Assembly (NCBI GenBank): GCA_026770025.1
Contig: JAMXDE010000018.1
Span: 1-64,000 of the forward strand
Length of the DNA stretch: 64,000 nt
Source: Craspedostauros australis
Taxonomy: Eukaryota > Bacillariophyta > Bacillariophyceae > Mastogloiales > Achnanthaceae
Direction of reading: 5' to 3'
Position numbers and translations under genes: made by a program. Of this stretch, positions 1-64,000 are shown one piece after another. The notes under the pieces were generated by a model, which was not told where the DNA came from, ran no database searches, and saw nothing but the letters and a program-made list of their open reading frames with translations. Each line of letters starts with the position of its first letter. Position 1 is the first letter of the stretch.

Positions 1-2754
1 TTCGTAGCAGATCATCGAAAGCTCGACGCGCACATTGTTGGCAGACGTCATGCTGCTCAACGAGTATCGAGCCAAGAGGCAGATCGGACCTGCATCCATG
101 TGCAGTCCTCTGCGCTCCTCATCACTCGTTTGCCTTCGTTGTAGTTGGCGTTGCCGTCTTCCTCTTCATTCTCGGATGAAAAGGGTTGTCTGTTGATCCA
201 CTCCATCGTGATCGTTCGTAGACCCGTAGTAGCTATACACTCCTGGAGTGTACTCAGCTATCTCCTCCCTGGTCCACTCATAGTCGTTGACTGGTGTTCC
301 GCTGTCGAAGTCGGAAACCCCATCATTGTTGATTGTTACGAGTGCCATGTTGTTCGTGATCGCGTTGTCGTCGCGCATCATCGTGTGGTTTCACATGGTC
401 ACATTTTGGTCGTTGTTCGCGATTTCGGTGATGGCCACGAATTTCGTGTTGGTCACAATTTTGATGCCGACCACATTTTCGTTGATGGGCATGGGCATCG
501 GCTCGTCGTTTGTGATGAGAGCGATGTCAACCATCCCGTCCATCCCGTCTGTCGCGACCTTGGCCGACCCGGCTTCCTTCATCTCACTATCGTGGGCATC
601 GCGGTTAGGACATCTGCTCCTGAACCGACCGATCCGTTGTTAGTGTCATCTTCCTCTCACTCTCTTACTGCCATTGCCTCGTGCGCACTTATAACCGTGT
701 TTGATACGGTGGCGGTCGTAGATGAGGCTCATGGCTCTGCGGGTGTCTGAAATCATTGTCTTCTCCGATGGCGAGGACACCTCTTGTTCCTCGTCTTTCG
801 TATTGACCCTGGGATCGAAGCGCAGAAGGACCTCCCGTCCAGCCTGTTCCAGCGCTTTCCCTTCTCGTCGAAGCACACACTTCCTGTGTTGCTGTTCTCG
901 TTGTTGTCGCCAATTCATGGCTGGTAGATTGCATTCTTGCCTCCTCGATCATCTCGCAGTAGGAATCGCAGCCAGCACTCGAGCATGTATCATTCGATGG
1001 CAGTCGGTGCCATGTGATCATCTCGGTGCTCTCCATTGCTGCTCCTCGCGTCACTCTTGATGTGATCGCGATCATGGGCCATGCCAATTCCTGCGTAGGT
1101 CTTGATCGTCCTTTACCTTATCATCCCTGCTTGCATGCTCATGCTCGATTGAGTCGCGCGCGCCATGCGCACAGACGTTCAGCATCAGCGATCTGTGTTG
1201 CTCCTCGTCCATCTCGGCTTCCATATTGACCGAGTGTTAATGAGGCAGCTCCATTCTTGCAGGGTAGGTTGGAAGTTCTCATTGCTTCCTCTATTGCATC
1301 TTGTTGAGCTCCTTCAGCTATCTCGCCCTCATGGCGCAGTCTGCTGAATCCGATGCATCCGAGAGCGTGGTCTGCTGCGTCCGATTCTCTTCTTGCGTAC
1401 AGCTCGCTCTCGTACTCCAACACAGCCGTGAAGGTCTCCATGCCTTCCTTGACTTCATGGTCCCATGACCATGGACAGTTCTTCCAATGCGCGTGTTCCG
1501 AGCGCCTCCTTGCTTCCAGCAATACAAGTAGTGTCTGTACTTGCCTCAGCTGCGGTCTCCACTCTGCTGGTGGACTCGCGGTGATGCTCGATTCGATCAT
1601 CATCATCGTCTTGATATCGTCATTCGTGTGAGGGTTGCCATGCCGATCTTGGCGTTCATTGGCAAGGAGCATCATGCTCCAGAGCGGCTTGCTCTCCTCT
1701 CTCTTCACACAGGGGACCATTACTCGCGATGTTCTTGAGTGTAGATGGTGGTCATGTTGATGATGGTGATGTTGGCTAGTGTTGGTGGTGGTGGAAACGT
1801 TGGATTTCAATCATAACGTTTCGAAACGTGTTGGAAATCCGGGGTACCCCAGTCTCTAGTTGTAGTCTCTGGTTACCTATTCCTGTTATTGCATTGTTGG
1901 AACTGTGAGTACAATATCATCACTTTCAATTCCATTTGCCAAAGCATACATAATCCACAGTAGCACACAGTCTTGCCCTTGCTCATGCAGTGCTGTCCTC
2001 CTGCTTCATCATGTCATGCAGCATGTACTCCATGTACATCTCATCTTGCAGTATTGGTTCATCTCATTATGCATCTCATCATGCATCTCAGATATCCCAT
2101 CTCCTGCCCTCTACCAATAGTTTCATTAGCGTAGACATCGCCGAGTCGTAGGCATCATACAGATCGGTTCATTCGATCAGATCACAATTTCCCACTCGTC
2201 ACAGGAGCACCTTGGTTGGGAGCTCATTCAGCTCCTCGACCATCAAACATCTCCGATCATCTCCGATCTTCTCCGATGCTTCTCCTGTCGTTTCTCCCAT
2301 TACTTCGCCGATCACTTCACCGGCTTCCTGGAAGTTCGTCATCACTGGTTCGTTCACAGGCCGTCTCACACTTCGTGACATTGGCCTTCCTCCAGTACTC
2401 TTTTTCATTGGTTGCGACATGGGGGCCGTAGTCGCTCGTATCGTGATGTTGGTCACGATTCCAACATCCCCGCCCCCTGCGACATACACGTGTGATTGGC
2501 ATTCCTGCATTGAGGTCACGGACACCATAGTCCGGTTCGCATTCGGCACGTGGCGTTCTCCACCACAAGTTACGTGCAGCTCACATTTTTCTGTGTCACA
2601 ATGATCAAACGTGGGAGTTGCGGTAATGTATCATTTCATGACATTCGACTCCTGACTTCTTGGGAGGTGCGGTAATGTAGCATTCCACAATGCTCAACTC
2701 CACACTCTTGGGAGGTGCGGCAATTCGGTGTTTCACAACACCCGATTCCTGACA
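1..2754 (-). mobile_element. Copia-type element unit D, cut by the window start
   Basis: The 5' part (minus strand) of a further unit: LTR tip at 2754, Gag-region ORF 1810-1139, and decayed sequence down to base 1. It carries the only base I saw differing between copies (1276). Confidence 0.85.
2611..2754 (-). repeat. LTR-tip hairpin repeats, copy in unit D
   Basis: Same block as at 8553-8696. The three stems lie at 2727-2742, 2679-2694 and 2629-2643. Confidence 0.8.
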
Positions 2755-2763
2755 CCCTTCCAA
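2755..2763 (-). other. Polypurine tract next to LTR tip (also at 8697-8705 and 14639-14647)
   Basis: On the minus strand TTGGAAGGG lies directly before the LTR start TGTCAGG. LTR elements use such a tract to prime plus-strand DNA synthesis next to the 3' LTR. Its presence before an LTR tip that also begins the next unit is the evidence that the units share a single LTR. Confidence 0.7.
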
Positions 2764-2825
2764 TTGCCGTTCCGACCATATCATCCACCTTGTTCAGTCC
2801 AATGCTGACCTGGGCTGAATGATGC

Positions 2826-3040
2826 TCCCCTTGTGCCGATCGTAGATCTCCTTTCTTGTAGTCTTCGTGAACCCGTCAGAGATGTTGTCCTCTGACTTCA
2901 CGAATCAAGCTCTCGCCTCCTTGTTCGCAATCAGTTCTCTGATGAAGTGATTGCACACGTCGATGTTTCTCGTCCTGGCTGATGTCGATGGGTTGGTAGC
3001 GATGAAGATCGCTCTCATGTTGTCAACCATCACATCCACA
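2826..3040 (-). pseudogene. Copia-type RNase H, C-terminal fragment (copies at +5942, +11884)
   Basis: Minus-strand reading gives VDNMRAIFIATNPSTSARTR, then NIDVCNHFIREL and FVKSEDNISDGFTK, matching the last third of copia RNase H. The first two thirds (the DSDYAG and SSSEAEY boxes) are absent: the RT tail ends near 3040 and the VDN box follows at once. One TGA interrupts the fragment near KEARA. The fragment ends shortly before the purine tract. Confidence 0.75.
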
Positions 3041-3870
3041 GGTCTCTCCATCCTCAATCCATATACTCGTGTCCGACACGAGCTTCGTCACTCTCAGCAT
3101 CTCCTCGTATGCTGTGGTCGTTGGCCCATCCAACACCTTCGTCAGTTCTCGGATGGCATTCGCGATGTCTGGTCTCGAATGCTTCACCAGGTATAGCAGC
3201 ACACCCACACCACTGTGGTATCTGCTGTGTCGATCCATATCGACCTTGGGTGCTTCGTTGTTCCTCTGGATCCCTTGGCCACTTATGCCAGGTGTTCCAT
3301 ATCTTTGAAGCTTTGTTGTTCTTCTTGAATGATGAGTGGCTGGTTCATCCAGCAGTTGGTCTTGCTCTCGTTGGATCCGATGTGGCAATTCAAGTAGTCT
3401 TCGAGACCATTCTCGATCCTGATTCCAAATCGCTCTCCCTTGATGTTCTTCACCGATTGCTTCAGCTCGCGTGTGCTTCCGATGCACAGGCGATCGTCGG
3501 CGTACGTCCTGATGAGGACGAGGCTCCCTTCCTGATTCCGGATTAGCAGACATGGATCCGCCTTGCTCTGCCAGAAGCCAAGCTTGGTCAATGTGTTCAC
3601 AAGCTCCTCATTTCATTGCCTCGCGCTCTGCACCGACCCATAGATGGTCTTCTTCAGCGGCAGGCATCCATCCGGTTCGTGTTCCTTTCTCTTGGGACAC
3701 TGCATGTAGATCTCTTCTCCTTGAAGACCCACTTCATCTTCACTCACTGCCGATCCCTCGGCATCTCGCTCATCTTGATCTTCTGCCAGACTCCTCGTCT
3801 GATCATTTCGTAGAACTCCTTGTTGATGGCCTCCTGCCATCTCTTTCACTTTGCTTCGCTGGATCCGCAT
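3023..3870 (-). pseudogene. Copia-type reverse transcriptase, broken (copies at 8965-9812, 14907-15754)
   Basis: Recognisable pieces in order: WQEAINKEF and VKMKWVFKE, then EEIYMQCPKRKEHEP, PLKKTIYGSVQSARQ, NTLTKLGFWQSKADPCLL, the catalytic box YADD (family usual YVDD) in LIRTYADDRLCIGS, YLNCHIG, and GVGVLLYLVKHSRPDIANA. The 60-70 residues normally between WVFK and EEIYM, which include the first catalytic Asp region, are missing. A TGA follows SARQ, and there is a further frameshift near 3290. The identity of the family is clear and the enzyme is dead. Confidence 0.85.
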
Positions 3871-3906
3871 GGTCCCAGCATTCTTTGGATGTGGTGGGGT
3901 CCAGCA

Positions 3907-5197
3907 TCATAGCCGTGTATGCATGCTTGGACGTCTCATTCCCTCTCTCGTGGTTGCTGGGGTCTTCTCTGCTTCCTCAGCTGACTCACCACCTCCACTG
4001 CTTGAATCTGAGTCGGACTGGTGTTCTGGCGCGTTGTTGTGCGGTGCCAAGCCGCGTATCGTCCGTGGCATCCTCGCCACTGGTCTCATGGGAGAGTACT
4101 CAAGGTCCTCGCTTTCAGCGATTGCCTCCGGGTCACTCGTACTTCGTCCCTTCCGATCATCAGGATCCACATGATCCTGGCACTCCTCAGGCGCTCATAG
4201 ACTCGGCATCATTCCAGTGTTGATGTGCACAAATCTCTCTTGCCGTCGCGTTCGCTCTCAACATCCTGACTTGCAGCGATGAAGTCGATCACTCTCATCC
4301 TCCATTGGATAGCATCGATCCTCATGCCTGCGACGTCCTTGTTGATGATTGACCCGTCTTGTTCGAAGTTGGGTCCGTCTGTTGCCACTGGAGCAGTCTT
4401 CGTCTCCTGTGCAGTTGCGCAGCCATCGTCATCTCCTGATTCTGATGCTTCGTTCGTCACCCTTGTTGGGTATTGGTACATTGTGGTCAGCTGCCAGCTC
4501 TGTTGTCGTGTTGCCTTGCAACCGCGTTGTCGATCGCCTTCATCCTCTTCTGGATAGCATCGATTCATCATGCTGCAGCTTCTTCGTCGTGGGAGTTGTT
4601 GGTGGCCTCCTACCATTCATCCTCCATTCATCTGAGGTTCCTCCCTTCCGGCTCTGTCATTCGATTCTTCATCCGACATGCCGCGTCTCTCTCATTGCTC
4701 GTCTATCGATGCGTCTTGACTCACTGTATCTGGAATCCGCCGTTCATGGCTCGCACTCTCATAGTTGTATCCTTTCCAGATTCGAGTCTCTCTCTCATCG
4801 ATCTCATTCTCATCGCACATCGATCTCATATCTGTGCTCGTAGTATCTCGCCGATCATTCGGCATCCGGTTCTTCTAGATCATCAGCCATGCTCATGTCA
4901 TGGCTATATCACTGAACCGTACTGCCATGGCCTCCTGCCATTCATTGCTCTTCTTGGGATCCACATGACCCCTTCATTCGTCAATTGTGGTTGGATCCAG
5001 AATAATTGCGACATTTGGTTGCTCGGATCCCTCTCTTCGTTCTGTATGTAGTTCAATGCTTGGTTCGCAGTGATGAAGTCACCCAGGCTCATCTTCTCAT
5101 GAGTGGTGTCAATCGTCATGCCTGCGATATCTCTGTTGAATGTTGACCCTTCTGTGTGAATGTTGGGTCCTCCTGTTGCCGGTAGTGTGGTAGTCAT
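3907..5197 (-). pseudogene. Pre-RT segment, internally duplicated, copia-type unit
   Basis: Two stretches with the pattern GPN...G(S)...N.D.AGM.ID....DFI.A.Q occur about 790 bases apart (frames at 4904-5197 and 4209-4616). Boxes resembling the copia RT entry motif WQEA occur near 4935 and 3830 and, more weakly, near 4605. An intact element has one such box before the reverse transcriptase, so this segment appears to have been duplicated inside the element before decay. It contains several stops. Confidence 0.5.
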
Positions 5198-5906
5198 CGT
5201 CGAGTGGCCTCATACCCCTCATCGTTCTCTGATTCTGATTCTCCACCTGATCCGAGTTCTCGCTCTTCCTTCGGATGGGTGTATTGTTGCATCCCTCGAG
5301 AGCACTCAGCATCCTCGGCATGTGCACGACAGGTTCTGCGATTGGGACTGTGTTTGGTGCGTCCTCGACCAGATCGTCTCGTCCCGTCTCATCGTCCCTT
5401 CTGGATTCATCGTCGTCATCATCGTACGATTCATTGTCCCCTTGGGTAGGGAGCAAGTCATCTTGCCCTCGAGCAGCGTCTTCTGTATCTGTATCGTCTC
5501 CGGCTCTTCTGCTCTGATCAGCGTCGTTGGTCTCCATGCTTCGGATGGTATCCGCACGTCGCTCCCAAGTCACTCTTCTATCTGGGGTACTCATCCCTGT
5601 AGTAGAGTCGTCATCTCCCAGGTCTGTCAGTACTGACCTGCTGGCATTCTCAATACGCTCGAATTGCCCACATGACGTATCCATCCATGTCACGTTCATC
5701 GTGATTAGGATCCTGGTCATCACCAGGTTCACTCGTGCGGTCCATACCGCTTGCATGCGACTTCTGTATCCAATCAGCATCTGTTGGATTGGAGTGAGGT
5801 TGCTGTTCTCCAGCATGTCATTGATTGTGTACACATTGCGAGCCACGTCGAGTGCGCTCCGCACGCCAATCTCATGCATCATGTAGTGCAACCTGCATGG
5901 GTGCAC
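5109..5906 (-). pseudogene. Integrase tail and acidic linker of the copia-type unit (other copies at +5942, +11884)
   Basis: A 265-codon frame. Residues about 70-90 contain ILITMNVTWMDTSCGQF, which matches the stretch after the integrase core in copia polyproteins (a 'DVTWxxxxYG' box). It is followed by about 150 residues very rich in Asp, Glu, Arg and Ser (for example ESYDDDDDESRRDDETGRDD), as in the linker between integrase and reverse transcriptase. The integrase core itself is not recognisable. Confidence 0.55.
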
Positions 5907-5942
5907 TCATCTGCACAGTCGACTCTCGAATTCGTCGATCGC

Positions 5943-7029
5943 TTCGTAGCAGATCATCGAAAGCTCGACGCGCACATTGTTGGCAGACGTCATGCTGCTC
6001 AACGAGTATCGAGCCAAGAGGCAGATCGGACCTGCATCCATGTGCAGTCCTCTGCGCTCCTCATCACTCGTTTGCCTTCGTTGTAGTTGGCGTTGCCGTC
6101 TTCCTCTTCATTCTCGGATGAAAAGGGTTGTCTGTTGATCCACTCCATCGTGATCGTTCGTAGACCCGTAGTAGCTATACACTCCTGGAGTGTACTCAGC
6201 TATCTCCTCCCTGGTCCACTCATAGTCGTTGACTGGTGTTCCGCTGTCGAAGTCGGAAACCCCATCATTGTTGATTGTTACGAGTGCCATGTTGTTCGTG
6301 ATCGCGTTGTCGTCGCGCATCATCGTGTGGTTTCACATGGTCACATTTTGGTCGTTGTTCGCGATTTCGGTGATGGCCACGAATTTCGTGTTGGTCACAA
6401 TTTTGATGCCGACCACATTTTCGTTGATGGGCATGGGCATCGGCTCGTCGTTTGTGATGAGAGCGATGTCAACCATCCCGTCCATCCCGTCTGTCGCGAC
6501 CTTGGCCGACCCGGCTTCCTTCATCTCACTATCGTGGGCATCGCGGTTAGGACATCTGCTCCTGAACCGACCGATCCGTTGTTAGTGTCATCTTCCTCTC
6601 ACTCTCTTACTGCCATTGCCTCGTGCGCACTTATAACCGTGTTTGATACGGTGGCGGTCGTAGATGAGGCTCATGGCTCTGCGGGTGTCTGAAATCATTG
6701 TCTTCTCCGATGGCGAGGACACCTCTTGTTCCTCGTCTTTCGTATTGACCCTGGGATCGAAGCGCAGAAGGACCTCCCGTCCAGCCTGTTCCAGCGCTTT
6801 CCCTTCTCGTCGAAGCACACACTTCCTGTGTTGCTGTTCTCGTTGTTGTCGCCAATTCATGGCTGGTAGATTGCATTCTTGCCTCCTCGATCATCTCGCA
6901 GTAGGAATCGCAGCCAGCACTCGAGCATGTATCATTCGATGGCAGTCGGTGCCATGTGATCATCTCGGTGCTCTCCATTGCTGCTCCTCGCGTCACTCTT
7001 GATGTGATCGCGATCATGGGCCATGCCAA
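5943..7029 (-). pseudogene. Decayed Gag-protease-integrase stretch of the copia-type unit
   Basis: Only short minus-strand frames remain (90 and 132 codons at 6588-7029, 63 and 71 codons at 6108-6524). A phrase DIALITNDEPMPMP and another with DFDSGTP resemble the region before the protease of related elements, but I cannot place an intact DSG protease site or the integrase HHCC and DDE residues. The same stretch recurs every 5942 bases. Confidence 0.3.
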
Positions 7030-7080
7030 TTCCTGCGTAGGTCTTGATCGTCCTTTACCTTATCATCCCTGCTTGCATGC

Positions 7081-7752
7081 TCATGCTCGATTGAGTCGCG
7101 CGCGCCATGCGCACAGACGTTCAGCATCAGCGATCTGTGTTGCTCCTCGTCCATCTCGGCTTCCATATTGACCGAGTGTTAATGAGGCAGCTCCATTCTT
7201 GCAGGGTAGGTTGGAAGCTCTCATTGCTTCCTCTATTGCATCTTGTTGAGCTCCTTCAGCTATCTCGCCCTCATGGCGCAGTCTGCTGAATCCGATGCAT
7301 CCGAGAGCGTGGTCTGCTGCGTCCGATTCTCTTCTTGCGTACAGCTCGCTCTCGTACTCCAACACAGCCGTGAAGGTCTCCATGCCTTCCTTGACTTCAT
7401 GGTCCCATGACCATGGACAGTTCTTCCAATGCGCGTGTTCCGAGCGCCTCCTTGCTTCCAGCAATACAAGTAGTGTCTGTACTTGCCTCAGCTGCGGTCT
7501 CCACTCTGCTGGTGGACTCGCGGTGATGCTCGATTCGATCATCATCATCGTCTTGATATCGTCATTCGTGTGAGGGTTGCCATGCCGATCTTGGCGTTCA
7601 TTGGCAAGGAGCATCATGCTCCAGAGCGGCTTGCTCTCCTCTCTCTTCACACAGGGGACCATTACTCGCGATGTTCTTGAGTGTAGATGGTGGTCATGTT
7701 GATGATGGTGATGTTGGCTAGTGTTGGTGGTGGTGGAAACGTTGGATTTCAA
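7081..7752 (-). pseudogene. Gag-region ORF of the copia-type unit (copies at 1139-1810, 13023-13694, 18965-19636)
   Basis: An open frame of 223 codons, the longest in the 5' third of the unit, where copia elements carry Gag. It begins with a His-rich stretch and continues with a charged, probably helical region (for example KEGMETFTAVLEYESELYARR). I see no certain CCHC zinc knuckle, so the Gag assignment rests on position alone. The copy at 1139-1810 has Thr where the others have Ala near the end. It could be a chance frame. Confidence 0.4.
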
Positions 7753-8552
7753 TCATAACGTTTCGAAACGTGTTGGAAATCCGGGGTACCCCAGTCTCTA
7801 GTTGTAGTCTCTGGTTACCTATTCCTGTTATTGCATTGTTGGAACTGTGAGTACAATATCATCACTTTCAATTCCATTTGCCAAAGCATACATAATCCAC
7901 AGTAGCACACAGTCTTGCCCTTGCTCATGCAGTGCTGTCCTCCTGCTTCATCATGTCATGCAGCATGTACTCCATGTACATCTCATCTTGCAGTATTGGT
8001 TCATCTCATTATGCATCTCATCATGCATCTCAGATATCCCATCTCCTGCCCTCTACCAATAGTTTCATTAGCGTAGACATCGCCGAGTCGTAGGCATCAT
8101 ACAGATCGGTTCATTCGATCAGATCACAATTTCCCACTCGTCACAGGAGCACCTTGGTTGGGAGCTCATTCAGCTCCTCGACCATCAAACATCTCCGATC
8201 ATCTCCGATCTTCTCCGATGCTTCTCCTGTCGTTTCTCCCATTACTTCGCCGATCACTTCACCGGCTTCCTGGAAGTTCGTCATCACTGGTTCGTTCACA
8301 GGCCGTCTCACACTTCGTGACATTGGCCTTCCTCCAGTACTCTTTTTCATTGGTTGCGACATGGGGGCCGTAGTCGCTCGTATCGTGATGTTGGTCACGA
8401 TTCCAACATCCCCGCCCCCTGCGACATACACGTGTGATTGGCATTCCTGCATTGAGGTCACGGACACCATAGTCCGGTTCGCATTCGGCACGTGGCGTTC
8501 TCCACCACAAGTTACGTGCAGCTCACATTTTTCTGTGTCACAATGATCAAAC

Positions 8553-8696
8553 GTGGGAGTTGCGGTAATGTATCATTTCATGACATTCGACTCCTGACTT
8601 CTTGGGAGGTGCGGTAATGTAGCATTCCACAATGCTCAACTCCACACTCTTGGGAGGTGCGGCAATTCGGTGTTTCACAACACCCGATTCCTGACA
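8553..8696 (-). repeat. Three 48-49 bp hairpin repeats at the LTR tip (unit C)
   Basis: Reading the minus strand from 8696, three tandem repeats of 48, 49 and about 46 bp each contain a GGAG-like box (GGAA in the first), a short hairpin, the string ACCGCA or GCCGCA, and a closing CTCC box. The hairpin stems are GGTGTT/AACACC (loop GTGA), AGCATT/AATGCT (loop GTGG) and TGTCAT/ATGATA (loop GAA). The stem bases differ between repeats but still pair. The one wobble in the third stem pairs only in the minus-strand (element-sense) RNA. The same block occurs at 2611-2754, 14495-14638 and 20437-20580. Confidence 0.8.
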
Positions 8697-11600
8697 CCCT
8701 TCCAATTGCCGTTCCGACCATATCATCCACCTTGTTCAGTCCAATGCTGACCTGGGCTGAATGATGCTCCCCTTGTGCCGATCGTAGATCTCCTTTCTTG
8801 TAGTCTTCGTGAACCCGTCAGAGATGTTGTCCTCTGACTTCACGAATCAAGCTCTCGCCTCCTTGTTCGCAATCAGTTCTCTGATGAAGTGATTGCACAC
8901 GTCGATGTTTCTCGTCCTGGCTGATGTCGATGGGTTGGTAGCGATGAAGATCGCTCTCATGTTGTCAACCATCACATCCACAGGTCTCTCCATCCTCAAT
9001 CCATATACTCGTGTCCGACACGAGCTTCGTCACTCTCAGCATCTCCTCGTATGCTGTGGTCGTTGGCCCATCCAACACCTTCGTCAGTTCTCGGATGGCA
9101 TTCGCGATGTCTGGTCTCGAATGCTTCACCAGGTATAGCAGCACACCCACACCACTGTGGTATCTGCTGTGTCGATCCATATCGACCTTGGGTGCTTCGT
9201 TGTTCCTCTGGATCCCTTGGCCACTTATGCCAGGTGTTCCATATCTTTGAAGCTTTGTTGTTCTTCTTGAATGATGAGTGGCTGGTTCATCCAGCAGTTG
9301 GTCTTGCTCTCGTTGGATCCGATGTGGCAATTCAAGTAGTCTTCGAGACCATTCTCGATCCTGATTCCAAATCGCTCTCCCTTGATGTTCTTCACCGATT
9401 GCTTCAGCTCGCGTGTGCTTCCGATGCACAGGCGATCGTCGGCGTACGTCCTGATGAGGACGAGGCTCCCTTCCTGATTCCGGATTAGCAGACATGGATC
9501 CGCCTTGCTCTGCCAGAAGCCAAGCTTGGTCAATGTGTTCACAAGCTCCTCATTTCATTGCCTCGCGCTCTGCACCGACCCATAGATGGTCTTCTTCAGC
9601 GGCAGGCATCCATCCGGTTCGTGTTCCTTTCTCTTGGGACACTGCATGTAGATCTCTTCTCCTTGAAGACCCACTTCATCTTCACTCACTGCCGATCCCT
9701 CGGCATCTCGCTCATCTTGATCTTCTGCCAGACTCCTCGTCTGATCATTTCGTAGAACTCCTTGTTGATGGCCTCCTGCCATCTCTTTCACTTTGCTTCG
9801 CTGGATCCGCATGGTCCCAGCATTCTTTGGATGTGGTGGGGTCCAGCATCATAGCCGTGTATGCATGCTTGGACGTCTCATTCCCTCTCTCGTGGTTGCT
9901 GGGGTCTTCTCTGCTTCCTCAGCTGACTCACCACCTCCACTGCTTGAATCTGAGTCGGACTGGTGTTCTGGCGCGTTGTTGTGCGGTGCCAAGCCGCGTA
10001 TCGTCCGTGGCATCCTCGCCACTGGTCTCATGGGAGAGTACTCAAGGTCCTCGCTTTCAGCGATTGCCTCCGGGTCACTCGTACTTCGTCCCTTCCGATC
10101 ATCAGGATCCACATGATCCTGGCACTCCTCAGGCGCTCATAGACTCGGCATCATTCCAGTGTTGATGTGCACAAATCTCTCTTGCCGTCGCGTTCGCTCT
10201 CAACATCCTGACTTGCAGCGATGAAGTCGATCACTCTCATCCTCCATTGGATAGCATCGATCCTCATGCCTGCGACGTCCTTGTTGATGATTGACCCGTC
10301 TTGTTCGAAGTTGGGTCCGTCTGTTGCCACTGGAGCAGTCTTCGTCTCCTGTGCAGTTGCGCAGCCATCGTCATCTCCTGATTCTGATGCTTCGTTCGTC
10401 ACCCTTGTTGGGTATTGGTACATTGTGGTCAGCTGCCAGCTCTGTTGTCGTGTTGCCTTGCAACCGCGTTGTCGATCGCCTTCATCCTCTTCTGGATAGC
10501 ATCGATTCATCATGCTGCAGCTTCTTCGTCGTGGGAGTTGTTGGTGGCCTCCTACCATTCATCCTCCATTCATCTGAGGTTCCTCCCTTCCGGCTCTGTC
10601 ATTCGATTCTTCATCCGACATGCCGCGTCTCTCTCATTGCTCGTCTATCGATGCGTCTTGACTCACTGTATCTGGAATCCGCCGTTCATGGCTCGCACTC
10701 TCATAGTTGTATCCTTTCCAGATTCGAGTCTCTCTCTCATCGATCTCATTCTCATCGCACATCGATCTCATATCTGTGCTCGTAGTATCTCGCCGATCAT
10801 TCGGCATCCGGTTCTTCTAGATCATCAGCCATGCTCATGTCATGGCTATATCACTGAACCGTACTGCCATGGCCTCCTGCCATTCATTGCTCTTCTTGGG
10901 ATCCACATGACCCCTTCATTCGTCAATTGTGGTTGGATCCAGAATAATTGCGACATTTGGTTGCTCGGATCCCTCTCTTCGTTCTGTATGTAGTTCAATG
11001 CTTGGTTCGCAGTGATGAAGTCACCCAGGCTCATCTTCTCATGAGTGGTGTCAATCGTCATGCCTGCGATATCTCTGTTGAATGTTGACCCTTCTGTGTG
11101 AATGTTGGGTCCTCCTGTTGCCGGTAGTGTGGTAGTCATCGTCGAGTGGCCTCATACCCCTCATCGTTCTCTGATTCTGATTCTCCACCTGATCCGAGTT
11201 CTCGCTCTTCCTTCGGATGGGTGTATTGTTGCATCCCTCGAGAGCACTCAGCATCCTCGGCATGTGCACGACAGGTTCTGCGATTGGGACTGTGTTTGGT
11301 GCGTCCTCGACCAGATCGTCTCGTCCCGTCTCATCGTCCCTTCTGGATTCATCGTCGTCATCATCGTACGATTCATTGTCCCCTTGGGTAGGGAGCAAGT
11401 CATCTTGCCCTCGAGCAGCGTCTTCTGTATCTGTATCGTCTCCGGCTCTTCTGCTCTGATCAGCGTCGTTGGTCTCCATGCTTCGGATGGTATCCGCACG
11501 TCGCTCCCAAGTCACTCTTCTATCTGGGGTACTCATCCCTGTAGTAGAGTCGTCATCTCCCAGGTCTGTCAGTACTGACCTGCTGGCATTCTCAATACGC

Positions 11601-14600
11601 TCGAATTGCCCACATGACGTATCCATCCATGTCACGTTCATCGTGATTAGGATCCTGGTCATCACCAGGTTCACTCGTGCGGTCCATACCGCTTGCATGC
11701 GACTTCTGTATCCAATCAGCATCTGTTGGATTGGAGTGAGGTTGCTGTTCTCCAGCATGTCATTGATTGTGTACACATTGCGAGCCACGTCGAGTGCGCT
11801 CCGCACGCCAATCTCATGCATCATGTAGTGCAACCTGCATGGGTGCACTCATCTGCACAGTCGACTCTCGAATTCGTCGATCGCTTCGTAGCAGATCATC
11901 GAAAGCTCGACGCGCACATTGTTGGCAGACGTCATGCTGCTCAACGAGTATCGAGCCAAGAGGCAGATCGGACCTGCATCCATGTGCAGTCCTCTGCGCT
12001 CCTCATCACTCGTTTGCCTTCGTTGTAGTTGGCGTTGCCGTCTTCCTCTTCATTCTCGGATGAAAAGGGTTGTCTGTTGATCCACTCCATCGTGATCGTT
12101 CGTAGACCCGTAGTAGCTATACACTCCTGGAGTGTACTCAGCTATCTCCTCCCTGGTCCACTCATAGTCGTTGACTGGTGTTCCGCTGTCGAAGTCGGAA
12201 ACCCCATCATTGTTGATTGTTACGAGTGCCATGTTGTTCGTGATCGCGTTGTCGTCGCGCATCATCGTGTGGTTTCACATGGTCACATTTTGGTCGTTGT
12301 TCGCGATTTCGGTGATGGCCACGAATTTCGTGTTGGTCACAATTTTGATGCCGACCACATTTTCGTTGATGGGCATGGGCATCGGCTCGTCGTTTGTGAT
12401 GAGAGCGATGTCAACCATCCCGTCCATCCCGTCTGTCGCGACCTTGGCCGACCCGGCTTCCTTCATCTCACTATCGTGGGCATCGCGGTTAGGACATCTG
12501 CTCCTGAACCGACCGATCCGTTGTTAGTGTCATCTTCCTCTCACTCTCTTACTGCCATTGCCTCGTGCGCACTTATAACCGTGTTTGATACGGTGGCGGT
12601 CGTAGATGAGGCTCATGGCTCTGCGGGTGTCTGAAATCATTGTCTTCTCCGATGGCGAGGACACCTCTTGTTCCTCGTCTTTCGTATTGACCCTGGGATC
12701 GAAGCGCAGAAGGACCTCCCGTCCAGCCTGTTCCAGCGCTTTCCCTTCTCGTCGAAGCACACACTTCCTGTGTTGCTGTTCTCGTTGTTGTCGCCAATTC
12801 ATGGCTGGTAGATTGCATTCTTGCCTCCTCGATCATCTCGCAGTAGGAATCGCAGCCAGCACTCGAGCATGTATCATTCGATGGCAGTCGGTGCCATGTG
12901 ATCATCTCGGTGCTCTCCATTGCTGCTCCTCGCGTCACTCTTGATGTGATCGCGATCATGGGCCATGCCAATTCCTGCGTAGGTCTTGATCGTCCTTTAC
13001 CTTATCATCCCTGCTTGCATGCTCATGCTCGATTGAGTCGCGCGCGCCATGCGCACAGACGTTCAGCATCAGCGATCTGTGTTGCTCCTCGTCCATCTCG
13101 GCTTCCATATTGACCGAGTGTTAATGAGGCAGCTCCATTCTTGCAGGGTAGGTTGGAAGCTCTCATTGCTTCCTCTATTGCATCTTGTTGAGCTCCTTCA
13201 GCTATCTCGCCCTCATGGCGCAGTCTGCTGAATCCGATGCATCCGAGAGCGTGGTCTGCTGCGTCCGATTCTCTTCTTGCGTACAGCTCGCTCTCGTACT
13301 CCAACACAGCCGTGAAGGTCTCCATGCCTTCCTTGACTTCATGGTCCCATGACCATGGACAGTTCTTCCAATGCGCGTGTTCCGAGCGCCTCCTTGCTTC
13401 CAGCAATACAAGTAGTGTCTGTACTTGCCTCAGCTGCGGTCTCCACTCTGCTGGTGGACTCGCGGTGATGCTCGATTCGATCATCATCATCGTCTTGATA
13501 TCGTCATTCGTGTGAGGGTTGCCATGCCGATCTTGGCGTTCATTGGCAAGGAGCATCATGCTCCAGAGCGGCTTGCTCTCCTCTCTCTTCACACAGGGGA
13601 CCATTACTCGCGATGTTCTTGAGTGTAGATGGTGGTCATGTTGATGATGGTGATGTTGGCTAGTGTTGGTGGTGGTGGAAACGTTGGATTTCAATCATAA
13701 CGTTTCGAAACGTGTTGGAAATCCGGGGTACCCCAGTCTCTAGTTGTAGTCTCTGGTTACCTATTCCTGTTATTGCATTGTTGGAACTGTGAGTACAATA
13801 TCATCACTTTCAATTCCATTTGCCAAAGCATACATAATCCACAGTAGCACACAGTCTTGCCCTTGCTCATGCAGTGCTGTCCTCCTGCTTCATCATGTCA
13901 TGCAGCATGTACTCCATGTACATCTCATCTTGCAGTATTGGTTCATCTCATTATGCATCTCATCATGCATCTCAGATATCCCATCTCCTGCCCTCTACCA
14001 ATAGTTTCATTAGCGTAGACATCGCCGAGTCGTAGGCATCATACAGATCGGTTCATTCGATCAGATCACAATTTCCCACTCGTCACAGGAGCACCTTGGT
14101 TGGGAGCTCATTCAGCTCCTCGACCATCAAACATCTCCGATCATCTCCGATCTTCTCCGATGCTTCTCCTGTCGTTTCTCCCATTACTTCGCCGATCACT
14201 TCACCGGCTTCCTGGAAGTTCGTCATCACTGGTTCGTTCACAGGCCGTCTCACACTTCGTGACATTGGCCTTCCTCCAGTACTCTTTTTCATTGGTTGCG
14301 ACATGGGGGCCGTAGTCGCTCGTATCGTGATGTTGGTCACGATTCCAACATCCCCGCCCCCTGCGACATACACGTGTGATTGGCATTCCTGCATTGAGGT
14401 CACGGACACCATAGTCCGGTTCGCATTCGGCACGTGGCGTTCTCCACCACAAGTTACGTGCAGCTCACATTTTTCTGTGTCACAATGATCAAACGTGGGA
14501 GTTGCGGTAATGTATCATTTCATGACATTCGACTCCTGACTTCTTGGGAGGTGCGGTAATGTAGCATTCCACAATGCTCAACTCCACACTCTTGGGAGGT

Positions 14601-14638
14601 GCGGCAATTCGGTGTTTCACAACACCCGATTCCTGACA
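8697..14638 (-). mobile_element. Copia-type element unit B (second full unit)
   Basis: Identical in reading frames to the flanking units. On the minus strand it runs from the LTR tip at 14638 to the purine tract at 8697-8705. Internal parts lie at the positions given for the unit at 2755-8696 plus 5942. Confidence 0.85.
14495..14638 (-). repeat. LTR-tip hairpin repeats, copy in unit B
   Basis: Same block as at 8553-8696, shifted by 5942. Confidence 0.8.
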
Positions 14639-17600
14639 CCCTTCCAATTGCCGTTCCGACCATATCATCCACCTTGTTCAGTCCAATGCTGACCTGGGCT
14701 GAATGATGCTCCCCTTGTGCCGATCGTAGATCTCCTTTCTTGTAGTCTTCGTGAACCCGTCAGAGATGTTGTCCTCTGACTTCACGAATCAAGCTCTCGC
14801 CTCCTTGTTCGCAATCAGTTCTCTGATGAAGTGATTGCACACGTCGATGTTTCTCGTCCTGGCTGATGTCGATGGGTTGGTAGCGATGAAGATCGCTCTC
14901 ATGTTGTCAACCATCACATCCACAGGTCTCTCCATCCTCAATCCATATACTCGTGTCCGACACGAGCTTCGTCACTCTCAGCATCTCCTCGTATGCTGTG
15001 GTCGTTGGCCCATCCAACACCTTCGTCAGTTCTCGGATGGCATTCGCGATGTCTGGTCTCGAATGCTTCACCAGGTATAGCAGCACACCCACACCACTGT
15101 GGTATCTGCTGTGTCGATCCATATCGACCTTGGGTGCTTCGTTGTTCCTCTGGATCCCTTGGCCACTTATGCCAGGTGTTCCATATCTTTGAAGCTTTGT
15201 TGTTCTTCTTGAATGATGAGTGGCTGGTTCATCCAGCAGTTGGTCTTGCTCTCGTTGGATCCGATGTGGCAATTCAAGTAGTCTTCGAGACCATTCTCGA
15301 TCCTGATTCCAAATCGCTCTCCCTTGATGTTCTTCACCGATTGCTTCAGCTCGCGTGTGCTTCCGATGCACAGGCGATCGTCGGCGTACGTCCTGATGAG
15401 GACGAGGCTCCCTTCCTGATTCCGGATTAGCAGACATGGATCCGCCTTGCTCTGCCAGAAGCCAAGCTTGGTCAATGTGTTCACAAGCTCCTCATTTCAT
15501 TGCCTCGCGCTCTGCACCGACCCATAGATGGTCTTCTTCAGCGGCAGGCATCCATCCGGTTCGTGTTCCTTTCTCTTGGGACACTGCATGTAGATCTCTT
15601 CTCCTTGAAGACCCACTTCATCTTCACTCACTGCCGATCCCTCGGCATCTCGCTCATCTTGATCTTCTGCCAGACTCCTCGTCTGATCATTTCGTAGAAC
15701 TCCTTGTTGATGGCCTCCTGCCATCTCTTTCACTTTGCTTCGCTGGATCCGCATGGTCCCAGCATTCTTTGGATGTGGTGGGGTCCAGCATCATAGCCGT
15801 GTATGCATGCTTGGACGTCTCATTCCCTCTCTCGTGGTTGCTGGGGTCTTCTCTGCTTCCTCAGCTGACTCACCACCTCCACTGCTTGAATCTGAGTCGG
15901 ACTGGTGTTCTGGCGCGTTGTTGTGCGGTGCCAAGCCGCGTATCGTCCGTGGCATCCTCGCCACTGGTCTCATGGGAGAGTACTCAAGGTCCTCGCTTTC
16001 AGCGATTGCCTCCGGGTCACTCGTACTTCGTCCCTTCCGATCATCAGGATCCACATGATCCTGGCACTCCTCAGGCGCTCATAGACTCGGCATCATTCCA
16101 GTGTTGATGTGCACAAATCTCTCTTGCCGTCGCGTTCGCTCTCAACATCCTGACTTGCAGCGATGAAGTCGATCACTCTCATCCTCCATTGGATAGCATC
16201 GATCCTCATGCCTGCGACGTCCTTGTTGATGATTGACCCGTCTTGTTCGAAGTTGGGTCCGTCTGTTGCCACTGGAGCAGTCTTCGTCTCCTGTGCAGTT
16301 GCGCAGCCATCGTCATCTCCTGATTCTGATGCTTCGTTCGTCACCCTTGTTGGGTATTGGTACATTGTGGTCAGCTGCCAGCTCTGTTGTCGTGTTGCCT
16401 TGCAACCGCGTTGTCGATCGCCTTCATCCTCTTCTGGATAGCATCGATTCATCATGCTGCAGCTTCTTCGTCGTGGGAGTTGTTGGTGGCCTCCTACCAT
16501 TCATCCTCCATTCATCTGAGGTTCCTCCCTTCCGGCTCTGTCATTCGATTCTTCATCCGACATGCCGCGTCTCTCTCATTGCTCGTCTATCGATGCGTCT
16601 TGACTCACTGTATCTGGAATCCGCCGTTCATGGCTCGCACTCTCATAGTTGTATCCTTTCCAGATTCGAGTCTCTCTCTCATCGATCTCATTCTCATCGC
16701 ACATCGATCTCATATCTGTGCTCGTAGTATCTCGCCGATCATTCGGCATCCGGTTCTTCTAGATCATCAGCCATGCTCATGTCATGGCTATATCACTGAA
16801 CCGTACTGCCATGGCCTCCTGCCATTCATTGCTCTTCTTGGGATCCACATGACCCCTTCATTCGTCAATTGTGGTTGGATCCAGAATAATTGCGACATTT
16901 GGTTGCTCGGATCCCTCTCTTCGTTCTGTATGTAGTTCAATGCTTGGTTCGCAGTGATGAAGTCACCCAGGCTCATCTTCTCATGAGTGGTGTCAATCGT
17001 CATGCCTGCGATATCTCTGTTGAATGTTGACCCTTCTGTGTGAATGTTGGGTCCTCCTGTTGCCGGTAGTGTGGTAGTCATCGTCGAGTGGCCTCATACC
17101 CCTCATCGTTCTCTGATTCTGATTCTCCACCTGATCCGAGTTCTCGCTCTTCCTTCGGATGGGTGTATTGTTGCATCCCTCGAGAGCACTCAGCATCCTC
17201 GGCATGTGCACGACAGGTTCTGCGATTGGGACTGTGTTTGGTGCGTCCTCGACCAGATCGTCTCGTCCCGTCTCATCGTCCCTTCTGGATTCATCGTCGT
17301 CATCATCGTACGATTCATTGTCCCCTTGGGTAGGGAGCAAGTCATCTTGCCCTCGAGCAGCGTCTTCTGTATCTGTATCGTCTCCGGCTCTTCTGCTCTG
17401 ATCAGCGTCGTTGGTCTCCATGCTTCGGATGGTATCCGCACGTCGCTCCCAAGTCACTCTTCTATCTGGGGTACTCATCCCTGTAGTAGAGTCGTCATCT
17501 CCCAGGTCTGTCAGTACTGACCTGCTGGCATTCTCAATACGCTCGAATTGCCCACATGACGTATCCATCCATGTCACGTTCATCGTGATTAGGATCCTGG

Positions 17601-20580
17601 TCATCACCAGGTTCACTCGTGCGGTCCATACCGCTTGCATGCGACTTCTGTATCCAATCAGCATCTGTTGGATTGGAGTGAGGTTGCTGTTCTCCAGCAT
17701 GTCATTGATTGTGTACACATTGCGAGCCACGTCGAGTGCGCTCCGCACGCCAATCTCATGCATCATGTAGTGCAACCTGCATGGGTGCACTCATCTGCAC
17801 AGTCGACTCTCGAATTCGTCGATCGCTTCGTAGCAGATCATCGAAAGCTCGACGCGCACATTGTTGGCAGACGTCATGCTGCTCAACGAGTATCGAGCCA
17901 AGAGGCAGATCGGACCTGCATCCATGTGCAGTCCTCTGCGCTCCTCATCACTCGTTTGCCTTCGTTGTAGTTGGCGTTGCCGTCTTCCTCTTCATTCTCG
18001 GATGAAAAGGGTTGTCTGTTGATCCACTCCATCGTGATCGTTCGTAGACCCGTAGTAGCTATACACTCCTGGAGTGTACTCAGCTATCTCCTCCCTGGTC
18101 CACTCATAGTCGTTGACTGGTGTTCCGCTGTCGAAGTCGGAAACCCCATCATTGTTGATTGTTACGAGTGCCATGTTGTTCGTGATCGCGTTGTCGTCGC
18201 GCATCATCGTGTGGTTTCACATGGTCACATTTTGGTCGTTGTTCGCGATTTCGGTGATGGCCACGAATTTCGTGTTGGTCACAATTTTGATGCCGACCAC
18301 ATTTTCGTTGATGGGCATGGGCATCGGCTCGTCGTTTGTGATGAGAGCGATGTCAACCATCCCGTCCATCCCGTCTGTCGCGACCTTGGCCGACCCGGCT
18401 TCCTTCATCTCACTATCGTGGGCATCGCGGTTAGGACATCTGCTCCTGAACCGACCGATCCGTTGTTAGTGTCATCTTCCTCTCACTCTCTTACTGCCAT
18501 TGCCTCGTGCGCACTTATAACCGTGTTTGATACGGTGGCGGTCGTAGATGAGGCTCATGGCTCTGCGGGTGTCTGAAATCATTGTCTTCTCCGATGGCGA
18601 GGACACCTCTTGTTCCTCGTCTTTCGTATTGACCCTGGGATCGAAGCGCAGAAGGACCTCCCGTCCAGCCTGTTCCAGCGCTTTCCCTTCTCGTCGAAGC
18701 ACACACTTCCTGTGTTGCTGTTCTCGTTGTTGTCGCCAATTCATGGCTGGTAGATTGCATTCTTGCCTCCTCGATCATCTCGCAGTAGGAATCGCAGCCA
18801 GCACTCGAGCATGTATCATTCGATGGCAGTCGGTGCCATGTGATCATCTCGGTGCTCTCCATTGCTGCTCCTCGCGTCACTCTTGATGTGATCGCGATCA
18901 TGGGCCATGCCAATTCCTGCGTAGGTCTTGATCGTCCTTTACCTTATCATCCCTGCTTGCATGCTCATGCTCGATTGAGTCGCGCGCGCCATGCGCACAG
19001 ACGTTCAGCATCAGCGATCTGTGTTGCTCCTCGTCCATCTCGGCTTCCATATTGACCGAGTGTTAATGAGGCAGCTCCATTCTTGCAGGGTAGGTTGGAA
19101 GCTCTCATTGCTTCCTCTATTGCATCTTGTTGAGCTCCTTCAGCTATCTCGCCCTCATGGCGCAGTCTGCTGAATCCGATGCATCCGAGAGCGTGGTCTG
19201 CTGCGTCCGATTCTCTTCTTGCGTACAGCTCGCTCTCGTACTCCAACACAGCCGTGAAGGTCTCCATGCCTTCCTTGACTTCATGGTCCCATGACCATGG
19301 ACAGTTCTTCCAATGCGCGTGTTCCGAGCGCCTCCTTGCTTCCAGCAATACAAGTAGTGTCTGTACTTGCCTCAGCTGCGGTCTCCACTCTGCTGGTGGA
19401 CTCGCGGTGATGCTCGATTCGATCATCATCATCGTCTTGATATCGTCATTCGTGTGAGGGTTGCCATGCCGATCTTGGCGTTCATTGGCAAGGAGCATCA
19501 TGCTCCAGAGCGGCTTGCTCTCCTCTCTCTTCACACAGGGGACCATTACTCGCGATGTTCTTGAGTGTAGATGGTGGTCATGTTGATGATGGTGATGTTG
19601 GCTAGTGTTGGTGGTGGTGGAAACGTTGGATTTCAATCATAACGTTTCGAAACGTGTTGGAAATCCGGGGTACCCCAGTCTCTAGTTGTAGTCTCTGGTT
19701 ACCTATTCCTGTTATTGCATTGTTGGAACTGTGAGTACAATATCATCACTTTCAATTCCATTTGCCAAAGCATACATAATCCACAGTAGCACACAGTCTT
19801 GCCCTTGCTCATGCAGTGCTGTCCTCCTGCTTCATCATGTCATGCAGCATGTACTCCATGTACATCTCATCTTGCAGTATTGGTTCATCTCATTATGCAT
19901 CTCATCATGCATCTCAGATATCCCATCTCCTGCCCTCTACCAATAGTTTCATTAGCGTAGACATCGCCGAGTCGTAGGCATCATACAGATCGGTTCATTC
20001 GATCAGATCACAATTTCCCACTCGTCACAGGAGCACCTTGGTTGGGAGCTCATTCAGCTCCTCGACCATCAAACATCTCCGATCATCTCCGATCTTCTCC
20101 GATGCTTCTCCTGTCGTTTCTCCCATTACTTCGCCGATCACTTCACCGGCTTCCTGGAAGTTCGTCATCACTGGTTCGTTCACAGGCCGTCTCACACTTC
20201 GTGACATTGGCCTTCCTCCAGTACTCTTTTTCATTGGTTGCGACATGGGGGCCGTAGTCGCTCGTATCGTGATGTTGGTCACGATTCCAACATCCCCGCC
20301 CCCTGCGACATACACGTGTGATTGGCATTCCTGCATTGAGGTCACGGACACCATAGTCCGGTTCGCATTCGGCACGTGGCGTTCTCCACCACAAGTTACG
20401 TGCAGCTCACATTTTTCTGTGTCACAATGATCAAACGTGGGAGTTGCGGTAATGTATCATTTCATGACATTCGACTCCTGACTTCTTGGGAGGTGCGGTA
20501 ATGTAGCATTCCACAATGCTCAACTCCACACTCTTGGGAGGTGCGGCAATTCGGTGTTTCACAACACCCGATTCCTGACA
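14639..20580 (-). mobile_element. Copia-type element unit A (first full unit, LTR tip at right edge of array)
   Basis: This unit starts on the minus strand at the LTR tip (base 20580, first bases TG) and runs down to the purine tract at 14639-14647, which abuts the next LTR tip at 14638. A 5-base target duplication would start at 20581 (ggggc), but its partner lies outside the window. The internal parts match the unit at 2755-8696 shifted by 11884 bases. The 3' end of the LTR could not be placed, because each unit has only one LTR to compare. Confidence 0.85.
20437..20580 (-). repeat. LTR-tip hairpin repeats, copy in unit A at the array edge
   Basis: Same block as at 8553-8696. Its end is the exact right boundary of the array, which supports reading base 20580 as the first base of the LTR. 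Confidence 0.82.
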
Positions 20581-20597
20581 GGGGCCAACTGATGGAT

Positions 20598-20816
20598 TCA
20601 CAGTGTGTCCTGCTTTGTTCTGGACAGGTGTGTGATGGATGAGCAGCATCTTGAGAGGAACCATTGTGACTGATCATCATCCAAGGAAACGCCCCCAAAG
20701 TTGCTGCCATCGTCGCCCCCACCACCCTGCATGTCCCCATCATTGAAGTTGTTGCCGCTGATGTCCATGTTGATGTCAGCATTGCTGGAGCCATTCAATG
20801 GACCAAAGAAGCCCAT
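20598..20816 (-). pseudogene. Gly/Asn/Asp-rich fragment of a broken minus-strand gene
   Basis: A 72-codon frame beginning MGFFGPLNGSSNADINMD and rich in Gly, Asn and Asp. It lies 18 bases from the edge of the retrotransposon array. I do not recognise a domain. Composition suggests the disordered tail of a host protein and may belong with the Ser-rich fragment at 21590-22162. It may also be a chance frame. Confidence 0.3.
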
Positions 20817-21589
20817 CTTGCTTTGCCCGATTCAACCTGAATAGAGTATGGTGTGCTGCAAGTGAGGAATGGTCAGCCGACGCTGTGCCAAAGGACCGAA
20901 TGGAGAATTTTGACAGGAAAGCAGGGTGGAGAACATGTTCCCAATTGACTTCAATCTCTCTTCGCTTCATCACCTCTGCGTTGTTGTTCATTGTTGTGTG
21001 TGGGTTCGTGGCATGGATCCGCACACCGTGGAGTGCTCAGTGTGGTGGACTGCTCAGCATCGTGGAGCATGGTGCCGTCTTCGGTGGAGTTCTCTCAGAG
21101 TCTCCATGTTGGTGAGCGTGGACGAAGGGATCGTGCCGACCTCCATCCACCCCAATCACACGATCTTTGTGATTTTTGGCACAAGACCGTGTTTTTGTAT
21201 CGTGGATGCCACTTCGCATCAGATTTCTCGATCGGCGAAATGACCCGAACAGTGAACTGAGAGCCATTTGCATTCTCGTTTCTGCTCAATCCAACTTCGC
21301 CGAATGAGTGTTTTGGACAACACACAACAAGGTGGGAAGAAAGTGCACAACTCGAACAAGATCAACAATCCAGTATTCCAACATCCAAAGCTAGGGAGGC
21401 TACATGTAGCCACCATACTCTGCTCTCCTTCAAAGGTGCTCAGCATCAATCGATATCGCTATCATCATCAGCTTAGTTATATAGGTTATGTTGTCTTGCA
21501 TGGAGCACTTCACTCCACTCTGCTTTACTTTGTCACCATGTCCGACTTCATGACCACCATCATCTCACTCTTCGTTGATCATGTGTGTT

Positions 21590-22162
21590 CTACTGCTGTT
21601 GTTGCTTGTTTGTGATGGCGAGTCTGGCGTGAAGAGGAGCGTTGGTTTGACAGTGCCGATGACGATAGCTTGCAGCGCGGGGCGTACCCATGGATCTGTT
21701 CGCCGAAGGCTCATCTTCCGTGCCGTCGTTCCACCATGCAACGCTCGGCTTCTTGCCTGGAGCACACAAACTGAGAGCAAGAAGAGCTGTTACCGTTGCG
21801 CGTCCCACTGCTGCTGGAGGTACTCGGCGTGTGTCCGAAGTTTCGGTTCGACATCGTGCGCTGATGCAACGGTGGAGGTGATTTTGGTGCGTCCAAGGGC
21901 GCGAAATCGTTCCTGGAGGCCGAACGCGATCTACCAGATGTCGAACGCGAGGTAAATTTGGAACGATGCGATTGACATCTAGCGGTAGTGATCTTGCAGC
22001 GACAGACGCGGCTGGATGAGCCGAGTTCTGTGACGATTGTGACGGCGAAAGCCGATCGCTTTCATTCCACTCGTTTGGTAGATCGATGTGGGCTCGCTGG
22101 CCGCTTGTCGACGAGCTGCTCATGCTGCGGAAGATGCTGATGTTCAAGGAGGTTGGAGATTT
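21590..22162 (-). pseudogene. Ser-rich exon of the same broken minus-strand gene
   Basis: The minus-strand frame starting at 22162 (KSPTSLNISIFRSMSSSS) is Ser/Asn-rich for about 60 residues. Near 21960 the Ser/Arg-rich reading moves to another frame (SRSTSGRSRSASRND, then NFGHTPSTSSSSGTRNG), ending at a stop near 21711. It is preceded by a possible 50-bp intron (22163-22212, GTATGA...CCAG) that would join it in phase to the exon ending at 22213. The function is unknown, and the frame change suggests decay or a missed intron. Confidence 0.35.
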
Positions 22163-22212
22163 CTGGTTATCCGACACGTTTTGCATTCACAGCTTACTTG
22201 GTAGTATCATAC

Positions 22213-22305
22213 GTAGTCGTAGCTATCTCGCTCATCCCTCAAGGAGATCGCTTCAAGCATGTCCAGCAATGACTGATTGAACGAATACTCACCATTGCAA
22301 GCTAA
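22213..22305 (-). pseudogene. 3' half of an exon split by the LINE
   Basis: Joining 31016-30968 to 22288-22213, that is removing the LINE and one copy of its 17-bp duplication, gives one open minus-strand frame. It reads HRNNAANMNELACNGEY and then SFNQSLLDMLEAISLRDERD, up to a GTATGA donor at 22212. No family is recognised. The frame running across the target site is the evidence that the element landed in a coding exon. Confidence 0.4.
22289..22305. repeat. Target-site duplication, left copy
   Basis: The 17 bases tcaccattgcaagctaa recur exactly at 30968-30984, flanking the non-LTR retrotransposon. A direct repeat of this length is typical of target-primed insertion. Confidence 0.93.
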
Positions 22306-22409
22306 ATCAATAACTCAGTGATTACATTAGAAATGTGCCATAAGGCTTTACCCTTGCCGCCGCAGGCCCCGTAGGGCCGTGCTTTGAGCGAGCTGTCGTG
22401 TGTCTTCGA

Positions 22410-25400
22410 CTATGATAGCCCCAACCAAGCCGCCAACGCCCGCCTCTCAGCATGCATTGACCGCGATCGACGCCGCGCTCTCACCGCCGCATGAACGGCT
22501 ATCATAGCGTTCACCCACTGCTGCATTTGAACCTCGGTGCCATGTTCGACATGGCGTCCTTCCCGGAACAGCCGCATCTCCGCTTCGTTCATATCCTGGC
22601 TTGCACCCTGTATCATTCGGCGAACCTTGCGCCGCAAGTCCTGTACCGTAGGATGCTGTTCTTCGCCGTGCACTTTCGCATTCTGTGCCAACCATATTTC
22701 CCAGGGGATTTTCCAGATCCACCGCACGACCTCCCAAGCCCAAGAGTTGGCGTCTGGGTACCGGCACTCATGCGTCGTCATCCAGCGGGCCTGATGTAGA
22801 GCCCAATCCTCATGGAGAAACCCTAGCATGAGAGGGTACCACCCAATTTCACTTTGCACATCGCTGGCCCGAGTGTTCCTTCTCCATTTCACGAGACCAA
22901 CCCACATGCGTTGGACCAGCCTTGGGGCTGTTCCAATCGTCACCATGCGATCAATGAGGCCTGAAGTAGCCTCAGTCCACGCTTCGTGATGCTCCGGGCA
23001 CCGGAGAACATGTTGAGTGGTCTCGTCGTGATTGCAGAACTTGCACTTCGGCGTCTGTAGTTGGCCAGTCTGATAGAGCAAGTTTTAGGGTCAAACGAGT
23101 TGCGTAGCTCGTATTGGTCAAAGATTCTGTGACCGTACAGTCATAAGTAACCGAGGCGGAGTGTTTGTGGCTGAAACAACACAAAGGGAAAAACGAACAG
23201 AGCATGTGTCTTTGTTGGATTCATGGCATGCGGTCACAATCTGGTTCACAACAAGGAGTGTATCAGCAATACACCAACAACAGATAAGCAATAGAAGACT
23301 GTCATCTGTGTGCCTGAGAGTGCTCCACTTCGCATCCTGAGCACGCAAGCAGGCCAGAATCATTCGTGATGGAGTTTGTGGTTGACCCCCACAAAGCCGG
23401 AAGCCCACTTGGAGATGAAACGCACCGTCCCACGGTTCAGCTTGGACTGCCGCGCCGTCTTGTACACGCGCCAATCGATCTGGCGAACCTGGTTCTGATT
23501 CCACTGGAATTTTGTAGACCAGTATTGCATCGCCGATGCCGTTTGAAGGAGTTCGTTCATGGCCTCAGGATCCACATGAGAATGGTCGGCGTCACGCAGG
23601 CGGAGCCTCCATCGACCTGTGGCAGTCACCCAGGTTTTCACGTGTGGCCTGGAGCCCGTGTCGGACCAGAATTGTTTTGCTTTCGCGTCCATCTCCACGT
23701 TGAGCCGTTCCAATAGCGTTAGTTTCCTGCCTGTGTCATCCTGATGGCCTTTCACCCACACCCATTTCAGCGTGGCCTTGATGCAGCGTCGGAGCTGTCG
23801 GATCTCGGTGAGGATATCCCAGTGTCGTTGGTGCGGTCTCAGGTAGTTCTCTTGAGCTTGTAGGAGCGCCTGCTTACCGTCAAGAGCTATGGTGATGGTA
23901 CAGTCGTCCTGTAATCCGGGGAGCTCTGCCACCATTGCCAGGGACGCCCAGATTCCGGCGAGTTCGCTTCTTTAGGCGCTCTGGACCTCTGGAGGCCCTG
24001 GGACGAACGTCTGGCAGTAGACATACTCCTTCGACTGTACATCATAAGCGATTGATGCCGAAGTGCCCCGCTGATCCTTGAACGAACCGTCGCTCACAAG
24101 CACCAAATTGCCCCTGTTCGCGGCCCGAGCCACTTCCTGCATGGGGATGGTCCCTCGCATGTTTTCGATTGGCTCGTATGCAGGAGCCGGTTCCTCTAGA
24201 GGACACGTCAATCCGATATGACCGTCCCATTCGATGCCCTGGTCAGTGTAAACGACCGAGACTCGTTTGAGGCCGGCTGGGACCACAGTAGCAGGCGTGG
24301 CCAAAGAGTACTGCCGGCGTCGGGTGCGCCGTCGTGGGAGAGGTCGATAGCGAAGAACTGGTTCAACGTCCAAGTCGAAAATATCGTCCTGGTACGGTGC
24401 CTTCCACCAGCGCCAAGTCCCGTCCTCTCTCTGCCATCTGCCGAGGGGCTTGTCCAGAAGCAGGCCTCAAAAGCACATCGACTTGCACCATTGTTGCCAC
24501 TCCTTCCACCAGCCACTGGGAAGCCGTTCGGGTTGTCGTGCCCATCGCTGTGGCATTCCGGACGTCAGAGTGCCATCGTGCGCTTCAGGCAGTATTCTGG
24601 TGCCATCTGCTGACACAATGTCCGACATGCGCATCACCCCCATCTTGTGGCGAACCATGTTCAGGTGGTAGAGCTGTGCGCCTTTCACGTGTTGCTGAGT
24701 CCATAGATCCATGAGGAAGGCATCTCCTTTCCATTGGAGCTTCCAAGATGACGAGAACTCGCACACCTCAATACTTGTTCCCTGAAGCTGCTTCCATAGG
24801 CCGGATACCCAGCATCTGGTTGCGCAGTGCCCCATGCTGGAGAACGAGCGCTGGAATAGAGATCCTCCCACCCCCAGCTCTTCTTTGAGTGCTTGTATAG
24901 AGCAGACAATCATCTTGCCCGTCTGAGTTTCTTGGAACACTTCGTCGAACGCCAGCTGGATCTGTGCAATCAGCTGAGAATTCACCGGATTGACGATACC
25001 CAAACCGCCGAGCGACTTCGTGCCGTACACTAAGTCCCGGGGCAAAGTCCGCGAGCATCCCATTTTTGGCAAGGCTGCCAGCAAGGCTGGGGCCATGATG
25101 TATCGCCACTGCAGAGGAGTGAGCTGGACAACCGGCATGACGTACTCGATGGATTTCATGAACCGCAGGGTAAGAGCCGACCTTGCGTCGTCCGGGGAGA
25201 TCTGCGCCATGCGCATCCTTCCGCCGAAGTCTTCTGCTTTCGTCCGCAAGGTCTGGATTTGCTCCTCGTTGTCCCCATCGAACGAGATGAACACCCCCAG
25301 TGTAAACACTGGCTGTGACATCGTCCTGCTCGGGATTACTGCACTTCCTCCTCGGCCATCGTCAATGCTGATGGTCACCGAAGTCTCGCTGTCGCTCCAC

Positions 25401-28171
25401 ACCCATTTGTCCTTGACAAACGCTGGCTGCGTGGCCCACCAGGCTGATTTCTCTGGAACCAGAGCTCCTCCTGTGACCTGAAGAAGGCAGCTCCAGTCTG
25501 GAACCGTCCTTCGAAAGCTGGAGACATCTGCGTCGTTTCGTTGCGGTAGCTCGATTCTGATCAAATCCGTGTCGTCAACAAAGGCCGACCCCAGTATGGG
25601 TATATATTCTCCTGACGGAGTAATCAGCGACGACGTGTGTCCCAGCCGGGTCATGGCTTTGAACATCACCGAGCTGATGACAGCCCAGATCGCTGGGCCT
25701 GCTCCATTACCCTGGCCGATTCCATGCATATCGCATTCCGCGTCTTTCTCGTAGTACCGGCTGGAGACACCGTAGGCTGTGCTGATGAAGTGTCGTGCGT
25801 CTTGAAGGGTCTTGAACATGCACCGTGTGGCCGAAGCATTGGCCCCTGCAGCCATCATCGCTGCCGCGGCGAAGTTTGGAACGATTCTGTCGTAACACGA
25901 TTTCGCATCGTTGGAGCAAAAGGACAGCGCGACTTTTCGCTGATATCCCAGATCGATGGTGAGTCGCTTGTTCAGCGCTGCACTCATCGCCGACCTGCGC
26001 TTCCTGCTTCCAAACTGGAATCCTGACAGCCATCCTGCCGCTTCCGCTGTTCGCATCATTTGTCTGCCGAGTCGCTTGTTATTCAAATTGAACTGCGCAT
26101 CCATCAGTTGAATCGTGCGCATCTTCTCAATATTGAACACTTGCGCTTTCTTGAGTATCTCGACGTCGGTGATACATTGCCACGGCTTCAGAGAATGGCC
26201 AGTTTGATACGGGATCTCTCTTAGGATGGTATCCACGCGGGCAAGTGCGGGATTCTGTGCGGCCGCCTTGTAATGCCCAAAGTGCGGGCAACTCGGTTCG
26301 GAATTTGTGAGTTCTGTCTGCTTGCGCCAGGCCTTCGCATGATCTTTCACCTCCAGCTGGGTATCGTCTGAGTCGACAGGCTCGAGGCACTCCAGAAGAG
26401 TTCGGACCATCGGATCGATCGAAGACGGCCACGGTCCTTCTGCTGCGATCAACTGTTTCGCTAGTTCCGGGACCCAGATGCGGTCCATGAGGGTTTTGCC
26501 TGGTCCGACCATACATTGGGTGCGGTTGGCCTGTGAGAACCGCTTCTTGTTCTCTCTGATGCAGGCGGAGACGATCTCGTGTTGTTCGTCGCACTCGTGT
26601 ACCTGTCCGGCGTCGTCGGTGAACAGTACTTTCGTGGTCATGGACTTGCCGCGCCCAAACGCCGCTCGTAGACGGCCAGCTTGTTCGCGCTGTCGTTCCC
26701 TATTCATCAGCGTCTTGAGGGCAGCCTCATACTCCTGCTCGTTCGCGTCATGTCGCTGCCAAGGCATTTGCACCAGGTGGTCTTGTCGTGCTTTTTGGTG
26801 ATCCTTCTTCTGGGCGTAGTAGGTTTTGTAGGCTTCAGTGCGCATGTGCTGTGCGTGTTGCAGGGACTCGCCTTCGACCAGACCGACTAGCTTCTTGGTA
26901 CGTTGTCGCAGGGAAGAACTGACTTTCATTCCAGAGAGATGCTTCACCTCTAAAGACCAGTGCTTGATCACGTTACGAGAACGCTGCATTTCCGGGGACC
27001 ATGCGACTCCGCCCATTTTGAGCTTTCTGCATCCCTTCTCTGCAAACCTTCGTATCTGATTGATCTGTTCCAGGAGCTTGTCGAACTGTGATCGTTGATC
27101 ACGCATCAGCGTCCATCCTTGGGCTTTCGCCGTCTTCAGCATCTTCTCCACTCGCCGTTGTATGCTGTGTTTCCCGTACTCCTCGAGGAGCGCATCATTG
27201 TAGCGTTGCACCGCCCTCGCATCACTTAGCACGAGCCGTCTTGGAGAGCCGGATTTCACCGGCTTGATGCCTGATCCCAAGACCTGGGAGAAGCTGATGT
27301 CCAGCCAGACTGCGCGATGGTCCAATGGGATGGCAGACCCGAACGCCAGATAGCCTGCTTTGGACACTTGTACTCCGTCCGAGACGTAGATGGCGTCAAT
27401 TGGCACTTCCCCTTGGTTCCGTTGTTGGGTAGCCCTGCGTGATTCTGGCCCAATACGGCCCTCGACTGCGTGTTTCAGACCAACTGCGGTGAGCTGTCTG
27501 GATATTACGTTATCCAGGGAATCGTCGTTCAGGTCCACTCCCAGGGCAATGGCCTCTCCTTGTGCCTTCCATCGTCGTAGTTCGTTCTGCAAGTCCTTGG
27601 CCCAAGCTTCGTGAGGGTCTTCGACTCGGCCTTCCTCGGCCAGCGCCCTCACTTGTTGCGCCCATACCGTGTTGTCTCCTTTGGTGGATCGACACGGCCT
27701 GTAGGCCGCGATGACTCTGAGGGACTTGCCACCTTTGCCTTCCGACAGTGTCCAGCACCATCGGCCCATACCACTCTCATCGACACCGTGTTGAAAGGTG
27801 CGAGCTGCCAGTTGGGCAGTCGTCACTACTCCTGCTCCACCGTAGATTCTAGGATCGCGTTTTGTTTCGTGGGTGTTGTATGAGAACACGTGCTTTGACC
27901 TGGGTATCATCCGTCGCCCTCGTTCGGCCCACTGGTCTGCCGGCTGAACGTAGTCCCATCTCACGTTGGTCTCTGCCATGCATAGCACGTCCAGATTGCT
28001 CGTCTTGATGAAGTCAAAGATCTCTTCATTCTTCTGTTGGTATGAATGGATGGGGATCTGAGATGCGTTCTGAAATACAATTCGTATCGTATCTCCCGAC
28101 TTCGTAGTCATCGCATCCCTGCAAGCATCGTTTAGCCTACTCGCTTCTGTGTCGACAGTGTCGTCTGTCAT
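22410..28171 (-). pseudogene. LINE ORF2: endonuclease-reverse transcriptase-RNase H-zinc finger polyprotein
   Basis: ATG at 28171. An AP-endonuclease-like domain occupies residues about 30-320, with AETN, GVDLND, PIDAIYVSD and LDHRAVW. The RT domain follows: motif A SNDAKSCYD, motif B GIGQGNGAGPAIW, motif C GSAFVDDTDLI. RNase H follows, with VSDGSFKD, SELAGIW, IALDGKQAL and VKGHQDD supplying the acidic and His residues. A C-terminal zinc finger reads CKFCNHDETTQHVLRC. In-frame stops occur at 24467-24469 (TGA), 23972-23974 (TAA) and 23360-23362 (TGA), and a 258-bp insert lies at 23081-23338. Without the insert and one 5-bp duplicate the span is 5499 bases, exactly 1833 codons. Confidence 0.92.
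23081..23338. mobile_element. 258-bp insertion inside LINE ORF2 with 5-bp duplication
   Basis: The ORF2 frame is lost between the RNase H tail (NHKLHHE) and the zinc finger (LYQTGQLQTPK). The intervening DNA is flanked by gagca at 23076-23080 and 23339-23343. Removing 23081-23343 puts both sides back in one frame. The insert has no open frame of note, no clear terminal inverted repeat beyond AG...CT, and no recognised tRNA-like head. A small non-autonomous element is the simplest reading. An in-phase GT-AG intron is possible but unlikely within a LINE. Confidence 0.7.
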
Positions 28172-28457
28172 CTTGCCGTTTCTAGTACACTGTGGTATAG
28201 ATTGGCAGCTCTGGTCCTTGCCAGAATTCGTGGTTGTTGTTGGTCCACTATTTTAGTGGTGTAGTCCTCTTGATTCGTTCGTCTGTTCGTCGCTTGTAGT
28301 GAGGATGTGTATACAGCTTATCTGTTCACCCCTGTTGAGTGTGTGATTGTGCGCTGATGCTTGTCGTGTTTGTTGCTGTTTCGTGTTGTGGCTGTTGTTT
28401 CGCGTTTTCGCTTCTGTCTCATCCGGTCTCTTCTGTGTGTATATATGTGTTTTTTTT

Positions 28458-30867
28458 TTACTCCTGGTTGTTGGCTCCTTGGCCCATGGTTGCAATTGTA
28501 TCGGTGTCCATTGGATCTGCCATCGCGGCGTCTCCCGAGCTGCCCTCCTTGCTCTCGTCCTCGTCGGTGTCGCCGGAACTGTCTCCGTCTTCGTCTCCTT
28601 CACCCGATCGTTGGCCCTTCATTTGGTCGCTCTCGTCGGTTTCTTGTTCGTCCTCTTCAGGGATGCTGTTGCCAGGATCGTCCGGGTCGAAGTCGGTCTT
28701 GGCGGTTGGGTCCGTTGCAAACAGTTGGGGTCTTGCCGATTTGTGCTTTGCCGTGTTACCGATAGCCGCGCTGATGTGGGCGGTTTGCTGTGCTACAGTG
28801 GCTGTGGCGAACGTCGCAACTGTTCCGTTGTCACCGTTCTGGGTGCTGGGATTGGCCATCATTTCTACTTCGAATTTCAGAAGCGGAACCGGCTTCATGT
28901 TCCCGTGTTCGTCCACGTAACCTTCCCATCCCACATCCTCGGCTGACAGACCAACCATCTTGTCTTCGTCGAGGTCCAGAAAGTGAGCGCCTGCTTGCGC
29001 AAGCTGCCCCATTTCGAGCTCTTCTTTGCTCCGAACCAGACCAGTCTCCCAGTCCACCTCGTAGAATTCGTTTTGGGACCAGGCCTCTGGGGTGAACCAG
29101 CCTTGGCACTTGTGATCGAGCTTCTTGCTGCAGAAGAAGGGAAGCTTGGAGATTAGTTCCCTTGCTTCGACCTGTCGTTTGGGGTGAAAGACAAAGAAGG
29201 TGCGATTGCGATCAAACTTGTCCGTATCGACGGACACGAACAATGTGTAGTCCGGATTGTCGAACGACCGAAGGTTCATGATGACTTCTCGCAGTGTCAA
29301 TCTCCAAATTGGGACTTCTACGTCCAGCTGCATGATGGAGTAGACCCCTTGGGTGACCATTTTCTTTTCAAACGCGATCTGGTGTGCTGCCATGGAGCTG
29401 AGATTTGCCAGCTCGGAGGGGGGATGGTGGAATCGCTGGTCAAGGGCATCCGGCATGAACCGCATTTGCTTCCCAAGAAGTCTCACCGTGTCAGCTTGAT
29501 TGTTGAACATGTCTTTCATGGCGACTCGGCATACCGTGGACTTCAATTCACCACACATGGTGTGGGTTGCCCTTGGCCAGTTGCGGAAGTCATCCGACTC
29601 AGAGCGCCGTCCTCGTCTCTTCACCAGCTGGATCTCGCGGATGCGGAGCTGGACCACACAGTGATTCTTCACGAGTTCGTGATTGTTGATCACCTTGGCC
29701 AAATCATCCGTGTTCATGGTGCTGTGGCTCCCGAAGAGCCAACCCGCCGCCACGATGTTATGCTCCTGGATATCTGACTTCTTGAAGGAGATCGCAGCCG
29801 CTGCGAGAGTACCGTCGTCGTCGAAGACCTCGAGGTCCCTTTTGTGAGCAACCCAGATTCGGGTGTAAGTCATGAAGCCCGTACGCGCGTAGAGGCTATC
29901 CACGAATTGCTTCAGGGTCTCCCGGTTGGTCCATGCGACGTCTGCCGCAGTCCATGGGCGTAGCTCCTTGCTTTTGCGCCACGCCAGTATCTGGGCCTTG
30001 GAATCTGCGCGGAAGATGAACGCTCGCAGGGTGTTGAGTCCTGCAATGACCTGTGTGAGAGGAGTGTCGCTACCTTCCCTTGACATCGGCAGCCTCACGT
30101 CAAAGAACGTCTTATGATACTCGCTGAGCACATCGTTGACGCTGACCAATTCCCGCGCTTGTGGGTTCTTGCGCGGGTATGCCTTCACTTTGTGTCTTGG
30201 CGTACACGATTTCTTCTTGGACGTTGGATTCGGGGAGCTGGCTTGTGGGACTTCTTCGTCGTCGTTATCAAGGTGGATGCCCTTGACTTCCATGAAGACA
30301 GTTCTTGCGGCGATCCATGCTGCGGTCTCATGGGTGGATCGGATCTGCCCCAGTTTCCACAGCGCTGACGAGAAGATGTTTGAAGTCGCCAACAGTCTCA
30401 CCATGATTTGGATCATCACCAGGTTGGACTCCGCGGGGAGCTTGTTCTCGTAGGCATCACTGAATAGCTCCTTCCACTGTGGAAAGGATGCTCCGTTCGT
30501 CAGGTCGTCCCTCATCTCCTTGACAAAATGCGATCGACTCGTCCAATGCTCCTTCTTCCCCGGTCACTGCCAGGAACGGCTCGTAGCCTCGTGTCATCAG
30601 GTTGCGTTCGCGCAGAATGTCTCCCCAACTTCGCTCGTGCTGGTGGCTCCAAATCCAACGGTTCTCGTTTTCAGAGGGGCGCGTTTTCGCCGTCTTTTTG
30701 CCCGGGGAGTCTCTGGACTGTCGCTTCCCGCCGCGGCCTCCTCCTCGAGAGCTAGTGCCACAGGCTTGACGGCCTCCTCTTCCTGATCGTCCTTGTGCCA
30801 TTGTCGATGTCAAACGAGTGGTCTGGTTGCTTGTGCCAGAACGGTTTTGGGTGTCGGTGCGCACCAT
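28458..30867 (-). pseudogene. LINE ORF1 protein, one-base frameshift near its N-terminus
   Basis: ATG at 30867 opens 100 bp inside the element. The first ~110 residues are basic and Gly/Arg/Ser-rich (GRSGRGGRQACGTSSRGGGR), suiting RNA binding. At a TTTT run near 30529 (minus strand) the frame must move by +1 to enter the 685-codon frame that continues to the stop at 28458: DESIAF in the first frame is followed by VKEMRDDL in the second. The C-terminal 100 residues are strongly acidic (GDEDGDSSGDTDEDESKEG). No RRM or zinc knuckle is evident. The shift is either a mutation or a recoding site. Confidence 0.8.
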
Positions 30868-30967
30868 TGTTCAGGATTTTGTTCTAGTACTGTTTCTACA
30901 GGTTCTACATGAGAAATTTTGTACTGGTCCTACGTACGTCTTCAACGGTGGAAGAGTCACAGGACTG

Positions 30968-30984
30968 TCACCATTGCAAGCTAA
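30968..30984. repeat. Target-site duplication, right copy
   Basis: Exact copy of the 17 bases at 22289-22305, marking the 5' end of the LINE. Confidence 0.93.
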
Positions 30985-31016
30985 TTCATTCATGTTGGCG
31001 GCATTGTTGCGGTGAG
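30985..31016 (-). pseudogene. 5' half of the exon split by the LINE
   Basis: A likely acceptor (ACAATAG) lies just upstream on the minus strand, at 31017-31023. The frame HRNNAANMNE runs into the target site and continues in phase at 22288 on the other side of the element. Confidence 0.35.
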
Positions 31017-31204
31017 CTATTGTAGTTGTAAACAATGGCGTGCACCGTTTGGAGATGTCCAAAGTTGACCCCCCATGGCTCCCATGAGGATAGTGAAGAC
31101 GGAGTCGACCAAGGAAGAGAGGGGGGTGCCTTTGGACGCTGTGGTGCCATCGGGACCGACAAGGGTGATCATTCCGTGAATCACCATAGTCCACCGAGCT
31201 GACG

Positions 31205-31540
31205 CTAGTCTCTCTCTCTCTCTTGCATCGTTCTTGGCCGATCATGCTGCTGCTGTTGGTGTTGCGCTTGTTTGTGCTGTGGGTGCTGTGCATGATATTC
31301 ATTGATTTGCTGAGTTGCTTGCATCTGAGTTGTTGGTGATGCTGATGCAGATGCTGATTTGTGAGATGAGGACTGGCGGCAACGAAGAGACTTGAGGATC
31401 TCACATGATGAGGATGCCACAAGATGGATGGGATTCGTTGCCAATGCTGAGAGTAGCATCCATATACATGTGAACACCCTGGCGCGATCGTTTGGATGTT
31501 GCGCAGGCGTTCGCCACAAGAAATTGATCTTGTTCGGCAT
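31205..31540 (-). pseudogene. Gln/Ser/His-rich minus-strand frame, possible upstream exon of the LINE-split gene
   Basis: A 111-codon minus-strand frame ending in a Gln/His-rich stretch (HAQHPQHKQAQHQQQQHDR). A further Gly/Asn/Pro-rich frame (GLNNHVPNRFDQQVIGAPDD) lies upstream on the same strand at 31720-31938. The composition looks like disordered protein from a regulatory factor and unlike random sequence, but there is no domain and no clean splice path to the downstream exon. Confidence 0.25.
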
Positions 31541-32404
31541 CTTCAGGGACGTTGCAGGTTCTCAACTACAAAAGCGTCTTCTGTTGTGGAGGGACCATTC
31601 ATGTTGTGGTTGGAAGTATCCGTGGATGTTGGTGCTCTCGTCTATCGATGGCTCATGGGACAACCACCGTGGCAGTATGAGTGATCGAATGCTGGAGTAT
31701 TGGCATATGGAAATGGGGATCATCCTATCCCTCCATCATCAGGAGCGCCGATGACTTGCTGGTCAAACCTGTTGGGAACATGATTGTTCAATCCACCGCC
31801 TTCATGCGTACTCGTAGTAGTACAACGCATCGCGCATTTCCCATGTGCGGTTCTCAGGCAATCATGTTGCCGATTGGACTCCTTGGGGGATATGCGTACA
31901 TCGTGACGTGCGATGGTTGCAATTGAGATTGTGATCATCTGGGTGTTCTCCCCATCGCATCATAGCTGTTGGCGTCATCATCACTTTCGTGGTTGTTTCG
32001 AGTTGACGATCAGAGATCTCATTTGAACGCCTTTCTGACATGTTCTTCTCATGAAAGAAGCTAATAAGTACTTCATTGACACACAGAATTCGTGGAATTG
32101 GGAACACATCTCTGCACGTGCAAAAGTGGTGAAGCGAGAATCGACGATTCCCATTTGTGGTGTTCTCGCGTTCGCAACAGCGATGTTGTGGGGGTGTGTC
32201 GTGTTCTGTTCCTTCTTCTCGTTGTTGTGTGCGCCAGTTCGCAGTCAGCAAAAGGAAGGATCCGCACTCTCCGGACAGCGCTGGTGCCCTCTCCCAAACC
32301 AGGGTGCGATCAAGAAGTAGACAAACAGAGAAACGAGGAGAACATTGAAACGAGGTAACCGCACACACCGCTCAACCCCACAATCGAGCACATCAACAAC
32401 AGAC
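31541..32404. other. Region without a firm gene upstream of the ankyrin gene
   Basis: It holds the short minus-strand frame at 31720-31938 and otherwise only chance frames. The promoter and 5' leader of the ankyrin-BTB gene must lie in its right part. I see no clear TATA box. Confidence 0.4.
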
Positions 32405-34632
32405 ATGTCATGGGTTGCTCGAACAGCACACTTCCTCGACAGTCAATCCAACGCCAATCGTTCAACGTCCAACGTCAATCGTCCACCAACCATCGACCAT
32501 CCTCTCAAAATGCAGTATGTTACGGACAAAGAACTCCTTGATGCTACCAAAACAGGTGACTTGTCGGTGTTGAAGGAATGGAAGAAGCAGAACAAGACGC
32601 AGAATGAAGGAGTTGATGTCAACATGGCTACAGACGGAGATGGTTTCACTCCCCTTCATTATGCATGCCTCGGCAGCCACCTGGAGTGTGTCAAGTACCT
32701 CATCGAATCATGTGAGGCGAACGTCAACTGCCAAGACTACTATGATTGGACTCCCCTTCATGAGGCATGCCGCAACGGCCACCAGGAGTGTGTGAAGTAC
32801 CTCATCGAATCATGTGAGGCGAACATCAACTGCAAAGCCAACAATGGTCTCACTCCCCTTCATGTGGCATGCCACAACGGCCACCTGGAGTGTGTGAAGT
32901 ACCTCATCGAATCATGTGAGGCGAACATCAACTGCCAAGACAGCGATGGTATCACTCCCCTTCATGAGGCATGCCACAAAGGCCACCTGGAGTGTGTGAA
33001 GTACCTCATTGAATCATGTGAGGCGAACATCAACTGCGAAGACAACGATGGTATCACTCCCCTTCATCGGGCATGCCACGACGGCCACCTGGAGTGCGTG
33101 GAGTACCTCACCGAATCAGGTGGAGCGAACATCAACTGCCAAAACAACGATGGTTCCACTCCCCTTCATTTGGCATGCCACAACGGCCACCTGGAGTGTG
33201 TGAAGTACCTCACCAAATCAGGTGGAGCGAACATCAACTGCCAAAACATCGATGGTTCCACTCCCCTTCATCAGGCATGCCACGACGGCCACCTGGAGTG
33301 CGTGGAGTACCTCACCGAATCAGGTGGAGCAAACATCAACTGCCAAAACAACGATGGTTCCACTCCCCTTCATTTGGCATGCCACAACGGCCACCTGGAG
33401 TACATCGAGTGCCTCACCAAATCAGGTGGAGCGAACATCAACTGCAAAGACAACAATGGTTGGACTCCCCTTCATTGGGCATGCCGCAACGGCAAGCTGG
33501 AGTGTATCGAGTCTCTCATTAGAGAACTCTCGCCTTCAGTCCACCCACAACTGCAACAACGCTTGCAACAAAACGAGCAAGAGAATGAACAACCACAAGA
33601 ACAGTTGGGACAGCAGTTGAAGCCGAAGGAACAAGAGAATGAACAACAACAACAACTACTACAACAACAGTCGAGACACCAGTTGAAGCGAAAGAAGCAA
33701 GAGAATGAACACAAACACAGCAGCCACAAGAGGACCAAGGTCAGCATTTGAGAGGACAGCTCAGATCCTTCCAAACTGAGAACAAGGCAGACAATATCTT
33801 CTTGTGTGGACAGGGCGACTAACAGCAACGAATCAAAGCAAACTCCGAAGTCCTCATGATCAATGTCCCCTCCATTGAGACACTGATCGACAAAGGAATC
33901 CAACATCAATGCACTCACGATGGTGCTCAAGATAGAACTGAACCCATCCAAACGACCATCCCTCTTCCCAACCTTCAACCAAAACACGTCCGATACGTCC
34001 TCCAATGCATCTACACAGCCAAGATATCCTTTCATGACAGCGTTCGTGAAAACACTGCTGCTCGCGTCGGCGCTCACACCAGCGCTAAACACGATGTAGA
34101 TGCCTCTCATCAGCCAACTCCCACTCTCAATGGACAAGATGATCTGCAACAGCTGATCCTTGTGGCCAACGAATTCGGCTTCTGGCGACTCAAGCTTGTT
34201 CTTGAAGCAGAGTTGGCCCGCAAGCATCTCACAGAGGCCACCATGATAGACGCGTTGATATTCGTCAATCAACACAACTGCTTGGTGTTGAAGGATGCAG
34301 CAATGAGGATGGCAGCTGAAAGTGAGAAAGATATGTTCACTTATCTAGATTTAAGCAAACTGATTCTACAACCCCACCTGATGACGGAGATCCAGATGTT
34401 TTGCAGTGGGAGAGCCAAGAGTGATGATATTGATGATGAGTGCAGCCGTATGTCTATGGTGAAGCTGTACATGGTTGTAGATGAGGATGAGGGTACAGTA
34501 CATGTGGATTCATACATGGATCGGGCAACATTGGTGGACTTCGCCCGCTCCATGAGTACCAAATCATCCAAAGTGATTGAGGTGGACGGCCCTGCTGAGG
34601 AAGAGGAGCGAATCACAACAACAGCAGACTGA
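32405..34632 (+). CDS. Ankyrin-repeat and BTB-domain protein, two exons
   Basis: Exon 1 is 32405-33739 and exon 2 is 33826-34632, giving 713 residues. The intron (33740-33825, 86 bp) starts GTCAGC, ends GACTAACAG and is in phase 0; without it the ankyrin frame stops at 33751. An N-terminal cap (TDKELLDATKTGDL) is followed by nine ankyrin repeats of 34 residues (pattern GxTPLHxACxxGHLECVKYL), a Gln/Glu/Lys-rich linker, and the second half of a BTB fold (KHVRYVLQCIYTAKI, LQQLILVANEFGFWRLKLVL) leading into a BACK-like helical part. Proteins of this layout often act as Cullin-3 adaptors (family knowledge). The BTB N-terminus looks short. The ATG at 32405 was chosen as the first in frame; another lies at 32510. 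Confidence 0.8.
33077..33484 (+). repeat. 204-bp duplication of two ankyrin repeats
   Basis: Bases from 33077 and from 33281 are nearly identical for most of 204 bp (repeats 5+6 against 7+8). The differences cluster at the end of repeat 8 (HLEYIECL for HLECVKYL). This is a recent in-frame duplication within the gene. Confidence 0.8.
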
Positions 34633-34670
34633 GAAGTGAACGAATGATGGAGTAGAGTTGATGTGTAAAA

Positions 34671-35404
34671 TTAGTGGTCAGGGTAGCATCTATTGTGTAA
34701 GGAGGCGATCAACGATGCATCCAATGTTACGCCCGGCATGTCTGTGACGTGTTGTTGTGCACACGATCGCATCGTGTGCAGCACAGCCTGGCTGGACCGC
34801 AAGGCGTGATCTTCTCCCAGCGGCAGGTTCGCGTCGTCCACCGTTGCATTGCTGATGACCATGACGCTGTGTTGCATGTGATCCCGGTTGGTGTCCAGCA
34901 CGTTCATGTGCGGCATCATCGGACAGTGCGGCACAAAGACGATGGTCTGGCCACCACTGTCATCGTCGTCATCGCCGATCATGCGGTTTTCCATGATGTG
35001 GAAAGAGTTGTGTGAGAGAAGGATGCGGACTCCGCGGACTTCATGCATCAATTGTAGTACTCCACTACAACTTGACAGAGCAGGATGAATTGCTAGTTGC
35101 CTTGTTGCTGCGACAGTCTGTCGATGATATCGCGCAAGGCGCACACCAGCTACCACATGGCTACCGATGCAGCCAACGAAGATGATGAAGCAGAGGAGAA
35201 GTTGCCAATGCTGAAGCAGACGATTTCCTTGATTTGTTGATCCGATGAGTGCTGCTGTTCCAACCCACGCTGGCGGCATCCTGGCACTTGTCGATTGGGT
35301 GCGCAACAGAGCAGACTGTTGTCTGTCGTAGCTCTGTTGCGCTTGTAGTTGAATCGTTCGTGTTGTTGTGGTCCATCCAACGGCCATGAGCACACCGCCT
35401 TCAT
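34671..35404 (-). pseudogene. SRR1-like domain gene, frame interrupted
   Basis: The minus-strand frame from about 35250 reads QQIKEIVCFSIGNFSSASSS, the opening strand of the SRR1-like domain (family pattern IVCxGxGxF). It meets TAG after SVAMW at 35150. The rest of the domain is in another frame: GVRILLSHNSFHIMENRMI and GGQTIVFVPHCPMMPHMNVL, the MPHCP box typical of the family, down to the stop at 34671. SRR1 proteins are linked to circadian regulation in plants and haem-related regulation in animals (family knowledge). A 46-61 bp intron around 35093-35160 could bridge the frames, but no candidate is convincing, so I call it broken. Confidence 0.55.
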
Positions 35405-35742
35405 TCTTCCTTCATGAGAGGAAACAAGTGTATTTGAAAGCTTCCAAACAGCTTCACCACAGCCACATCATGCGGATCTGAATCGGCATGAAAGTTGGAG
35501 TAGCGCTCTGGATGATTTACGAAAGTCTCGTAGATGTTGTAGCGATTCATCTGAACAGCGTCGAAGGCTTGCGCGCAATGGGATAGAGCAAGAATGATGT
35601 CCGATCCGATCAGCGTGCCTCCACACACATGCTTCATACCATTGTTCAGGCTTGACATGAAGTGAAAGCAGAGCTTTGGATCCACCACTTCACCATCAAT
35701 GATACTAGGCCGTGCATCGAAGTCATACAGCAGACGATGCAA
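35401..35742 (-). pseudogene. Trypsin-like serine protease, N-terminal fragment
   Basis: The minus-strand frame contains SIIDGEVVDPKLCFHF (activation-site region), CGGTLIGSDIILALSHCA with the catalytic His, and DPHDVAVVKL with the catalytic Asp. It stops at 35401. The remaining half, including the GDSGG serine box, is absent: the next bases belong to the SRR1-like frame. No signal peptide is seen in frame, and the frame has no ATG before the domain. It is therefore a truncated copy or one exon of a rearranged gene. Confidence 0.6.
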
Positions 35743-35831
35743 GGATATTGTGTCTGCTCATGGACAATGACCCCCAATGTGGAAGGCAAAGATGCCGATG
35801 GAGCTGGTGTTGGTGTTGGAGCGCATCTCCA

Positions 35832-35848
35832 GAGAGAGAGAGAGAGAG
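35832..35848. repeat. (GA)n microsatellite
   Basis: Uninterrupted GA dinucleotides. Confidence 0.8.
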
Positions 35849-37337
35849 GGTGGGAGCACAGTGCATCACCTGATTGACATGGTGTAAGCATGGCGATGTA
35901 CACCGCTCTGTATCTCTGCTCTTGCTCTTGCTCTTGTGATGAGCGACTGTCTCTGCCAAGAGTGTCTTCCAACCTTGCTCTTCACTTGTATAGTCGTCAT
36001 GGCCACTATCTCTTCCTCTGCTCTTCCTCCCATCCATCCATCACATCACACCATGCATCTGTTGTTCTCTCCTGCCACCACCACCAACAACAACAATGTG
36101 GGGGAAATACATGCTGACAACCTTCGCCGTGTTTCGCTGGATCTTTTGTTTGGGCGACCTGAAGGACTATGATACTTCTTCAACATCAATCGTGTCAAAA
36201 AGCGCGCCAAAACCGAAGACGGCGACTTCGTTGTTGTGATTGTGATCACGTGGATGCGTTGCGGAGAAGACAGGGTGAAGATGTTGGTGGGAGGAGAAGA
36301 CTGTTTGGGTGCTCTCCTTGTGTCGAGATATACATGTTAGTATATGTCGAGATGTACGTGTATATGTGCATTGTTCACCCGTTATTCTCTCATACGCACT
36401 TGGACGATATAACTACATTCGTGTCAATAGTATGCTGTGATTCGTCAGAATTACAGCAGAAATGGAACACACGAAAATGAGCAGAATTTCTGGAGGAAAT
36501 TTGCAATTGACGATTTCTGAGAGAATTAGAAGATCGTCCATCCATCCATCAATGGTACCAAGAGAATCTCGAGGTACTTCCCAACTAAACCTCAGATGAC
36601 GATATCATCTGACAGACTGCTGCATCACCAATGGAACGTGACATCTGGAGAGCAGAAGAACGCCTACTGACGTCGACAGGATGTCATCGTGTCACCACGT
36701 CGACATCTGTCTCCAAGTCAGAGCAGGAGGCAAAGATCCGATGACCGAAGGGCATCAAGATCATGGATACTGAAGGTGAACTTCAAATGGTAAGTACTCA
36801 TGGAGTAGGAGCCAGTACTGAATGAACGGAGTGTCAAATGCGGAGTACGTATCGAACACGGAGCATGGTGTAACACGAAGTACACAATGCTGAGACAGAG
36901 AGATAGAGAGAATACAAAGAGCAGCGAGAGAGCATCTTGCACACCAACTCATAGTTGGAGACCAAATCTATGAAACAGATTGAAGCGCCAAGAGCATTGG
37001 ACAAGAGAACAAACAGACACTGAGAGGATCGGAGTGCCAACGTAATGAAATAGCAAACGAACAACTATCAACCAACACCATCTTCCACGATCGTAGGCTT
37101 CCATGAGCGGAACTTGCCAACACATGTGTCAGCGTTTTGGCAATGATGGGTTTCAGTGACCTGGTTATTGGAACCCTTCTGGTTCCTTGACATGGGTTCC
37201 AAAGATCTGCTTCAATGTTCTGGATTGGTCCCCAAACGTGGGGGCCAGCGAGGTGTGTATTCGATCTACTGGACTGCTGATGGGTCAGATGGTTTGCAGT
37301 GTCTCTCTCTAAGGTAGGTACTAGTTTAGCTCTATTA
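35849..37337. other. Region with no supported gene
   Basis: Only short chance frames on both strands. There is no domain, tRNA or clear repeat apart from the SRR1 scrap just beyond it. Confidence 0.4.
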
Positions 37338-37390
37338 GATGTTGCCAATGCTGCAGCAGATGATGTTCATGATTTGTGGCCAGATGAGAT
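37338..37390 (-). pseudogene. Second scrap of SRR1-like sequence
   Basis: Bases 37341-37388 align with 35201-35249 (gttgccaatgctg and the following ~35 bases are shared with scattered changes). The minus-strand reading PQIMNIICCSIGNI matches the IVCFSIGNF box. The rest of the domain is missing. Confidence 0.5.
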
Positions 37391-37413
37391 GACGCCTTCA
37401 CCAATTATTACAT

Positions 37414-38060
37414 TTGGCTGCGATGCGCCCCTTTGTGCATAGGTATGAGCAGGAGTGCTTTGTTGAGGTGCACGAAGTGGCAACAGATGCGTACATATCT
37501 CCGAACGTCTGGCTCTGCCGGTCTTGGCAGAAGTCACTGCATGCAATCTCATGGATGCATTCTTTCAGAAAATCTTGGATGCTGGTTTCCAGGAGGGCAT
37601 CAGGTGTGGGCACTGCCATTGTTCATGGACGAAGCTTTGGTCTGATTGCTCTTGTTGCTTTGAGATCTCCCTTTCTGTTGCCGCGTCGCTGGGCGATAGG
37701 CTTTCAAAGGATCTTTGTCATCACTTTCCATTCAACATCATCTCTTGCCATGGTCGCTTCCGTTCAATCTGTTCGGCGTATCCCACCGCATTTCGCGCAG
37801 CTGCTTGCTTGCCTCACCGCTTCATCACATGACTGGCGGTATCCGTGTTGGCCACGCTTCCATCATCAGTTGGTGTCTCTCTTCGTACCAACACGAGCAG
37901 GGAGTTGAAACGACTGCAGAGTCAAGTTGGACCTCATTTGGCTGGGTGGTCGTTTGACGAGTTCAAAGGCTGCTACCGGATCAATTGCTTCTGTGCATGT
38001 TGCGCCAAAGTTCGCCAACGCATGCGCCAACAACAACGCGCTTCTGCCCAACGCCAAGTA
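37414..38060 (+). pseudogene. Possible decayed YAE1/LTO1-like gene
   Basis: Pieces in two plus-strand frames meet near 37600: FFQKILDAGFQEGIR in one and SGVGTAIVHGRSFGLI in the next. Together they resemble the spaced-glycine motif (G-F/Y-x-EG...G...G...FG) of the YAE1/LTO1 family, an adaptor for iron-sulfur delivery to ABCE1 (family knowledge). A later stretch, ELKRLQSQVGPHLAGWSFDE at about 37900, may be the C-terminal part. At least one frameshift or missed intron is required, so this is tentative. Confidence 0.27.
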
Positions 38061-38264
38061 CTTGAAAAGTCCCTTTCCACCACAACCAACAAAAAGAAGA
38101 AAAAACGTGCACGCTGCTGCTTCCGACAACGACCAGCAAGAAAAGCAACACAACAAGATCACAACACTCCACTCGTGCTCATACCAATACTCGCACTGCA
38201 TCGGACGATCACATACTCAGCCAAAGACAAGAGACGCAAAGGATCAAGAAGAAGCGGCAATACG

Positions 38265-38867
38265 ATGACAGAATCAGAAGGAGCAACCGAAACAAGCCCG
38301 GAGCAGATCGCAGAGTACGAAGAGCAGCTGGCTGGCATCGAACAGTTGCTGGCGCTGACGCCCGAGGACGAGTCTCTGCTCGCGCTCAAGAATGACATCG
38401 TGGAGCTGCTGCAGCTGACGAAAGGCGGATCGGCCGCCAGCGACGACAAGACCGCGGATGACGCCAAAGACGAAGCGCATGAGGAGACTCCGGCGCAGGA
38501 CGAATCCGAGCCAAAGAAGGAAAGCAAGAAGCGCAAAAAGAGCAAGGACAAGGCCCTGATCGAGGGAAAGTTCCAGATACCGGAGCATCTCATCCCGCTG
38601 GAGACAGACACCGATGCAGAACGCAACAAGAAGAGGCGTGCTGCCAAGGTGCTGAAGGACAAATTCCGCGCCAAGAAGAAGGAGGCCGTGTCCGCGCACA
38701 AGCAGAAGACGTGGCAGTCGTTTCTGAGCAAGGGGAGCACAAAGAAGAAGACGAAGAAGACGAGCATCTTCTCCACGGGTGACTCCTCTTCTTCTGGCAA
38801 GGTCGGGGTGATCTCAAAGCAGACGTACACAGGGTTCGATTCCAGGAAGCGACACAAGAAGGCATGA
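38265..38867 (+). CDS. SPF30/SMNDC1-like splicing factor lacking the Tudor domain
   Basis: 200 residues. The N-terminus SPEQIAEYEEQLAGIEQLLA and LLALKNDIVELLQLTK matches the helical start of SPF30 (SMNDC1), a U2 snRNP-linked spliceosome assembly factor. The C-terminus (KTWQSFLSK, KTSIFSTGDSSSSGKVGV, FDSRKRHKK) matches the conserved SPF30 tail. Where the family has a Tudor domain (WxxGDxCxAxW), there is instead an acidic then Lys-rich stretch of about 60 residues (residues ~60-115). The open frame extends upstream to 37845, but that part has different composition, so the ATG at 38265 is preferred. A basic nuclear signal is likely (KKESKKRKKSKDK). Confidence 0.75.
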   Translation: MTESEGATETSPEQIAEYEEQLAGIEQLLALTPEDESLLALKNDIVELLQLTKGGSAASDDKTADDAKDEAHEETPAQDESEPKKESKKRKKSKDKALIEGKFQIPEHLIPLETDTDAERNKKRRAAKVLKDKFRAKKKEAVSAHKQKTWQSFLSKGSTKKKTKKTSIFSTGDSSSSGKVGVISKQTYTGFDSRKRHKKA

Positions 38868-39459
38868 AGGAATGGATCGCATGAGCTCGCTGTGTAGAAT
38901 GCGTGCGTGAGTGTGCGTACGTGTGCGCGTGACAGAATGAAGGAATGGACAAAATCCAACGAATGGATCAACCAAACAAAGCCTGGGGTCTGCACAACAA
39001 GCGCTGTACAATTCAATATGAGTATAATACTATTCTGTGCATCATGCTTCGATGCCGTGGCAGCACCATGGCTCGTACTTCGTGGATGTTCTTCGGCGTC
39101 GTCCCGTCATACAAGTACGAACATGTGCACGTGCATCCGTACCTAGTTTTGCCATGGACATGAGGCGATGATGCGCCGGAAGGTTGAGACCCAAATGGGT
39201 GATTGGAGCAGAGCGGATTGGATGCTGATGTGCTGATACGAGCTACTCGCCGATTCAACAAGGTCATGCGGAGTGCATCACAAACATCGCGATGCCTTCG
39301 GATACGTCGCATAGCTCGTTGTATTCAAAAGCCATGTGACAGGTAATAGAATAGCTCGCACTCACACTGTACTCATACGTAAGGGCGCGACTTTATTTTT
39401 ACACAATATCTTCACTTATGTTGAACGACAGTGTCGCCGACAGCGAAATGCACTGCGCC
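38868..39459. other. Convergent intergenic region
   Basis: Lies between the 3' ends of the SPF30-like and ABCG genes. No gene seen. Confidence 0.5.
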
Positions 39460-42400
39460 TTAGAGGAACTTCGTGGCCTTCTGCTGCAAAATACCAAGCG
39501 CCATGAATCGGAAAGTGACAAAGATTATGACGAGGATGAGCCAGTTCCACCAGGTCTCATCGTCGTCTGCCTCGATGCTGTTGAGCAGTCGGTCGCAGTT
39601 TTCTTGTGCCTTCGCTCCACCCTTGCAATCCGAACTGAATTCTTCCACCAAGGCGATGCGGACTGCGTACGTCAAGCTGCAAAGGTACCGTGCCCAGCGC
39701 AACCAGTTCGGAATGAGACTTGGGCGCACGAAGAACCCGGCGAACAGCATTTGTGGGACGAAGAGCAATGGGAGCATCTCTTGGCCCAGCTTGGGGTCTT
39801 CGACGGCGCACCCCAGCATGACGGCCATCGCGGTGGACGCCATGGCCAAGACGTAAACAAGGACGAAGAAGAGGAAGAAATTGGCCTGCAAACCAATCAT
39901 GAAGTACGAGATCAACACCTGGACCAGAACTTGCAAGGCCGTGATGAATGCCTCCATCGTCAATCGAGATGCAAAGTACGCAATGACGGAGTAATGGTTC
40001 GTGGAGTACTCGCGCTGCGTTGTCCAGTTGGGTTCACGAGAGGGCACAGTGCCACATAGTTGTGTACCATAGTGCAGCAATGGCAATTTGGGAGCGGGTT
40101 AGGATGGTGGGTGTTGTATGATTGGTGATTAGGCTCATCACGGAAGTGCAGCCGAAGGGCTTGGCGTCAACTCATTGCCATGCAGCAATTCAAACAGAAC
40201 ACAGTGCATCGTTGCAACACGATGGGAATTGCACAGATAGCACAGATGGTGCTGATCGTACTGATACCCTTGTTTGGTACGACACAGCCGCAAGACTTGC
40301 AGAGTGACGAGGAGGTTGCAGATCAAGACATGCCAATAGTTCGGCGGGGCCAGGACTTACCAAGAAGACTGGGCGTTCCTCTGGGAATGCCAAGAGGGCT
40401 GGCTGAGCAGTACCGAACATGCTCATCAGCAAGACCATGACGAGCGCACCGAAGTGGCTGTTCAAGTTCTGTAGGAGTCACGAGCCGAGGGTTGCAGTAA
40501 AAGTATGCCCAAAACGAAAAATAAGTCGCAAAGTGAACGGTGAGTGCCAATGAAAAGTCATAGTTGTAATGGTATGGATACCGAGGTTGATGGTGACATT
40601 GGCGGCGCAGTTGCAGTCGCTTCGCGCCGAAGGGCGCCACGCCTTGCTCTGCACAGAGCATCGACACGACCTGCAGCGCAGTCAATCCAAGTGCACTTTC
40701 GTGCAAGCACCATTGACAAACACACACTGGTATCCAAGAACTTACATCGTTGTCGGATGAGTCGGTCTCGCCGACGTCCAAGAAGATAATTCCAATCAAG
40801 ATGCTCAAAAAGATGGTCAGTCCAAATCGTGCACCAACCGACGCCACGTCACGCTGCAGGTTGTTGATCTCACGAGCGAAAAGCATGGTCACCTGTGTTC
40901 CCATGCCTGGTGGGGAGGAATCAAAGCCAGCAGCTGCATGATGCTCGGTGAGGGTGATGCCCAACGCATCCTTGCCTTCCTCTTGGTCGGTGAATGCATC
41001 TGGCAAGTCTCGTTCATCCTTCGGGAAGAAGTTGGCCTTGTTCAGCTCGTCAAGCTCAACGCTCTGCGCGACGTTCATGATGTGATCGGATGGATTGTAC
41101 AACGGTGGAACTGGCTGCCCACGCTCCTCGAAGTATGGCGAGATGTCTTCGATGAGGCCTTGGTACATCACACGTCCTCGGTTCAACAGGATGAGACGGT
41201 CGAATGAGTTGAAGATCTCGCTGGAAGGCTGATGGATGGTGAAGAGGACGGACGATCCGGCGTTGGCGACCTTCTTGAGGACTTGGCAAAGCTGGACGGC
41301 CGAGAAACTGTCGAGACCGGACGTTGGCTCATCGAGGCACACGATGGCTGGTCTGACGACGAGCTCCACGCCGACTGTTGTTGGCGGTGGTGATGGTGGT
41401 GATAATGGTCGTGTGGTGGGAGTGTAGTATTGGTGATGAGAATATGATATTTGGAGAGGGAAGGATGAGAAACAGAGTATCGATGAAGACCTGCATGGCA
41501 GCAATAAGCACGCCGAAGCAAATCTGAGGTCAATCATCATGTCTCGTTTCTTGCTGACGGTGGTGTTGTTTGTTGACCTGTGGAGATCATTCGCCGCCAT
41601 TCCAGCACTGAACTTACCAGATGTTCTCTTGCGCTCGCCGCCGGAGATGCCCTTGATCAGTGCTCCACCCACGATGGTGTCAGCACAACGGCTCAAGCCT
41701 GCATAAGGATGACGGCGTCACAGAGTGTTGTGTGTGAGCATTGTCAAGTTGTGAAGATATCGGAGAGTGTGGTGGATGGCATGATATTATCACGCACAGG
41801 AGAGTGACGCGTGCGGATGGGAGAGTACGTACGAGTATGTGTGAGAGAAAGAAGGGACACCTGATACCTCACTTTTGCAGCGGCAGCAGTATCCGAGAAA
41901 TCGAGCGACATTGGAGATCTAACATATTTCCACATACTGCAGTTCAGCACGGCACCGCACGGCAAGGGACTTACCCAACTCATCGATCATACGGTTGACG
42001 AGCTTCTTGAGGGTTTCCTCTGGAGTAGACTTCGGCAAGCGAAGCTTGGCAGAGAAGTAGATCGCCTCACGAGGTGTGGACGTAACCTGGAGCGAATCAT
42101 CCTGCGCCACGAAGGCGATTTGCTTGCGGATGTCGATGTTGGTTGGATCGACGGTGTAATTGTTGAAACGGATGTCGTAGGTGATGTCCAGGTTGGCATT
42201 GGACGATGCGCGGCCAGCCAGGATGTTGAGGAGGGAGGATTTTCCGGCGCCTGTATCAAACAAAATGAGCGTGTGGTATCAGTACGTATTGATGGGCATG
42301 GGTGCGGATGCGGATGCGCAAGCGTGTGAGTACGAGGGTGCATGCAATCCGAGAAATATTGGCACGCAACAAGGTGCAGCGACTGGTATTGGGCGGCGGC

Positions 42401-43151
42401 TGCAGAATCAGTCTCGCCATTTCCGCACCACGTGTGATGCTGCATCGCCAATCGTTTGCACAGCGGGCGGTTGCTAACTCACCTGATGGTCCCATGATGG
42501 CTGTCGTTTGCTTCTGTGGGACTTCACCCCACACAGAAGCAAGAAGATCGCGTTGTGGTTCATCGCCCTTGGGCTTCTGCGTTCCGCAAATGCATTCGAT
42601 GAGTCACATCGACGTTCGCAGTGGCGTGGTGTGCATGCACATTTGCATTTTGAGTGGAGTTGAGCGGAGTGAAGCAAGTGGAGGCAAAGCATTGTTAGCG
42701 TAATGGCATGGAATTGTGGAAAGAATGCAGAGCAAGAGGGGGTTTCGTCGTTTACCATAGCGACGATGACCATGACGATGATGATGAAGATGATGGCAGC
42801 CATCTCAAGATGATGCACAGCATGGCCGATCGCTGACAGTACGGATGGGTCCGATGTGGACGAAGGGCCGCATGCATCGAACACAGGCATCGAACACAGG
42901 CACTTCTGTTGTGATCATCGGATAGAGCATCGCCCGCAAGTGAAACTCACCAACACCATGTTGACATCCTTCCAAAGGAGGGTCTTTCCCTCGCGAGGAG
43001 CGAAGGGATCGGCGCTGGTTGCCAGCATGCTGCCCTTGCGCGGGAGACCGGAGGTGTCTGGATTCTCGACGTCGGCCTTGGATGCTTCTTCGAAGACGAT
43101 CTCCTCGCCATCAGCGATTGCCTTGGCGGCTTGTTCCTCTGAGTCGGACAT
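39460..43151 (-). CDS. ABCG-type half-transporter, copy 1 (seven exons)
   Basis: Exons on the minus strand: 43151-42951, 42576-42483, 42250-41975, 41698-41618, 41374-40746, 40468-40361, 40014-39460. Together they give 1944 nt and 647 residues, with GT-AG at every junction and all phases consistent. The NBD comes first (the ABCG order): Walker A GPSGAGKSSLLN across exons 2-3, signature ISGGERKRTS in exon 4, Walker B AIVCLDEPTSGLD and the H-loop TIHQPSSEIF in exon 5. The membrane part starts at the end of exon 5 (FLSILIGIIFLDVGE), continues in exon 6 and fills exon 7 with about five hydrophobic segments. It should dimerise to export lipids, sterols or xenobiotics; the substrate is unknown. The 67-codon exon 1 is acidic and longer than in copy 2. 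Confidence 0.9.
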
Positions 43152-44523
43152 TGTTGCTTGACGTTGTGTGAGCGGTGGTGGTGGTTGTGCTGCTGTTGCT
43201 GCTGCTGCTTCTGTCGTGCTTGGGTGTGCGGTCTGTTCCTCGAGGGTGGGACGAGGTGTTGAGCCTTGAGCCACAGCAGGAAATGATTTTATGACCCTTT
43301 CTCTTTCCATCCAGGCCAGATCCGTTTTCGTTTGTTGTTGATGGGGGTCATGGCGAATCTGTTGGTGGTCGTGGGGCGTGGAGGTGATGTCTGCTTCCGC
43401 GCCGGAATTGGGTTTCGCTGTGACAGCGTGATGGGCGGATCTTTTGCCCTCGGATGCGAACATCTGTGCATCTGGAGGGTGCGCCGCTGTGTCCCTCGAA
43501 CACAAGTATCTTTGTGACCCAGCTAGGCCAATCAACTCGCTGCCTCGTTTTGGTTGAAGACAGGTTGTTCTGTTGTGTTCCGTGACTCCTTGTCGTGAAA
43601 GATGAACCGCCTGCCCAACCGAACCACGGAGTTGGAGGCGGTTTTTGGTGTCGCTGCGACAAGCAAAGCGCGAGGAGAAAGGTTGGTTGGGCGCGAGAAT
43701 CTAACTATTGGCACCAACCACGACGCGGTGACACTTCTGTGGAACAGGGAAGAATTCGCGGTCCGAATGGTCACGGACCATCACCCACACAATTCCGAGG
43801 ACATTCGGATCACCTCGTCGCCATTCGCTTTACTCTCCCCGCCCCCACCCACCATCAGCTAACTAACAAGCACCTGTTAACTAACACCTGTTAACTAACA
43901 TGCGTTCCAAGAAAGTGTGGTATGTGCGCACGTGTGTATTGGCAAATTACTCTACTTCAGAACTGTTCGCAGGGGTTGCTGGCGCAGACGTGACAGAATA
44001 TCAATGAACAATCGAGGAGCCGCATGCTCTGTTTGTACGAATAAAGAACAGCGTGGATCTCAGTCGGTACTGGAACGACTTTCCAGGACTATCAAACAGC
44101 TTCGCAGAATTGACACTTTCGCGGTTGTTTGTTTCAAACAGTGCGACTGACGCGGTTCTTCGTTCACGTTCTTTCGAAGGTTGTGTAGTTGGGCGATTGA
44201 CATTGTATCGGTACCGCACATGGTATACTATTGTAAAATGATACTATGTGTATGTATATACCATAGAAAAAGGTATATTGATTTTCGCCGATCCAAACGA
44301 TAACAACCGCCACCAATTTCGATGCTCCAAACGTGTGACGCCCGACGGAGAAAGTGCCACATCTTTGATGCCACCAAGGTCGCTCAACTGTTGTGCTCAA
44401 GACACAAAGGCAACCCTGTGCTCGAACCAGAGGATACCAGCTCCTCCAACACGCTTCGCCACCTCGCCTCTGCCTCGCACCAGTCCAAAAGAAAGGACCA
44501 CCGGTTGCGCACGCAGATGAAGC
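43152..44523. other. Divergent intergenic region between ABCG copy 1 and the FCP1-like gene
   Basis: Should hold both promoters. A short tandem of cacctgttaactaa lies at about 43862-43900. No gene seen. Confidence 0.5.
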
Positions 44524-46590
44524 ATGAGCGACTTCAATCGCACAGCGTCTCATCATGACTTGATGCCCGACGCGAGGCAAGGCTCGTCACGCCCCCAATC
44601 ACCATCATCGTCGACATCCCAGCTGCCGCATCCGAATGCAACCGCAACAACTCTGAAGCCCGGACGGTCCTTGCAGCGACAATCGTCTGCGGATGCCACC
44701 AATTGGCCTGCTCCTGCGCACCAAGCCGCATCGAAACGACGGCTGTCCAACGATGGCCGTTCGCGCAAGCTGTGCCGATCGGAGAGCGGAAACAGATTGG
44801 AGGATACCGACAATCAGTTTGAGTCGCACCATGATGCGACCGTGCACTTCTCTGACGCCAAGCCGACATCTGCTGCCACCAATCAGAAGCACGGCAAACT
44901 GAAACGGTCTTCATCCACGAACGGCAGCACGCATGCCAGCGGTGCTAGTACTATCAGCAATGATGAAGGTGGAGAAAACGAGAATGGCGGCGGCAATGGA
45001 CATGGACATGGCAATGGAAAAACAGAGAAGCGGAAGAAGAAGCCAAGACTGTCACGCACACTCAAGCAGCAGCGTAAAAAGCAGAAGCAGGAGGAGGAGG
45101 ACACCATCAATGCACTGAACGGCGATCCCAAGATGAAGGACATCATGCAGCAGAAGATGAACAAGATCAAAGAAGTACACAAGTGGATAACGACCTCCAA
45201 ACACACGCAGGCGGTCTGTGTTCACGCTGGATTGGAGGCCACCAATCGCACTGCTCTCCAATCTGTTTGCGTTCGTACAACCACCGGTGATCTGGAAGAC
45301 TACAACCCATCGACTTTCGCCAATATACGGGTTGTGCAAACAGATAGTAGCAGCAAAAGTAGGAGTAGCAGCGCGGGCAACGACGCACTCAAGACGCACA
45401 GCAAGATCGACGGCAATAGCAATCGAAGGAACAGCGCACCGCCGATACAATCTGCCCCGTCAATCCATATATCTGTCAAGCCCCTCTTGATCCTCGATCT
45501 CAACGGTATTCTCTGTCACAGGAGGAGACAATGCAAAGAGGCCGAAGACCAAAGGATGAACTTTCGACGATGCATCGGGGTCACCGCAACCACCCCGGTA
45601 ATCCCCAGAACAGACCTTGTGCAGTTTCTCGAGTTCCTAGATCAGCATTTCTGCTTAGCCCTCTGGACGTCCGCTATGCCAAACACAAAGATAGCGCTCA
45701 GGAAGATGCTCATCCCAGATGAGATCAGCCATCGGTTCCTCTTTGCATGGTCCCAGGAAAAATGTGAGAAGGTCAAGAAGGCTGGCACCGAATTGGATGG
45801 TGCAAAGTCTGTGGACGAAGGCGCCCCTGTCGCCGCCACAGCCAAAGCCAAGCTGAGTAGACGGGCGCAGTTCAAATTGGAACAGCAAGCTGCCGACGCA
45901 GAGGCAGCCGGAGTCGTGCACCAGAAGATCCTTTCCAAAGTGTGGAAGGAATTCCCGCTGTGGAACGTCAACAACACGCTTCTCATGGATGATTCGCCCG
46001 AGAAATGCACGTACGCCAAGTCCAACTGTCTACACCCACCAGCCATCAACGGGCACCGCAAGGACCCTGCTTTGGTCAACATGAGTGTCGGCAATCCAAA
46101 GCGAAATGATAAGCAGCAGCAACGCTACCAGCGCCCGAGCCAGAGAGCAACTCAAGCCATCAACAAAAAGCAATCTGGTCCCAAGAAATCCTCTCGCCGG
46201 TCATTGTGGATATCAGATTCCATGAATGAGGCAAAGCAGAACCATTTCTTCCAGCTATTGGCAAACTATTGGGACACGCCCAAGTTCCTTCACACGTCGC
46301 TCGAGGTCGCAACTCAGCAGCAGCAGCAGCAAAAGAAGAAAAGATCCAAGGGCACTTCAACGCGAGCGAGAGATGAGCCCATCCGAACGGATTTGATCGA
46401 TCATGGTCTCTACAAGTTCCTACGGCAGCACGGCGTGAATCACATGGGGTATAGAAGCGCAGAGGGTGCTTCTTCTTCCTCGTCTCCTCCTGATGCTGCC
46501 GACCGTGGCAATGTTGATACCAGTGCCAGTGCCAAGCCCGATGCGGGGGCAGGCACCGATGAAGTTGAATTTTCGTTGGGCTGGTGGTGA
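44524..46590 (+). CDS. FCP1/NLI-interacting-factor-like phosphatase domain protein
   Basis: 688 residues in one open frame. The first 300 residues are disordered, Ser/Asn/Gly-rich, with a basic patch (EKRKKKPRLSRTLKQQRKKQ) suggesting a nuclear signal. The catalytic domain starts near residue 319: KPLLILDLNGILCHRRR, the HAD nucleophile motif in a DxN form where FCP1 enzymes have DxDxT. It is followed by LALWTSAMPNTKIAL (motif II region, with Thr/Ser) and NTLLMDDSPEKC (motif III). About 55 residues rich in Ala/Lys separate the last two. Members dephosphorylate the RNA polymerase II tail or other phospho-Ser proteins (family knowledge). The missing second Asp may weaken or change activity. Confidence 0.75.
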   Translation: MSDFNRTASHHDLMPDARQGSSRPQSPSSSTSQLPHPNATATTLKPGRSLQRQSSADATNWPAPAHQAASKRRLSNDGRSRKLCRSESGNRLEDTDNQFESHHDATVHFSDAKPTSAATNQKHGKLKRSSSTNGSTHASGASTISNDEGGENENGGGNGHGHGNGKTEKRKKKPRLSRTLKQQRKKQKQEEEDTINALNGDPKMKDIMQQKMNKIKEVHKWITTSKHTQAVCVHAGLEATNRTALQSVCVRTTTGDLEDYNPSTFANIRVVQTDSSSKSRSSSAGNDALKTHSKIDGNSNRRNSAPPIQSAPSIHISVKPLLILDLNGILCHRRRQCKEAEDQRMNFRRCIGVTATTPVIPRTDLVQFLEFLDQHFCLALWTSAMPNTKIALRKMLIPDEISHRFLFAWSQEKCEKVKKAGTELDGAKSVDEGAPVAATAKAKLSRRAQFKLEQQAADAEAAGVVHQKILSKVWKEFPLWNVNNTLLMDDSPEKCTYAKSNCLHPPAINGHRKDPALVNMSVGNPKRNDKQQQRYQRPSQRATQAINKKQSGPKKSSRRSLWISDSMNEAKQNHFFQLLANYWDTPKFLHTSLEVATQQQQQQKKKRSKGTSTRARDEPIRTDLIDHGLYKFLRQHGVNHMGYRSAEGASSSSSPPDAADRGNVDTSASAKPDAGAGTDEVEFSLGWW

Positions 46591-47296
46591 GTGTATTGTT
46601 CCGCGCACTGACGCCACAATCGTGTCTGCTGCGCAGAACCCATTCTGCTCCACGCCGGTCTGCTCTGCTCGACAATACATCCAAAAAAGAACAAACTCTC
46701 AAAGCAACAATCAGCTCGATAGCCTGTCGGCAGAGCCACATCATGCCTCTGCTGTTGCAACCCGTCTCATTCTACATGCTCCGTTGCAATGACAAAGTCC
46801 GAAGTTAGTTCAAGTTGGACGTCCTGGCGATGTCCGCAGCGTCCGTTATTGTGGCTGTTGGGTCTTCAAATGGTCCATTCAGTTTGACCGCAACCAACAA
46901 ACACGCAGACAGACAATGCTAAACGTATGGACAGACAGACAGACAGACAGACAGACACAATGGATGGCAAGGGAACACGAGAGCACACAGCGAGAAGAGA
47001 GATAACACGGGATGCATGATCAACACTGGATCGTGCTCCACTGCATTAGTACAATTATATTTGTGAGAATAGTATGTTAATGTGAGGCGGTCTTGTGGTA
47101 TGTTCGTACGGTCGAAGCTGGCCTGCCTTCTGACTGGAGAGTGAAATCCATCGCCAGTTGGCCGTTGATGTATAATAGTTCATTGCGAATGCTGCGCTCC
47201 TGCCGTACTCATAAGAGAACGGCGTCACGTGACGGTCATCGACGAAACCATCACGGACGATGGATTGCACCATGTGGTTCTGTAGTTTCTTGCTCT
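46591..47296. other. Convergent intergenic region with a CAGA microsatellite
   Basis: Holds the 3' flanks of the FCP1-like gene and ABCG copy 2. An (ACAG)n run occupies about 46929-46958. No gene seen. Confidence 0.55.
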
Positions 47297-50200
47297 CTAT
47301 AGGAACTTTGTGGCCTTGCGCTTCAAGATCACGAGTGCGATGAGACGGAAGACGAGGAAGATTGAGGCGAGGACGATCCAATTCCACCAGGTCTCGTCTT
47401 CTTCGGCGTCAAGGCTTTCCAAAAGCTCCGCGCAGTTAATCTCCGCGCTCTCTCCGCCCCTGCATCCATCAGTGAATTCTTCCACGAGGGAGATGCGGAT
47501 AGCGTATGTCAAGCTGCAGAGGTAGCGTGCCCAACGCAGCCAGCTTGGGATGAGGCTGGGGCGCACGAAGAACCCAGCGAAGAGCATCTGGGGGATGAAG
47601 AGTATTGGAAGCATCTCCTGGGCCAGCTTGGGCTCCTCGACGCTGCATCCCAACATGACAGCCATGGCAGTGGATGCCATGGCGAGCATGTACACGAGGC
47701 CGAAGAGGGCGAAGAATCGGGCCTGCAAACCGATCATGAAATACGTCACCAGAACTTGGATCAGCACCTGGAGACCCGTGGTGATTGTCTCCATCGTCAA
47801 ACGGGATGCGAAGTACGCAACGACAGAGTAATGATTGGTCGAATACTCGCGCTGTTGTGTTGTGAGGAGGGATGGTTACGAAGTGGCATCGGTGAGTACG
47901 GCCCAGTGTTGTAGGGATGGTTGGGCTCACAGAGGGCATGGACGGCATGGACGGCAGGTTCGAAGGTTCGATGAACAAGCTGCGGTTCTGTCCGAGTACA
48001 AAGCAATGGATCAGCCCGAATCGTCAAGCCATCGTTCACTTACCAAGAAGACTGGGCGCTCCTCGGGGAATGCCAAGAGGGCTTGTTGAGCAGTGCCGAA
48101 CATGCTCATCAGAAGGACCATGACGAGCGCACCGAAGTGGCTGTTCAAGTTCTGTAGGAATCACGAGCCAAGGGTTTCAGTAAAAACATGCCCAAAACGA
48201 AAAAGATAAGTCGCAAAGTGAACGGTGAGTGTCAGTAAGGAAATCCACATCGCGCTCATGGCGGCACTGATGCTGCGGTGGGCCCCATTCCACGTCGGCC
48301 AAGGGTCCTTGGCCAGTACCCATCTCTGATATGACGCGTGGACCTCCAATCGAAGTGGCTGTCCTGAAGCATCAGAATCGTCTCCACACACTTACATCGC
48401 CACTGGAGGAATCGGATTCGCCGACGTCCAAGAAGATGGTTCCAACGAGAACACTCAAAAAGATTGCCATTCCGTATCGTGCGATCAACGATCCGACGTC
48501 GCGCTTGAGGTTTTTGAGCTCGCGGCCGAAAAGCATAGATAGCTGCGTTCCCATGCCTGGTGGGGACGAATCGAAGCCCGGAGCTGCATGATGCTCGGTG
48601 AGGGTGATGCCCAACGCATCCTTGCCTTCCTCTCGGCCAGTGAATGCATCGGGCAGGCTTCGTTCGTCCTTTGGGAAGAAGTTGGCCTTGTCCAGCTCGT
48701 CAATATCAACGCTCTGCGCGACGTTCATGATATGATCGGATGGATTGTACAACGGTGGAACTGGCTGCCCACGCTCCTCAAAATAGGCCGGAATGTCTTC
48801 GATGAGGCCTTGGTACATCACACGTCCTCGGTTCAACAGGATGAGACGGTCGAATGAGTTGAAGATCTCGCTGGAAGGCTGGTGGATGGTGAAGAGGACG
48901 GACGATCCGGCATTGGCGACCTTCTTGAGGACTTGGCAAAGCTGGACGGCGGAGAAACTGTCGAGACCAGACGTTGGCTCATCGAGGCACACGATGGCTG
49001 GTCTGACGACGAGCTCCACGCCGACTGTTGTTGGCGGTGGTGATGGTGATGGTGCGGTGGGAGTGTAGTATTGGTGATGAGGATATGATATTTGGACAGG
49101 GAAGAATGAGAAACAGAGCATCGATGAAGAACCGCACGGCAGCAAAAAGCACGCCGAAGCAAATCTGGGAGCAATCATCATTTCTCGTTTTCTTGCCAAC
49201 GGCGGTGTTGTTTGTTGACCTGTAGGGATCATTCGCCGCCATTCCAGCACTGAACTTACCAGATGTTCTCTTGCGCTCGCCGCCGGAGATACCCTTGATC
49301 AGTGCTCCACCCACGATGGTGTCAGCACAACGGCTCAAGCCTGCATCATGATAATAGAATCGCAGAGTGTTGTGTGTGAGCATTGTCAAGTTGTGAAGAT
49401 ATCGGAGAGTGTGGTGGATGGCATGGGGAGAGAAGGAGCAGGCGTGCATATGAATGTTAGTACGAATAATATGAATGAATCCATCGATATTTTCATGGTG
49501 GGAGAGGCAATTGTAGCAAGAGACAGCACGACAAAGCAAGACCTTACCGAGTTCCTCGAGCATTCGGTTCACGAGCTGTTCAAGGGTCGTCTCCGGTGTG
49601 AACTTTGGCAAGCGAAGCTTGGCGGAGAAGTAGATCGCTTCACGTGGTGTGGACGTGACCTGGAGCGAATCATCCTGCGCCACGAAGGCGATTTGCTTGC
49701 GGATGTCGATGTTGGTTGGATCGACGTTGTAGTTGTTGAAACGGATGTCGTAGTCGATGTCAAGGCGGCCCCCGGACGATGCGCGTCCAGCCAGGATGTT
49801 AAGGAGGGATGTCTTCCCCGCTCCTGTAAAGCAAATGCAAGTAAAGTATGAGTATGAGTATGATTATCATATAGATATGGATCGAGAGCAATGTAGTTGT
49901 GTGTTAGTGTTTGAGTGCAGTTGACAAACAAGTGATTGCGCATTTTTGCATGGAGTGCACAGTGTTGTAGGCGACAATACTGCCGAGCAACGACCACTGA
50001 ACAACCAAGGCTGCAGACCTACGAGTACATACCTGATGGTCCCATGATCGCGGTCGTTTGCTTCTGCGGGACTTCGCCCCACACAGACTGAAGGAGCTTT
50101 CGTTCTGGGCTGTCGCCCTTCGCCTTCTGCGAGTTGGAATGAAGATAGAGTAGAATAGATTTGAATAGAACGAAATCGAGTGTAACATGACGGGCGAAAG

Positions 50201-50548
50201 TGTTGTCAGCATTTGTATGGTGGAAGAATACTCGCAGATGAAGAAAAGTTGCCTGTGCATGATGATGGCAGGCATCGCAAGTTGGTCGTTGCATGCTGAT
50301 CACGGATTGCATTAATGCAGCTGCGATACGAAATGGCACCAAGAATAATATAGTATAATTGATCACGTAGAGTATTCTCCAATCCTTGCAGAGCAGAGCA
50401 TTGGATACGATTGCTAGTAAATGAAACTCACCAACACCATGTTGATGTCCCTCCAGAGCAGGGTCTTTCCCTCGCGAGGAGCGAATGGATCGCTGGCTGC
50501 CATCACGGTGGCATCGCGGTCGGAGTCGGTGGTGTCAAGGCTGTTCAT
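47297..50548 (-). CDS. ABCG-type half-transporter, copy 2 (seven exons)
   Basis: Exons on the minus strand: 50548-50432, 50126-50033, 49823-49548, 49340-49260, 49024-48396, 48151-48044, 47851-47297. Together they give 1860 nt and 619 residues. Exons 2-7 are 94, 276, 81, 629, 108 and 555 nt, exactly as in the copy at 39460-43151. Walker A is GPSGAGKTSLLN, the signature ISGGERKRTS, Walker B AIVCLDEPTSGLD. The membrane part again ends with a soluble loop (DGCRGGESAEINCAELLESL) and a final helix (WNWIVLASIFLVFRLIALVI). Exon 1 is 39 codons, without the acidic extension of copy 1. Introns 3-5 resemble those of copy 1 closely; introns 1-2 do not. Confidence 0.9.
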
Positions 50549-51931
50549 TGTGCGTGTTGGCGTTGGTATTGTTGTTGGTATTGTTGTTGGTATTGGTATT
50601 GGTGCTGGTATTGAGATTGATTCCGGTTTGGTTTTATGTCCACATGAAATGCCGTTCTCTTGATCTCTCGTACTTGACGAGTATTCTGTTGTGGAGGAGA
50701 TGGATGTCGGTTGCCCTCATGGCAAGTTTGGCCCAAAGAATGAAGTGGTTGGCTTGCCCTCGCCTGTTCGGCCAGTATCTCCTTCGAGTATGCGTGTATT
50801 GGTAGTATGGCCTTGTACTCGCACTCCTGGTTCCACTCTTGCTCGCAGGTAGTGGTGAAACAAGATGTAAGTTGTGGACATGTCGGCGATTGATTTGTCA
50901 CGTCTGGTCCAGGAGAAGTCGGCGACGTCGCACGGCGTCTTCATGACACGAGTGGAAATGTTCGCCAGGAACCATCATTGCCATCACATCACGCCAACAC
51001 CATCCCCAACAGTGAAGGTCACGCACGGGATCGGAACAAATAGGTCATCTTGACATCCCTCATGTTTCTGCTTTGCGAACCAGCAAAGATCCTTCCTTTC
51101 TTGTTGTGGTGCTTCCTCCGCCACAGCTCGCTCCATCACTGATCACCACGACTGACTGATTACGGTTCTCTGGTGCGCCTCGTTATCCGGTGTTAAGTTT
51201 CGGAACAAAGGAGGTGAAGGACGGAGTGTGGATAATGCCAATGCATTGGCAACACTGTTGCTGGTTTGTGTGAATGGGGCGAAATGGTTGCGCTTCTTCT
51301 TCTGTGTTGTTCCTGTCGCGTTGGGCCTCCTTGCCGAACACCAAACCACGCGATTTCGACATGTTCTGGGCTTGTTCCATGACCTGTCCATTGTTGTGAA
51401 ACCACAAAGATGACTGCTATTTCTGTTCATTTTTGTAGTCATTGGAGTCGAAAATCGTATTTGCAATTGACAACAAGAGTGTCCCATATTGTTTCACGAG
51501 TTCTGGATCCCGCGATGATCAACGAGCAACTTGTTTGGTAGCCCACAACCACCCAAATGATGGAGACATCAAAACAAGCAAATCAACAGGGCGCCTCTGT
51601 GTGTGTGTCGGTGGCAGAGCATCTCGTACCGATCGTTGCAGATCCCACATACTTTCGTTTTGGAGACAACCAACGTGACATGATCCCCCGACGCACGCAC
51701 ACACGCATCCTGCTCCATCTCATCCTGCTGGATGCCTGACGATGATCGACAGCCGTTCTTGAACATGGTCGAGCTTCCAAGCATGTGCGAAAGCAACTCT
51801 CACGCGACCGGGTCTGGTTGTCTTCTAGAAGGTAAGAAAGCTCCCATCATGCGCATCAATTTGCATCACTCCACTCTGTTCTATTCTGCTCGCATCGGCA
51901 ACAGACAAGCAATCCAGGGAAAAATAGCGCA
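50549..51931. other. Region without a supported gene upstream of ABCG copy 2
   Basis: A GTT-GGTATT-type repeat (ttggtattgttg units) lies at about 50560-50620, just upstream of the ABCG start. The rest holds only short chance frames. Confidence 0.4.
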
Positions 51932-52198
51932 TCATTCGAGGATCGGAGATGCGTGCAGACCATGTCGCCACAGCAATGTGACCGACACCTGCGCGCGTAC
52001 AGTTTCCATCCTCACTCGCAGTGTTTGATGAGCCCAGACACCCTGGTACAGGAACGCTTCATCTCGTCCTGGGATCAACATGGGCGTTTTGCCCATGCTC
52101 AGGCGGGAGACCCAATCCTCGCCGTCCTTAAGGCTGGTTACCATGATGGGCGGTGCTCTCGCTGCTCTGCAGCATACACCTTGCCCGTCGGAACGCAT
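51932..52198 (-). other. Orphan coding-like frame, unknown
   Basis: An 88-codon minus-strand frame containing PIMVTSLKDGEDWVSRLSMG and KTPMLIPGRDEAFLYQGVWA. Composition is protein-like and unlike the low-complexity chance frames around it. A possible donor (GTGAGG) follows VWAHQTLR. I do not recognise the family and see no convincing neighbouring exon. It may be one exon of an unresolved gene or a fragment. Confidence 0.3.
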
Positions 52199-52898
52199 TC
52201 TATGCTTCTTCTATTGGAATCATACGAGTCATAACGGCGATACATCATATCTCACTATTGTGTCATCATCACGTGCCATTTGCTATTTCTTCTATCTGAC
52301 TATGTGATGTGCAGAGCGTAGATGGTTGAGGACAGAAGCAGGTGATCGGGAGCAAGCGCGCGATGTTGCATCCACTCATATCATAGATGAATAGAGTATG
52401 TGGCCGGCCACGCTCCAGTCATGTGCACTGCGAGTACGCCAACCCGCTTTGAGGAGCAGTGCACTTTCGCGTATGGTACGGGTGCAAACTGTATCTGTGC
52501 GTGTGATGTTGTTATGTTCATTCACTGCTCTGCTCTAGTTCGATCACTGTTCCTGTCCGACGCTCCAGTGTACTCGTGATGTGGTGTATATGCTCTGTTC
52601 TACTCTATGATGTTATTTCTACGCGTGTTACCTGTGTGTGTGTGTGTGTGTGTGTGATGTGCGCGACGCTAATATGAAGCGCAGAGTGCATGTCCTGAAT
52701 TGAAATCGATCTAATCAACTTCAATTCGCAATGCAATTGTTGCTTGTCGGGTCCTCTTTGGAGAGTCCGCGCTCCCTTTTCGCTGGTCATTGTTTCTCTA
52801 TCATCGTCATGACCATCCTGCCCCTCATGATTGGGGCATCCCAACACGCTTTGTAATACTGTATTCGTTTGGCAGCGTGCTGCGTCGTGTAGATTGAT
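52199..52898. other. Intergenic region with (TG)n microsatellite
   Basis: A (TG)n run lies at about 52632-52656. No gene seen. Confidence 0.5.
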
Positions 52899-53840
52899 TC
52901 ATCGAATCCAATCCTCAATGTCATGATCTCTTCGCGGCGCCGCAACGTCGTATTGGCTGAGTTGGTTGACGATGGCACCGCGCCGCTGTACTGGCGCAAC
53001 GTCTTCTTCAAACGGCTGCGCAGAAGAATGGGCTTGCTGATGATGATGCTTCTTGGCCACTTCGCGCCACCGCCGGCTGGTCACATATTGCGTGGTGCGG
53101 GGTGGGCTGAGCTGCAACCGCTCCATCTGTTCCTTGCGCCGGCGTGCCTCGTCGCTGCGCTTGTGGTGATTCGGTCGCGGCGACAGCGAACGAGGCGAGT
53201 TGATCAGCGCCATTCTGCGGCTTTGGGGCAGATCGTCGACGTACGCATCTGCCGTGTCCTGCTTGCGCCTGTTCTTCGATTTGTTTCTCTTCTTTCTGGA
53301 CAGACTTCTGGTGTTCTTCTGGCGACGGCGGCTCTTGCTTCGACTGCGGGTCTTGGGTTGCGTCGTGGCGGAATCCTCGAGCAGATCCGGCATGGCCGGC
53401 GGCATGGCCATCACCTTGTTCCTTCTGGAGCGCGGTGACTTGGAGGATGGAATGCATCGTTGCTGCGCGTGGGAGATCTTGTCGTGGCTTCTGGGAGCAA
53501 TGCTGCTGGGCGATGCTTCGCAGGAGTGAGTGCTTGCATCCAACGATCGAGCCTGCGTGGGGAGGTCGAAGGTGGTGTTGAAGGAGCTGTGCATGATGTC
53601 GTCCATCACAGAGTCCACGAGGTTGCTGGTGAAGCTGTTGTACTCTTCCAAGTTCTTGTGCACCAGCACCTTGCCTTCTCTGTTGCTCTCGCTGCTGTTG
53701 TCCTTGCCCTTGTTGGCCTTGTTTCCCTTGCCCTTGTTGTCCTTGCCCTTGCCTTTGCCTTTGTTCCTGTCTGTTCGGCTCTTGATGCCTTTGCGGCTGT
53801 TGCCGTTACTTCTGCTGTTGCTGTTACTGCCTCCCGCCAT
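52899..53840 (-). CDS. Basic low-complexity protein, unknown
   Basis: 313 residues, one open frame, ATG at 53840. The N-terminus is Ser/Asn/Gly- then Lys/Gly/Asn-rich (NKGKGKGKDNKGKGNKANKG). Residues ~155-190 are Arg/Ser/Lys-rich (KTRSRSKSRRRQKNTRSLSR), followed by a segment with SPRSLSPRP and a C-terminal part ending RRDHDIEDWIR. There is no catalytic domain. The SR-like and basic patches would suit a nuclear RNA- or DNA-associated protein, but this is inference from composition. The length and even use of the frame make it a likely gene. Confidence 0.6.
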   Translation of the reverse strand: MAGGSNSNSRSNGNSRKGIKSRTDRNKGKGKGKDNKGKGNKANKGKDNSSESNREGKVLVHKNLEEYNSFTSNLVDSVMDDIMHSSFNTTFDLPTQARSLDASTHSCEASPSSIAPRSHDKISHAQQRCIPSSKSPRSRRNKVMAMPPAMPDLLEDSATTQPKTRSRSKSRRRQKNTRSLSRKKRNKSKNRRKQDTADAYVDDLPQSRRMALINSPRSLSPRPNHHKRSDEARRRKEQMERLQLSPPRTTQYVTSRRWREVAKKHHHQQAHSSAQPFEEDVAPVQRRGAIVNQLSQYDVAAPRRDHDIEDWIR

Positions 53841-54752
53841 CTCACCGATTGCTGTCGCTTCTTTGATTGTCTGGTTGTTCGATTGTCTGCTTTGTGACTT
53901 GTGCTTGTTGTTGCTTTATGACAATCGAGTGTTGGTAGTTCGCAGAGGATGTGGTGCTTGCCCTTGTTGCTCGCAGAGGCGACATGCAACTTTTGGTACG
54001 ATACTCTCTGCGCGTGGGTTGTGTGATCTCCATACAACACGATCAACCAATGAACGGAGAAGGAGTGAAGCCTCGTTCGCAAAGCTGGAGGCATTTTGTG
54101 CCTTCTCTCTTGCACGACCGCAGAGGCGTGTCGTTCCAGGATGTCGTTGCTCTGTGCATTTTTGCATGAGCTGAGAACAGCGACATTTGTTTTGTGCAGA
54201 GACGATGCGTGAGGACATAGCCGGTGAATACAGTGTCCCCAGCGTTAAACACGTTTCAGCTCCATTTTTATACGTGTGAGTCATAGTGATGATTGGGTAT
54301 TGCTAGGGACATCTGCGTGTGCGAATTGTTCATCACATTTCGCAAAATCAAGCACAGAGCAGGAACCAATCCCCCCATTTTCGCGCCTTCCCATTTTGCA
54401 TGCTCAGTTCTGATCATCTCTTTCATGGCGGTTGTGCCTCCATTTGGATTGCGAGATCGAAAAGTGATGTCGCCGAGTATCACGCAATACCAAACTTCAG
54501 TGATTCGTGCTACCAGTTGGTGACTGATTTCAGGGCAATTCATTTATCCTTCCTGCAAACAAGTGCGTGACTGGTATAATAGATCGTGCGATGTAGGCAT
54601 CCAGGCAAACATGACCCGGGCAGGAGCATGATGTCGAAGTGTCGCCGACACCATCACCATCGGCGTTGTCATTGCTGCGTGGGACCAATCATGAACCAGT
54701 GAAGCCCAGTATCAGCTGCTGATGTAGCGCCATCAGCTATCATTATCATCTT
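53841..54752. other. Intergenic region
   Basis: Between the starts and ends of two minus-strand genes. Only chance frames. Confidence 0.45.
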
Positions 54753-56156
54753 CTATATCTTGTCATCCATGATATCCTGCCGAATATCCGCCATGAGATC
54801 GTTCATGTAGTGGATGTTGTGCTGCGCCGCGAGCGTCGTCGCGATTGGCTCATTCGCCTTGAAGAGATGCCACAGATACGATCGGTCGTAATGCTGGCAC
54901 GTGTGACACTCGCATCCCTCATCCAGCTTCTCGCCGAAGGACCGCGCGTATCGTCCCGACTTGATCTTGATGGTTCCCTCCTTCGTGAGGATCGAGCCGT
55001 GCCGCGCGATGCGGGTGGGATAGCACGAATCCAGCGTGTCGATGCCGCGCGCCACGGCATTGCGGATGCTCTCCTCGTCCGCGATGCCCAGCAGGTGTCT
55101 CGGTTTCGTACGGCGCGGGCCCTCGTCGAACAGCGGCATCATCCACGTCAGCAGATCCTTGAGCTCCTCGCGGCCGTTGCCCAGCGATCCGCCGATGGCG
55201 TATCCATCAAACGGCAACGACGTGAGGTACTCCACGCTCTTCGTGCGCAGCTCCTTGTCGATGCCGCCGTGCACAACGCAGAACATGGCCTGGTTCTGCA
55301 CGTCGCGCAGATGCTCCTGCAACGATCGGGCCTCCCATCGATGCGACCGGTCGACGGACTCCGACAAAACGTTGCGATCGATATGGTAGGGCGGCAGCTC
55401 GTCGAGCGGGATGATGATGTCGGCGCCGATGGATTTCTGCGCCTGCACCGTGCTCTCGGGCGTGAGGAGGAATTTCGCCCCGTCGCGGTAGCTGCGGAAC
55501 AGCGCCCCGTTCTCGGTGACCTTGACGGCATTCTTGTCGGTGGCGTGGCTGTTCTTATCGGAGGATTTGGGGCCGCGTTTGGCGCGTTTGAGCTCGCCTT
55601 TCGACGACAGCTCCTCGTGCACGCTGCCGTAGGCCAAGGAGAAGACCTGGAATCCACCCGAATCCGTGATGAAGGGGCGGTGGCGGTTGGTGAATTTGTG
55701 GATGCCCCCGGCCTCTTTGATGATATCGGCGCCGGGATGCACGAGGAGATGGTAGGTGTTGGCAAAGATGAGCTGCTGATTGGCATCATCGGCGCTGCGG
55801 AAGTCGACCCCCTTCAAGGCCGCGTTGGTCGCCACCGCGACGTAGCCAGGTGTGTCGATGGTGCCGTGAGGCGTGTGGATGCGTCCCACGCGTGCCTGGC
55901 TCTTGGAGGATTGATGCAGGATCTCAAAGCGGAAGAAATCCCTAGGTTCGTACGACCAGGCAGGGAACTGATCGGGCGACGGTGGTGGCGGGGGTGGAGG
56001 TGGTGGCTCGCGGTTGCTTCTGCCATGTTTCGCGCGTCGAAATGTTCTTCTGTGGATGGTGATCGGCTGACGTCGAGTTGGTATTGGAAGGACGAAGGCC
56101 GATGCCAACGGCATGCATCCTGTCACGGCCACCGCCGTTGCGAATGCTCGGGCCAT
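54753..56156 (-). CDS. tgt: tRNA-guanine (queuine) transglycosylase, plastid-type leader
   Basis: 467 residues from the ATG at 56156. This start is preferred over upstream codons because it opens a signal peptide, ARAFATAVAVTGCMPLASAF, ending in the ASAF motif used by heterokonts for plastid import. The enzyme swaps guanine for a queuine-type base in tRNA anticodons. Visible family features are FITDSGGFQVFSL, LLTPESTVQAQ, GADIIIPLDELPP, FCVVHGGI, YAIGGSLG, the nucleophile region DTLDSCYPTRIARHGS, and zinc ligands in CECHTC with a downstream His. An Asp/Lys-rich insertion of about 30 residues follows VFSLAYGSVHEE. The 5' part before the catalytic domain holds a poly-Pro stretch. Confidence 0.9.
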   Translation of the reverse strand: MARAFATAVAVTGCMPLASAFVLPIPTRRQPITIHRRTFRRAKHGRSNREPPPPPPPPPSPDQFPAWSYEPRDFFRFEILHQSSKSQARVGRIHTPHGTIDTPGYVAVATNAALKGVDFRSADDANQQLIFANTYHLLVHPGADIIKEAGGIHKFTNRHRPFITDSGGFQVFSLAYGSVHEELSSKGELKRAKRGPKSSDKNSHATDKNAVKVTENGALFRSYRDGAKFLLTPESTVQAQKSIGADIIIPLDELPPYHIDRNVLSESVDRSHRWEARSLQEHLRDVQNQAMFCVVHGGIDKELRTKSVEYLTSLPFDGYAIGGSLGNGREELKDLLTWMMPLFDEGPRRTKPRHLLGIADEESIRNAVARGIDTLDSCYPTRIARHGSILTKEGTIKIKSGRYARSFGEKLDEGCECHTCQHYDRSYLWHLFKANEPIATTLAAQHNIHYMNDLMADIRQDIMDDKI

Positions 56157-57054
56157 CGTGGCGGGCGTCTGAAACCTCGAACGGGTCGTCAACAGAAACA
56201 ACGTCATGGTGAGAGGAGAGGTGAGCGTACGGATATCCAGCATCATTGGTCATCCGCCGCTGGATGCGACAATCGATGCCTTCAGCTTGAAAGCGTGTTT
56301 TCTTCGGTGCAAGTTTCGGGGTAGTGTTGCAGATGATCCCAAGCGCAATGCTGAGGAACGGCTATGCACGAGTATGGCAGATGTAGAGTGTTATAGATAC
56401 CGTGGCTCGACGAATAGTGGAGGGTGACGATGATGCAGCTGCCAACGACAACGACAACAACAACGAGCTTGCCTGTTGGTGTGACGTGATGTGGTGGACG
56501 TGATGAGATGAGATGGAATGAGTCGCGAAGGCGCGCTGTGGCGATGCCTGCTTTCTCCGCACATTGGATGACACCCATCAGTCGATCCCGTGACGGCTTC
56601 AATCACGATCCATTGTTCATTGGCTGAAAAGGAGAACACGGAAGACAGACTGACCAAATCGTGTTGTCCATCGACTCGAAGGAGCTGACGATGACACGTC
56701 ACTGAAGATCCTAAAATCAACCCAACCAAAACGCACCTGGATGTATCTGTGTCATCGGACATCCATCAGCACGCGATGTTGATCGGAACGATTGCTGCTG
56801 ATGGTGCAGTGATGATGAGCAAGCGGATCGCATCAGCAGAGCTGCCTGATGCCATGCCATCACAGAGCACTACCGTCATTCGCATCCCGTAACCAAGCGA
56901 GATCTGCCTCAGCAACATCATCAGCGCCTTCGTTTCAGCAGAGCCGAACACGATTGTCGGTCACGACACAACTCACACAATAATCGTTGCCACCGATTCA
57001 CGACGAACCAAGCGACATCACAGTACCAATCCAAGACAGACAATTAAAGACAAG
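56157..57054. other. Divergent intergenic region between tgt and the PsbQ-like gene
   Basis: Should hold both promoters. No gene or clear motif recognised. Confidence 0.5.
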
Positions 57055-58602
57055 ATGGTTAAGACTAGCCTGATCCTCGCCGCCACCATGGCTGTGGCCA
57101 GCGCCTTCTCCCCAATGCAGGTGCCAAATGTAAGTCTCCAGTGCCCAACAAACAAGGCAATGGAAATGGAATCCAACGAAGAGGGATCCACGATGTGAAG
57201 CAAAAGTCACGCCCTGCGAGATGGTATCGCAGCCTCAACCCAGCCATCACAGTCAATCGTCGATCATCAACCGAGGCCATCACCACGAACGGAGTCGTCC
57301 ATTTGGCATCAGCAGCTGGGTTGGATAGATACGCCGGTTCGGAACGATCGCAAGATGACGGATCCAAGCGGTTCATCTTTCAATCAGCCTACTGCTCTGC
57401 TCAAAAAGGCGTACAAAAGCGAGCTTTGTTGATGCCAATCCCACGCATTAGCACAGAACAGTGAAGTGCAGTGAAGTGCATGCTCTGTGCAAGACAAGGC
57501 TGTTGATCGGTGCTCCCGATTGCAATCACCATCTTGCTGAACCCATGCAACGGAGCAACCACGACACAAGATGGGATGGCCACTGTCAACAGAATCAGCC
57601 TCTCCAAGAGTTTGGATCGCAGGTTGCGGAATGCATTGCGTGAAACCAACATTCACACCAGGTGTCTACACTGCTGCATGACCATGGTCAAGCGTTGCCA
57701 CCAACAATTCTCGTTCAAAATCTCACCTGGAAGTTCCGATCTTTCTCCACTCACGAATTCAACTTCCTCCCATCTTTTACGTCATCACAATTCCTGATGG
57801 CCCATCGATTTTCTCATCGCGGTAACCGCCCTCCTCATTCGACTTGGAAACGGCCATGACTCCAACCTGTATGCTTCGATACATCCATTCCATCAATCCA
57901 TTCATTTGAAACCGGCCGAATGTCTGCATACACACTTGAATGGATACAAATGCACAACCGCATCTACTTGAACCAATCAACCGCGACGAATTCAACTGGA
58001 ATGGGATGCGATGCAATCAAAAATGCACTACTGCCGATGTCGTGATTAACTCCCCTACGTCCTGCATGACGAAATGCATTGCATCATATTGCTCTGCACT
58101 ACGCATTTGATTCCAACAGCAACCAGCCACTTCCAGCACGCAGCTGGAGGCCGGACGCCGCAACTTCGTCAAGTCCGTCGCCGCCACCACCGCCGCTGCC
58201 ATCCTGGGATTGCCACAGATCGCCTCCGCCGCCGTCGAGGTCCCATCGCAGGTCACCACCTACCCATTCCCAGACAACTGGGGCCTCACATTCAAGTACG
58301 ACGAGGACGCCGCCAAGGTCCGCGAGCACATGTACCTCGCCACCACCCTCGGAAAGGGAGCCGAGCGCATGGAGGACTACGGAAAGAACATGAAGAAGGA
58401 GATGGTCGACTTCGTATCCTACTACCGCCGCTTCCCAAAGGTCGCGGGTAAGCCAAGCTTCTCCACTCTCTACACCGCAATCAACGTCCTCGCCGGACAC
58501 TACACCTCCTACGGATTCAAGTACCCGCTCCCAGAGAAGAGACGCAAGCGCCTGTACCAGGAGTACGCCGAGATCGCCAAGTCCCTCAAGCGTGGACGCT
58601 AA
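57055..58602 (+). CDS. psbQ': PsbQ-like (PsbQ') photosystem II extrinsic protein, two exons
   Basis: Exon 1 is 57055-57129 (25 codons, signal peptide MVKTSLILAATMAVASAFSP with the ASAF motif, donor GTAAGT). Exon 2 is 58120-58602, after a 990-bp intron. An alternative acceptor at 58143 would also keep the frame. The mature part is preceded by a twin-arginine signal, GRRNFVKSVAATTAAAILGL, with an ASA-A cleavage site, so it should cross the plastid membranes and then the thylakoid by the Tat route. The body matches PsbQ' of red-lineage algae (MVDFVSYYRRFP, TLYTAINVLAGHYTSYG, LPEKRRKRLYQEY, ending LKRGR). It should stabilise the oxygen-evolving complex in the lumen. Total 185 residues. Confidence 0.85.
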
Positions 58603-59294
58603 ACGCACATTCGGACGGTATTGCGTCGCGTGGTATCATTTCGTGTTGACCACCGTGCCTTGTTGCTTCTGAGAGAAATACAGACACTGACAGACCATCC
58701 CGCAGAATGGCAGCAATACAAACGCAGTCGCGACTTTTACGACAACTATGGGAAAGCATGCGTAACTACACACACATCCTTTTAGCTACTCAAACACATT
58801 CGACCATGCAATTCGATGGAATATCAGTCTCGTCCCATTATGCTGTGTGTTTCATGATTGGGAATGAAGTGGGATGGAATGGAACTCCTGAAACGTCACC
58901 AGACAAGTGGAGAGAAAGGGGGAACCACCATGTTTGCAAGGTTGCTTGTCTTGCTGCGCGCTTCTTCTCATGGGTGAACGCTTGTAGGCGCACCATGCGA
59001 CGTGAACGTTTCATGATAGATGGATCATCGCGCCAAGTTACGTCCCCTTGCAAAGTCCATCGCCTTTTTCAATTCATGCGAAACTCAACTGACGCCGAAT
59101 GCGAGCACAAGGATACAATTACGGATACGTTCCATGGAATAGTTGAAGGAAGCAATTTATTTGAAGGTAGTGCGTCTTTGCTTTGGTGGCCTAGCATCTT
59201 GCCAACAGCAGCCTCCTGATATGAAAGAATGGCACCATGGGAGTATCTCTCCCCCATGGCGCGCTTCATTTCATTGCACTGCACTCTATTCCGC
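58603..59294. other. Convergent intergenic region
   Basis: A 170-codon plus-strand frame at 58707-59219 lacks protein-like composition and any domain. I treat it as chance. Confidence 0.45.
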
Positions 59295-60881
59295 TTACTT
59301 CTTCGCTCGCAGCTTGGCGTAAGAATACAGAAAGCCTCCCGCCATGCTGACCGAGATGAACATCCAAGTCTCCGGAGTTATCTTGCTGTCAAAGATGACG
59401 TACCCGATGATGGCCACGGGGATCTTGTTCATGGATCCGACGATGGCGTACGTCGTGGGACCAGTCGCGGAGACGCAGTTGAGGGATGCGAAATTGAGGA
59501 AGAAGCCGATGAGACCCGCAAATAGGTTCTTGGAGGTGTAATCGAAGGTGTGCAGGGCCTGACTCGACAGGAAGGTGGTGACTTCACCGCGGATGAGAGC
59601 CGCTGGGAGCAGGAAGCAAACGCAGAGGACGTTGTTGAGGTAGACCATGCCGAATTTGGGCACCTTGATGTTCTTCGTGGCGTACTTCATGTAGAGGACG
59701 TACGCGGCGCAGCTGAAGCAGTTAGCCGCCATCCACATGAGACCCGTGATGCCGACGGATATGTCGTTCCATGCAGCAGCGACGGCGCCGGAGAGCATGA
59801 CGCCGAATGCCAAGAGGACGAGAGGCTCCGCCTTGGCGTCGAAGTACATGTAGTCGCCGAAGAATGTGATCATGTTGGTGACGTTCTTGAATATCGTGAC
59901 CATCGGCACAGAGTTGTGCTCCAGACTTCCCATTCCAGTGAAGAGCATGAGGCAGAAGAAGAAGTTGACTGGCGCCCATTGCTTCATCAGATCCAACGAG
60001 GCTGGTGGGTATTCTACCCATTTCATTTTCCGGCATCCTTCCACCGCAACCACGGCGACGATGGCCTGAAATACGACCAACAGCAGGTTCAGATCTCCCT
60101 CAATGAGATGATTGTAGCTGCGCTCATTATGCACGTAGGTGTCAATGGGACCAAATGCGATGCGTTGCGTTGTGTTGCGTACGAGTACATATCCATGCAA
60201 TATGCGAATGGTATGGTATGGTATGGTATGGAATGGTGGGAGTGCAGAGCATGGTGCATCGCATGGTGAATCGCATGACATCGAGGATAATATGGTAGGT
60301 ACAGTGGTGAAGAGATTGGAATTGTGAGCTCGTCCTCAATGCTTGCATTCTCACAGTCTTGCGCCAGCCAATTCAACAGAATAGTGTGCGCTGATATTGT
60401 GAACTCCATCACTCTTTCCTCCCCACGGAGTCTCTCCAAAGAACGATGGACCTGCAATGAAGAAGCAGCGTGGTGTAGAGTACTAGAGTACTGGAGTACA
60501 AGTACAAGTATGCCACACATGTACGAGTATGCCACACTGATACGAGTAGCACACGTACCTGGATGCCAAACTCTTGTTGGTGAGCACCATGGACACGCTG
60601 CAGAACGCGTATGCCCCGCACGCGACCAGCGGTTGGCTGATGAGAGCAGTGGCAGCAGAATCTCCCCTCGATTTCTCGTTGGAGTCATCGCCTCCTTCAT
60701 CGGCGTAGTCCTCGGGATGCTCCATCTCCTGACGATCGATGTTGGTGGCAGTGGGCATGTCGTTGCTTCCGTTGGCATTGGCATCCGACTTGCCGCCCAT
60801 CAGCGGATTCAGCTCGATGTCCTGGAACTTCTCGTCGTCGATCACCTGACGCTTCGTCAGCGGTGTGGTGCGCGTCGCCAT
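59295..60881 (-). CDS. GDP-mannose-type nucleotide-sugar transporter, two exons
   Basis: Exon 1 is 60881-60559 (acidic N-terminal tail of ~80 residues, then the first membrane helix SQPLVACGAYAFCSVSMVLTNKSLAS). Exon 2 is 60117-59295. The 441-bp GT-AG intron splits a Ser codon. Total 381 residues with about ten hydrophobic segments. Features of the VRG4/GONST group are FKNVTNMITFFGDYMYF and FASLNCVSATGPTTYAIVGS, followed by MNKIPVAIIG (family box FxxLxxFxSPTTxxxVGSxNK). The C-terminus ends KLRAKK, a possible dilysine-type retrieval signal. It should import GDP-mannose or a similar nucleotide sugar into the Golgi for glycosylation; substrate by homology. Confidence 0.85.
60206..60236. repeat. 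(GGTAT)n microsatellite in the transporter intron
   Basis: Tandem GGTAT units in the intron between the two transporter exons. Confidence 0.7.
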
Positions 60882-61667
60882 GGTGCGATCCGTTGCTCGG
60901 CACTTCCGAGTCTGGCTGCTTCTGCTTCTGCAATTCAGTTTGTGCGAAGAGGAGTCCTTGTTCAGGTCCGTCCTTTCCTGGTTCTTCGATGGGATTGTTG
61001 GCCGTGAGAGACTGCGACGATGGCACTGGCACTGGCACTAGTACTGGCTCTAGTACTGGCTCTATGACAATACAGAGTATGGTATAGCGGAGGAGAGTGT
61101 TTCGCTATACTTCACAAGCGAGGCCGCTGGTGGATGAATGATTGATCACTTCGCCACTCTCGTTTGCACTCGTCTGGGAAATGGCAGACGCTTGGCAGAT
61201 GCTGGACCACGCCACACTTCACTCCAGTCCGATTGAATTCAAATGTCGCATTGGAGACATTCAGTTTGTGGCGTGTGTGGAATCGTGTTCGCCACCAAAT
61301 TGGCAATTCCGTGGACGATTCCGGCAAGGCGAGAGTTGGCGCCAGCATGGTTCGACCAGGATGACCCAACACGATGAGTCTACGATCAGCACAGCTAGTC
61401 CATTTTCGTCACACGATGTCGCAGCGAGGTGGCTCCTTGCCTTTCGCGTTCGGCCTTCTACAATACGACCCATTATATGTACTAATACGGTATCGTTACC
61501 AATCCCTTCTCCAAGAACAGGAAAAGTAGTGGCTTTAACTTGCTGAACTTCAAGCAGGCTCATTTATTGGTACATAGTCGCACAATACGTATAGTACTCT
61601 GGGGTGATGCTCGTACCTGATGCATCACTGAACTTCCTAATCTAAATGCTCCATTCGGCCCTCCTCT
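60882..61667. other. Intergenic region
   Basis: Upstream of the transporter and downstream of the methyltransferase gene. No gene seen. Confidence 0.5.
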
Positions 61668-62279
61668 CTACCATGGATCTTGCTGTTCCCGATCCTGTCC
61701 CCACATGATGCCATTGTGCACCATATTGTTGCGCACGTTACGTGCGAAGCGCTCCGCATCACCGAGCGTGCCATCCATATGCTGCTTCGCAACATCGAAG
61801 GCGGTGTCTTCCAAGGTCGGCACGGGCCGTTGCGGTCGCACACCTTCGCCCAACCACAGCGATTCCACGACGCGGTGCACGTACGCGGTCGACCGGCCGC
61901 CCGTCGAACCATTCTGCCCCGTCAGCTCTTCCACGAGCTCCAGGCGGTAGGGGCCGGACGCGATGTTGGCGTAGGGAGGCACGGTGCCCTGCAGCACGAG
62001 CGGGTGTTCCGTCGTGATGACGACGCAACCGGGCTTGCATTGCCTGCCGATCGCATTGCTCAGCGTGACCATGAGATCGGTTGGCATGGCGGAGGAAAAC
62101 ACGAAGATGCAGTCGGCGTCGCCAAAATATTCGTACGGGTCATCGAAGGAGCCGCACGTGAGGTGGACAGGTGCGAGCGGAAGGCCTGATGGCAATGCGT
62201 ACTGTCCAGTTGGTGCGTCAGCTTCTTCCTGCGGTTGTTGCGAGTGTGTTTGTGGCTGTGTCTGTGTCTGCTGCTGCGG

Positions 62280-62314
<35 letters not shown>

Positions 62315-63311
62315 GTATTTGCAGGCTGTCTGGTTGTTGCGTCACGGAGCTCTGCGCAGGATCTCCAAAGTTGCTGGCCAGATCCTGCAAGCAGAAATCT
62401 TGATTTGAAACCGATTCGGAGTACTGCTTCCAGTATTCTTGCTCTGCTGACGACACCTGCGGCTGTGGCTCGGTCGCTGACAGGCTGTTTGCGTCAAGAT
62501 CGCTAGAGGACGACGTCAAGTCATACTTGATTTGCGCATGGCCGGAGGCATCAGCCTCATCCGAACCGGATGGCTGCTCGCATCGCCGCAGATTATCCAA
62601 GGCGCCCTCATGCAGACTCTCCAACAACTCGATGCCGCAGCACTTATCCCATGCATGCAAAGCACCGGCCGTCAACACCAACCGCCCGATGCCGCTGCCC
62701 AAATCGTAAAAGTTCTTGCCTTGCCACGAACCCGAATCGCAGGCGCGGTCCAGAAGCTGCGCAAAGAAATGCAGATCAAACTCGCCGTAGACCAAGCCCT
62801 GCGGAGGATCCTTGCCGTCGCGGATGAAGGGCCAGTAGCCTTCCTTGCGGCTCAGCGCGTTGCGCTCCTCGATGCCTTCTTCGGGCAGCAGCTGGTCCAT
62901 GCCGTCAATGACCTTTTGGTACGCGACGCCGCCGGACGATATCGCATCCGGGTCGATGGACATGCAGACGTCATCGGCGTCGTCATTGTCGGTTGGCAAG
63001 TAAAGTCCGCTGTCGGCTTCCCGAAAGTCGGGCTGATCGGAGGACTCGTTGCTGGCATCGAAGCTGGATTGCAACGATCGTCGCTTGCGCAAGCGTTGCG
63101 ATGGTTGGAACGCCCGTGTGCTTCGAGTGCGATGTTGCGTCACCGACGAGTGCTTGACTGTGCTCGTGTGTAACGCGGGAATCCCACATGATGACGCATG
63201 CCCGTGCGAATGCGTGTGTGTGCATGTGAACGCCATCACAATATTGCAATGCTGCAGCAGAGGCGTCGCCAACAGCCACATCATCGTGGAGGAGCACATC
63301 AGTGGTCTCAT
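61668..63311 (-). CDS. DOT1-like SAM-dependent methyltransferase domain protein
   Basis: 548 residues from the ATG at 63311. This start was chosen because the frame upstream is low-complexity and has no better start. The catalytic half opens with LVYGEFDLHFFAQLL and the SAM-binding motif FYDLGSGIGRLVL, then CCGIELLESLHEGAL (motif II, acidic). After an insertion of about 110 residues come CGSFDDPYEYFGDADCIFVF, MPTDLMVTL and the family-like KPGCVVITTEHPL. The insertion contains a poly-Ser run encoded by a GAT (minus-strand ATC) microsatellite at 62280-62313. DOT1 enzymes methylate histone H3 Lys79, but this copy lacks other histone-binding features I can see, so the substrate is open. The N-terminus is hydrophobic (MMWLLATPLLQHCNIVMAF) and might be a targeting leader. 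Confidence 0.7.
62280..62313. repeat. (GAT)n microsatellite coding poly-Ser
   Basis: An uninterrupted GAT run on the plus strand that encodes about 11-12 Ser in the minus-strand methyltransferase frame. Likely length-variable. Confidence 0.85.
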
Positions 63312-63904
63312 TCTCGACAAACAATCCAGGGTGATGCAACTGTATTCCGTAGTTGTATGTCCTATTCTATGTCGTATTCTATAATACGTCGTACGTCGTA
63401 TGCCGTGTGAAGAGAAAGATGTGACCCTGGCTCTGACTCTCGCTCTGACTCTCGCTCCGACTCTCGTTCTTGCAATAACAAACCTCAGATTAGCAGAAGT
63501 ATGAGGCCATGATGTTGATGTGCCGATGAACGGAAGCCACCAAACGATTGGGGTGATGAGTGACGTCTTTGGTCGGACTGTCAAATCGTGACATCTTCGA
63601 CTCGTCCGACTAACCATCAAACCCAAACCAATCGTTTCTGTTCGGACCCTCACTTTTGTTCTTTCTTCTTTCTTTCGCTTTGGATTCCATTTGTTGCGTT
63701 GCATTTCATCGCGTTGCGTTGCATCCAACCGATGGCACCACACCACCACCATCACCATCACCATCATTCTCGACTGAATTGCATGCAAGTGCATCTGTAT
63801 GCACGTTGTGAATTGCGGATTGTTTGGCAATCGACAAACCAAGCGACAAACCAAACGAAATAGTTGAAGATACGACGACAGCATCGATCGAAGGAAGAGC
63901 AACG
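63312..63904. other. Divergent intergenic region
   Basis: Between the methyltransferase start and the gene starting at 63905. It contains a CT-rich tandem (gactctcgctct units) at about 63425-63470. It should hold two promoters. Confidence 0.5.
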
Positions 63905-64000
63905 ATGGCAGCAAAGGGAAGCACCTTCGTTGGTTTGCTGGACCTCAATCCAGGTTCGGTCGTCAGCATCAACGGCCAGCCGATCATCATCCGACGCGAT
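63905..64000 (+). CDS. Partial gene, first 32 codons, cut by the window end
   Basis: ATG at 63905 opens a frame with no stop to the window edge, reading AAKGSTFVGLLDLNPGSVVS and then INGQPIIIRRD. Composition is protein-like. It is divergent from the methyltransferase gene. The family cannot be named from 32 residues. Confidence 0.55.
   Translation, partial: MAAKGSTFVGLLDLNPGSVVSINGQPIIIRRD

What the first reader, a model, noticed from the sequence alone, without database searches (positions are those of the whole stretch)
1..20580. Shared-LTR tandem array of a dead copia element, units nearly identical
Three full 5942-bp units and a part follow each other head to tail. The purine tract of one abuts the LTR tip (TGTCAGG) that starts the next, so there is one LTR per unit. 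Every unit carries the same stops, shifts and deletions, yet only one base was seen to differ. Amplification must therefore post-date inactivation and did not need the element's own enzymes. Unequal exchange, or insertion of concatemers from one-LTR circles, would explain it. It may be turning into a macrosatellite.
Basis: partly seen in the sequence, partly recalled or inferred. Interest (0 to 1): 0.75.

Follow-up and report, generated by a model that had tools for sequence, protein, structure and literature searches.

The report
Tandem array of a dead retrotransposon
A recently inserted jumping gene that can no longer make its own enzymes has been copied several times in a row at one spot in an algal genome, very probably by recombination between its end repeats; such arrays are a known kind of structure, seen here in a long and clear form.

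Summary
In detail: 1-20580 is three full 5942-bp units plus 2754 bases of a fourth, minus strand, one 926-bp LTR per unit, one differing base. Position 1 is a contig end. The left edge lies at the end of contig C45: terminal LTR, two full units and a partial one, 103 bases short of C16's start in unit register. Both outer flanks carry GGGGCC, a 6-bp (not 5) duplication, and adjoin in empty paralogues. So one insertion holds at least 4, probably 6 or more units. Nine of nine family copies compared share two RT stops, yet LTRs within a copy differ by 0-1 base (7 of 7): a non-autonomous family moved in trans, perhaps by a relative sharing LTR ends, primer-site region and purine tract. Ten solo LTRs, a two-unit array of the same family and a three-unit array of another copia favour LTR-LTR unequal exchange. 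Shared-LTR tandems are published for plants. Verdict: real, largely explained, new member of a known kind; the unit number needs spanning reads.

The parts
1..2754 (-). Partial unit (unit coordinates 2754 to 1), cut by the contig end; its LTR is 1829-2754
2755..8696 (-). Full unit 5942 bp; LTR at 7771-8696
8697..14638 (-). Full unit 5942 bp, used as reference unit; LTR at 13713-14638
14639..20580 (-). Full unit 5942 bp; its LTR 19655-20580 is the outer 5' LTR of the array
20581..20586 (+). Target-site duplication GGGGCC, right copy; left copy is C45:495354-495359
   Evidence: empty sites
2755..2766 (-). Purine tract (CAATTGGAAGGG) abutting the LTR tip at 2754; same at 8697-8708 and 14639-14650
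   Evidence: repeated in register
7745..7770 (-). First internal bases after the LTR (CGTTTCGAAACGTTATGATTG...), presumed primer-binding region, nearly identical in a relative
   Evidence: the role is inferred
9228..9554 (-). Remnant of reverse transcriptase (weak RVT_2 match, E 0.013, below the family cut-off) with a YADD motif
9555..9557 (-). Stop in the RT region (unit 5082), in 9 of 9 copies compared
9849..9851 (-). Stop in the RT region (unit 4788), in 9 of 9 copies compared
1276..1276 (-). The single base that differs between units in the window (unit 1479); the variant is absent from both full units of C45

Best explanation
One copy of a non-autonomous copia family (926-bp LTRs, about 5.0 kb internal region with a broken, partly deleted pol) was inserted recently at a GGGGCC site inside another repeat, using enzymes supplied in trans, plausibly by a relative with the same LTR ends, primer-site region and purine tract. 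Misaligned exchange between its identical LTRs on sister chromatids or homologues (or an equivalent repair event) then added internal-plus-LTR units in place, giving LTR-(internal-LTR)n with one 6-bp duplication round the whole. n is at least 4 and probably 6 or more. Shown: architecture, single-insertion flanks, shared lesions, near-identical LTRs, solo LTRs in the same family, recurrence. Inferred: trans-mobilisation and its source, the exchange step itself, and n.
For: Units agree to 2 substitutions and 1 one-base gap in 33,389 bases outside the noisy C45 tail, while 7 dispersed copies are 94.9-96.8% identical to the unit, so the extra units came from this locus itself. GGGGCC flanks both outer ends, on two contigs, and paralogues hold the empty site: in C38 and C47 the left- and right-flank matches overlap by exactly 6 bases, and in C61, C32, C9, C34 and C3 they adjoin within a few bases (letters of C38). 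LTR-LTR recombination is frequent here: 10 of 20 single LTRs checked are solo LTRs with a perfect 6-bp duplication (4, 6 of 16). A second array of the family, C54, has LTR tips at 203581, 209458, 215335 and a CACATG duplication. Another, coding copia forms a three-unit array on C62. Trans-mobilisation: 7 of 7 two-LTR copies have 0-1 LTR difference, 6 of 7 a perfect 6-bp duplication and one 5 of 6, and none has a sense frame over 316 codons; a relative nested in C36 shares LTR ends, primer-site region and the end of the purine tract, and its sampled pol stretch is open, with Pol_BBD, SH3 and RVT_2 plus a sub-threshold rve match.
Against: No read, coverage or population data. The exchange step leaves no unique scar: a concatemeric insertion would look the same. 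The two contigs are not joined, and both end inside the array. The solo-LTR count rests on perfect-tip LTRs only, and 10 of the 20 were not solo. LTR identity could also reflect conversion rather than youth. The C36 relative is itself interrupted by another copia (13.9 kb between its LTR tips), so it is not shown to be a working helper, and no uninterrupted copy of it was examined.
Confidence: 0.7

Rival explanations
1. The array was inserted ready-made: a multi-unit cDNA made from a read-through transcript of a one-LTR circle or of an older tandem, or by template switching, was integrated once.
For: One 6-bp duplication round the whole; all units alike. PMC11899658 (Discussion) and PMC1950507 (abstract) propose such routes, and the rice paper says its tandems result from a single insertion (abstract).
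Against: A cDNA of four to six 5.9-kb units (25-37 kb, my arithmetic) would have to be packaged and copied; solo LTRs, the reciprocal product of exchange, are common here.
Confidence: 0.17
2. Integrase-independent recombination of cDNA into a resident element added the units, as reported for yeast (cited in PMC11899658, passage).
For: It gives the same shared-LTR form and needs no integrase.
Against: cDNA from the dispersed copies, which differ from the unit by about 3-5% overall, would be expected to leave mosaic units; the units are alike. Only cDNA from the locus itself would fit.
Confidence: 0.06
3. Assembly artefact: fewer units exist and the assembler multiplied them.
For: Both contigs end inside the array, the C45 tail is noisy (3 substitutions and 13 gap letters in 3084 bases), and no reads could be examined.
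Against: Each contig independently holds more than two units joined to its own flank, the two flanks share a 6-bp duplication and adjoin in paralogues; one base variant marks a unit.
Confidence: 0.05

Closest known systems
Tandem LTR-retrotransposon structures of rice and other plants (PMC11899658; abstract, passages and sections 10 and 13 read)
   Same: Alternating internal regions and shared LTRs, near-identical units, one target-site duplication round the whole; one rice case lies inside another transposon; unit number varies between haplotypes.
   Different: The rice case whose make-up I saw has two internal regions and three LTRs, and the 28 selected rice tandems all have coding domains; here at least 4 units of a non-coding copia, in an alga, with 6-bp duplications.
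Cassandra TRIM arrays (PMC7215508; passages read)
   Same: Non-autonomous LTR element in shared-LTR arrays of almost identical units; up to 13 LTRs amplified.
   Different: Cassandra is a TRIM with a very small internal domain and 5S sequences in its LTR; this unit is 5.9 kb with a decayed pol.
BARE1 shared-LTR structures in barley (cited in PMC7215508, passage)
   Same: Copia element; [quoted passage not shown] at least 4600 stated.
   Different: There attributed to recombination that can remove intervening sequence; here one insertion, by its duplication and empty sites.
Non-autonomous LTR elements moved in trans such as Dasheng (rice) and SNRE (soybean), named in PMC3701649 (passage)
   Same: Amplification thought to use enzymes of other elements.
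   Different: This family keeps a recognisable broken pol; its helper is only inferred.

Membership tests
Shared-LTR tandem LTR retrotransposon | Alternating LTR and internal regions, one LTR between internals, LTR at both outer ends | tested here: met
   outer LTRs on C16 and C45; the stretch between the two contig ends is not seen
Shared-LTR tandem LTR retrotransposon | One target-site duplication flanking the whole array | tested here: met
   GGGGCC on both outer flanks; empty sites
Copia (Pseudoviridae) LTR retrotransposon | Copia-type reverse transcriptase (RVT_2) | tested here: met
   In the array only weakly (E 0.013, below cut-off, 1 of 8 pieces); clear by relation to the C36 relative (RVT_2 E 3.9e-41; 64% identity in the RT stretch)
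Copia (Pseudoviridae) LTR retrotransposon | Integrase before RT in pol | tested here: inconclusive
   Relative: weak rve (E 0.0074, under cut-off) and SH3 domain before RT. Array unit: no match at E 0.001 to the relative's piece-2 residues 1-247, which hold that rve match
Non-autonomous family mobilised in trans | Members lack coding capacity yet inserted recently | tested here: met
   9 of 9 compared share two RT stops; 0-1 LTR differences in 7 of 7; duplications 6 of 7 perfect; family members not fetched were not tested
Non-autonomous family mobilised in trans | Proven use of a helper's proteins | not testable with these tools
   Shared ends, primer-site region and purine-tract end only
Macrosatellite | Long array, tens of units or more, varying in number between individuals (definition recalled) | not testable with these tools
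   4 to 6 or more units inferred; no population data

The most novel reading that the evidence does not exclude
The array is an early stage of satellite birth from a non-autonomous copia: a locus expanding in place far faster than it gains mutations, with a true unit number well above six hidden in the assembly gap and varying between strains.
Probability: 0.15. Interest if true: 0.55.

Novelty: new member of a known kind. Interest (0 to 1): 0.35.

Why it matters
It gives a clean, very young example of how one retrotransposon insertion becomes a tandem array, in an alga where solo LTRs, two-unit and longer arrays occur in one family, so the rates of exchange and the steps from element to satellite could be measured. 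It also explains a contig break and predicts which two contigs belong together.

Tried and rejected
Stop-to-stop pieces of the unit gave only a weak RVT_2 match (1 of 8 pieces); the class was settled through a relative instead. A non-standard genetic code (TGA read as Trp) was considered because one shared stop stands where copia RT usually has Trp (recalled); rejected because 144 of the 150 scored RVT_2 matches in this genome have no stop inside under the standard code (1493 candidates, 150 scored). Two adjacent full elements were rejected for the array: the spacing is 5942, while two separate head-to-tail elements on C6 are 6.85 kb apart with 6 bases between them. While checking the draft I asked whether the C36 relative is a two-unit tandem; the stretch at half the distance holds no LTR but what reads by eye as another copia's RT, so that copy is interrupted, not tandem. 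Rfam over the window gave 0 matches. Host naming failed: the rRNA query did not complete; 61 Chloroa_b-bind matches, one of which has algal light-harvesting chains, among them fucoxanthin chlorophyll a/c proteins, as its PDB matches, indicate an alga, no species. Single LTRs: one search lists 22 perfect-tip LTRs without a partner at element distance; two on C31, 13.4 kb apart, were left out as a possible split copy; of the 16, 10 showed no matching duplication (7 with no proper LTR end at the expected place, 3 running into internal sequence) and are not counted as solo. Searches for algal cases gave none in the listings (12 of 268 listed); this is not proof of absence.
Full report
WHAT IS THERE. 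The window is the first 64 kb of contig C16 of a 74.8-Mb, 90-contig eukaryote genome. Bases 1-20580 repeat with a period of 5942 and one mismatch, at 1276 against 7218. The element lies on the minus strand; LTR tips end at 2754, 8696, 14638 and 20580. The purine tract of a unit abuts the next LTR tip, so there is one LTR per unit.

THE LEFT EDGE. The same unit is found at the right end of contig C45. There the array starts with a terminal 926-bp LTR at C45:495360-496285, then two full units (the second one base shorter) and a partial unit up to the contig end at 511252. C45 stops at unit coordinate 2858 and C16 starts at 2754, which leaves 103 bases between; a coincidence within 103 either way has a chance of about 3.5%. 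The last 3084 bases of C45 hold 3 substitutions and 13 gap letters against the unit, as at a thinly covered contig end (inference). The variant base at window 1276 is in neither full unit of C45. If it is real, the contigs cannot overlap at that unit and n is at least 6; if it is an error, n is at least 4. With a 103-base gap n would be exactly 6, 36,578 bp (my arithmetic).

ONE INSERTION. Both outer flanks carry GGGGCC. Six bases is the rule in this family: 6 of 7 two-LTR copies match perfectly and one matches 5 of 6; the second C6 element, two copies split by nested insertions and the four single LTRs examined in the same call match perfectly. The target is itself repeated: besides itself, 600 bases of the right flank match seven other places over nearly full length at 71-86% identity, and shorter stretches elsewhere; the left flank matches the same seven contigs at 80-87%. 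In C38 and C47 the two flank matches overlap by exactly six bases, the empty site; in the other five they adjoin within a few bases. The C38 letters show one GGGGCC. This links C45 to C16 independently of the array.

THE FAMILY IS DEAD BUT YOUNG. In the RT region, two stops (unit 4788 and 5082) are in 9 of 9 copies compared; a third (5412) is in the array unit and none of the 8 others. Compared with the relative below, the unit has 14 matched stretches scattered over three frames, 7 of them with at least one stop; one part of pol is present more than once, and nothing matches the relative's residues that include its weak rve match. None of 7 two-LTR copies has a sense frame longer than 316 codons between stops. 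Yet the two LTRs of one copy differ by 0 or 1 base in 7 of 7 copies, and by 1 base between the outer LTRs of the array, while LTRs of different copies differ by 0.2 to 10%. So the inactive lineage is old and its present insertions look recent; it was probably moved in trans (inference). Conversion between the LTRs of a copy is an alternative reading of their identity.

A POSSIBLE HELPER. Nested in a family copy on C36 is a relative with two identical 790-bp LTRs and a GACCAT duplication. Its first 12 and last 17 LTR bases are those of the dead family, its first internal bases are nearly so and its purine tract ends alike, while most of its LTR does not align. The sampled 3' part of its body is one open frame of 1579 codons with Pol_BBD, SH3 and RVT_2 above cut-off and rve below it. 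Against it as the helper: its LTR tips are 13.9 kb apart and the middle holds what reads as another copia's RT, so this copy is itself interrupted; no uninterrupted copy was looked for. A second, partial relative with an open RVT_2 stretch lies in L038.

HOW THE ARRAY GREW. Outside the noisy tail, 33,389 array bases contain 2 substitutions and 1 one-base gap against the unit, whereas seven dispersed copies are 94.9-96.8% identical to it. The added units therefore came from this locus. LTR-LTR exchange is common here: of 20 single perfect-tip LTRs checked (of 22), 10 are solo LTRs with perfect duplications (L045, L046, L049, L050; 6 of 16). A solo LTR is the reciprocal product of the exchange that makes a shared-LTR tandem. 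The family has a second array, two units on C54 (period 5877, duplication CACATG). Among the 40 scored internal matches (of 64 candidates), six belong to this array, two to C54, and 32 are others with no tandem spacing; a lower bound. A different, coding copia has four copies of a 601-base stretch from the region between its frames at C62:218361, 224959, 238166 and 244764: three units with a 6598 period, the middle one interrupted by a nested antisense copy of the dead family. That this stretch is a single shared LTR is inferred from the lack of an internal repeat between two pol frames; the outer flanks of that array were not read. Recurrence in different copia families fits a general recombination process. 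A multi-unit cDNA insertion cannot be excluded.

AGE. With the Phaeodactylum base-substitution rate of 4.77e-10 per site per generation (PMC6604790, abstract), 2 substitutions in 33,389 bases give roughly 126,000 cell generations. The host's relation to that diatom is not known, so this is an order of magnitude only.

WHAT IS KNOWN. Shared-LTR tandems are reported as frequent and polymorphic in rice and present in Arabidopsis, almond and cotton (PMC11899658; abstract, passages, sections 10 and 13), as long arrays of the short Cassandra element (PMC7215508; passages), and a template-switching route is proposed (PMC1950507; abstract). The origin, exchange against complex insertion, is left open in PMC11899658. 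The present case is a member of this kind, with several large units and solo LTRs in the same family. The searches used (listings: 15 of 17 shown, 9 of 9, 10 of 10, 12 of 25, 12 of 268, 11 of 11, 6 of 538) showed no algal example; that does not establish that none is in print.

VERDICT. Real, mostly explained, of moderate interest.

Noticed in passing
G000:C6:2610688-2624447 (L034, L035): Two different copies of the family stand head to tail with a single TAGAGT between them, and the same TAGAGT at both outer ends: two insertions at exactly the same 6-bp site. LTR pairs are identical within each copy.
   Followed up: partly
G000:C62:218361-245364: Three-unit array of another, coding copia (period 6598); the middle unit is interrupted near the end of pol by an antisense copy of the dead family.
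   Followed up: partly
L034-L042 (seven copies) against the unit: Identity of dispersed copies to the unit varies from 89.4 to 99.8% along the element in 500-base bins, which may reflect recombination between copies; the bin at unit 1501-2000 is lowest in six of seven.
   Followed up: no
window 24467-30515 (-): A 1234-aa frame with an Exo_endo_phos domain lies downstream of a 685-aa frame without a Pfam match; no reverse transcriptase domain was found at E up to 1, so whether it is a LINE-like element is open.
   Followed up: no
window 32345-33751 (+): 468-aa frame made largely of ankyrin repeats.
   Followed up: no
G000:C7:936881/944024 and C57:197483/204631: RT matches in long copia frames (about 1,850-2,083 codons) spaced about 7.14 kb on one strand, possible further tandem pairs.
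   Followed up: no
flanks of the array (window 20581-21180; C45:494760-495359): The target is itself a dispersed repeat with seven near-full-length paralogues at 71-87% identity; its nature was not determined.
   Followed up: partly
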